In this document: positions 1 to 31,515 of the stretch, piece after piece | Layout: each line of letters starts with the position of its first letter | Numbering within the stretch: the stretch's first letter is position 1 | Virus record (IMG/VR): IMGVR_UViG_3300042556_001483 | Location: 1-31,515 of that record | Direction: 5' to 3' (one strand) | Length of the DNA: 31,515 bases | DNA from: a virus | Notes under the pieces: generated by a model | Database searches by the model: none | The model's input: the letters and a program-made list of their open reading frames with translations, nothing else | What the model was told of the DNA's origin: nothing | Position numbers and translations under genes: made by a program

Positions 1-204
1 TATAGGTGATGCTTTTTTAGCTTTTATTTTACCAGATAATTCATTTTTACACAATTGTATAACCTTTTTTTCCCATTTTTTATACTTGCGTCTGTTGCGA
101 GTTCCGCTTTCTATAATATTAAGAATTTGCTGAAATACGTTTTCGCTATAATCCGAATCTATAATTTCTTGAACAGCTTCGGTTAATTCTACATATTTAT
201 TCAT
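1..204 (-). CDS. Hypothetical protein, 3' part cut by window edge
   Basis: An ATG at 204 opens a frame with no stop to base 1, giving 68 visible codons (starts MNKYVELTEA). The visible part is basic toward its end, with Arg/Lys-rich stretches (RNRRKYKKW) and no recognised domain. It overlaps the end of the upstream gene by 8 bases, the same tight packing seen across the window. The upstream GGGATAAG is only a weak ribosome binding site, so translation may be coupled to the gene before it. I do not recognise the family. Confidence 0.6.
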   Translation of the reverse strand, partial: MNKYVELTEAVQEIIDSDYSENVFQQILNIIESGTRNRRKYKKWEKKVIQLCKNELSGKIKAKKASPI

Positions 205-694
205 TTTTAAATCTTATCCCGTTTTGAGCTAAAACCTCTTCTATTGAAGATACTTTAAATTTATAATTTTTCCATGTTATATCGTAAGGCCAACCCTCTT
301 TTATAGCTTCAAATTTAGAATTATCAAGTAGACACTCTTTAAGATCTTTATAATCTTGCTCGGTAATATTAAAAGCTTTATATGTTGCCTTATATTTTTC
401 ATAGACTAATACCAATTCAAATTCATCTGGATATACTGGATTAGAAAATGTTTTATCTTGATCAATAATCTTATTAAACGAGACATAAGTTTTTAATTGA
501 ATCTCTTTTATTTTACCGTATTCTGGAAATGGATTTTTAGTGCTATGCCAGCTAGGTCTATTATATATTAATTTATTATCAATATATTTTTTAACAGCAA
601 TCATAGCTACACTTAAAGGAACCCATGCTCCATCCATGTTGCCCCTACCATCTAAAACCGAATGTTTCCTTAGATAATTTTCAACCGTTTCCAT
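197..694 (-). CDS. Hypothetical protein (165 aa)
   Basis: A complete frame with an ATG start and only a weak AGAG element upstream. The protein is soluble, without signal peptide or membrane segment, rich in aromatic and charged residues (several Trp and Tyr). I see no catalytic motif. It sits at the far end of the accessory block, after short unknown genes. It is counted as real because of its length, its strand and its fit in the overlapping gene chain. Confidence 0.7.
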   Translation of the reverse strand: METVENYLRKHSVLDGRGNMDGAWVPLSVAMIAVKKYIDNKLIYNRPSWHSTKNPFPEYGKIKEIQLKTYVSFNKIIDQDKTFSNPVYPDEFELVLVYEKYKATYKAFNITEQDYKDLKECLLDNSKFEAIKEGWPYDITWKNYKFKVSSIEEVLAQNGIRFKNE

Positions 695-719
695 TATTAG
701 TCTCTAATGTCATTTATTA

Positions 720-980
720 CTAACACTCTCCTTCTGTCGCCGCCCTTAAATCATTTCCATGAACCATCTGTATAAGTTCACAGTTATTCATTTTCATTAA
801 TAAATAATGATCGTTTTGTGGAGAATGCTCACAAATAACGGTGAACAATAGCCCTCTATTTATATATCCGTAATCAACAGCTTTTCCTGGTGGGTGGAAC
901 AATACGGTTTGGCCAGATTTAAATCTATTTTTCATTTTTTTTTGATTAATTAAATTTGAAAATTTTATTGCATAATACAT
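720..980 (-). CDS. Hypothetical small protein (86 aa)
   Basis: A small soluble protein of unknown function. The frame could open at a TTG at 986, which forms a TTGA overlap with the preceding stop, but the ATG at 980, two bases past that stop, is the simpler choice. The middle has a beta-rich look (GQTVLFHPPG, then GLLFTVICEH), which could suit a small SH3-like barrel; that is a guess. No metal or catalytic motif is seen. Confidence 0.6.
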   Translation of the reverse strand: MYYAIKFSNLINQKKMKNRFKSGQTVLFHPPGKAVDYGYINRGLLFTVICEHSPQNDHYLLMKMNNCELIQMVHGNDLRAATEGEC

Positions 981-982
981 TG

Positions 983-1333
983 TCAATCACGAAATAAACT
1001 AAACCTATTTATCTTTTTAAGCCTTATCCTAATTGTAAAACCACCGCTTTGTACGGAATGAGGGTAAAATCTATGAGAGATTGTAAACCCATAAGGTCGA
1101 AGAAGCTCGATTAGTTCCTCGATAAATACATTTGCTTTAAAGGTATTTTTTGAACAATCTATTGATAATTCGTCAAAGGGGGCGATCATTAAATCTTTAA
1201 CAGCTTGATTTAACGCTGGTTCACACGCCATTTTATCTCTAAGGTCTTTTACTATCACTATATTATCATAATCCCTAATAGACATAAAGTTTTTAAGAAC
1301 AAACTTCCCATTTTCAAATATTACTTCAGCCAT
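983..1333 (-). CDS. Hypothetical protein (116 aa)
   Basis: The ATG at 1333 shares its A with the TGA stop of the preceding nuclease gene, a one-base overlap that indicates translational coupling. An in-frame TTG one codon earlier is a less likely start. The protein is mixed alpha/beta in appearance, ending in a basic segment (RIRLKKINRF). No known domain is recognised. It lies between the SNase-like gene and a small unknown gene. Confidence 0.65.
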   Translation of the reverse strand: MAEVIFENGKFVLKNFMSIRDYDNIVIVKDLRDKMACEPALNQAVKDLMIAPFDELSIDCSKNTFKANVFIEELIELLRPYGFTISHRFYPHSVQSGGFTIRIRLKKINRFSLFRD

Positions 1334-1656
1334 CAATACACCGCTTCTTTCGCCATATTATTCCCAACCATTATTTCAGAAACTAGATATCCACTATCAC
1401 ACACTATAGACACTAAATACCGCCCATATTTTTCTTTTTTATCTTTATGGGTTATTACTTCCCAGGTTTTTTGTTTACTTAATAAGTCTTTAAGAAATTT
1501 TGTAGACTCTTTTCCCTCTTTAGTAAATCTTTCTGGGGCGTTTATTCCTAGTAATCTACACCTAATATCATGGAATATAGACATACCAAGATCAATTCTA
1601 AGGTCTACGGTATCACCGTCTACAACTTTAATTACAGATGCTCTATAATTATACAT
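1333..1656 (-). CDS. Staphylococcal nuclease-like (SNase/TNase) domain protein
   Basis: The protein is a single SNase OB-fold domain of 107 aa. Visible motifs are VVDGDTVDLR (residues 11-20), RCRLLGINAPE (32-42) and EKYGRYLV (75-82). Arg34, Glu42 and Arg79 match the catalytic Arg35, Glu43 and Arg87 of staphylococcal nuclease. Family members cut DNA and RNA with calcium. There is no signal peptide, so this one should act inside the host cell, unlike the secreted prototype, and could degrade host nucleic acid or serve repair; that role is inferred. The start overlaps the previous stop by one base (TAATG). Confidence 0.9.
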   Translation of the reverse strand: MYNYRASVIKVVDGDTVDLRIDLGMSIFHDIRCRLLGINAPERFTKEGKESTKFLKDLLSKQKTWEVITHKDKKEKYGRYLVSIVCDSGYLVSEIMVGNNMAKEAVY

Positions 1657-1943
1657 TATAGTATTAGATCCTTCTGTGGTGGCTCAATAATTCCCCCGAA
1701 CATCCCCCTGTAAGAACGTTCAATATTTTCATTAACATCACAAGGGCCGATGATAAGTTTACTCTTGTCAATCTCAAACTGACCATTCTCTTTTCCAGAC
1801 ATTATATAGGGAATTGGAACTAGTCCATCTTGTGTAGTTACTAACGCCATTGGGTTTTTAACCAATACAGCTTTTTCGTTATCGCTAACAAGTTCTCCAA
1901 TAAATTCTCGCCCAGAAATGTCTTTAAAACTTTTTACGTTCAT
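1656..1943 (-). CDS. Probable Sm/LSm-like small phage protein
   Basis: A 95 aa protein whose pattern resembles small Sm-fold proteins found in other phages: a modification-like strand (GREFIGELVSDNEKAVLVKNP, residues 11-31), a turn with Gly and Pro (LVPIPYIMSG), then a strand leading to KSKLIIGP. This is recognised by pattern and memory, not by a search. Sm-fold proteins such as Hfq form rings that bind RNA; a role here is unknown. GGAAG precedes the ATG, and the start forms a 4-base ATGA overlap with the preceding gene. Confidence 0.55.
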   Translation of the reverse strand: MNVKSFKDISGREFIGELVSDNEKAVLVKNPMALVTTQDGLVPIPYIMSGKENGQFEIDKSKLIIGPCDVNENIERSYRGMFGGIIEPPQKDLIL

Positions 1944-2224
1944 ACTTCTTCCTTTTCAAATAAGTCCTCTAATTTTTGATCTACATCTTCATATTCTATT
2001 TTTTCTAAGTAATTAGAAAGTTCTGTCATTCTACACTCAAATTTGTTATTTTCACTGTCTACTATATTAAGTCTTATAGCTTTTACACCGCTAATATTTC
2101 TATCTTGGCGTTTAACTTCTAAAGAAATATATAATATATCTCCTGGGACAAGATTTTTCCAAAAAGAAAACTTACTAGCCCCCTTGTATTTGGATTTTAT
2201 ACGAATTTTAGTCTTTAATATCAT
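1940..2224 (-). CDS. Hypothetical small protein (94 aa)
   Basis: The N-terminal half is basic (KTKIRIKSKYKG) and the C-terminal half acidic (YEDVDQKLEDLFEKEE), with strands between that could form a small beta fold. No family is recognised. It overlaps both neighbours: the stop lies inside the start of the Sm-like gene and its own start lies inside the end of the DUF5664-type gene. The ribosome binding site is weak, so translation is probably coupled. Confidence 0.6.
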   Translation of the reverse strand: MILKTKIRIKSKYKGASKFSFWKNLVPGDILYISLEVKRQDRNISGVKAIRLNIVDSENNKFECRMTELSNYLEKIEYEDVDQKLEDLFEKEEV

Positions 2225-2657
2225 AGTTCAAAACCAATTTCTTTTCTAGATGAGGTTCTACTGGGTTTGGATACTTTTCAATAATTTCTTTAGCCTTATC
2301 GTTACAGTCTTTCATCCAGTTTTGATTTTTAACCTTTGGCGGCCTATCATCATTCCACATATCATTTAACATAGCATCTCTTAAAACAGTTAAACAGGAT
2401 AGGGTTTTAGTAATATGATTTAATCCGCTATCTGGATCAATATCTTCACCTTCCCAAAACTGTGTTAAATGTCTAATGGCGGCATCATAATATATACTCA
2501 TACTAATTGGTGTATTTCTATAATTATGTCTTCCATATTTTCTAGCACCTTCCATTAATCCAAGCGCTATTTCTGCTATAACATTAGCGGGAACACAAGA
2601 AAATGGGGTTTTAGTAACACCAATAGCATCTTTAGGATTTGTTTCTTTTAAGCTCAT
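2208..2657 (-). CDS. dATP/dGTP pyrophosphohydrolase-like protein (DUF5664)
   Basis: The N-terminal half matches the phage DUF5664 family (dATP/dGTP diphosphohydrolase N-terminal domain): NPKDAIG (7-13), GLMEGARKYGRHNYR (33-47), IRHLTQFWEGEDIDPDSG (61-78) and HITKTLSCL. The acidic and His residues in these helices resemble the all-alpha NTP-pyrophosphatase metal site. Characterised relatives (MazZ) remove dGTP/dATP pools in phages with 2-aminoadenine DNA, but most family members are untested. No purZ or dpoZ is visible in this window, so a role in general dNTP control is as likely. A strong GAGGAAG ribosome binding site precedes the ATG. Confidence 0.8.
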   Translation of the reverse strand: MSLKETNPKDAIGVTKTPFSCVPANVIAEIALGLMEGARKYGRHNYRNTPISMSIYYDAAIRHLTQFWEGEDIDPDSGLNHITKTLSCLTVLRDAMLNDMWNDDRPPKVKNQNWMKDCNDKAKEIIEKYPNPVEPHLEKKLVLNYDIKD

Positions 2658-3066
2658 TTGCTTCCTCTATTAGTTGATTTGTTTTAAGATGTTCTTCTAA
2701 ATTAAAATCTATATCCGAATTTTTTACATAATGTAAATTATAATCGCCAGTTTCAGAAGATCCTAAATCAACAACTGATTCATCTTTAAAGGTCATTACT
2801 AAACATGCGGATTCGCCAGCAAGTTTACCGCTTTTAATTTTAACAATACACCATCTATCATTATGATTTAAATCTGAATAATGTATCGGGACCGCCCTAT
2901 GTAATATATGGTCTGTTACAAGTTCCCATTCATTTGGATTCATTACATCTAGACTTCTTATAGCTGTCGCCCTATCTTTATAAGTAGCGGTAATAGTATA
3001 AACCTGTCCAGACCCTTTATTATAAATTACATCACCGATTTTAATCGAACTAATATTAATACTCAA
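2632..3066 (-). CDS. Hypothetical protein (144 aa), TTG start
   Basis: The frame has two possible TTG starts two codons apart. The one at 3066 is chosen because GGGGA at 3074-3078 lies seven bases upstream, while the first TTG almost touches it. The protein has a beta-rich N-terminal part with a Trp-containing stretch (DRWCIVKIKSGKLAGESA), reminiscent of KOW or SH3-like folds, and a charged helical end. No catalytic motif is recognised. It overlaps the stop of the HD gene by 11 bases. Confidence 0.65.
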   Translation of the reverse strand: MSINISSIKIGDVIYNKGSGQVYTITATYKDRATAIRSLDVMNPNEWELVTDHILHRAVPIHYSDLNHNDRWCIVKIKSGKLAGESACLVMTFKDESVVDLGSSETGDYNLHYVKNSDIDFNLEEHLKTNQLIEEANELKRNKS

Positions 3067-3544
3067 TTCCAAATCCCCTATATAAATAATCTATAGCAAA
3101 TCTGTATTTATCTTTCATAGCCCCCTCTTTAAGATTCGACATATTGTGTCTTAAATCGGCAATCTTAATAGCTCTAGCCGGAACCATTAAATCACTTTCT
3201 TTAATATTTTTAATATAATCGAAGTAAGTGCAACCGTCTTTCTTTGTCAATATTTCTACTATACCTTGGGTGAATATTTTAAAATCATCAAGTTTATAAG
3301 TAGTGTCCTCTAAAACATCGTGCAAATACGCCGCCTCAATTAATTGTTCTCTCCAATATGGGTCTTTATACCAATAAGAAGAGTTATTAGGAATTAATTC
3401 CTCCATATGTTTTTCAACATATTCTCCGACTATTCTAACATGATTGTCATAATAATCTGACCCATCCCATCTTTTTTGACCCGCATGAGCCATTTTAGCA
3501 AATTCTTTTGCCCTAAGTGCTACATTAACTTCTTGACTATCCAC
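3056..3544 (-). CDS. HD-domain phosphohydrolase, (p)ppGpp hydrolase-like (MESH1/SpoT-HD type)
   Basis: The protein (162 aa) is one RelA/SpoT-type HD domain. Motifs in order are AKMAHAGQKRWDG (16-28), YYDNHVRIV (31-39) with His35, AAYLHDVLEDT (71-81) with His75-Asp76 and Glu79-Asp80, and AIKIADLRHN (125-134) with Asp130. These match the metal ligands and the ED pair of stand-alone (p)ppGpp hydrolases. No synthetase domain is present. Removal of host alarmone, keeping the cell in growth mode or blocking alarmone-based defence, is the natural inference; other nucleotide 3'-pyrophosphates are possible substrates. The start is GTG with GAGGA six bases before it. It overlaps the preceding gene by 25 bases. 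Confidence 0.85.
   Translation of the reverse strand: MDSQEVNVALRAKEFAKMAHAGQKRWDGSDYYDNHVRIVGEYVEKHMEELIPNNSSYWYKDPYWREQLIEAAYLHDVLEDTTYKLDDFKIFTQGIVEILTKKDGCTYFDYIKNIKESDLMVPARAIKIADLRHNMSNLKEGAMKDKYRFAIDYLYRGFGIEY
3074..3078 (-). promoter_or_regulatory. Ribosome binding site fixing a TTG start
   Basis: GGGGA on the minus strand lies seven bases before the TTG at 3066 and only one base before the TTG at 3072. The spacing selects 3066. Confidence 0.6.
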
Positions 3545-3885
3545 TCTAATTCCTCTTTATTTAATTTGTTTTTTATTGAGTCAAAAATTCTTTTCTCTTC
3601 TCTATATGATTGTAGTTGATTTTCGTAGTTTGTCAAGTATTCTTTGAACTTTTCCGAGTAAAACTCCCTACTTAGTTGTCCACACCCCCCACAAGTAGGG
3701 CATGGTATATAATCAGCCATTTTCAAACCTTCTATAGGGCAACGTTGACTTTTATCCCTTATCTTCCCCGCACCCATACATGTACAACAAACCCAAAGAT
3801 AATTCTTTTTTGAATTATAAGTAAGGTCATCATATAACTCTCTAACCGTTTTATATTTTTTAATCGGTTTAATCGGTTCTTTCAT
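3520..3885 (-). CDS. Small protein with two DnaJ-type CxxCxGxG zinc motifs
   Basis: The protein has CCTCMGAG and CPTCGGCG, two CxxCxGxG units like those in the DnaJ cysteine-rich domain, separated by about 23 residues and probably binding one zinc ion. A charged helical C-terminus follows (EKFKEYLTNYENQLQ onward). There is no J domain, so it is not DnaJ itself. The ATG at 3885 is chosen because it forms a 4-base ATGA overlap with the ATP-grasp gene; the open frame extends 23 codons further upstream but those lie inside that gene. Function is unknown; a protein-binding adaptor is possible. Confidence 0.7.
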   Translation of the reverse strand: MKEPIKPIKKYKTVRELYDDLTYNSKKNYLWVCCTCMGAGKIRDKSQRCPIEGLKMADYIPCPTCGGCGQLSREFYSEKFKEYLTNYENQLQSYREEKRIFDSIKNKLNKEELEWIVKKLM

Positions 3886-4643
3886 AATATTACGTCCAAT
3901 TCCATTCCATAAAGTCCAGCCGTTCCAAAACCATTTATTTCCGCAACCTTCCAAGACCTATTAGATAACAAACACATATCTAAAGTAAACATTTTATTTA
4001 AAAATCTATATTTATTAAGAAAAAAATCATACATCCCTTGGGACTTATCTTTTACTAATTGTAAATCTCCATCATCATTATCTGTATAACAAGACACCCC
4101 TATAACTTTCCCATTATAAAATGCAACCCTATATTCTGAGTGTATATTATCAACATACGGAGATACAAGAACAATAGTATCGGTTAAATCTTTCTTGTAA
4201 ACATCTTGTATTATGTCTAATTCTTTACTAACCCACTTCTTAGTAAAATGCGTACCTGTAAATATTTTATCGCCAGAAATTGGTCTAATAAAGAATTTTT
4301 CACAACCTGGAAATCTCTCTAATATATGAGTAAACTGACTAAATATTGAACTATATGGTAAAATTATATTATTAAAATTTAACAAATTAAAATTGAGATA
4401 TGGATAATATTTGTCACAATCGTATGATTTTAATGTAAAATCTTGACTGCTACCGTATATCTGCGTCATAGCGTGAACGAATTCAACACATCCAGCGAAT
4501 TTACAACAACCATCACGACATTCTGCATCGTTTTCATATATACGATGAACATCTTCTACTGAGTTAACTAATCTATAATCTTTAAAAAAAGAAAGATAAT
4601 TGTCTTCTTGGTTTTTTAAAAAATTTTTCTCTATAATCCACAT
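3882..4643 (-). CDS. ATP-grasp domain protein (DUF4343-like)
   Basis: The C-terminal two-thirds has the ATP-grasp pattern: FFIRPISGDKIFTG (lysine-bearing ATP lid region), VLVSPYVDNIHSEYRVAFYNGKVIG (hinge and acidic strand), and VAEINGFGTAGLY, where the E-x-N supplies the usual magnesium ligands. ATP-grasp enzymes join a carboxylate to an amine or thiol through an acyl-phosphate. The substrate cannot be told from sequence. It lies just downstream of the glycosyltransferase block, so it may act in the same modification route, or act alone as similar phage proteins do. GGAGA sits seven bases before the ATG. Confidence 0.75.
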   Translation of the reverse strand: MWIIEKNFLKNQEDNYLSFFKDYRLVNSVEDVHRIYENDAECRDGCCKFAGCVEFVHAMTQIYGSSQDFTLKSYDCDKYYPYLNFNLLNFNNIILPYSSIFSQFTHILERFPGCEKFFIRPISGDKIFTGTHFTKKWVSKELDIIQDVYKKDLTDTIVLVSPYVDNIHSEYRVAFYNGKVIGVSCYTDNDDGDLQLVKDKSQGMYDFFLNKYRFLNKMFTLDMCLLSNRSWKVAEINGFGTAGLYGMELDVIL

Positions 4644-4664
4644 ATTACATCTCCATAGTAGATA

Positions 4665-4988
4665 TTAGTCATAATTTATTTCTATTGCATATGTTCCGTA
4701 TGTTTTTTTTATTTCTCTTATCAGCGGTATAACACTTCCTATTTCATCCAAAGTTAATCGTTTATAACCTCGCCCTTCGTAATAAACTTTTGAACAGTAT
4801 GTATCAATATAAATATCGTTATGGTCACTATTTTTCCTAAAAAGCCAACATAAATCATCATTATACTTATTATTATTGATATAAGATTTTATATGACGTT
4901 TTTTTTCATTGTTACTAAATTCATTCCACAATATTTCGATTTCTTCTTTTGTTAATTTAAAAATTTCAATATACCCGACATTAATCAT
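4665..4988 (-). CDS. Hypothetical protein, tandem paralogue A (107 aa)
   Basis: The protein is clearly related to its immediate upstream neighbour. Shared pieces in the same order are K-EE--I-W near residues 13-21, a central W-F, YC-K--YYE---YK-L, and an ending IREIKKTYGTYAI that matches IRDIKKIYGKRAI. The family is not recognised. Both are soluble, without signal peptide. The pair probably arose by tandem duplication and then diverged. The gene overlaps the preceding stop by 8 bases and has a weak ribosome binding site. Confidence 0.65.
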   Translation of the reverse strand: MINVGYIEIFKLTKEEIEILWNEFSNNEKKRHIKSYINNNKYNDDLCWLFRKNSDHNDIYIDTYCSKVYYEGRGYKRLTLDEIGSVIPLIREIKKTYGTYAIEINYD

Positions 4989-5313
4989 TGTCTATAGCCC
5001 TTTTGCCATATATTTTTTTAATATCTCTTATTAATATACTAGAAAGAAGTTCCGGTATTAATTTATATACATTCAACTCTTTATAATTATTTGATTCATA
5101 ATAAGATAATTTACAATATCCGGTTATAGAATACCCAGATACTTTATGTTTTAAACCAAAAGCCCAAGATTTATATGCTTTATCAATTTTAAAATCAGCT
5201 TTTCTGTCTCTTATAAATTCGTTAAGACTCCATGAATATTCTTTTGAAAGATTATCCCAAATTATTTTTAATTCTTCTTTGTCGAAATCGGTGACATTTA
5301 TAAAATAACTCAT
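4981..5313 (-). CDS. Hypothetical protein, tandem paralogue B (110 aa)
   Basis: This is the second copy of the tandem pair. It carries KEELKIIWDNLS, YCKLSYYESNNYKEL and IRDIKKIYGKRAI, matching the neighbouring gene in order and spacing. Identity is moderate, so the duplication is not recent. Its start overlaps the previous stop as ATGA, tying it to the glycosyl block transcript. No function is suggested. Confidence 0.65.
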   Translation of the reverse strand: MSYFINVTDFDKEELKIIWDNLSKEYSWSLNEFIRDRKADFKIDKAYKSWAFGLKHKVSGYSITGYCKLSYYESNNYKELNVYKLIPELLSSILIRDIKKIYGKRAIDND

Positions 5314-6077
5314 TTTTTAATTTCTAAAATTCCGACCTTTGGTAATAATATTTTTTCAAACTTCTTTAGTTTAATATTTTCTATTTGGGTTTTTATATTG
5401 TCTTTAAATTGAAAGATACTACATAATAAGTCATATGGCGTATGTGTCTTTAATATATTGGTAGGAAATAGTTTTCCATGGTAAAATACCTCATTTCCCA
5501 ATATACAAAAATCCATAGCTATATGTTCACAATTATCTATAAGTACATGCACTTTTTTATAGTTTTTTGCTATAGAATATATAGAGCCGATACTCATAAC
5601 AATGTCTACAGAATCACACTCTTTTAAACCAATTATATGATAAGAGCCGCTAGGTTTTACAATTAATTTATCCATGTCGGAATCTTGAGATATAATATAC
5701 AAACTTTCTATTTCATATTTTATATCTTTAGAATCAGATATTAGATTATCCATAAATATATTACATGGTTGTATAGTCCTAGATAAAACCTTGCAATTTT
5801 TAATAGTTCTTTGGGCTTCACGTTCTTCATTTTCGTTGAAACATCTAATAATAGTAAGTACATTTTCTTCTTCAGATATTCTATTTAATATATCTTTTGA
5901 AATATTGTCGTATTTTGTTATAAATATATCTGGTTTATAAATGTCAAATATATCGTATGCGCTTTCTATATTCTTATTCCACAATTTAACCTCTGTATTT
6001 ATAGCAAGTAAAGCCAAATAAAGTGTTAAAGACTCACTATATAGATCTGACGAACAGTCCTGTATTAATATCTTCAT
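5310..6077 (-). CDS. Possible degenerate GT-B glycosyltransferase-like protein (255 aa)
   Basis: The N-terminus looks like the first Rossmann half of a GT-B enzyme: MKILIQDCSSDLYSESL, then FDIYKPDIFITKYDNI (a typical D-x-x-x-P-D-I pattern) at about residues 48-63. The C-terminal half has alternating strands and helices but lacks the E-x7-E nucleotide-sugar motif. It may be a diverged or inactive glycosyltransferase; this is a weak call resting on fold-like pattern and on its place in the sugar block. GAGGA precedes the ATG, and the gene overlaps its upstream neighbour by 41 bases. Confidence 0.5.
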   Translation of the reverse strand: MKILIQDCSSDLYSESLTLYLALLAINTEVKLWNKNIESAYDIFDIYKPDIFITKYDNISKDILNRISEEENVLTIIRCFNENEEREAQRTIKNCKVLSRTIQPCNIFMDNLISDSKDIKYEIESLYIISQDSDMDKLIVKPSGSYHIIGLKECDSVDIVMSIGSIYSIAKNYKKVHVLIDNCEHIAMDFCILGNEVFYHGKLFPTNILKTHTPYDLLCSIFQFKDNIKTQIENIKLKKFEKILLPKVGILEIKK

Positions 6078-6786
6078 ACATTTTCCTCACTTTGTTTTTT
6101 GTTTTAGAGTCTACTATTTTTATAATAGGGAAATTATTATCCATTATATTGAATTTTAGATTGGTTTCATTTAAAATTTCAAATAACATTTTATTACCAG
6201 AATTTTCTAAACAACAAATGGATCTTAATTTATCTATGTTTTCATATCCATTTATATAGAATATTTCAGACCATTTATTCGGTAAACCGTATGAAAAATT
6301 CGTTACACTATTATTTTCATCATGTATAAAACCTATGTCTAAATTTAAAAACTTTTCTTTTTGACTAAGAATAAAATTATTTGGGTTGAAATTAGTAAAC
6401 ACTTCTGGATATAACAACAAATATCCGTCTACTACTAGAATAGAGTCATTATCTATATTGTTTAAAGAAATCCTTAAACCTTCTACACAGGTTTTACTTT
6501 CGTAGGAATTATTTTCAACTATTCTAATATTACCCCCTCTATACCTTTTTTTTATGTGTTCTGATACAGCGTCTGCACCAAAACCACAGCAAATTATTAT
6601 TTCAGAGGAATTATCATATATCGCTCTAATGGCTGCTATTTGTATATCTATAAGTATATTTTTGCCAAATGCTAAAAACGGCGTAGGTCTATCTATTTTA
6701 AACTTATCAAATATATAATCTGAAAGTAATATAATAGATGGACTTGTTTTTCTATCTTTTTTTCTTTTAATAGGTATTGTTGTCAT
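6037..6786 (-). CDS. Nucleotidyltransferase-like protein (sugar-phosphate NTP transferase fold)
   Basis: The order of elements fits a GT-A-type nucleotidyltransferase such as the N-terminal domain of GlmU/RmlA. PTPFLAFGKNILIDIQIAAIRA (residues 34-55) replaces the usual KP-and-dimer segment, EIIICCGFGADAV follows, and DNDSILVVDGYLLL supplies the metal-binding Asp (D-G where many have D-x-D or G-D). The glycine-rich nucleotide loop near the N-terminus is not clear, so activity is uncertain. The context suggests it activates a sugar or polyol for the neighbouring glycosyltransferases. The start overlaps the preceding stop by four bases. Confidence 0.6.
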   Translation of the reverse strand: MTTIPIKRKKDRKTSPSIILLSDYIFDKFKIDRPTPFLAFGKNILIDIQIAAIRAIYDNSSEIIICCGFGADAVSEHIKKRYRGGNIRIVENNSYESKTCVEGLRISLNNIDNDSILVVDGYLLLYPEVFTNFNPNNFILSQKEKFLNLDIGFIHDENNSVTNFSYGLPNKWSEIFYINGYENIDKLRSICCLENSGNKMLFEILNETNLKFNIMDNNFPIIKIVDSKTKNKVRKMYEDINTGLFVRSI

Positions 6787-7250
6787 ATTTTTTCTATCAA
6801 TCCATAATTTGATAATTGTTCAATAACTTCTTTTATATTAAAACCTTCTACTTTAAATGAGTTAGATATAAATATAATATTACTTTTTGAATCTTGTATT
6901 GCTAAAAATTTTTCTTTATTTAAAAGTTTCTGAATAGCCCTATCCTTTAATTTTTCTAAATCTGATAGATTTCCATCTAAAAAGATACAAAAAAACATAC
7001 TATTAGTATTTCTAACTATATATTGAATTTCTACTTCTACATCATCACAAAATATAACTGTTAAATCATATTTCTCAGTCCTATCTTTTACATAACCTAA
7101 AAATTTTGTTACAAGATCATTACTAGATAATATAATATATTTAAACTTTTTACTTAATATTATGTCTATTTTATCTAAATCAATATTAGAACCGTCTATT
7201 AAGACTAAGGGTTTTATATGGTCAAAGTTATCTAGTGATTGAGAATTCAT
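6783..7250 (-). CDS. Hypothetical protein in glycosyl block (155 aa)
   Basis: The protein shows alternating strands and helices (PLVLIDGSNIDLDKIDIIL, YIILSSNDL, LTVIFCDD, FFCIFLDGNLSD), consistent with a Rossmann-like or HAD-like core, but no catalytic signature is complete. The ATG at 7250 is preferred over a TTG at 7265, which directly abuts AAGG. It overlaps the methyltransferase-like gene by 23 bases and the nucleotidyltransferase-like gene by four, so it belongs to the same transcript. The function is unknown. Confidence 0.6.
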   Translation of the reverse strand: MNSQSLDNFDHIKPLVLIDGSNIDLDKIDIILSKKFKYIILSSNDLVTKFLGYVKDRTEKYDLTVIFCDDVEVEIQYIVRNTNSMFFCIFLDGNLSDLEKLKDRAIQKLLNKEKFLAIQDSKSNIIFISNSFKVEGFNIKEVIEQLSNYGLIEKI

Positions 7251-7653
7251 TTTTAAGATATCCAACCTTGTAGGAAGTGTCTAAAATCATATTATTATCA
7301 GATATTAATTTTAAAATATCAGAATATCTTGGCAAGTTCTTAATATTAGGAATTAATTTATTTATTTCTAATTCAAATCCTTTCGGATTATCAAATCTAC
7401 CATCTATAGATAATATAGAATCCAATGTTACCATATTAAATTCTAAATATCCGCCCTTGCGTATCTTAGAACATATAAGGCTAAATACATTCGGCAATTC
7501 TTCCTTTGTTACGTAGTTAAAAAATCCATATATTAGCATCTTATCTATACTATTGTTATCTTCATTTGCTAGTGACTCTAAATTATTTATTATTTTATAT
7601 CCATCTATAAGATTATTTAAATTAGCATCTACAAGTAATTGAACATATTTCAT
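7228..7653 (-). CDS. Methyltransferase-like fragment (141 aa), lacks SAM motif I
   Basis: The segment FNYVTKEELPNVFSLICSKIRKGGYLEFNMV (45-75) resembles the back half of a class I SAM methyltransferase, where the conductor of the fold is a K-G-G-x-L strand-turn. The glycine-rich SAM motif I expected near the N-terminus is missing, so it is either a truncated, non-enzymatic relative or a look-alike. GGGG lies seven bases before the ATG. It sits between glycosyltransferase genes. Confidence in the gene is high; confidence in the family is low. Confidence 0.5.
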   Translation of the reverse strand: MKYVQLLVDANLNNLIDGYKIINNLESLANEDNNSIDKMLIYGFFNYVTKEELPNVFSLICSKIRKGGYLEFNMVTLDSILSIDGRFDNPKGFELEINKLIPNIKNLPRYSDILKLISDNNMILDTSYKVGYLKNEFSITR

Positions 7654-7654
7654 A

Positions 7655-8497
7655 TTAAGCCCCTTTTATTGATAAAAATAGATTATTCCAAGTGTCTATA
7701 AATACAGATTTCGACATATTTAAAATTTTATTTCTGGCATTAATCCCCATATAATTTCTTAATTCGATATCTATTTCTGGGAATTTTTCAATATCGGATA
7801 TATCTTTATAAATATAACCGTTTATACCGTGTTGTATTAATCCCTCGTTTGTTTGTAAAGATTTCTGACTAGTTATAATCGGCATTTCACAAGACATAGC
7901 CTCTAAAACATCGAAACCTATGTAATCTTTAACATTAAGAAAGGCGCTATTTTCATTATACAAATCTCTTCTATATTGTCCACATATAGGTGGCATGGTA
8001 TTTATAGATTTTTCATTTATTAGATTTTTAATAGCAAGCGGGGTTTGATCAAAACATAGTAGTTTATTAGATATATTTTTAATGTCTTTTTTAAAGTATT
8101 CTTTGTCTACACATTTTTCTATAAAAATAATGTTTGTATATTTATTTTCTTTAGCGTATTCTATATAAGATTCATTATCAAAGATATTTATATCACCATT
8201 ATTCATAATTCCATTTTCGTGATAACATATAATTAATGGGTTTCCATAAAATTTATTTTTTATATCAACTGATACGTGAAATCTTTTAGGATCACTGACT
8301 ATTATACAATCAATATTTATTGGAATTGTCTTGTTAAATAATCCGTAAAAGTTTTTTGGTCGATCCATATAATATGAATTATCTAAATAAAGCATATAAA
8401 AATCGGCGTTTGTATTAGAAAGATATTGATGACTAATATTATTTTCATTAAAAACTAATACATTCAATCTATTGTTTTTTTGTATCCATTTTTTCAT
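7655..8497 (-). CDS. Glycosyltransferase, GT4-like (280 aa)
   Basis: The C-terminal part has the nucleotide-sugar binding region of GT-B family 4 enzymes: YIGFDVLEAMSCEMPIITS (192-210) followed by GLIQHGINGYIY, the standard N-G-x-hydrophobic turn. The N-terminal half is short and only loosely Rossmann-like. The total length is below the usual 350-400 aa. It should transfer a sugar from a nucleotide donor; the acceptor (DNA base, virion protein or host surface sugar) cannot be told. The ATGA overlap links it to the next glycosyltransferase upstream. Confidence 0.75.
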   Translation of the reverse strand: MKKWIQKNNRLNVLVFNENNISHQYLSNTNADFYMLYLDNSYYMDRPKNFYGLFNKTIPINIDCIIVSDPKRFHVSVDIKNKFYGNPLIICYHENGIMNNGDINIFDNESYIEYAKENKYTNIIFIEKCVDKEYFKKDIKNISNKLLCFDQTPLAIKNLINEKSINTMPPICGQYRRDLYNENSAFLNVKDYIGFDVLEAMSCEMPIITSQKSLQTNEGLIQHGINGYIYKDISDIEKFPEIDIELRNYMGINARNKILNMSKSVFIDTWNNLFLSIKGA

Positions 8498-9501
8498 ATT
8501 AAAAGATCCTTAATAATTTTACCATTAAATTCTATAGACCCTGTATCAATTTCGTTTGATTCTAAGGTTGACTTTTTCCCTTCGGTAAATAGTTTTATAA
8601 ACATGTTTTTTAATTCTAGTATATCATATTTTACATACTTTTTAACATACCCATCTTTATATTCATGATTTATACTTTCTACAAGATTTGCGTTTTTAGA
8701 ATAATGATATACGCTATTATTGTGTGTTATTATTTGTGATCCAAACCCTACAGCATCCAAAGTATTATAATCTATACCAAAATCACTAGAAGTATTCACA
8801 AAACAGTCACAATATCTATGAAGAGAAGCCATTTTTTCATCTTCCATGTTTCCGCACATGATTATTTCTTTAGGGTAAGATATTTTACCTATTTTAGACT
8901 TTATAATCTCGGATATTTTACTAATATGATCAAACAAATCCTTTTCAGAGTCTTTAGATCTTAGTTTTATAATAAGAGAAACCGGATATGTTTCGTCGAA
9001 TGTTAGATAAAACGCTGTTAATAAATCTTCTACATTTTTATTTCTTGAATAATTCATTGTCGTATAAAATTTATAAGTATTATCTATATTTTTTATACTT
9101 ATAGATGGACCTTGCATATTATAAAAAGACTTATCTTTAAAACTAGGATATATAGTTTTCCCACAGTCTAAAAAATTGTTATAATGCCATATTTCGTCCA
9201 TTCTACTAATGACATCATCATACATTTTACCGCCCTCATAATCTATTATCCCTATATTTTTTTTGTACATAGATGATCCAATCATGTATTCTGTAGGAAC
9301 ATGTTGAATACAATGGGTTATATCATCAAGAGTATTATTAAAACATTCCGCTATTTCTTGATCAACTTTTCCATCTATTATAGTTTTACATACTACGTTC
9401 ACGCCATTCTTAATTAATCCTAAAACATTATCATTTGCCATTCTTGTAGTTTTTCCATTGCTACAAAAATCCCCTATATATAAAACCTTTATTTCTGACA
9501 T
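8494..9501 (-). CDS. Glycosyltransferase, GT-B fold (335 aa)
   Basis: The protein has an N-terminal Rossmann half (MSEIKVLYIGDFCSNG) and a C-terminal half starting near YKFYTTMNYSRNKNVEDLLTAF (about 163-184), the usual interdomain pattern of family 4. IIMCGNMEDEKMASLHRYCDCFVNTSSDFGIDYNTLDAVGFGSQIIT follows, the donor-binding region, in which the second acidic residue of E-x7-E is replaced by Asp. It is the middle member of three consecutive glycosyltransferases. The start has AGGAG about 11 bases upstream and overlaps the 553-aa gene by 13 bases. Confidence 0.75.
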   Translation of the reverse strand: MSEIKVLYIGDFCSNGKTTRMANDNVLGLIKNGVNVVCKTIIDGKVDQEIAECFNNTLDDITHCIQHVPTEYMIGSSMYKKNIGIIDYEGGKMYDDVISRMDEIWHYNNFLDCGKTIYPSFKDKSFYNMQGPSISIKNIDNTYKFYTTMNYSRNKNVEDLLTAFYLTFDETYPVSLIIKLRSKDSEKDLFDHISKISEIIKSKIGKISYPKEIIMCGNMEDEKMASLHRYCDCFVNTSSDFGIDYNTLDAVGFGSQIITHNNSVYHYSKNANLVESINHEYKDGYVKKYVKYDILELKNMFIKLFTEGKKSTLESNEIDTGSIEFNGKIIKDLLI

Positions 9502-11150
9502 AGCTTGTCATATCTCCTTTGTTCCCAATAATTTATCATATTTCGTATTTTTAACATGTCGTTATAGGCGTCTTTTGGTTCAAACGACATCATTTGTTTT
9601 CTACCATCAAAAGCGGCAGAACTTTCATTTAAATATAAACCACCTATTGTACCATTTCTATAACCGTATGTCAAGTCTCTGATTAGCCGACTTTCGAAAA
9701 AAGTATTAAGTTTTTCTGGTTGTCCAAGTACATTTAGTATTAACCATTTGGATAGTTCGGCTGGAACAAGTTTTTCAAGTTGTTCTGAATATTCTATAGG
9801 TCTAAATAATTTTGGTTTCGAATACCATGTGTAAGCCTCATTTTTTAATTCTAACGCATCGAAATTGTTCATAAGGTTTTGAGCCGATATATCTATTTTA
9901 TAATGCGAGATAAAGTTTTGGCGCGTTCTATCTTTTAATTCTTGAATATTCTTTATTCTAAAAAACTTTATAAACTCGTCTACAGCTAAATTGTTATCTG
10001 GAACCGCTCTTTCGCAACCAGTTTCAAGTTCTTTATAAAATGTTTTCGGTTCTAATTTTATCCCCTCTATATTTTGAAGTATACTAGTCATAGCAGAATA
10101 ATTTGTGGCGGCTATTGGTATACCACAAGCGGCTGCTTCTACAAGCGGAATACCGAAACCCTCTGAATTAGCATATTGTACATACAAATCCATGGAGTTA
10201 TAAATATTAACCAAATCTTCTAAACTAGCCCCGTTTTTAACCCCACAAATTTGTGCAGACATTTTACCTGTGTCTGGAGATATATTCTTAACACCCTTGT
10301 ATACATCTGCAAATATTCTTCCACTACTAGAACACTTATAAGTAAAAAGAACATTAGAACATACTTTATATTCTTGTAACAATTCTGGTATATCCCAACC
10401 TAAATCTGGAAAACCAGTGTGACAATATAGAAAATATTTAGACTGATCATCTACACTATCTAAAAACATTCTAAAAGCTTTAAATAAATCTGGGAACAAT
10501 TTACGACGCTGATTTCTCATAACCGTTCCTATTATTTTAATATCTTTATCTATACCTAGTTTTTCTCTAGCTTCTAATTGTGATATAGGTTTAAATATTT
10601 CATCTACAGAGGGTGAAGCGGTTCCTACATAATTAATCATATCATTAGATTGTTTTTTTAACACTTCTCCAGCCCATTCTGAATATGAAAAAACTATATC
10701 CGCATCTTTGTACATGTCAATCCAATGTCTAGCTTGTGGATAAGCATCTACAGTAGGCATTAGTGCAAAATTATAGTATTTTCTAAACGGCGAAGATTGT
10801 ATATATGAACACATCCAATAATCACGTATATCATAAATTATGTCAGGTCTAAAATCTAAACACACTTCTTCAAATATAAAAGATCCAAATTGAGATATTG
10901 TATCATTTTGATATCTATCTATTTCTTCTTTATTTGCCACAGGTTCATAATTCATATTTGGCATTACACCATAATATTTCCAAGGAAGATTTAAACCCCT
11001 TGGATCATTTCTTTCTCCGTATGCGGCAAGTTCCGCTAATTCATATTTATTAGTATTTTGTAGATATTCTAACATTCTTCTAGAATAATTAGCGTATCCA
11101 GTATTCAGAAAAGAAGCTTCTGAACAAAAAAGTATTTTGGGTTTTCTCAC
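9489..11150 (-). CDS. Glycosyltransferase family 4 (553 aa), GTG start
   Basis: This is the most complete enzyme of the sugar block. The N-terminal Rossmann half begins KILFCSEASFLNTGYANYSRR (5-25); the interdomain region has IIGTVMRNQRRKLFPDLFKAF (206-226) with the conserved Arg/Lys pair; the donor site is NSEGFGIPLVEAAACGIPIAATN (328-350) with the full E-x7-E (Glu330, Glu338). About 180 extra residues follow the catalytic core, ending in a region of unknown function. The start is GTG, forming a GTGA overlap with the polymerase stop, with AAGGAAA upstream. The overlap puts it on the polymerase transcript. Confidence 0.85.
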   Translation of the reverse strand: MRKPKILFCSEASFLNTGYANYSRRMLEYLQNTNKYELAELAAYGERNDPRGLNLPWKYYGVMPNMNYEPVANKEEIDRYQNDTISQFGSFIFEEVCLDFRPDIIYDIRDYWMCSYIQSSPFRKYYNFALMPTVDAYPQARHWIDMYKDADIVFSYSEWAGEVLKKQSNDMINYVGTASPSVDEIFKPISQLEAREKLGIDKDIKIIGTVMRNQRRKLFPDLFKAFRMFLDSVDDQSKYFLYCHTGFPDLGWDIPELLQEYKVCSNVLFTYKCSSSGRIFADVYKGVKNISPDTGKMSAQICGVKNGASLEDLVNIYNSMDLYVQYANSEGFGIPLVEAAACGIPIAATNYSAMTSILQNIEGIKLEPKTFYKELETGCERAVPDNNLAVDEFIKFFRIKNIQELKDRTRQNFISHYKIDISAQNLMNNFDALELKNEAYTWYSKPKLFRPIEYSEQLEKLVPAELSKWLILNVLGQPEKLNTFFESRLIRDLTYGYRNGTIGGLYLNESSAAFDGRKQMMSFEPKDAYNDMLKIRNMINYWEQRRYDKLCQK

Positions 11151-13132
11151 TCTGTTATTTCCTTTAGTTCATATACTATTAATGATCCATCTTTTACGTC
11201 GCCTGTTAATAAAACATTATTATCTTCAAATAGGGAAAATCTATATTCTTCTTTTGCGTCTGGAAACATAACAACCGAATCTAATTCTCCGGTATCATCC
11301 TTGATAGTTAGAAACGCCATTTCCCTATCTTTATTCTGACCTTCTTTTTTTATTGTATGAAAATTTATTTTAGTAATAGTGCAACAAATTCTAACATTTT
11401 TAAGGTTTGTCGAATTTCCAGCATTTAATATTCTATCGCAAGTAGTTGTTGATAATAATTGCGGCATAGAGTATTTATCTATAGATATTTCACACCCTAA
11501 CAATTCTTTTTCAGTAGATAGTACCCAATTAGGGTCATCTTTATCTAAATCGTATGGGGGCTTTTCTAATAGCATTATTTCATTTAATATAAAATTCATT
11601 CTTCCTATTGTATTAGTGCCACCACCCTCTTTTTTTGTAGGAGACAAGTCTTTGAGACATAATATTAAATCTTTCCAAGTTTTCCCATTTTTTCTTTGCT
11701 CTTTTATCCATAATATTTCCTTGTCATTTATATTTTTGAATATATTATATTCGTAAAGTTTTCTAGTTCTGCTCTCTTTTCCTATATTATCAAAGAAACC
11801 TACAGAGCATAGGGCTTTAAAATTTGTAGATACTATATTTGTAGAAAGATCTATTAATACATCTATCCACGATGGGTTTTTATTGTTTTTTGAGAAATTT
11901 TCTATTTCTAAATTACATTCTTCACCCCTTTTATTTGTTAAACTTTTTATACTTTTAAGTCCGAAATATATAGTATTTGTCTTTCTGTCCATTTTATATA
12001 ATTCACACATATTGAACATATCGCACATTTTTATATTTATACCAAACCCATTTCTAGCTTCAGATATTAATTCATAAACTTCTTCATTTTTATCTTGTTT
12101 TTCGCCAGAATATTCTAAACATGCTGTAAAAAATTCCAAAGGGTAATGATATTTCATATAAGCTGTAGCTAAAGATGTTTTAGCATAAGAATAAGCGTGT
12201 GAATTACTAGTAGCTATACCATTTCCATAAAATAAATGTTCTTTAGAGTCAACTTCTATATCTACAGATCTTTTGATACCAACACTTTTTACACCGATAA
12301 TTCTTTTAGCTTGTTCTTTAGACATTATTTTATGATTATTCTCTAAAATTTCTGATAAAGGTCTTTTTATTGAATCTTCGCACATAAATTCATGATCTAA
12401 AGAGCAGGTTATACTAAAACCATCTTCCAACTCTACTTCATATAACTCTTTATCCCCAGATTCCATAAAATTTAATACTTCTATAAATTTATCACCATCT
12501 TCTGTAGGACAAAGTATTTTTTCTCCGATACTTAATTCGTCCAATGTTTTAATTTCTCCACGATCTGTTTCTACGAATGTATTTGGATCTAAACATGCGT
12601 TAAATTGATATCTAGCACTCTTCTCAATTATATCAAATATTTCTTCGGCTTTTTCTTTAGTTATAACCCCCGTTTTTATACATCCATTTATGAATTCATC
12701 TCTAAGTTTTATCATAAGTGCGGCATCCTTTTTTCCTATACTTTTTCTTAGTCTATCCGCATCTACGCCAGAAAATCCCGCTACTTTTTGAGCTATTTGC
12801 ATACTTTGCTCTTGATACAACATAAGACCAAGAGTATATTCTAATATTTCTTTACAGTTATCATCTATATATACAACTGGTTCTTTATTATGTCTTCTAT
12901 CAACATAATGTTGTGTTATAGATTTGTCATCAATTATAGCCTTAAGCGATCCAGGTCTTAAAATACTTATTAAAGCAGAAAGTTGTTCTAAACTCTCCGG
13001 TTTTAATTTTTTAGACCAATTTTTGCCCAAACTACTTTCTAATTGAAATATGCCCTTTGTTTTACCGTCTGCAAATATATCCCAAACACCTTTTTCGTTT
13101 TCTATATTTTTATTCCACATATAATTTCCCAT
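11147..13132 (-). CDS. dnaE: DNA polymerase III alpha subunit, C-terminal half, with mini-intein
   Basis: This half begins just after the third catalytic Asp of the enzyme. KGIFQLESS (26-34) and ISILRPGSL (55-63) match the GVFQLES and ALYRPGPL motifs of DnaE; YTLGLMLYQEQSMQIAQKVAGFSG and ADRLRKSIGKK (125-135) are fingers motifs; FNA|SHAYSYAKTSLATAYMKYHYP follows, interrupted by an intein at residues 180-310. A C-terminal OB-fold region (RICCTITKINFHTI to the end) binds single-stranded DNA in relatives. Without the intein it is 530 aa; with the N-terminal gene the total is 1029 aa, somewhat short for DnaE. An internal ATG at 13120, with GGGA upstream, is an alternative start. It should form one polymerase with the product of the gene at 14480-15979. 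Confidence 0.9.
   Translation of the reverse strand: MGNYMWNKNIENEKGVWDIFADGKTKGIFQLESSLGKNWSKKLKPESLEQLSALISILRPGSLKAIIDDKSITQHYVDRRHNKEPVVYIDDNCKEILEYTLGLMLYQEQSMQIAQKVAGFSGVDADRLRKSIGKKDAALMIKLRDEFINGCIKTGVITKEKAEEIFDIIEKSARYQFNACLDPNTFVETDRGEIKTLDELSIGEKILCPTEDGDKFIEVLNFMESGDKELYEVELEDGFSITCSLDHEFMCEDSIKRPLSEILENNHKIMSKEQAKRIIGVKSVGIKRSVDIEVDSKEHLFYGNGIATSNSHAYSYAKTSLATAYMKYHYPLEFFTACLEYSGEKQDKNEEVYELISEARNGFGINIKMCDMFNMCELYKMDRKTNTIYFGLKSIKSLTNKRGEECNLEIENFSKNNKNPSWIDVLIDLSTNIVSTNFKALCSVGFFDNIGKESRTRKLYEYNIFKNINDKEILWIKEQRKNGKTWKDLILCLKDLSPTKKEGGGTNTIGRMNFILNEIMLLEKPPYDLDKDDPNWVLSTEKELLGCEISIDKYSMPQLLSTTTCDRILNAGNSTNLKNVRICCTITKINFHTIKKEGQNKDREMAFLTIKDDTGELDSVVMFPDAKEEYRFSLFEDNNVLLTGDVKDGSLIVYELKEITE
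12203..12595 (-). other. Mini-intein (131 aa) in polymerase C-terminal half
   Basis: The insert interrupts the extein sequence FNA/SHAYSYA, which is continuous in DnaE relatives. It starts with Cys (CLDPNTFVETDRG, block A), has a block B-like GFSITCSLDHEF in which Ser replaces the usual Thr of T-x-x-H, and ends VDIEVDSKEHLFYGNGIATSN (blocks F and G) before Ser +1. The penultimate residue is Ser, not His, a known variant. At 131 residues there is no room for a homing endonuclease. The site is two to three residues from the cyanobacterial DnaE split-intein site, which lies before C-F-N-K-S-H, so it is a neighbouring but distinct insertion point. Confidence 0.88.
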
Positions 13133-13790
13133 CTGCGAAAGCCCCAGGCATTTTATTACAAAGTAGTTTTTGATATATTTCCCTCTGTGTTTTAAGAAAT
13201 AGTATCATTATATTTGCCGTATCTTTTACATCTTGTAAAGCGTCGTGAGCATTATTGCTAGATAAACCAGTTATTTCTCTCATTTTATCAAGACTTACAG
13301 ATTTAATATCTGGGTCAGATTCTGTCCAAGAATAAACTATATCAAGTACATCTATTTTAAAGATGGGGCTAAATAAAGTTTGTTTATTATTTTTATATTG
13401 TCCAAATTTTTTACACAATCTATCTATAATAACCATGTCATAGTTTATTATATTATAACCACAAGGTATAGGAGCAAAAAAACTTGTATTATTAAAATTA
13501 TATTTATTTACAAAATCTACAAATTTAGGCCAAACATATTTAATATCTGGTGCTAAAGAAATCTTTTCTCTAGTCTTTCCGGTAATCTTTAAAGCCCCCT
13601 CTTGTACTGGTTCTAAACCTAATTCTATAGCTTTTTCATCATCTGTTTCTGCAAATATCTCAGAGTTGAACGACCCTTTTAGTTTGAACGATCTACCATC
13701 TAAGGCTATAGCCGCAATCTGTGTTAGTTGACATGTATGAGGATTTTTCCCCCCAGTTTCAAAGTCCAAAATTATTAAATCTCTATTCAT
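13110..13790 (-). CDS. dnaQ: DnaQ-like 3'-5' exonuclease (DEDDh), probable proofreader
   Basis: Exo motifs are ordered as in DEDDh nucleases: DLIILDFETGG (4-14) with the D-x-E pair, IPCGYNIINYDMVIID with the second Asp, and NAHDALQDVKDT (residues 184-195) with the His and last Asp. Family members remove mismatched 3' ends. The gene lies between the two polymerase halves and overlaps both flanking genes, and the polymerase PHP domain looks inactive, so this is the likely proofreading subunit. RNase T or other processing roles cannot be excluded. The ribosome binding site is weak. Confidence 0.88.
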   Translation of the reverse strand: MNRDLIILDFETGGKNPHTCQLTQIAAIALDGRSFKLKGSFNSEIFAETDDEKAIELGLEPVQEGALKITGKTREKISLAPDIKYVWPKFVDFVNKYNFNNTSFFAPIPCGYNIINYDMVIIDRLCKKFGQYKNNKQTLFSPIFKIDVLDIVYSWTESDPDIKSVSLDKMREITGLSSNNAHDALQDVKDTANIMILFLKTQREIYQKLLCNKMPGAFADGKLYVE

Positions 13791-14058
13791 TTATAGTTAT
13801 AGATTCCCCCATTCTTTGAATATACCCCCTAAAAATAGTACCTTCGGGTTCACATGAAATATAATCACATATATATATATTTCCATTTATATCATAAAAT
13901 TTATAATCACTCATAGGAGTGTCGATATATAAAAATTTATTTAATGATGCGACAGTAAACTCAAATTTTCCAAATATTTCATCGGGCCAACTTTCTAACC
14001 TAAAATCTATTATAGGTAAGTTTTCTCCATATTTATCGAATATTTCTATTTCTACCAT
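13783..14058 (-). CDS. Hypothetical small protein, paralogue of its upstream neighbour (91 aa)
   Basis: The protein is beta-rich and related to the next gene upstream: IFDKYGENL versus IFDKNGVDL, a following F-x-x-L-S-F-like strand, and YKFYDINGNIYICDYI versus DDLYDINGNVFEVIDI in the same order. The shared D-I-N-G-N turn suggests a small beta-barrel or sandwich. No known family is recognised. Its position between the polymerase halves, overlapping the exonuclease start, hints at a link to replication, but nothing in the sequence shows it. Confidence 0.65.
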   Translation of the reverse strand: MVEIEIFDKYGENLPIIDFRLESWPDEIFGKFEFTVASLNKFLYIDTPMSDYKFYDINGNIYICDYISCEPEGTIFRGYIQRMGESITINE

Positions 14059-14060
14059 TA

Positions 14061-14483
14061 TTAGCTAAAATCTACCCATGAAATGCCAGACGGAGTATAT
14101 GTTATAAACATAGACTTTGCACAATTTAACCACCATTGTTTATAAAAATCTTCATTTATTTCTTCATGTTTACCAATTACTATTGTTATTACATTGCTAT
14201 AATATATTGAACCAGCAATATCTATTACCTCAAAAACATTTCCGTTGATATCATACAAGTCATCATCCAAATATAACTCTTTATTATATAATATATCGAA
14301 ACTTAATCGATTTAAAATTGAAGGTAAATTATTACTTTTTATTGAATATAAATCTACACCATTTTTATCAAAAATTCCAAGATTTATTGATTCTCCATTA
14401 TAAACCGTCTTATTGATTTCTTTTTCCCCCCATGGAGGAATAAATTGTCCAGAATTATATATACCATAAGGTGGTTTTATCAT
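14061..14483 (-). CDS. Hypothetical protein, paralogue of its downstream neighbour (140 aa)
   Basis: The core (GIFDKNGVDLYSI and YDINGNVFEVIDI) matches the smaller downstream gene. It has an extra N-terminal segment rich in Gly, Pro and Tyr (KPPYGIYNSGQFIPPWG) and a C-terminal extension with WW. It could be a structural or protein-binding module. Translation is coupled to the polymerase N-terminal half by ATGA, and its stop lies two bases before the next start. Function is unknown. Confidence 0.65.
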   Translation of the reverse strand: MIKPPYGIYNSGQFIPPWGEKEINKTVYNGESINLGIFDKNGVDLYSIKSNNLPSILNRLSFDILYNKELYLDDDLYDINGNVFEVIDIAGSIYYSNVITIVIGKHEEINEDFYKQWWLNCAKSMFITYTPSGISWVDFS

Positions 14484-15979
14484 ATTCTTATTAACTCTTC
14501 TATTCTCATTAATTTACTTAATACAGAAACCCCCAATATGTCCAGCTTAACTAATGAAATACTTTCCAAATCTCCCATTTCCATTTGTGCTATACCATTT
14601 ATAACTGGACATGATTCTATTATATCATTTTTAGATATTATTATACCCGCCGCATGTGTACCTAAATTTTTAAAAGTACCCTCAAGTCTAATAGCTTTAT
14701 CAAACGCTTCTGCATAATCGCCTGTTAGAGTACCATCTTCTTTTAATTCGCAAAATTGTCCAAGCTTTTCTTTTCTATTTATTAAAGCCCATTTTATTAT
14801 GCTTCTATCTTCCATTTTTTCTAAAGAGTCTGATATAGCGGCTTCATCTGGAATAAATTTTGTCATAGCATTCATTTCTGAAAAACCGCATGAATCGGTT
14901 ACCCTTAAAACTTCTTTAAGAACACTTCTTCCTTGAAGTCTACCAAATGTACATATTTGGGCTACTTTATTCCTTCCATATTTATTTCTTATATACTCTA
15001 TTATAATATCTCTTTTAGAAGAAGGTACGTCTAAGTCTATATCTGGAAGAGATATATTATCCTTTGTATTCCTAGAAGAATTATAAAACCTTTCAAATAA
15101 AAGATTATATTTTATAGGATCTATCTTAGTAATATCCATTAAGTATGATATTAAACAACCGGCAGCAGACCCACGACCACACCCCGTTAAGAATCCTTGA
15201 GAATTACAATACTCAACAATATCAGCAACAATAAGAAAATATCCAAACAAATTAGCCGACTTAATAACATTAAATTCATGATGAAATCTCTCTAAATACA
15301 ATCTTTTATCTTCCTCCGATTTTAAAATTGGGTTTATCTTATTTACCCACCCAATTCTACATATATCTTTTAATAATTCTTCTTCGGTCTTTTCCCCAGC
15401 AAAACTTGGTAATAAGGGTTTTCCAAGTATTTCATAATCCTCGCAATCAATCAATATAGATTCTATAAGATCTGAAGAATCTTCATAATCTGGTAGATTT
15501 AAATCTCTATTAAATATATGTTTATATTCAAAGGGTTTTACATCATTAATTTTTAATTTAAGACCGCTACAAACTGATATTCTATGTATATCTTGGTCCG
15601 AACTATTACAATAGTAATAACCTTTTATAGACCCGTCATTTAAACGAAAATCTTTAAAATTTTTATTTACTTCATTAGAAACACAAATTATATTATCTGT
15701 AGAAGTTTCTATACCACTATGTATTTTTATTAATTCTTTCCATCCAGATTTATTTTTAGCAAAAAGATGCGTATCTTTATCTAAAGACATTCCTAATATA
15801 GGCTTTATTCCAAATTTTTTACATTCTTTATAAAATTCTACACATCCAGAAACAGTTTTTAAATCTGTTATACCACAATATTCATAACCATATTCAAGGC
15901 ATTTTTTAACCAACTCTTTTGGTTTAGAAAATCCATATTGTAAACTATAGTGTGTAAAATTAACTAGTGGTGCAAACAT
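14480..15979 (-). CDS. dnaE: DNA polymerase III alpha subunit, N-terminal half
   Basis: The first part (1-190) is a reduced PHP domain in which the metal-binding His pair (H-x-H in active PHP domains) is replaced; only LVNFTHYSL remains, with later GITDL and FKDF-like remnants. The palm follows: GCGRGSAAGCLISYL (266-280), SLPDIDLDVPSSKRD (310-324) with Asp313 and Asp315, and LVKLDILGVSVLSKL (476-490) with Asp480, the equivalents of E. coli Asp401, Asp403 and Asp555. The protein stops at residue 499, before the thumb/fingers link that opens the other gene. All three catalytic Asp are thus in this half and the fingers and OB fold in the other. AGGAG precedes the ATG, which directly follows the previous TAA. 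Confidence 0.92.
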   Translation of the reverse strand: MFAPLVNFTHYSLQYGFSKPKELVKKCLEYGYEYCGITDLKTVSGCVEFYKECKKFGIKPILGMSLDKDTHLFAKNKSGWKELIKIHSGIETSTDNIICVSNEVNKNFKDFRLNDGSIKGYYYCNSSDQDIHRISVCSGLKLKINDVKPFEYKHIFNRDLNLPDYEDSSDLIESILIDCEDYEILGKPLLPSFAGEKTEEELLKDICRIGWVNKINPILKSEEDKRLYLERFHHEFNVIKSANLFGYFLIVADIVEYCNSQGFLTGCGRGSAAGCLISYLMDITKIDPIKYNLLFERFYNSSRNTKDNISLPDIDLDVPSSKRDIIIEYIRNKYGRNKVAQICTFGRLQGRSVLKEVLRVTDSCGFSEMNAMTKFIPDEAAISDSLEKMEDRSIIKWALINRKEKLGQFCELKEDGTLTGDYAEAFDKAIRLEGTFKNLGTHAAGIIISKNDIIESCPVINGIAQMEMGDLESISLVKLDILGVSVLSKLMRIEELIRI

Positions 15980-16993
15980 TTAAGCTCCTGGCGCATCATA
16001 ACTAGACCTATCAAAACCATTACAACTTAATTTTTCTTGAGCTATCTTAATCCCATAAGTTTTTATACCATCTTCTACATGTTCACAGATACTCTTATTT
16101 GTACCTGGAAATTGCTCTTTATAAAAATGGCATAATCTTGTACATTTAAAATTAGATCTATTAGCAGAACATAACTTAGGGAATTTCGTATTACTTATGT
16201 CGTAAAACTTTTTCTTTAATCTTTTTAAGAACTCTTTTTCATCATCTTCATCAAAAGAAAGTGAAAACGGTCCCCCATCTCTCAAAAAGATTATAGTCAG
16301 AATTCGGTTTTTATATTCCGGATACAGCTTAGAAATTGCATAATTATATAACAAAAGTTGCGTATCTTGCATCAATTTTTTGTAATCTTTAACTTCCCCT
16401 GTAGCCCAATCTTTACGTTGGCCAGTTTTGTAGTCTATTACTTCTATAGTATCTTCATCTAGTTTAGTAACTAAGTCTATAGTTCCTTTAATGGCTAATT
16501 GACATTCTTTGCCATTATAGTCAAATTTAGCCCAATCTTCATCGATAGGTATATCAAAAAATGGTTCAGGCGCTAATATATTTCTATATCTAGGGTCGAA
16601 AACATTATATTTATCAATTAAACCCTTACATAAATCATAACAAAAATCAAAGTCTTTTTCTTCATATTCATGAATACATTTATTAGAATAATATAAGAAA
16701 CTTTTCCAACAAACGGATTCTATAAAATCGTCAGTATATAATTCTGTTTTAGACCATTTTATATTGCCTATATCTTTATCTTCTAATGTAAAAACTCTTT
16801 TATTAGGGTTGTCTTGTAACTGTTTTTTACAATTAGCAAGCGTTTCCATTGTTTTATGTGATATAGTACCCAATACAGCCTTTTTATTTGCCGGTGACTT
16901 ATAGCCCAAAACATATTGAATAAAGTACTGCATAGCGCAAAATTCATGATTTCCGAGACTCGACGATCTGAAATATAAAGTTGGTATATTAAT
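15980..16993 (-). CDS. PD-(D/E)xK nuclease, RecB/Cas4-like, probable AUU start
   Basis: The nuclease core has SHKTME (His46, counting from the ATT at 16993), IKGTIDLV with Asp173, EVIDYKTG with Asp187 and Lys189, and a following QLLLYNY. Cys275, 284, 288 and 303 near the C-terminus, with Cys19, could hold an iron-sulfur cluster as in AddB and Cas4. The first ATG (16933) lies inside the domain: the 20 codons before it encode RSSSLGNHEFCAM, the standard opening of this family, and contain no stop. The only ribosome binding site, AGGAG at 17003-17007, is nine bases before an ATT and six before an ATA. The enzyme probably resects or trims DNA ends during replication and recombination. Confidence 0.85.
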   Translation of the reverse strand: MNIPTLYFRSSSLGNHEFCAMQYFIQYVLGYKSPANKKAVLGTISHKTMETLANCKKQLQDNPNKRVFTLEDKDIGNIKWSKTELYTDDFIESVCWKSFLYYSNKCIHEYEEKDFDFCYDLCKGLIDKYNVFDPRYRNILAPEPFFDIPIDEDWAKFDYNGKECQLAIKGTIDLVTKLDEDTIEVIDYKTGQRKDWATGEVKDYKKLMQDTQLLLYNYAISKLYPEYKNRILTIIFLRDGGPFSLSFDEDDEKEFLKRLKKKFYDISNTKFPKLCSANRSNFKCTRLCHFYKEQFPGTNKSICEHVEDGIKTYGIKIAQEKLSCNGFDRSSYDAPGA

Positions 16994-17002
16994 TATTAAT
17001 TA

Positions 17003-17007
17003 CTCCT
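17003..17007 (-). promoter_or_regulatory. Ribosome binding site pointing to a non-ATG start
   Basis: AGGAG on the minus strand. The spacers are nine bases to ATT (16993) and six to ATA (16996); a TAA in frame just upstream at 17000-17002 bars a longer protein. No ATG, GTG or TTG in frame lies between here and residue 21. Confidence 0.7.
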
Positions 17008-17023
17008 ATTGTTAGTTATTAAT

Positions 17024-17842
17024 TTACATCATTGTATAAATTATTTTGTCATAATTTTTGTCTAAATATTGTATATATTCTTCATGCGTCATATTTTTAT
17101 TATCTATAATCATATCAAAATTTTCATAGTTATTTAACGCTGTTTCACTTTCATGTTTTGATCCTAAAACATTTCTAGTTAATCTTATTATTTTCCCTCC
17201 ATTTTTCTTAATTTCATTCGCCTCGTTTTCAAACCTTACATCTGTTATTATAGATATTTCAGAATGTTCTAATAGTATTTTTTTAATTGTTTTATTAACC
17301 CATACTAAATCGTATATCTTACGCATAATTTCTGTGGCAAAATATTGCATAAGTTCAACCCCAGACATAAAACTATCATTTTTCTTGAAAGTAAATTTAT
17401 CAGACAATCCATAAGCGTCTAAATTTCCATATATTTCATCGTAAGCCAAATCATCTTTGTAAATAATAACTCCTGGCATATCTCCCCACTTAATATTAGT
17501 TTTAGCGATACGGGCTTCTTCATTACCATAAACGGATTCTAACTTTATTCCAAACAAATCTATTAACATATCTTTTAAGGGTTCTGCAAAACTATAACAT
17601 TTAACGTATGGCCAAATAGTTGTCCTAGCATGATACGAAAATTCGTCATCTTTTCTATCAAGATCTAAAACTCCCCAATCTATATCACCATTTGCAAATT
17701 TAGTTTTTACCAAAAGTTTTCCATTAGAATCTAAATTAAAATCTTCGATCATATTAGATTCTTTTAATTTTCTACCTGTAATATAATTACCAAGAGTGTT
17801 CTTGCCGCTCCTTTTAGTGCCAGAAATACCTATTATATTCAC
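17024..17842 (-). CDS. Deoxynucleoside monophosphate kinase (T4 gene 1-like)
   Basis: The protein (272 aa) opens with a P-loop, GISGTKRSGKNT (5-16), and has YSFAEPLKDMLIDLFGI (83-99) and SIITDVRFENEANEIKKNGGKIIRL (about 197-221), features of phage dNMP kinases that make dNDPs from dNMPs. It also has an adenylate-kinase-like lid region. It supplies precursors alongside the RNR and dUTPase in this cluster. The GTG start has GGGGAAG upstream and overlaps the primase stop by one base (TAGTG). Confidence 0.85.
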   Translation of the reverse strand: MNIIGISGTKRSGKNTLGNYITGRKLKESNMIEDFNLDSNGKLLVKTKFANGDIDWGVLDLDRKDDEFSYHARTTIWPYVKCYSFAEPLKDMLIDLFGIKLESVYGNEEARIAKTNIKWGDMPGVIIYKDDLAYDEIYGNLDAYGLSDKFTFKKNDSFMSGVELMQYFATEIMRKIYDLVWVNKTIKKILLEHSEISIITDVRFENEANEIKKNGGKIIRLTRNVLGSKHESETALNNYENFDMIIDNKNMTHEEYIQYLDKNYDKIIYTMM

Positions 17843-18849
17843 TAATACTTCCCCTTTAAATTAAATAATATGTTATTTTTTATATCAATTGGATTCATTT
17901 TGCCTATATCTTTTTTGTAGGAAAATCTTGGAAAAATTAAATTATAAAATCTCGACAAATCCCTCATAAGATTAACTTTAGACTCTCTTCCGGATTCATC
18001 GCTATCTAGTAATACTACTATATTTAAAACACAAAGTTTATCTAATTTTATTCTTTGATTTAAAGATATATCTTTACCCATTATAGAAACGCAATTTAAA
18101 ACACCGGCTTCATACATTCTCCAAACATCTCCAGAACCTTCAACTAAAAAAATAGTATTACTTTGTTTAGCTACATTAGACGCCCTATGATAATTATAGA
18201 GATAATCCCCCTTTTTAAAATTTTTTTCTATTAAGAATTTTGGCTCTAACCAATCTACGGTAGACCTATAAAGATTGGATATTACAATAGATCCATCGTC
18301 ATTATGTATTGGTATAATAGATCTAAGTCTAGATATCCCATATTTTAATAAAGAATCTCCTACACCAAAAAACCTCATAGTATCCGGATTGTATAATCTT
18401 TTTTTTACAAAATAATCTGAGGGTATTTTGACATCTTTTATAGTTTTATCGATATCGCAATTATCGAATGTTGTATTTTCATTTATTTTATTTATTTGTG
18501 ATATAAAATCTATTTTCTTTTGAGTGTTATTACTGGTTATTTTAGAACTTATATTGAATTCCTTTTTCACCCATTTTATAACATCGTAGAAGTTAGCCTC
18601 TTTATCTTTAGATAAAAACCCTTTTATTAATCCAAACACATCATTTCCATACTCATTTTGACACCCATGAGTCCAACAAACCCATTTTTTACTCTTGTGA
18701 TAATAAGAAAAACTCCGCTCATTATCTCCATTATGAATTGGACATTTACAAATAAGCGGTTCAGAATTAGAGCATTCCATATTAAGTTTTTTAAAAACTT
18801 CAGATATATTATCTTCTAAGAAAGATTTAACTTTGCTTAAGTCATTCAT
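17842..18849 (-). CDS. dnaG: DNA primase, DnaG-like (zinc finger and TOPRIM)
   Basis: An N-terminal CHC2-type zinc finger (CPIH at 36-39, CWTHGC at 58-63) is followed by an RNA polymerase-like domain with TIFLVEGSGDVWRMYEAG (232-249, Glu237) and IVVLLDSDESGRE (277-289, Asp282 and Asp284), the TOPRIM metal site. At 335 aa it is short for DnaG and lacks the C-terminal helicase-binding domain. It synthesises RNA primers for replication. The overlap of eight bases with the helicase gene stop and order helicase-primase fit a primosome pair. Confidence 0.9.
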   Translation of the reverse strand: MNDLSKVKSFLEDNISEVFKKLNMECSNSEPLICKCPIHNGDNERSFSYYHKSKKWVCWTHGCQNEYGNDVFGLIKGFLSKDKEANFYDVIKWVKKEFNISSKITSNNTQKKIDFISQINKINENTTFDNCDIDKTIKDVKIPSDYFVKKRLYNPDTMRFFGVGDSLLKYGISRLRSIIPIHNDDGSIVISNLYRSTVDWLEPKFLIEKNFKKGDYLYNYHRASNVAKQSNTIFLVEGSGDVWRMYEAGVLNCVSIMGKDISLNQRIKLDKLCVLNIVVLLDSDESGRESKVNLMRDLSRFYNLIFPRFSYKKDIGKMNPIDIKNNILFNLKGKY

Positions 18850-20302
18850 CTATATCTAATTCCATATTATCAATTTCGTCTTTTGCTATTAAACCTCTAT
18901 CATTAATAGATCTTTTACATTCATTTCTTGTATTTATTTCTTTTATTAACCCTATAGAGCCATCAAATTTAATATTTATATAATCTCCATAATCTAATCC
19001 AGCACCATGTCTAGAAACTATCGGTACTAATTTTCTATTACCATTTAATAGTCCATCGTCAGCAATTTCTTCTAGGGTTTTATGTTTAAATATAGTAAAA
19101 GATGTACATAACCAAATTATTCTATCGGAACCGCTGACCACATCTGTACTTTCTCTAGTTTCACCCTCTCTATTTAACTGAACAAAAGCTAAACAAGGTA
19201 TATCTAATTTAACACAAACATTATGTAATTCGCTAATTTGAAAACCAAGGGCTTGATATTCTTGTATATTTGCATTTATACTAGAAGAACTCATAAGTTT
19301 AAGATAATCATAAATTACTAAACAATCTTTAGTTTTTCCATTTTCATCCTTTCCAACTGTTTGCATAACCCATCTTTTTATATGATTGGATATTACATTA
19401 AATGGTTGACCGGCAACGTTTATATAATAATATTTAAATTCTGAGAATTTTTTAGCCGCATCTCTAACAAGTTTCTTCTTTTCTGGGTCTTTAGCAAAAC
19501 TACCATTTTCTATTTCGTCTAATTTTACCCCACTTAAACCCGCTAATATTCTATAATAATGGTCTTCTTTTGACATTTCTGTATCAAGTAATAATACAGG
19601 ATAATCTTTATTAGATGTTATATTTATAGCTATACTATCTCCTATATAACTTTTCCCAACCTTACTTCTTGCCGCTATTATATTTACGGTTTTTCTTCTT
19701 AATCCACCACCTATAGATTTATCATATCTAGGAAATCCGGTTGGGATACCTATATAATCACATGGATTATTCTCTAGAAAATCTACATAATCTATTACAT
19801 CTTCTCCTAATCTTTCGGGTTTTTCACCAATAGATTCCATAGATATAGCTTTAATTAATGGTTTTTCTACTATATCTATTATATCATCTATTGACTCAGT
19901 ACCATTAGTAGACTTTAGATTATCTAATATTTTTTGCGTTTCATCTTTCAAACTTCTTAAAAATGAAAGCTTCTTTAATTGTGCAGAAAACTTGAAAACA
20001 TTATCTTTATTTATATTAAGTGTTTTTAAAGATTTTAAATAGTCTATATCTGATAATATATCTTCTTTTAAATTTAATATATTAGCAGCGGAAGTTATAC
20101 TAACAACATCTATACTTAAATTATTTTCTATAATATATTTTAAACATCTATATATAATAGCGTTTTGATTATTATAAAAATCTAATTCTGAAAGTATATC
20201 TTGTATTTCTACATAAACCTCTGAACCATATTGAAAAAGCCCTGATAAAACCGCTCTTTCTAATCCTAAATCATGATCATTAACGTCCAACACATTTCTC
20301 AC
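18842..20302 (-). CDS. dnaB: Replicative DNA helicase, DnaB-like
   Basis: The N-terminal domain (LGLERAVLSGLF to about residue 115) is the helical collar of DnaB. The RecA-like motor domain has GIPTGFPRYDKSIGGGLRRKTVNIIAARSKVGKS (Walker A at 210-218), LLLDTEMSKEDHYYR (motif 1a), CLVIYDYLKLM (Walker B) and a SGSDRIIWL motif with the arginine-finger region. It unwinds the template ahead of the polymerase. The start is a weak GTG at 20302; TTG four codons later is an alternative, and no strong ribosome binding site is present, so coupling with the gene ahead (23-base overlap) is likely. Confidence 0.92.
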   Translation of the reverse strand: MRNVLDVNDHDLGLERAVLSGLFQYGSEVYVEIQDILSELDFYNNQNAIIYRCLKYIIENNLSIDVVSITSAANILNLKEDILSDIDYLKSLKTLNINKDNVFKFSAQLKKLSFLRSLKDETQKILDNLKSTNGTESIDDIIDIVEKPLIKAISMESIGEKPERLGEDVIDYVDFLENNPCDYIGIPTGFPRYDKSIGGGLRRKTVNIIAARSKVGKSYIGDSIAINITSNKDYPVLLLDTEMSKEDHYYRILAGLSGVKLDEIENGSFAKDPEKKKLVRDAAKKFSEFKYYYINVAGQPFNVISNHIKRWVMQTVGKDENGKTKDCLVIYDYLKLMSSSSINANIQEYQALGFQISELHNVCVKLDIPCLAFVQLNREGETRESTDVVSGSDRIIWLCTSFTIFKHKTLEEIADDGLLNGNRKLVPIVSRHGAGLDYGDYINIKFDGSIGLIKEINTRNECKRSINDRGLIAKDEIDNMELDIDE

Positions 20303-20621
20303 ATCTATAATATTCTGAAACTAATAAACTCGGTGGTATTTTTACTTCCTTATTACATATACTACACTTTATTGTTCTTTCTTTTACCCTCTCTCTACAC
20401 GGTGTTAGAGATTTTCTTTTTACAACATTGTCAAACTCTTCCTCTCCTATTTCTCCATCATCTTTCCAAATATTTTTTTTAGCTTTAACTGGCATTTTAA
20501 CTCTAACTGAACCTTTCCTATTCATTGTAAAATCTTCTACAACGTGTTCATATTTTTCTACTTCCGATTCCTTTGGCTTATTTTTAGACCCTTTTGGTCT
20601 ACCCCTCTTTTTATCTGTCAT
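20280..20621 (-). CDS. AT-hook plus zinc-ribbon small protein
   Basis: KKRGRPKGSKNK (4-15) is a canonical AT-hook for minor-groove binding of AT-rich DNA. The C-terminus has KCSICNKEV and YYRCEKCV, two C-x2-C pairs of a zinc ribbon. The middle is acidic and probably unstructured. A DNA-binding architectural or replication-linked role is natural for such a protein in this cluster but is not shown. Start chosen at ATG 20621 with GGGAGG upstream; an earlier start in frame lacks support. It overlaps the next gene by 11 bases. Confidence 0.7.
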   Translation of the reverse strand: MTDKKRGRPKGSKNKPKESEVEKYEHVVEDFTMNRKGSVRVKMPVKAKKNIWKDDGEIGEEEFDNVVKRKSLTPCRERVKERTIKCSICNKEVKIPPSLLVSEYYRCEKCVGR

Positions 20622-21126
20622 AATTCCTCCCTTTATCATGTAATACATTGGAAATTCTTTTTAACACATCTACTTTACCTTCTAACAAAGTTAGTCTACT
20701 TTTAACATTTTCATTAAGTCTACTAAGCTGTTTTCCATATTCTGTACAATTAAGAAGTACAATTCTTTTTGCTTCAGATTTTAAGTATTTAAAGTCTTCG
20801 TTATTTGTATCTATTATTTTAGACTGTATAATTGTTTGACACAATGAAGTTATAGCTGATTCAAGCCAATTATTTATGGCCATATTTTTATTGTATTCGG
20901 CTTGTATATGAGATATAAATTGTAATACTATATAACTTGCATTTAAAGCCTCTTCTCTCTTCATTTTAGATAATTCTTCATTATTAAAACTTAAACATTC
21001 TTCAAAATCTTTAGATAAACTTAAACTTGGTAAATTTAATCCATTAGAATCTATGTAATTATCTATATTTTGTACAAAATTTTCATAATCCAACAAGTTG
21101 ATTTCTCCAGTTTTCTCGTTCATCAT
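20611..21126 (-). CDS. Hypothetical helical protein in recombination cluster (171 aa)
   Basis: The protein is almost all helix-forming, with heptad-like stretches (EELSKMKREEALNASYIVLQFISHIQAEY, then a C-terminal LNENVKSRLTLLEGKVDVLKRI). There is no enzyme motif. Its place downstream of a RecA-like recombinase and a nuclease, and upstream of the helicase, suggests a mediator protein analogous to phage T4 UvsY, but no sequence evidence supports identity. Two ATG codons at 21126 and 21123 are possible starts; the region before them has no good ribosome binding site and lies inside the nuclease gene. Confidence 0.6.
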   Translation of the reverse strand: MMNEKTGEINLLDYENFVQNIDNYIDSNGLNLPSLSLSKDFEECLSFNNEELSKMKREEALNASYIVLQFISHIQAEYNKNMAINNWLESAITSLCQTIIQSKIIDTNNEDFKYLKSEAKRIVLLNCTEYGKQLSRLNENVKSRLTLLEGKVDVLKRISNVLHDKGRNYDR

Positions 21127-21484
21127 ATTTTAATATTACAATCCTTATATTATTTATTTCACAAAATTTTATTTTATCAGAATCTCTTTTTAAAGATTTA
21201 TAATATTCTAGTTTCGTTTCATGAAAAAACGGAATATATTTATAATGTTGTTCTCCATGAACTTCTACAGCTAAATCTAATAGAGGAATAAAAAAATCTA
21301 AATATAGTATTGTTCCTGGTATTCTAACTTCTTCTAATATAGAATATGAACCATATACATTTTTAATTTCTTCTCTAGCGAATATATGATATTTTGATCT
21401 AGGTCTTTTATCATCGTTAAATATTTTATTTTTACTCATATTCCAAGAATAAATTTTGTTATTTAACCCTTTAACCTTTTTCAT
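21083..21484 (-). CDS. Vsr-like / restriction-fold endonuclease (133 aa)
   Basis: The motif YGSYSILEEVRIPGTILYLDFFIPLLDLAVEVHGEQHYKYIPFFH spans residues 44-88 and shows the D-x(n)-E-x-H arrangement of restriction-endonuclease-fold nucleases of the DUF559/Vsr type (Asp63, Glu74, His76-Gly-Glu-Gln-His80). A C-terminal strand IRIVILKYDE completes the fold. The catalytic residues suggest a metal-dependent DNA cutter. It is joined to the RecA-like gene by an ATGA overlap, so a repair or recombination role is more likely than homing. Confidence in exact class is moderate. Confidence 0.7.
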   Translation of the reverse strand: MKKVKGLNNKIYSWNMSKNKIFNDDKRPRSKYHIFAREEIKNVYGSYSILEEVRIPGTILYLDFFIPLLDLAVEVHGEQHYKYIPFFHETKLEYYKSLKRDSDKIKFCEINNIRIVILKYDERENWRNQLVGL

Positions 21485-22545
21485 TTTAACAGATCTTTTA
21501 CTTGTTCACTTAAGCTATTCAAAACATCTTTATTTTCATTTAAATATTCTATAACTTTTTCAGAACCATGAAATTTTTCTTCTCCTATATAATACCATGA
21601 TCCAGCAGCTTTTATAAGAGAAAATTGAAGTGCTAATTGATAAATTTCTTGAACTTCATCTATACCAACACCATATCTAAGCCACCCTTCTGAAGATGCT
21701 CCAGGTTTACCACCAGCATTACTAGTTATCAATTTCCAAAAAAGATTTTGACCTATTTGAATTCCTGAATCATTATCACTATCATCTTTTTTACCACCAA
21801 TACTCCATTTTTTTGTTCCATTTATAGATAAATTAACCCCAGCCTGATATTTTATTTGATTCCCACAATCTGAATGTTTCAAAATGTGTCCTTTGCCAGA
21901 AGTGTTAGCTATATTATGCGTTATCATAATTAAAATTATTTTATTTCTTACTAAATATGGTGCTACCTTTTTGCAAAATAGTGTTAATAATCTAGGTAAA
22001 GAATTTCTTATTCCAACTTTTACTTCTCCATCTAATTCTTCTTTTGGAACCATATTAGAAGTAGAATCTATTATTATTATAGAGTTAGGAAGTGTTTTAA
22101 CATAAGTATCTATTATATTTAGATAATCTTCAGCAGATAATATATCTTCATCAGATTCTACAACATGTATCTTATCTGGGTCTAAACCCTTTATTCCTTC
22201 AAAATTCTGTTTAGATAATCTGTTTTCTGTATTAACATAAATTATATTGTATTTATCCTGGTGTTTAGCTGCAAAATGTAAAGCTGTCGTTGTTTTTCCT
22301 GATTTTGGATCTGATGTTAATATAAAAACAGTGCCTTCTCTTATTCCACCCCCAGTAATTAAATCTACCATAGGACTAACAGATAGAACTTTTAAATCAT
22401 TTATATTTTTTAATACTTCAGAACCATTTTTAATAACTTCTCCATATTTTTTAATTATAGCTTTATTTACTTCAGAAAGACTTAATCCAGTAACTTTATT
22501 TTCTTCTTTAGTATCTTTTTCTTTAAGTTTAGCTATTCTAGCCAT
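21481..22545 (-). CDS. recA: RecA/UvsX-like recombinase
   Basis: RecA-family signature elements are present: MVDLITGGGIREGTVFILTSDPKSGKTTTALHFA (59-92, Walker A at 78-86), IIYVNTENRLSKQNFEGIKG (101-120), SIIIIDSTSNMVPKEEL (155-171, Walker B), and SDCGNQIKYQAGVNLSING in the place of the RecA N-A-L-K-F-Y L2 region. The protein is 354 aa, near the family size, without the large C-terminal domain of E. coli RecA. It forms filaments on single-stranded DNA and drives strand exchange. AGGAG with eight bases to ATG. It overlaps its upstream neighbour by eight bases. Confidence 0.92.
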   Translation of the reverse strand: MARIAKLKEKDTKEENKVTGLSLSEVNKAIIKKYGEVIKNGSEVLKNINDLKVLSVSPMVDLITGGGIREGTVFILTSDPKSGKTTTALHFAAKHQDKYNIIYVNTENRLSKQNFEGIKGLDPDKIHVVESDEDILSAEDYLNIIDTYVKTLPNSIIIIDSTSNMVPKEELDGEVKVGIRNSLPRLLTLFCKKVAPYLVRNKIILIMITHNIANTSGKGHILKHSDCGNQIKYQAGVNLSINGTKKWSIGGKKDDSDNDSGIQIGQNLFWKLITSNAGGKPGASSEGWLRYGVGIDEVQEIYQLALQFSLIKAAGSWYYIGEEKFHGSEKVIEYLNENKDVLNSLSEQVKDLLK

Positions 22546-23044
22546 TCTCTAAACTCCTTAGTTTATTTAGTTTATTAGAGCCAAAAGTTTTTCTTTTCAC
22601 ATCCCCTTTAGGAATTTCTAATACTTTAGATTCTAATTCTTTTTTCTCTTGGTCTTCTATTGTTTCTTTATATTTTTCCAACAACGGTATTATGGCGGGA
22701 TTAACTTTCCAACCTCTACCCCTTCCATTTTGCAACCCTATTAATAAGAATTTATCAAAATCTTTAGACTTTAAAAAAGATAATAAGGTTTTTTCTCCGT
22801 ATTTTTTACCAAGAACTCTTGCCGCATTTAACTGTTTTAACCAAGTCCAATGTTCTTTACAGCCTTTTGTCCAAAATTTATACGGAAGCGTTCCAGAATT
22901 TAATTTTTCTGATCTTCTGATTAGAATATACTCAGCTACATATGCTTCAAAAGTGCAATATTCGCCGGTATGTATATGTTGATAAGAATACTTTTCAGAT
23001 TGTTGTTTCTGAAATTCTTTATTGAACAAAGTGGGTTTATCCAT
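22538..23044 (-). CDS. Hypothetical protein upstream of recombinase (168 aa)
   Basis: The protein is charged with several aromatic residues (YSYQHIHTGEYCTFEAYVAEYILIRR, LPYKFWTKG, HWTWLKQLNAARVLGKKYG). No motif is recognised. The C-terminus is very basic (DVKRKTFGSNKLNKLRSLENG) and may bind nucleic acid. It is translated from a strong AAGGATAG site and its stop overlaps the recombinase start, suggesting a related role in recombination or replication. Confidence 0.65.
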   Translation of the reverse strand: MDKPTLFNKEFQKQQSEKYSYQHIHTGEYCTFEAYVAEYILIRRSEKLNSGTLPYKFWTKGCKEHWTWLKQLNAARVLGKKYGEKTLLSFLKSKDFDKFLLIGLQNGRGRGWKVNPAIIPLLEKYKETIEDQEKKELESKVLEIPKGDVKRKTFGSNKLNKLRSLENG

Positions 23045-23045
23045 T

Positions 23046-23453
23046 CTATCCTTTCAATTTATAAATAGCTTGATCGAAACAATCTTCTATATTAGAAGAA
23101 TCTCTATATCTTTCTATTAACCCTCTATTGATATATATTATTTTATTAATAATACCATTTTTTAAAAACCCAATCGTTGTAGTATGTATGTAATCATCAT
23201 CTAATAATTTACACAAAACAGATCTTACAAGATATAAACCTTCACAATCATCTGGTATAGTATGTTCAACCATCGCAGATTTATATTGTAACTTTATTTT
23301 TACTATATTTTTTCTGTTTTCTATTAATTGAAACCAATCATAGTAATCATTAAAGGCGAGAAATTCATTCTCGTTAAAATATATCCAAAACCATAGCTTA
23401 CTTTTGTCTTTTCTGTATTCTGCTAACCAATCTTCTTTTGATGATACTATCAT
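23046..23453 (-). CDS. Hypothetical protein (135 aa)
   Basis: Soluble protein with beta-strand and Trp-rich N-terminus (KLWFWIYFNENEFLAFNDYYDWFQL) and a mixed C-terminal half. No family is recognised. The ATG start has a poor ribosome binding site (AAAGATAAAAAATAA). It is flanked by gaps of one and seven bases. Confidence 0.6.
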   Translation of the reverse strand: MIVSSKEDWLAEYRKDKSKLWFWIYFNENEFLAFNDYYDWFQLIENRKNIVKIKLQYKSAMVEHTIPDDCEGLYLVRSVLCKLLDDDYIHTTTIGFLKNGIINKIIYINRGLIERYRDSSNIEDCFDQAIYKLKG

Positions 23454-23460
23454 TTATTTT

Positions 23461-23787
23461 TTATCTTTTAACTTGTACTATATAGTCTTTCTTTTCCATT
23501 AAATTAATACCAGACCCAACTTTTCGTCTATTGTCATCCCCTATCTCAGAAGCAGCCTCGGTCATTACTACCGCACCCTTCCTTCTAGCGAATTGATCTT
23601 TATTTAAAGACGAATTACCCTTTTTTGTTTCTTGTATATTGGGCCTTGTATTAATATTCTCTTTAATATATTTTTCTATAAAACTTACGGTTCTATCAAG
23701 CTCTTTAGCTAGACTTTCTGGTGAATCATTTATATGACCATCTATATAAAACTTCTCAACGTTACTTATTGGTCCTTTTTTAGCCAT
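23461..23787 (-). CDS. Small HTH-like protein (108 aa)
   Basis: The N-terminal segment ISNVEKFYIDGHINDSPESLAKELDRTVSFIEKYI (about 7-41) has the look of a helix-turn-helix: a starter helix, S-P-E-S-L-A turn and recognition-type helix. The rest is basic and low in order (NTRPNIQETKKGNSSLN). A DNA-binding or sigma-like role is suggested only by shape. Start chosen at ATG 23787, with GGGAG upstream, over an earlier ATG in a short frame extension. It overlaps the previous gene by eight bases. Confidence 0.55.
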   Translation of the reverse strand: MAKKGPISNVEKFYIDGHINDSPESLAKELDRTVSFIEKYIKENINTRPNIQETKKGNSSLNKDQFARRKGAVVMTEAASEIGDDNRRKVGSGINLMEKKDYIVQVKR

Positions 23788-24112
23788 TAAAAATCTCCCT
23801 GTTAATAATATGTAAACTATCATACTTTTTGTTTTTTAAAAAATAAATGTATTTATCAAATAATTCTTGAGAAACTTCTTTATATGAAAACATTTTCTTT
23901 ACAACGCTTTCTCTATTACAATTAGTACCTATTGGATTACATATATAACCATCAAACATAGCTACTTTATATCTAGAATTCTCTCCGACAATCTTTTTAG
24001 CAAATACTGTTTCACCCTTTATAATATTATGTTCAGAGATTTCATCTCCAAATCTATCATAACATATTATATTTATTTTATCTTCTGTTTTAAAATAATC
24101 GTAATTTTCCAT
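23780..24112 (-). CDS. Hypothetical protein (110 aa)
   Basis: The N-terminal part is beta-rich (KINIICYDRFGDEI, YKVAMFDGYICNPIG) and the C-terminal part helical (FSYKEVSQELFDKYIYFLKNKKYD). No family is recognised. The ATG at 24112 shares one base with the TGA of the PhoH-like gene. An in-frame TTG one codon upstream is less likely. Confidence 0.6.
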   Translation of the reverse strand: MENYDYFKTEDKINIICYDRFGDEISEHNIIKGETVFAKKIVGENSRYKVAMFDGYICNPIGTNCNRESVVKKMFSYKEVSQELFDKYIYFLKNKKYDSLHIINREIFNG

Positions 24113-24756
24113 CAATTTTCAAGTGCGTTTAACACCCTCCCTATAATACCATTTCTTTGGATATCTGTTGAATCAAACTTCACAGCGCCAATACCTTTAA
24201 TATTTATTAACTTATTTATACAATGACCCAAGGCTGATTGTCCAGCTTTTAAGTCAGTTTGATTTAAATCACCATTTATAATGATTTTACTATCTTTACC
24301 TATTCTAGTTATAAACATTTTTATTTGTTCAAAAGTACAATTTTGAGCTTCATCTAATATCATTATAGCATTATCAAAGGTTGAACCTCTCATTAATTCT
24401 AAAGGTCTATATAAAATAAACCCTTGACTAAAATAATCTTTATACATTTCGTTTAAAAAATATTTAAAATTTTCTTCTAAAGGTAAAAGATATGGCATTA
24501 TTTTTTCATTTAATTCGCCTGGAAGCGCCCCAACATCTTTACCAGTACAAACTAATGGTCTAGTAACTACTATTTTATATATTTCGTTTTTATGTAATTT
24601 TTCAGAAGCTAAACCTGAAGCTATAAAAGTTTTACCAGTTCCGCTAGGTCCGGTGCAAAAGGTTATATCATTTTCTATAATAGATCTAATATACTCTTTT
24701 TGGTTTTCAGTTTTATAGGATATAGGAACCAATTTTGGACATATTGTTTTCTTCAA
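24112..24756 (-). CDS. phoH: PhoH-like ATPase, TTG start
   Basis: The PhoH P-loop domain is clear: TFCTGPSGTGKTFIASGLA (32-50, Walker A), VVTRPLVCTGKDVGALPGELNEKIMPYL (63-90), RGSTFDNAIMILDEAQN (123-139, Walker B Asp135-Glu136) and IINGDLNQTD (about 158-167). At 214 aa it is the short form common in phages. PhoH proteins hydrolyse ATP; newer work links them to RNA, but the phage role is open. The start is TTG at 24756; GGAG at 24765-24768 is eight bases before it and no earlier ATG exists. Confidence 0.9.
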   Translation of the reverse strand: MKKTICPKLVPISYKTENQKEYIRSIIENDITFCTGPSGTGKTFIASGLASEKLHKNEIYKIVVTRPLVCTGKDVGALPGELNEKIMPYLLPLEENFKYFLNEMYKDYFSQGFILYRPLELMRGSTFDNAIMILDEAQNCTFEQIKMFITRIGKDSKIIINGDLNQTDLKAGQSALGHCINKLINIKGIGAVKFDSTDIQRNGIIGRVLNALEN

Positions 24757-24764
24757 TTGTTATT

Positions 24765-24768
24765 CTCC
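24765..24768 (-). promoter_or_regulatory. Ribosome binding site fixing the PhoH TTG start
   Basis: GGAG on the minus strand lies eight bases before TTG at 24756. No in-frame ATG occurs in the first 80 codons that would keep the Walker A motif. Confidence 0.6.
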
Positions 24769-24781
24769 GTGAAAAGTGTTA

Positions 24782-25204
24782 TCAGCCCGAACTACCAAAT
24801 CCTTTATCGTTCCTATCAGTCTCGTCTAAATTATCACATTGTTTAAAGTTGCAATATTCTATTTTTTGTATTAATAGCTGTGCTATTTTATCACCACTAG
24901 CTATTCCAATATCTTCGCCAGATGTATTTAAAAGACATACCATTATTTCGCCACGATATGTAGAGTCTATAACTCCAGCTAAAATGTCTACACCCCTTTT
25001 AACAGATAGTCCAGATCTAGGCCAAATAAGACCTACATAACCATAGGGTATAGCTATACAAATACCAGTTTTTATAGTACATCTTTGTCTACTTGGTATA
25101 ATTATATTATCTACAGAATATAAATCATAACCGGCATCGCCAATATGATTTTGAGTAGGAATCTTTGCGTCAAGACCCTCTATTAATTTTATTTTTATTT
25201 CCAT
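24782..25204 (-). CDS. dut: dUTP diphosphatase (dUTPase)
   Basis: All five dUTPase motifs are visible: GDAGYDL (22-28), PRSGLSVKRG (62-71), GVIDSTYRGE (77-86), GDKIAQLL (103-110) and the C-terminal RNDKGFGSSG (131-140). The protein is a typical trimeric-type enzyme that cleaves dUTP to dUMP and pyrophosphate, keeping uracil out of phage DNA and feeding thymidylate synthesis. AAAGG lies before the ATG. It sits in the nucleotide block with the RNR. Confidence 0.95.
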   Translation of the reverse strand: MEIKIKLIEGLDAKIPTQNHIGDAGYDLYSVDNIIIPSRQRCTIKTGICIAIPYGYVGLIWPRSGLSVKRGVDILAGVIDSTYRGEIMVCLLNTSGEDIGIASGDKIAQLLIQKIEYCNFKQCDNLDETDRNDKGFGSSG

Positions 25205-25214
25205 TTTTACCTTT

Positions 25215-25880
25215 CTAAGGTGTTGGCATTCCGATATGTATAAATCCTAATTTAGATAGTATGTCGAGTATATTACTAGCCCCATAAGAGCCTAAAATCA
25301 AAGCTACTAAAAGTAAAGAAACTTTAGGATATTTTTGAATCATTTTGATTGTATAAGAAAACCATCTAGATTCTTCATCTGGCTCACAGGATTTGGCGAT
25401 ATTTTCAGTTAACTTCACTATAGTTTTAGTCATTCCCGATATCTCTTCAGTCATTTTTTCTATTTTTTCTAAGATTTTTTTTGTCAATATTTGTTCATTT
25501 GTGCTAGATGGTTCCCAAGAACATAATAAATAATTATTTTTTTCGTTATTTATCTCTGGGCATTTCATAAAATGGAATATACCCCATTCAACAGCACCAT
25601 TTCTTTTCAAAAATCTTCTATGAACTATAGAACTAGTATTATAATCATTTATATCTATATTTAAATCGTCAAAAGTTTCTGCAAAATTTTCTTCACTTAT
25701 ACTAAAATTTGATAGATTTTTTGATACTATTTCTGATTGTGTATAGCCAACCCAATTAGAAAATGATTTATTACACCACACTATACTACCATTTAAATCT
25801 GTTATAATCTTACAATAAAGAGAATTTGTCATCCAGTGTCTTATAACATTACAATCTAATTGATAAAGAAAATTTGACAT
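25215..25880 (-). CDS. PAS-domain membrane protein
   Basis: The N-terminal domain (about 20-125) fits a PAS fold: CKIITDLNGSIVWCNKSFSNWVGYTQSEIVSKNLSNF (23-59), then VHRRFLKRNGAVEWGIFHF (86-104) and a final strand NYLLCSW (116-122). A coiled-coil-like helix follows (EQILTKKILEKIEKMTEEISGMTKTIVKLTENI, 129-161), then one membrane helix (VSLLLVALILGSYGASNIL, 187-205) near the C-terminus. No kinase, GGDEF or other output domain is present. PAS domains bind small ligands or mediate protein contacts. The topology would place PAS in the cytoplasm. AGAGGATATAA precedes the ATG. Confidence 0.8.
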   Translation of the reverse strand: MSNFLYQLDCNVIRHWMTNSLYCKIITDLNGSIVWCNKSFSNWVGYTQSEIVSKNLSNFSISEENFAETFDDLNIDINDYNTSSIVHRRFLKRNGAVEWGIFHFMKCPEINNEKNNYLLCSWEPSSTNEQILTKKILEKIEKMTEEISGMTKTIVKLTENIAKSCEPDEESRWFSYTIKMIQKYPKVSLLLVALILGSYGASNILDILSKLGFIHIGMPTP

Positions 25881-25933
25881 TTATATCCTCTTTATAAGTT
25901 AAGTTTATTTGAAATTACTATATAAATATACAC

Positions 25934-28900
25934 CTATATTTTTGATATATTACATCCATCTTTACCACTACAAGCCATAGCTGCATAATTAGACACATCT
26001 TTATATTCAGGTTTTTTAAGAATTTCCTGAAAATTTATATCTTTCATTTCTCTAGTAATATTTTCCCATTTATGACATAAATGAACATCTTTTAAACAAT
26101 AAACGGTTTCTTTAAGATCACCTTTAAAATAATTTTTTGCAAATTTTTTAGCCCTTTGTAGCCAATATTTTTTAAGCATAACTTGTTCTCTAGTGCCAAA
26201 TATCTGCATATCTGTATGGATTAGATAATCACAAGCTTCCCACAGGTTATTGTTAAAATAATGTAAACCGTCTACAATTAAACCAGAAACAAACAAAGCT
26301 CCTTTACCGTATTTTTCAAAAATTTCTTCCACATTTAAAACTGACGTAAATGGCGCTTGATTAAAATCTTTATCCCCGTAATCGGATATAAAACTTACAG
26401 CAGTAAACGAATCCTTGTTATCCCAAATATAATCTATAACACTTTGTTTGTCGTCTAAAATTACAGTGGCAGAAATATTATGATTAATCTTTGGCGATAT
26501 CCCGCATTCCTGTCTGGTCCCTGGTATTACCCAATTTTCTTGCGCAAATTTTATCAATTCTAAATGTTTTACCCCTTTTATAGTGTCTTTAAACACCCCA
26601 TTAGTCGGATTAACCACTGGAACAAATATAACATAATCTACCCCATTAGCTGACCAAACACTTTCTTCTAACAAATATGGACAGTTCTCTATCAAATATT
26701 TAGCAACATCACTAGATTTATTAATTTGCATTATACGAAAATATCTCATAGAATGTTCTGGGTGAAATCCTGATGAAGTTTGAGCTATAACACTTAAATT
26801 ACCTTCCGGCTTAACACAGGTTGTTCTGGCCGCTTTATTTATACCAAGTTTAGTAGCAAGCTTTTCATTGATTTCAAGTATTACTTTAACGCCATCTTTA
26901 AGCCAATCAGAGTTAAGTATTTTTGGGTTATTCATCCATCCAGTAATAGATGTTCCTAATAAAGACTCTCTCTTTGTTATTTCTTCTGACTTATCTTTAA
27001 AATATGGAAAATTAGTATAACCGGCCTGTAGCGTTCCTAATATAGCCTCGTCTTTACAAGCTCTAAGAAAATCTTCTTTATTTTTTATTTTTTCGGCATT
27101 CATTGATGTAAGATTACACACTTGTACGCCAAACATATCACTATTATCTTTTATAAAGTCTGGCAACTCTTCGTATGTTATTTGCGTCAAATCTTTATCT
27201 GTAAGTATTGGAGTGAACTGAATTTCCGCGCATCTAGCGGCAGTTATACCATTAGCTATAAGAGTCCTATTATTATTTTCTTCTAAGCAATAAACATCTT
27301 CGTTTTCAACCTGTGTTATAGACTTTACAATTGACCAACCACAGACCGGTTTTGTTATAACGCTTAAATCAAGCATATTTCTTAATTTATCTTTTTTATC
27401 ATCTTCTAAAAGAAGAATTTTACTTAGCAAATTTTTGCATTGAATTTGTCCATTGATAACAAGTCTAAACGAATCTTTGCATAAATAATATTTTGGATTT
27501 CTATTGGTATCAGGAAGCTTTTTATATCCACCACTTGCCATATTATATAATCTTGGTATATATCCTAAATCTTGTAATATTAATGATAAGTCTTGGAGAA
27601 TTGTTTTATTAGATTGAGAGATTCTAACAGACAAAGTTTTGTTTTTTACTCCATATTCTACGCTTCCGTCAGTATGAATCATTCCTGAAATAAAACCAGA
27701 TTGAAAATCCTTATCTTTATTAAATAAAAATTTTACACTTGATTTATTTTCCATATCAAAAGTGTTTAAAAGTTTTTTTAATCCAGTAGATTGTAACGTG
27801 TATTTAATATATGATCCTACTTGTTTTTGTAATCTAAATGATAAATCGCTTTTTAAAGGCTTATAACCACTTGATTTTATTTGATTATTTTTAATAGCAT
27901 TATCTAAAACATCTTTAAAGATATCTTCTACTTGGTTTAGTAACTTGTTATTATTATCATTATCCTCTTTAAACCAAAATGATATACCGGCCTGATCATC
28001 AGTTTTAAAACCATCTCCAAAAACCAATCCGGCTATAAACCCATTTTTAAATTCTATAGAATTTTTATTTGGATTATAAAGATCGTTATGCGATATAAGT
28101 AATTTATCTTTGCCAATGATTAAATCCTTAGCTTCGACGGTTTTTCCATCATAAGTGAAAAATTTGTGATTTTTTGTACACTTTACCGATCTTCCGCAAG
28201 ATGTTTCAATTTCTAGTATTTCGACGTTTTTACCAGTTATTCCAACTTTACCAATTTTATTAATTAATAATCCATTTTGACCATTATCAACATTCCATTG
28301 TTCTATATTATTAACCATGTCACCAGAAACCCTTTTATCTTGATAAATAAATATATCTTTACCAGATTTTTGAATTTCAACCATTTCTTTAAATGTTTTC
28401 CAACCGTTGGTAGTTAATACCTTTGTATCACCAGTGAAACACGGATTAAACATATCAAACCAGCTATTACCAAATATAAACCCTATATCATTATCACCAT
28501 TATTTAAATTAACTATTTCTTCAAACTGCTCTTTAGAGACTAAATTCCTTAATAGTAATACAGAATTATTACTTCTAGCTCTTTGTGGATTCTCGTTTCT
28601 CCAATTACCAGTTTTGGCATATATCATTTCTTTATCATGTGGATCAACAACCATTAAAAGTGCTGATCTGCGAACACCACCTGATAATATACAGTCTGAT
28701 ATATGACATATAATATCAAAAATGTGAATAGGTTTTAATTTATGTATACCTCTATCAATTAGCGTATCTAAAAATTTTTCAATTTTTTCTAACGAATTTT
28801 TTAATGGCTCTGGTCCTGGTGCTTTAAATCCGCCACTTATAAAAGTTTCCTTTGCTCTAATTAACGAATAATCAAATCTTATTTTACAATTAGAATATTC

Positions 28901-29407
28901 TGGAAATGGTTGATTGTCCGCTAAATAAGAACTCATTAATACACCAAAAGCATCTGCCCAACCCTCAATACTATCTTCTATTACAAAGGTTTTTGTTCCA
29001 TCTTCCCTAGCTTTAATACTAGATATATTATCAACAAATGGTTTTAACAAACTAACACCAACGCCGCATCCATTAATAAGTAGATAACAAGTATTTTGAA
29101 ACACATTGTTGTTTACGGCGTGTAAAACCGAGCAATTAAAAAGTCTTAAACTACTTCTTTTCACTTGTGGATATCTAAATTGAAGATTTCTCTGACTAGC
29201 GAAAACCCTCATTTCTTTCATAGATTCTAAAGCGGAGGTTAATTCTTCCTCGATATCTATTCCTTGGTATTTTTGCCTATGACCATTAATAATATCTTCA
29301 CAAGCCTCTTCCCATGTTTCGTATCTATTTAAATCTTCTCTCCATTTTAAATAATCTGAATGCAATTTTATATCTGAAAGTAATTTTTTACCATTTATTT
29401 TCTTCAT
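25934..29407 (-). CDS. nrdJ: Class II (cobalamin-dependent) ribonucleotide reductase, monomeric type, with intein
   Basis: Without the intein the protein is 754 aa, like the monomeric RTPR of Lactobacillus. Cys92 (RLFNC), GCGVGVS (114-120), SGGVRRSA (242-249), N-P | CAEI (Asn321, Cys726, Glu728 of the precursor), VQVCNLTSMN (Cys764), and the C-terminal C-S-G-K-D-G-C pair (Cys1146, Cys1152) match the reducing pair, radical Cys, catalytic Asn/Glu and the shuttle cysteines. It makes deoxynucleotides with adenosylcobalamin and does not need a second subunit. The ATG at 29407 is chosen over a TTG at 29428: GGAG lies five bases before it and the earlier frame runs into the terminator. The intein spans residues 323-725. 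Confidence 0.93.
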   Translation of the reverse strand: MKKINGKKLLSDIKLHSDYLKWREDLNRYETWEEACEDIINGHRQKYQGIDIEEELTSALESMKEMRVFASQRNLQFRYPQVKRSSLRLFNCSVLHAVNNNVFQNTCYLLINGCGVGVSLLKPFVDNISSIKAREDGTKTFVIEDSIEGWADAFGVLMSSYLADNQPFPEYSNCKIRFDYSLIRAKETFISGGFKAPGPEPLKNSLEKIEKFLDTLIDRGIHKLKPIHIFDIICHISDCILSGGVRRSALLMVVDPHDKEMIYAKTGNWRNENPQRARSNNSVLLLRNLVSKEQFEEIVNLNNGDNDIGFIFGNSWFDMFNPCFTGDTKVLTTNGWKTFKEMVEIQKSGKDIFIYQDKRVSGDMVNNIEQWNVDNGQNGLLINKIGKVGITGKNVEILEIETSCGRSVKCTKNHKFFTYDGKTVEAKDLIIGKDKLLISHNDLYNPNKNSIEFKNGFIAGLVFGDGFKTDDQAGISFWFKEDNDNNNKLLNQVEDIFKDVLDNAIKNNQIKSSGYKPLKSDLSFRLQKQVGSYIKYTLQSTGLKKLLNTFDMENKSSVKFLFNKDKDFQSGFISGMIHTDGSVEYGVKNKTLSVRISQSNKTILQDLSLILQDLGYIPRLYNMASGGYKKLPDTNRNPKYYLCKDSFRLVINGQIQCKNLLSKILLLEDDKKDKLRNMLDLSVITKPVCGWSIVKSITQVENEDVYCLEENNNRTLIANGITAARCAEIQFTPILTDKDLTQITYEELPDFIKDNSDMFGVQVCNLTSMNAEKIKNKEDFLRACKDEAILGTLQAGYTNFPYFKDKSEEITKRESLLGTSITGWMNNPKILNSDWLKDGVKVILEINEKLATKLGINKAARTTCVKPEGNLSVIAQTSSGFHPEHSMRYFRIMQINKSSDVAKYLIENCPYLLEESVWSANGVDYVIFVPVVNPTNGVFKDTIKGVKHLELIKFAQENWVIPGTRQECGISPKINHNISATVILDDKQSVIDYIWDNKDSFTAVSFISDYGDKDFNQAPFTSVLNVEEIFEKYGKGALFVSGLIVDGLHYFNNNLWEACDYLIHTDMQIFGTREQVMLKKYWLQRAKKFAKNYFKGDLKETVYCLKDVHLCHKWENITREMKDINFQEILKKPEYKDVSNYAAMACSGKDGCNISKI
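27233..28441 (-). other. Large intein (403 aa) with LAGLIDADG endonuclease, non-canonical last residue
   Basis: The insert starts with Cys (CFTGDTKVLTTNGWKTF, block A) directly after N-P of the extein, has block B at RSVKCTKNHKFF with Thr89 and His92 of the intein, and the two LAGLIDADG helices FIAGLVFGDG (135-144) and FISGMIHTDG (250-259), both with the catalytic Asp. It ends in VENEDVYCLEENNNRTLIANGITAAR (block F/G) before CAEI. In a normal intein the last residue is Asn; here it is Arg (AGA) with Ala before it, aligned by the preceding NGI to the N of the polymerase intein. The +1 residue is the radical Cys of the reductase. Splicing by the standard route therefore looks impaired. Confidence 0.88.
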
Positions 29408-29412
29408 TGTTT

Positions 29413-29416
29413 CTCC
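29413..29416 (-). promoter_or_regulatory. Ribosome binding site of the ribonucleotide reductase
   Basis: GGAG on the minus strand, five bases before the ATG at 29407; it decides between this ATG and the TTG at 29428, which lies in the terminator tail. Confidence 0.65.
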
Positions 29417-29426
29417 ATCTTTAGAC

Positions 29427-29453
29427 AAAAAAAGACGCTATATAATAGCGTCT
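29427..29453 (-). terminator. Intrinsic terminator between lipoprotein block and ribonucleotide reductase
   Basis: On the minus strand AGACGCTA, a TTATA loop and TAGCGTCT form a perfect 8-bp stem, followed by seven T. The stem-loop sits after the stop of the small membrane-protein gene and before the reductase start, so it should end transcripts from the envelope block and make the reductase operon depend on its own promoter or on read-through. It is the only clear terminator in the window. Confidence 0.85.
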
Positions 29454-29472
29454 TGTATGATCAATTTTACAA

Positions 29473-29811
29473 TTATTCAAATCTAGGAATGCCGCCCTCT
29501 GTTTCCCAAATAATATCATCTTCTTCTATATCAAGATCTTCTATCCCAATATATTCATCTCTAATACTTGTAAAAAGTTTATCTATAATAAATCTAACTA
29601 TTAAATTGACTACTATAGATAAAATTATCCCAGAAATAATTCCTTTACAATTTTGTAAATTACATCTAATATATTCTGCACAAGCGTCTTTATCATTAGA
29701 GCCTTTATTTTTTTCCATCCATTCTCTGGCTAATCTAACACCCTCTTTGGCTAAAGCTCTTTTATCTTTTTTACTAAACTCATTGTTTATAATATCTTCA
29801 TAATTATTCAT
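29473..29811 (-). CDS. Small membrane protein (112 aa)
   Basis: A hydrophilic N-terminus with a basic helix (KKDKRALAKEGVRLAREWMEKNK) leads to one membrane helix, GIISGIILSIVVNLIVRFIIDKLF (about 57-80), and an acidic C-terminal tail (IEDLDIEEDDIIWETE). Two Cys residues precede the helix. No family is recognised. The ATG at 29811 with GGTGGTG upstream is preferred over GTG codons before it. It lies last in the envelope block, just ahead of the terminator. Confidence 0.65.
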   Translation of the reverse strand: MNNYEDIINNEFSKKDKRALAKEGVRLAREWMEKNKGSNDKDACAEYIRCNLQNCKGIISGIILSIVVNLIVRFIIDKLFTSIRDEYIGIEDLDIEEDDIIWETEGGIPRFE

Positions 29812-30256
29812 ATTCACCACCTAATACCCATGATAGAGTCAAATATTTTTGTGATAATTTTTCTTTTTCCTCTTCTGTTACATATTTATCTTTAGATGAT
29901 ATAACATCAGATATATATTTTACAGAAAAATCTTTCAACCCAGTGTATTTCTTAAGATCTTCACCAAAAGAGAGTGATACAGCTTTTACATATACATCAT
30001 TATATTTTTGCGCTGTACCATTATATTTAGAAATTCTTTTTGAAAACTCATTATTAAATATTGCAAATTTTTCTCTATCGTTTTCGTCAGTTATGATACT
30101 CAATATCTTTTCTACGTCTATAGGTTTTTCTACGGGTTCAGATATTTGTAGACAATCTCTAACTGATGGTTCTATAATATTTATTGTATTAAAAGATCCA
30201 CCATTTTTTAAAAATAATAATGTAAAAATAAACAATATAAAATAAACATTTTTCAT
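29804..30256 (-). CDS. Hypothetical exported protein (150 aa)
   Basis: The N-terminus MKNVYFILFIFTLLFLKNGGSF is a signal peptide or membrane anchor; the remainder is charged and helical, with no Cys suitable for lipid attachment near the cleavage region. The ATG at 30256 is chosen over an ATG at 30277 because it starts at the hydrophobic segment and leaves a one-base gap to the preceding stop. No domain is recognised. It is a member of the envelope block. Confidence 0.6.
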   Translation of the reverse strand: MKNVYFILFIFTLLFLKNGGSFNTINIIEPSVRDCLQISEPVEKPIDVEKILSIITDENDREKFAIFNNEFSKRISKYNGTAQKYNDVYVKAVSLSFGEDLKKYTGLKDFSVKYISDVISSKDKYVTEEEKEKLSQKYLTLSWVLGGEYE

Positions 30257-30257
30257 A

Positions 30258-30572
30258 TTAAATCTCTGGATATTCATTAATTATTGTTTTTAATAAAGAT
30301 TTAGCTTCGGCGGAAGATTTTACGAACCCTTTAGATTCAAGTTCTTCTACTAAATCTTCTACATTTTCAAATATACTTGGTAAAAGAGAAGATTTTCTTA
30401 ACTTAGTCTCTTTTTCTACTTCGATAGGTTTTTTATCTTCATCTTTAGCATTATTTTTTAGCATAGGTTTTATAATAGATATTATTTTACTAAAATTTAT
30501 AACTACTAAACCTACAATAGCTAATAAACCAATAAGCCAATTTTGCTTAATTATTTCCACTAAGTTGTTCAA
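30258..30572 (-). CDS. Small single-span membrane protein (104 aa), TTG start
   Basis: One N-terminal membrane helix (NWLIGLLAIVGLVVINFSKIIS, about 11-32) is followed by a charged cytoplasmic-like tail with a helical end (SIFENVEDLVEELESKGFVKSSAEAKSLLKTII). No lytic or holin feature is clear, although size and topology would fit. The TTG start has GGAG seven bases before it (30580-30583). It overlaps the lipoprotein gene stop by 26 bases. Confidence 0.65.
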   Translation of the reverse strand: MNNLVEIIKQNWLIGLLAIVGLVVINFSKIISIIKPMLKNNAKDEDKKPIEVEKETKLRKSSLLPSIFENVEDLVEELESKGFVKSSAEAKSLLKTIINEYPEI

Positions 30573-31272
30573 TTATTTTCTCCTTGTATGTAAATCCTAC
30601 TATTCTACTATGCACTTCGCCATTTTTTATTATAACTTGTAGCGGTATAGAAGCTGTAGCGCCCCTGTATTTATTATAAAGATTTAAATCTTTTTCGACA
30701 TCTAATATTCTTATTTGCGAACTTTCCTCTGTTCCTATATCATAACCAAGGGTTTTCATTTTATCTAATTCTGCTTTTTGTTGTCTACATGGTCCACACC
30801 ACGCCGCTGTAAAGTATAAAATTTTTATCTCTTCTTTTTTTGCGGACATTTTTTCTATATCGTTAAGTTTAGATATGATGTCTTTTAATTCTACAATTTG
30901 TTTATTTAAATTTTCAAGCTGTAGTTCTAAGTCAGATATTATTACGTTTTTATTATTCAATTCTTGCTCTAATTCTTTAAATTTATTTTCTTCTAAGTTG
31001 TCTTGTTTTGTAGCTTTGTGATATTTACAATCTGTTGAATGACCGTCACCATGAACTATTCTACCCGTACCCTTACAAATACATTTATCAGCGTCTGGAT
31101 GTTGACCATCACTAATTTCTTCTTCTTTTTCTTCCATTATTTTGTCAGCTTCATTAAAAGCTTCAACAACTATAGGTTGAAAATTTTTGACATTTGTATT
31201 ATAATCTAGCCTTTTTTCTTCAACGCAACCGAAAAGACCCATCAAAAATATTATAGCTATTATTTTCTTCAT
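30547..31272 (-). CDS. Thioredoxin-fold lipoprotein
   Basis: The protein (241 aa) starts MKKIIAIIFLMGLFGC, a lipoprotein signal with lipobox L-F-G-C (Cys16). A Cys/His segment CICKGTGRIVHGDGHSTDC (64-82) may bind metal; a coiled coil runs from about 92 to 140; the C-terminal thioredoxin domain has ILYFTAAWCGPC (151-162, Cys159 and Cys162) and the cis-proline SIP (208-210). It should sit on the outer side of the host membrane and reduce or rearrange disulfides. The ATG at 31272 has AGGAAGGG upstream, overlapping the preceding stop region; longer open-frame starts lie in the upstream gene. Confidence 0.85.
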   Translation of the reverse strand: MKKIIAIIFLMGLFGCVEEKRLDYNTNVKNFQPIVVEAFNEADKIMEEKEEEISDGQHPDADKCICKGTGRIVHGDGHSTDCKYHKATKQDNLEENKFKELEQELNNKNVIISDLELQLENLNKQIVELKDIISKLNDIEKMSAKKEEIKILYFTAAWCGPCRQQKAELDKMKTLGYDIGTEESSQIRILDVEKDLNLYNKYRGATASIPLQVIIKNGEVHSRIVGFTYKEKIIEQLSGNN

Positions 31273-31282
31273 TTTACCCTTC

Positions 31283-31515
31283 CTAAGAAAAAACTTCATC
31301 CATTGTCCATTTGATATCTCTGAGCGGAAATCCATCGACATTTGATAAGGCAAATGCCTGATTTTGGCTCAACATTTTTCTAGCTGTCCTCTCTCGTATC
31401 CAAAAACTACCATCTGGTTGATATAACCTTTTAGGTCCAGAATTCCAATTCCCCCAAGAATTAATAATTAAAAAGAGTGTTTCATCATATATTTCTCTAC
31501 TATCATCGCAGCCGC
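31283..31515 (-). CDS. C-terminal part of papain-like (C1) protein, 5' end beyond window
   Basis: A frame open at base 31515 runs to TAG at 31283 (76 codons). It reads INSWGNWNSGPK, the active-site Asn block of papain-like cysteine peptidases (N-S-W-G), followed by GSFWIRERTARKML and FALSNVDGFPLRD. The catalytic Cys and His lie outside the window, so activity cannot be judged. It is ten bases upstream of the thioredoxin lipoprotein and probably cotranscribed with it. From memory, similar proteins occur next to thioredoxin-like genes in some planctomycete and phage genomes; this was not checked. Confidence 0.65.
   Translation of the reverse strand, partial: GCDDSREIYDETLFLIINSWGNWNSGPKRLYQPDGSFWIRERTARKMLSQNQAFALSNVDGFPLRDIKWTMDEVFS

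What the first reader, a model, noticed from the sequence alone, without database searches (positions are those of the whole stretch)
11147..15979. DNA polymerase III alpha split into two non-adjacent genes
The N-terminal gene holds all three catalytic Asp residues and stops after the LDILG strand; the C-terminal gene resumes at the FQLES/RPG motifs. Three other genes lie between. No intein halves flank the break, so the parts must meet as separate proteins rather than by trans-splicing. A two-subunit catalytic alpha polymerase in a phage is rare and makes a self-contained replisome question.
Basis: partly seen in the sequence, partly recalled or inferred. Interest (0 to 1): 0.78.

Follow-up and report, generated by a model that had tools for sequence, protein, structure and literature searches.

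The report
Phage replicase split into two subunits
A large family of uncultivated phages makes its main DNA-copying enzyme as two separate proteins, cut at the same point, with a proofreading-enzyme gene usually lying between them; the copy in this window also carries a self-removing protein insert, so it is a natural test of how such a large enzyme can work in pieces.

Summary
The split is real. A 499-aa protein (PHP, palm and thumb; all three catalytic Asp) matches E. coli DnaE residues 5-574. A separate 661-aa protein (fingers to OB fold) matches about 565-1074. Three genes lie between them, one a DEDDh 3'-5' exonuclease.

It is neither a pseudogene nor an assembly error. 132 non-identical viral loci break at the same palm|fingers junction, and 125 of them carry the exonuclease gene between the halves. 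Purifying selection is strong (dN/dS about 0.04) and the catalytic residues are essentially invariant. Twelve long contigs carry no PolA, PolB or bacterial-type clamp. Of 80 bacterial dnaE loci, 79 keep palm and fingers in one frame.

In the two closest relatives that intein is itself split by an endonuclease gene, so their polymerase is three polypeptides. The window's intein is 96-100% identical in DNA to one relative's, although the flanking gene is only 68-79% identical.

"Rare" is wrong. Split Pol III alpha in phages has precedents (a minimal jumbo-phage version; Cellulophaga phi13:1), but the break point, completeness and gene order here differ. Assembly of the halves is inferred, not shown. 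Verdict: new variant of a known kind.

The parts
14480..15979 (-). N subunit of the split Pol III alpha: degenerate PHP domain, palm, thumb; 499 aa; catalytic D313, D315 (near 15035-15043) and D480 (14540-14542)
   Evidence: Pfam PF07733 6e-67 and PHP 3.5e-16; AlphaFold mean pLDDT 93.8; whole model aligns to E. coli DnaE 2hnh residues 5-574, Z 26
11147..13132 (-). C subunit of the split Pol III alpha: fingers, C-terminal region, OB fold; 661 aa before protein splicing, 530 aa after
   Evidence: Pfam DNA_pol3_finger 3.7e-40; model aligns to E. coli DnaE 5fku 565-1074, Z 21.8, and to 2hnh 566-907, Z 20.3, rmsd 3.1
12203..12595 (-). 131-aa mini-intein inside the C subunit, residues C180 to N310, followed by S311; no endonuclease domain
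   Evidence: gp41-1 intein structures 6qaz 2.3e-10 over 180-310; NCBIfam intein_Nterm above cut-off; relatives without it run FN-K-SHA
12314..12322 (-). intein fusion point (SKE): position where L002 and L042 carry a separate endonuclease gene that splits the intein
   Evidence: DNA comparison with L002 and L042
13110..13790 (-). DnaQ-like DEDDh 3'-5' exonuclease, 226 aa, lying between the halves; overlaps the start of the C subunit gene by 23 nt
   Evidence: RNase_T 1.7e-11; phrog_192 DNA polymerase exonuclease subunit 3e-24; D9, E11, D118, H182, D187 invariant in alignment
13783..14058 (-). small unknown protein, 91 aa, resembles the 140-aa one
   Evidence: no Pfam or PHROG hit; alignment
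14061..14483 (-). small unknown protein, 140 aa; overlaps the end of the N subunit gene by 4 nt
   Evidence: no Pfam or PHROG hit; counterpart in L002 and L042
15980..16933 (-). PD-(D/E)XK nuclease upstream of the N subunit gene (same neighbour in L002 and L042)
   Evidence: Pfam PF12705 4.5e-15
17842..18849 (-). DNA primase (TOPRIM) of the same replication operon
18842..20302 (-). DnaB-type replicative helicase
   Evidence: Pfam DnaB_C 7.6e-26

Best explanation
These phages use a two-subunit C-family replicase. An ancestral full-length dnaE was broken once, or at most a few times, exactly between the palm and the fingers. The N product (PHP-palm-thumb, all three metal-binding Asp) and the C product (fingers to OB fold) fold separately and pack through the palm-fingers interface to rebuild one active site. 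They are made from one operon, with a proofreading exonuclease gene in between whose end usually overlaps the start of the C gene; that coupling should give comparable amounts of the proteins. In this window the C product is made as a 661-aa precursor from which a 131-aa mini-intein splices itself out (C180 to N310; ligation of A179 to S311). That joins two residues between the conserved N178 and H312 (E. coli N757 and H760), so splicing is probably needed for activity. Shown: the split, its conservation, selection, fold completeness, gene order, intein homology. Inferred: assembly, activity, splicing, exonuclease binding, co-translation.
For: Complementary fold coverage of E. coli DnaE, 5-574 and about 565-1074, with a confident N model (pLDDT 93.8). 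132 non-identical loci with the same break (N profile ends at 596-601 of 602, C profile starts at 1-17), 125 of them with the exonuclease gene between. 31 of the 34 split rows in the tree form one clade, support 100/100. Median dN/dS 0.037 (N), 0.045 (C), 0.027 (exonuclease). Catalytic Asp present in every sequence with a residue there (131-132 of 132 loci); N757 and H760 equivalents near-invariant. N and C trees broadly agree. One palm and one fingers gene in 11 of 12 long contigs (two of each in the twelfth), no PolA or PolB. Exonuclease gene overlaps the C gene in 90 of 125 loci. E. coli palm-fingers was treated as one rigid body (PMC4703070), so a large interface is expected. The intein matches gp41-1 inteins.
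Against: No biochemical evidence for either half. The viral records may be incomplete, so another polymerase cannot be fully excluded. The window's own record is only 31.5 kb. The intein region of the C model is poorly predicted (pLDDT below 50).
Confidence: 0.85

Rival explanations
1. Assembly artefact or recent gene decay: the halves are fragments of one broken dnaE.
For: A draft Bacillus genome (L204) shows what a fragmented dnaE looks like: several short frames with pieces missing.
Against: The same break and gene order on 132 loci from many independent contigs; strong purifying selection on both halves; each half is domain-complete.
Confidence: 0.02
2. The halves are rejoined before or during translation or by protein trans-splicing (intron, bypass or split intein at the break).
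For: The closest relatives do have a split intein, but inside the C half. Cyanobacterial DnaE is joined by a split intein (known). Bacillus phage KLEB27-3 has an HNH gene between its dnaE parts.
Against: Intact coding genes occupy the gap, different ones in different lineages (exonuclease; dUTPase and thymidine kinase; glycosylase; methyltransferases). No Rfam intron at 10500-17000. No intein motif at the end of the N half or the start of the C half. The C subunits have their own start codons, nearly half of them with an added Cys-rich head.
Confidence: 0.04
3. Two independent fissions at the same junction (main clade, and the L033/L290/L291 group) rather than one fission with later re-fusion in L030/L286/L032/L036/L287.
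For: The tree needs two changes and the second split group nests with unsplit genes, 99/95.
Against: One split clade is not rejected (AU p = 0.092). L033 shares the CGC...C head with main-clade C subunits, while none of the unsplit genes has it.
Confidence: 0.45
4. The split enzyme is not the replicase but a repair or accessory polymerase.
For: The split minimal Pol III alpha of jumbo phages coexists with a PolB and may be accessory (PMC7824862).
Against: No PolA or PolB found in 12 contigs of 93-230 kb; in the window it sits beside helicase and primase genes, with a proofreading-type exonuclease.
Confidence: 0.08

Closest known systems
Bacterial DnaE (Pol III alpha), E. coli 2hnh/5fku and Taq 2hpi/3e0d
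   Same: Same domains in the same order through the OB fold; same catalytic Asp; folds align over the whole of both halves
   Different: One chain in 79 of 80 bacterial loci examined; here two chains, no residues aligned beyond about E. coli 1074 (no tau-binding tail found), PHP metal site degenerate in the window
Split minimal Pol III alpha of group 2.2 jumbo phages (Iyer et al. 2021, PMC7824862)
   Same: Phage C-family catalytic subunit encoded as two standalone proteins proposed to reconstitute one enzyme
   Different: Theirs lacks the PHP and other domains, is cut between NTP-binding and Mg-binding parts, is encoded by distant genes and accompanies a PolB; here both parts are near full length, cut after all three Asp, in one operon around an exonuclease, with no PolB found in long relatives
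Cellulophaga phage phi13:1 and phiST, two adjacent dnaE genes (KC821625)
   Same: Isolated phage with two genes annotated DNA polymerase III alpha
   Different: Break lies inside the palm (profile 402|406 of 602), genes adjacent, no exonuclease between
Cyanobacterial DnaE split by a trans-splicing intein
   Same: DnaE made in two polypeptides; an intein near the FNKSH motif
   Different: There the intein rejoins the halves; here the palm|fingers break has no intein, and the intein sits within the C subunit a few residues from the cyanobacterial site (site position from memory)
Fractured genes with split inteins and a free-standing endonuclease (Dassa et al. 2009, paper not held)
   Same: L002 and L042 C subunits are interrupted by IntN, an endonuclease gene and IntC, as I recall that arrangement; nearest solved intein is gp41-1
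   Different: The window lacks the endonuclease gene and its intein halves are fused in frame
Split DNA polymerase A of OM43 phages MEP401/402 (PMC10580990)
   Same: Phage replicase encoded by two ORFs with a small ORF between, in many related genomes
   Different: A different polymerase family (PolA)

Membership tests
C-family DNA polymerase, DnaE type | palm with three catalytic Asp in PDxD and (K/L)xDxLG motifs | tested here: met
   D313, D315, D480; Asp in every residue-bearing sequence, 131-132 of 132 split loci; alignment to E. coli DnaE
C-family DNA polymerase, DnaE type | domain order PHP-palm-thumb-fingers-OB and DnaE fold | tested here: met
   order kept across the two genes
C-family DNA polymerase, DnaE type | single catalytic polypeptide | tested here: not met
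   two genes 1.3 kb apart, break conserved; the pair is a split variant
C-family DNA polymerase, DnaE type | DNA synthesis activity | not testable with these tools
   needs purified N and C subunits
Split minimal Pol III alpha of group 2.2 jumbo phages | only nucleotidyltransferase core, no PHP or other DnaE domains | tested here: not met
   PHP, fingers and OB domains present
Split minimal Pol III alpha of group 2.2 jumbo phages | co-occurs with family B polymerase | tested here: not met
   no PolB in 12 long relatives; the window itself is only a fragment
Intein (Hint fold, protein splicing) | Cys1, C-terminal Asn and Ser/Thr/Cys +1, splicing blocks, inserted at a conserved site of the host protein | tested here: met
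   C180, N310, S311; 6qaz 2.3e-10 over the whole stretch; NCBIfam intein_Nterm 25.7 bits against cut-off 24.5; Pfam Intein_splicing 24.2 bits, below cut-off 35.8; relatives uninterrupted at FNKSH
Intein (Hint fold, protein splicing) | splices out | not testable with these tools
   needs expression of the C precursor
DnaQ-like DEDDh exonuclease | DEDDh active-site residues | tested here: met
   D9, E11, D118, H182, D187 invariant in six sequences; Pfam RNase_T
DnaQ-like DEDDh exonuclease | binds the polymerase and proofreads | not testable with these tools
   inferred from gene order only (125 of 132 loci)

The most novel reading that the evidence does not exclude
A whole clade of phages relies on an obligate two-subunit C-family replicase whose palm and fingers are separate proteins assembled with a proofreading exonuclease. 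In the window's group it was further cut into three polypeptides by a split intein, and the window's intein is a rare natural case of a trans-splicing intein that went back to cis-splicing after losing its endonuclease gene.
Probability: 0.5. Interest if true: 0.78.

Novelty: new variant of a known kind. Interest (0 to 1): 0.64.

Why it matters
Pol III alpha is the bacterial chromosomal replicase, and its palm and fingers are treated as one rigid body. A clade that keeps them as two proteins, apparently with no other replicase, suggests the enzyme can be assembled from parts at its active site. It gives a natural N/C pair for biochemistry, such as a controllable split replicase. It raises the question whether a proofreading subunit takes part in assembly, and shows where annotation will wrongly report truncated dnaE genes. 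The nested intein pair (three-piece in L002 and L042, one insert in the window) is a before-and-after case for how split inteins form and revert.

Tried and rejected
Pseudogene or assembly error: rejected by recurrence and dN/dS. RNA intron at the break: no Rfam match up to E = 1. Intein at the break: no Hint signature at either end. A second intact dnaE that would make the split copy dispensable: only one palm gene in 11 of 12 long records. DAC23 looked split from a partial BLAST match but is one 1277-aa gene. KLEB27-3 has two dnaE genes with an HNH gene between and no Rfam intron; not followed further. Isolated phages with the same break: none close in INPHARED (all matches below 60% identity, full-length ones at about 27-35%). 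No palm|fingers split among 80 bacterial loci except a fragmented draft gene. Bacterial-type beta clamp in long relatives: none. Single origin of all splits: not decided. Literature: no held paper found that describes this clade; Dassa 2009 and Kazlauskas 2011 were not held. Habitat of the contigs was not determined.

Full report
Observation. On the minus strand, 14480-15979 encodes 499 aa with PHP and Pol III alpha palm domains, and 11147-13132 encodes 661 aa with the fingers and OB domains. Against E. coli DnaE, sequence alignment runs to about residue 565 for the N product and resumes at 593 for the C product. The N product carries D313, D315 and D480 (E. coli D401, D403, D555). Between them lie a 140-aa and a 91-aa protein that resemble each other and have no Pfam or PHROG match, and a 226-aa DEDDh exonuclease. 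Adjacent genes overlap or nearly touch, as expected for one operon. The surrounding genes are a PD-(D/E)XK nuclease, a primase, a DnaB helicase, a RecA-like protein, PhoH and an apparent ribonucleotide reductase (the last named from its sequence).

Structure. The N model (52 sequences) has mean pLDDT 93.8 and aligns over its whole length to 2hnh 5-574 (Z 26.0, rmsd 3.1, 470 residues). The C model aligns to 5fku 565-1074 (Z 21.8) and to 2hnh 566-907 (Z 20.3, rmsd 3.1). Together they cover DnaE up to the OB domain; no part aligned to the tau-binding tail. The cryo-EM work treats palm and fingers (281-432 plus 510-810) as one rigid body (PMC4703070). So the two proteins must form an extensive interface next to the active site. 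This assembly is inferred, not shown.

Conservation. Profiles built from both halves were run over all fetched viral loci. 132 non-identical loci have the palm|fingers break, with the N profile ending at 596-601 of 602 and the C profile starting at 1-17. (The script's count of 134 includes two loci broken elsewhere, L127 and L296.) In 125 of the 132 the exonuclease gene lies between. Its stop overlaps the C-gene start in 90 of 125 loci, taking the longest frame as the start. The other seven have other genes between: dUTPase, unknown proteins and thymidine kinase in the L033 group, macro domain and uracil-DNA glycosylase in L279, methyltransferase and glycosyltransferase-like genes in L288 (these names are my reading of the sequences, not profile hits). 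Twenty-four viral loci, including many isolates, are unsplit, and in 79 of 80 bacterial loci palm and fingers share a frame. These numbers describe loci found with split queries, so they are not a census.

Selection and residues. Median dN/dS in close pairs is 0.037 (N), 0.045 (C) and 0.027 (exonuclease). All three Asp are present in every sequence with a residue there; the equivalents of N757 and H760 in the C half are near-invariant. The PHP metal-binding His residues are lost in the window and in a sizeable minority of relatives and kept in 73 of 132, which fits proofreading by the separate exonuclease.

History. In the careful tree 31 split rows form one clade (100/100). The basal pair L279/L288 is split without the exonuclease between, so the exonuclease gene was probably placed there after the break or lost from that pair. 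The L033/L290/L291 group is split at the same point but nests with unsplit genes (99/95); a single split clade is not rejected (AU p = 0.092). L033 shares a CGC...C head on the C subunit with 60 other split C subunits; none of the 15 whole or otherwise broken genes checked has it. That favours one break with later re-fusion but does not prove it. N and C trees broadly agree, so the halves travel together.

Role. Twelve relatives of 93-230 kb each have one palm and one fingers gene (one contig has two of each), no PolA, no PolB and no bacterial-type clamp. The split enzyme is therefore probably the only replicase. Record completeness is unknown.

The intein. C-half residues 180-310 match gp41-1 inteins (2.3e-10) and end in N310-S311. 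The gene is uninterrupted FN-K-SHA in relatives, and the window, L002 and L042 have Ala in place of that Lys. In L002 and L042 the C gene is broken inside the intein by a free-standing gene of about 300 aa, so the intein must act in trans and the polymerase is three polypeptides. The free-standing gene has only a weak DUF559 hit; its EVDGDYWHSNP-type motif recalls the EDxHD homing endonucleases from memory, which is a lead, not a test. Window and L002 inteins are 96% (IntN) and 100% (IntC) identical in DNA while the flanking coding sequence is 68-79% identical, which points to recent horizontal movement. With L042 as outgroup, the simplest order is that the window's ancestor had the split form and lost the endonuclease gene, fusing the halves through SKE. 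The reverse order needs two gains.

Known and new. Split Pol III alpha in phages is not without precedent: a minimal two-piece version in group 2.2 jumbo phages beside a PolB (PMC7824862), and two adjacent dnaE genes broken within the palm in Cellulophaga phi13:1. No held paper that I found describes a near-full-length alpha broken at palm|fingers around an exonuclease gene. I rate it a new variant of a known kind.

The claims of rarity and of a self-contained replisome are not supported as stated, and the intein was missed.

Noticed in passing
window 25934-29428 (-): An apparent ribonucleotide reductase carries a LAGLIDADG intein (Pfam Intein_splicing 2.5e-12, LAGLIDADG_3 4.9e-12), so at least two genes of this phage hold inteins.
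   Followed up: partly
L042 4028-6001: The PD-(D/E)XK nuclease next to the polymerase appears to carry a large intein (DYK...HN|TGQRK) that is absent in the window's copy at 15980-16933.
   Followed up: no
L276 4669-7587: Another split-clade C subunit has a different, larger intein-like insert just before the YQEQ motif.
   Followed up: no
start of C subunits, e.g. L014 10654, L033 11615: A CGC...C head (possible zinc site) begins 61 of 132 split C subunits and none of the 15 unsplit or otherwise broken homologues checked; the window's subclade lacks it.
   Followed up: partly
window 13783-14483 (-): Two small mutually similar proteins of unknown function between the N subunit and the exonuclease; counterparts found only in L002/L041 and L042.
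   Followed up: partly
L038 5109-10517; L122 2848-6455: Two other phage dnaE genes are broken at a different place, between PHP and palm.
   Followed up: no
window 5310-11150 (-): A block of genes downstream of the polymerase includes glycosyltransferase group 1 (9489-11150) and several proteins that look glycosyltransferase-like.
   Followed up: no

What the first reader, a model, noticed from the sequence alone, without database searches (positions are those of the whole stretch)
27233..28441. Ribonucleotide reductase intein ends in Arg instead of Asn
The last intein residue is Arg (AGA), preceded by Ala, where almost all inteins have His-Asn. The polymerase intein in this same window ends normally in Asn with the same spacing after NGI, which fixes the alignment. 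Asn cyclisation is needed for peptide release in the standard mechanism, so either the intein has an unusual last step, is inactive (leaving the reductase broken), or is a decayed copy in a gene that tolerates it. Two base changes separate AAT or AAC from AGA, so one sequencing error cannot explain it.
Basis: partly seen in the sequence, partly recalled or inferred. Interest (0 to 1): 0.8.

Follow-up and report, generated by a model that had tools for sequence, protein, structure and literature searches.

The report
Self-splicing protein insert ending in arginine
A phage enzyme carries a self-removing protein insert whose last residue is arginine instead of the asparagine that such inserts use to cut themselves out, and because the same arginine is kept in at least six distantly related phage inserts it looks like a working, not previously described way to finish protein splicing.

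Summary
The 403-aa LAGLIDADG intein in the phage RTPR-type ribonucleotide reductase (28441-27233, minus strand) ends NGITAAR|C. An intein-free relative (86% identical C-extein) reads FNP|CAEI and fixes the boundary. The Arg is neither an error nor decay. Inteins at the same RNR site in five other divergent lineages (27-49% identity to each other, three of them on 100-194 kb contigs) also end in Arg: GITAAR, GITARR, GMTARR, GITMRR. The codon varies (AGA, AGG, CGA), the tail is far more conserved than the rest, and dN/dS is 0.02-0.10 across intein and exteins in Arg-intein lineages. The assisting His (F:13) is also Arg in all six. Cousins at the same site end in Asn or Gln (e.g. ICP1), and Gln-to-Arg is one base. 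The +1 residue aligns with the RNR radical cysteine, and no second RNR large subunit was found on the Arg-intein contigs, so the intein must probably splice for the enzyme to work. I conclude this is a selected Arg-terminal variant of class 1 inteins. The most likely last step is cyclisation of the Arg side chain to a six-membered lactam (inferred, not shown). Splicing itself is untested. I found no published Arg-terminal intein in the papers searched.

The parts
28442..29407 (-). N-extein of the RTPR-type ribonucleotide reductase (322 aa from ATG 29407; a TTG start at 29428 is possible), ending ...WFDMFNP
   Evidence: TIGR02505 match; aligned without gaps to the intein-free allele L004 at 90% identity
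27233..28441 (-). intein, 403 aa, CFTGDTKV...NGITAAR: Hint splicing domain plus LAGLIDADG endonuclease
   Evidence: PF14890 4.5e-13 and PF14528 3e-13; AlphaFold mean pLDDT 90, best PDB folds are inteins with homing endonucleases, TliVMA and PI-PfuI
28439..28441 (-). Cys1, first nucleophile (block A)
   Evidence: sequence; invariant in all aligned relatives
28166..28177 (-). block B TxxH (TKNH)
   Evidence: T and H invariant in the 45-sequence alignment
28007..28042 (-). first LAGLIDADG motif (GFIAGLVFGDGF)
   Evidence: catalytic Asp kept in the Arg-ended relatives
27662..27697 (-). second LAGLIDADG motif (GFISGMIHTDGS)
   Evidence: Asp kept in the Arg-ended relatives
27251..27301 (-). block F (EDVYCLEENNNRTLIAN), the most conserved stretch of the Arg-ended group; F:4 is Cys
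   Evidence: 12 of the last 23 columns invariant in six sequences against 55 of 372 overall, p=1.3e-5
27266..27268 (-). Arg392 at position F:13, where the step-3 His normally sits; Arg in all six Arg-ended inteins
27233..27235 (-). Arg403 (AGA), last intein residue in place of Asn
   Evidence: relatives use AGA, AGG or CGA
27230..27232 (-). Cys+1, splicing nucleophile and, by homology, the thiyl-radical cysteine of the reductase
   Evidence: same site in a class I relative aligns to human RNR1 C429 and E. coli R1 C439
25937..27232 (-). C-extein (432 aa, CAEIQFTP...), stop at 25934-25936
   Evidence: 86% identical to L004; dN/dS 0.09
12203..12595 (-). comparison only: DnaE mini-intein ending NGIATSN|S

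Best explanation
This is a working mobile intein of class 1 layout whose last step has been rebuilt around arginine. Cys1 forms the thioester and the N-extein passes to Cys+1, as in normal inteins (inferred from intact blocks A and B). The Arg403-Cys+1 bond is then most likely broken by attack of the Arg side-chain nitrogen on its own carbonyl, giving a six-membered delta-lactam in place of the Asn succinimide. The second conserved Arg, at F:13, would help lower its pKa or stabilise the transition state. The freed Cys+1 amine then takes over the N-extein by S-N shift and restores FNP-CAEI with the catalytic cysteine free. Shown here: boundary, conservation, selection and absence of Asn. Inferred: that it splices. 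Inferred and untested: the lactam.
For: Six divergent inteins at the same RNR site end in Arg with AGA/AGG/CGA codons. The tail is enriched in invariant columns, p=1.3e-5; window and L018 share 21 of 21 tail residues, with 11 codons differing, against about 46% identity overall. Arg-ended group: five members 100/100 support, all six as one clade not rejected, p-AU 0.36. dN/dS 0.02-0.10 in intein and exteins between Arg-intein relatives where it could be computed. +1 Cys aligns with the radical cysteine, so an unspliced or branched product should be inactive; no second RNR found on the contigs. Other inteins in such contigs end HN, so translation is normal. Gln-ended cousins (CAA/CAG) are one base from CGA/CGG; Gln also closes a six-membered ring, and Gln-ended inteins splice (PMC4031507). 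Delta-lactam formation by Arg on activated esters is a known side reaction (PMC3597280). No linked helper gene was seen.
Against: No splicing assay. A guanidinium is normally protonated and a poor nucleophile, and the scissile bond is an unactivated amide. The AlphaFold coordinates could not be inspected for geometry. All Arg-ended members sit at one RNR site in metagenomic contigs. N-extein dN/dS between L079 and L081 may partly predate intein acquisition (N-extein dS 0.70 against 0.24-0.41 elsewhere).
Confidence: 0.42

Rival explanations
1. The intein splices, but the Arg-Cys bond is hydrolysed rather than cyclised: Arg403 and Arg392 act as catalysts or oxyanion hole for attack by water or another side chain, and the S-N shift completes ligation.
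For: Same conservation evidence. Two invariant Arg and the loss of both step-3 His suggest a remodelled site. The Thr that sits at G:5 in nearly all Asn/Gln cousins is at G:4 here, so the geometry differs.
Against: Known step-3 chemistry in Asn, Gln and Asp inteins is described as cyclisation (PMC4031507). Peptide hydrolysis without a cyclising side chain would be a new reaction for an intein.
Confidence: 0.25
2. Conditional splicing: the intein stops at the branched intermediate, and a trypsin-like protease (phage or host) cuts after the terminal Arg, after which the S-N shift completes ligation.
For: The only strictly kept feature at the very end is Arg at P1 (AAR, ARR, MRR). Cleavage of that bond by any means would allow ligation.
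Against: No shared linked gene beside the RNR in the six loci. The block F stretch is conserved well beyond a protease site. Few bacterial cytosolic proteases have this specificity on folded proteins (own knowledge).
Confidence: 0.12
3. The intein is dead or only cleaves, and the reductase is broken or works as pieces.
For: All three usual step-3 residues (F:13 His, G:6 His, G:7 Asn) are absent; Asn mutants of normal inteins lose C-terminal cleavage (PMC4031507).
Against: Arg kept in six lineages with synonymous codons; dN/dS 0.02-0.10; RNR cysteines intact; intact LAGLIDADG motifs; no second RNR found on the contigs; the insert is beside the radical cysteine.
Confidence: 0.12
4. Artefact: sequencing error, wrong boundary, or a reassigned AGA codon.
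For: Single metagenomic contig for the window.
Against: Same end in independent contigs, with AGG and CGA as well as AGA; intein-free allele fixes the boundary; AGA encodes conserved Arg elsewhere.
Confidence: 0.01

Closest known systems
Gln-ended RNR inteins (Chilo iridescent virus RIR1; Vibrio phage ICP1 nrdA and related phages)
   Same: Class 1 layout with Cys1 and +1 Cys in the phage members read here; ICP1 and its kin are at the same N[PL]|C.E site; a non-Asn terminal residue whose side-chain nitrogen would close a six-membered ring
   Different: Terminal Gln, not Arg; F:13 is His or Gly there, Arg here; Thr at G:5 there, at G:4 here
Bacillus phage SPbeta bnrdE intein and Asn-ended phage RNR inteins
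   Same: Same insertion site, LAGLIDADG intein, about 25% identity over most of the length
   Different: End VTGN or ITHN; F:13 His kept
Class 3 inteins (WCT)
   Same: Cys at F:4 in block F
   Different: Cys1 is present and G:5 is not Thr in the Arg-ended group, so the class 3 signature is not met (own knowledge of the signature; residues)
Bacterial intein-like (BIL) domains
   Same: Hint domain without the usual C-terminal residue
   Different: Conserved +1 Cys, homing endonuclease, insertion at an enzyme active site, and an empty-site allele all argue against BIL

Membership tests
Inteins (self-splicing, Hint fold) | In-frame insert at a conserved site, absent in close relatives | tested here: met
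   L004 intein-free, 86-90% identical exteins
Inteins (self-splicing, Hint fold) | Hint splicing domain fold | tested here: met
   PF14890 4.5e-13; Foldseek to TliVMA and PI-PfuI inteins
Inteins (self-splicing, Hint fold) | Precursor splices | not testable with these tools
   Only indirect: selection on intein and exteins
Class 1 inteins | Cys/Ser at position 1 and Cys/Ser/Thr at +1 | tested here: met
   Cys1 and Cys+1 invariant
Class 1 inteins | Block B TxxH | tested here: met
   T92 and H95 in the numbering of the flanked sequence invariant in 45 sequences
Class 1 inteins | C-terminal Asn (or Gln, Asp, Glu) at G:7 | tested here: not met
   Arg in window and five divergent relatives
Class 1 inteins | His at F:13 and G:6 (usual, not universal) | tested here: not met
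   F:13 Arg in six of six; G:6 Ala or Arg
Class 3 inteins | No nucleophile at position 1, Thr at G:5 | tested here: not met
   Cys1 present; G:5 is Ala or Met in Arg-ended members
BIL domains | No conserved +1 nucleophile, no homing endonuclease | tested here: not met
   +1 Cys conserved; LAGLIDADG domain 3e-13
LAGLIDADG homing endonuclease inteins | Two LAGLIDADG motifs with catalytic Asp | tested here: met
   GFIAGLVFGDG and GFISGMIHTDG

The most novel reading that the evidence does not exclude
A natural family of inteins finishes splicing by arginine chemistry: the terminal Arg side chain cyclises to a lactam, cutting the peptide bond, in an active site where both usual His and the Asn have been replaced. 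This would be a step-3 reaction not described for any intein or other protein that I know of.
Probability: 0.35. Interest if true: 0.92.

Novelty: new variant of a known kind. Interest (0 to 1): 0.8.

Why it matters
The third step of protein splicing is taught as Asn cyclisation, with Gln, Asp and Glu as rare substitutes. A conserved Arg end cannot follow that chemistry, so these inteins either show a new peptide-bond cleavage by a guanidine side chain or a new way to trigger splicing from outside. Either is directly testable with one expression construct and a mass spectrum, and either would give intein engineers a new type of C-terminal cleavage. The set at this one RNR site also offers a natural series (Asn, Gln, Arg) for studying how a catalytic residue is replaced.

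Tried and rejected
Sequencing error: rejected, same end in independent contigs with different codons. Wrong boundary: rejected by the intein-free allele. Codon reassignment: rejected, AGA encodes conserved Arg in the ORF. Pseudogene or decay: disfavoured by dN/dS and tail conservation. Linked helper or protease gene: none shared beside RNR, and the window's neighbours near the RNR also occur beside the intein-free L004 allele. Class 3 and BIL membership: signatures not met. Searches that gave nothing: scan with the single intein sequence in viral contigs (one weak hit); no Arg-ended relative seen among the hits I read in genome contigs, phages (hits sampled only) or plasmids (one hit, not read further); megablast of the window against phages; literature for Arg-ended inteins. 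The exact NGITAARC DNA pattern also hit unrelated contigs in other contexts, discarded. The test whether Arg and Gln members together form one clade did not finish.

Full report
OBSERVATION. The RNR ORF on the minus strand (29407 or 29428 to 25934) is an adenosylcobalamin-type ribonucleoside-triphosphate reductase (TIGR02505, below that model's curated cut-off) interrupted by an intein of 403 aa (28441-27233). Its last seven codons read N G I T A A R, followed by the Cys+1 codon TGC. A close relative, L004, has no intein and reads FNP|CAEIQF, which fixes both ends. The finding is correct in all details, including the 754-aa spliced length.

RELATIVES. A scan with the C-extein and scans with intein alignments and patterns found Arg-ended inteins at the same site in five other divergent lineages: L018 with its near copies L070/L072 (GITAAR), L082 (GITARR), L173 (GMTARR), L174 (GITMRR) and L258 (GMTARR). 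Identities between lineages are 27-49%. The host reductases differ widely, and L082, L018 and L258 lie on contigs of 194, 169 and 104 kb.

SELECTION. The terminal Arg is AGA in most, AGG in L173 and CGA in L174. Window and L018 share all 21 tail residues, while 11 of those codons differ. In the six sequences 12 of the last 23 columns are invariant, against 55 of 372 overall (p=1.3e-5). Between the contigs of the L018 group, dN/dS is 0.02-0.10 in N-extein, intein and C-extein where differences are enough to compute it. Caution: N-extein dS (0.70) is higher than intein and C-extein dS (0.24-0.41), which suggests that the intein moved by homing after the exteins had diverged; the C-extein value is therefore the cleaner one. 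The three active-site cysteine contexts and the C-terminal cysteine pair of the reductase are intact in the window.

SITE. All inteins studied, apart from the one-residue shift in L185, sit at N[PL]|C.E (one, L251, reads QL|C). In a class I relative this cysteine aligns with human RNR1 position 429 and E. coli R1 439, the radical cysteine (own knowledge). A precursor, or a branched intermediate with that sulphur acylated, should therefore be inactive. No second RNR large subunit was found on the Arg-intein contigs, although they may be incomplete.

COUSINS AND TREE. Asn-ended members include SPbeta (VTGN) and many metagenomic class I RNR inteins (ITHN, ITSN, KTFN). Gln-ended members include ICP1, Vibrio helene, Rheinheimera barba, Curvibacter, Pectobacterium and Staphylococcus phages and L175, L177 and L231. 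On a tree built without the tail, five Arg members form a clade (100/100); adding L174 is not rejected (p-AU 0.36), so one or two origins are possible. F:13, mostly His or Gly, is Arg in all six Arg members; the Thr found at G:5 in nearly all cousins is at G:4. Gln codons CAA/CAG are one base from CGA/CGG, and Arg and Gln would both close a six-membered ring. This makes a Gln-to-Arg route plausible, but the tree does not resolve it.

CONTEXT CHECKS. Other inteins in the Arg-intein contigs end in HN and the window's DnaE mini-intein ends in SN, so the phages do not have odd translation. AGA is the main Arg codon. No gene other than RNR is shared beside the six inteins.

MECHANISM. Published step 3 uses Asn, or Gln, Asp or Glu, cyclisation (PMC4031507). 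I found no report of Arg in the open papers searched; subscription papers such as the 2004 study of Gln and Asp inteins were not readable. Arg delta-lactam formation is known from peptide synthesis on activated esters (PMC3597280). I rate functional splicing at about 0.8 and the lactam as its last step at about 0.4, with hydrolysis and protease-triggered cleavage as rivals.

VERDICT. A selected Arg-terminal variant of class 1 phage RNR inteins; new variant of a known kind, with possibly new chemistry that one expression experiment would settle.

Noticed in passing
11147-15979: DNA polymerase III alpha is encoded in two ORFs (14480-15979 and 11147-13132) that are contiguous in the family profile, with an exonuclease-like ORF (13110-13790) and two small ORFs between them.
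   Followed up: partly
12203-12595; L242: The DnaE mini-intein is contiguous in the window, but in the relative L004's contig the homologous N-half ends in a stop and is followed by an endonuclease-like ORF, as in fractured split-intein genes.
   Followed up: partly
L080, L081, about 350 bases and more beyond the Arg intein: A second, fractured split intein region in the RNR gene is 99-100% identical between two contigs whose RNR is otherwise about 84-98% identical, which points to very recent homing.
   Followed up: partly
L185: An RNR intein is shifted by one residue (SNMC|CVTGD...ITHN|SEIL), with Ser at +1 after the catalytic cysteine instead of Cys.
   Followed up: no
L248, L251, L252, L253, L255, L256, L257: Gln-ended inteins are common at this RNR site in isolate phages (ICP1, Vibrio, Rheinheimera, Curvibacter, Pectobacterium, Staphylococcus), a ready set for studying Gln-type splicing.
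   Followed up: partly
L005, L062: Another intein type ending VHN occupies the same RNR site in near relatives of the window phage, so the site has been invaded by more than one intein lineage.
   Followed up: partly
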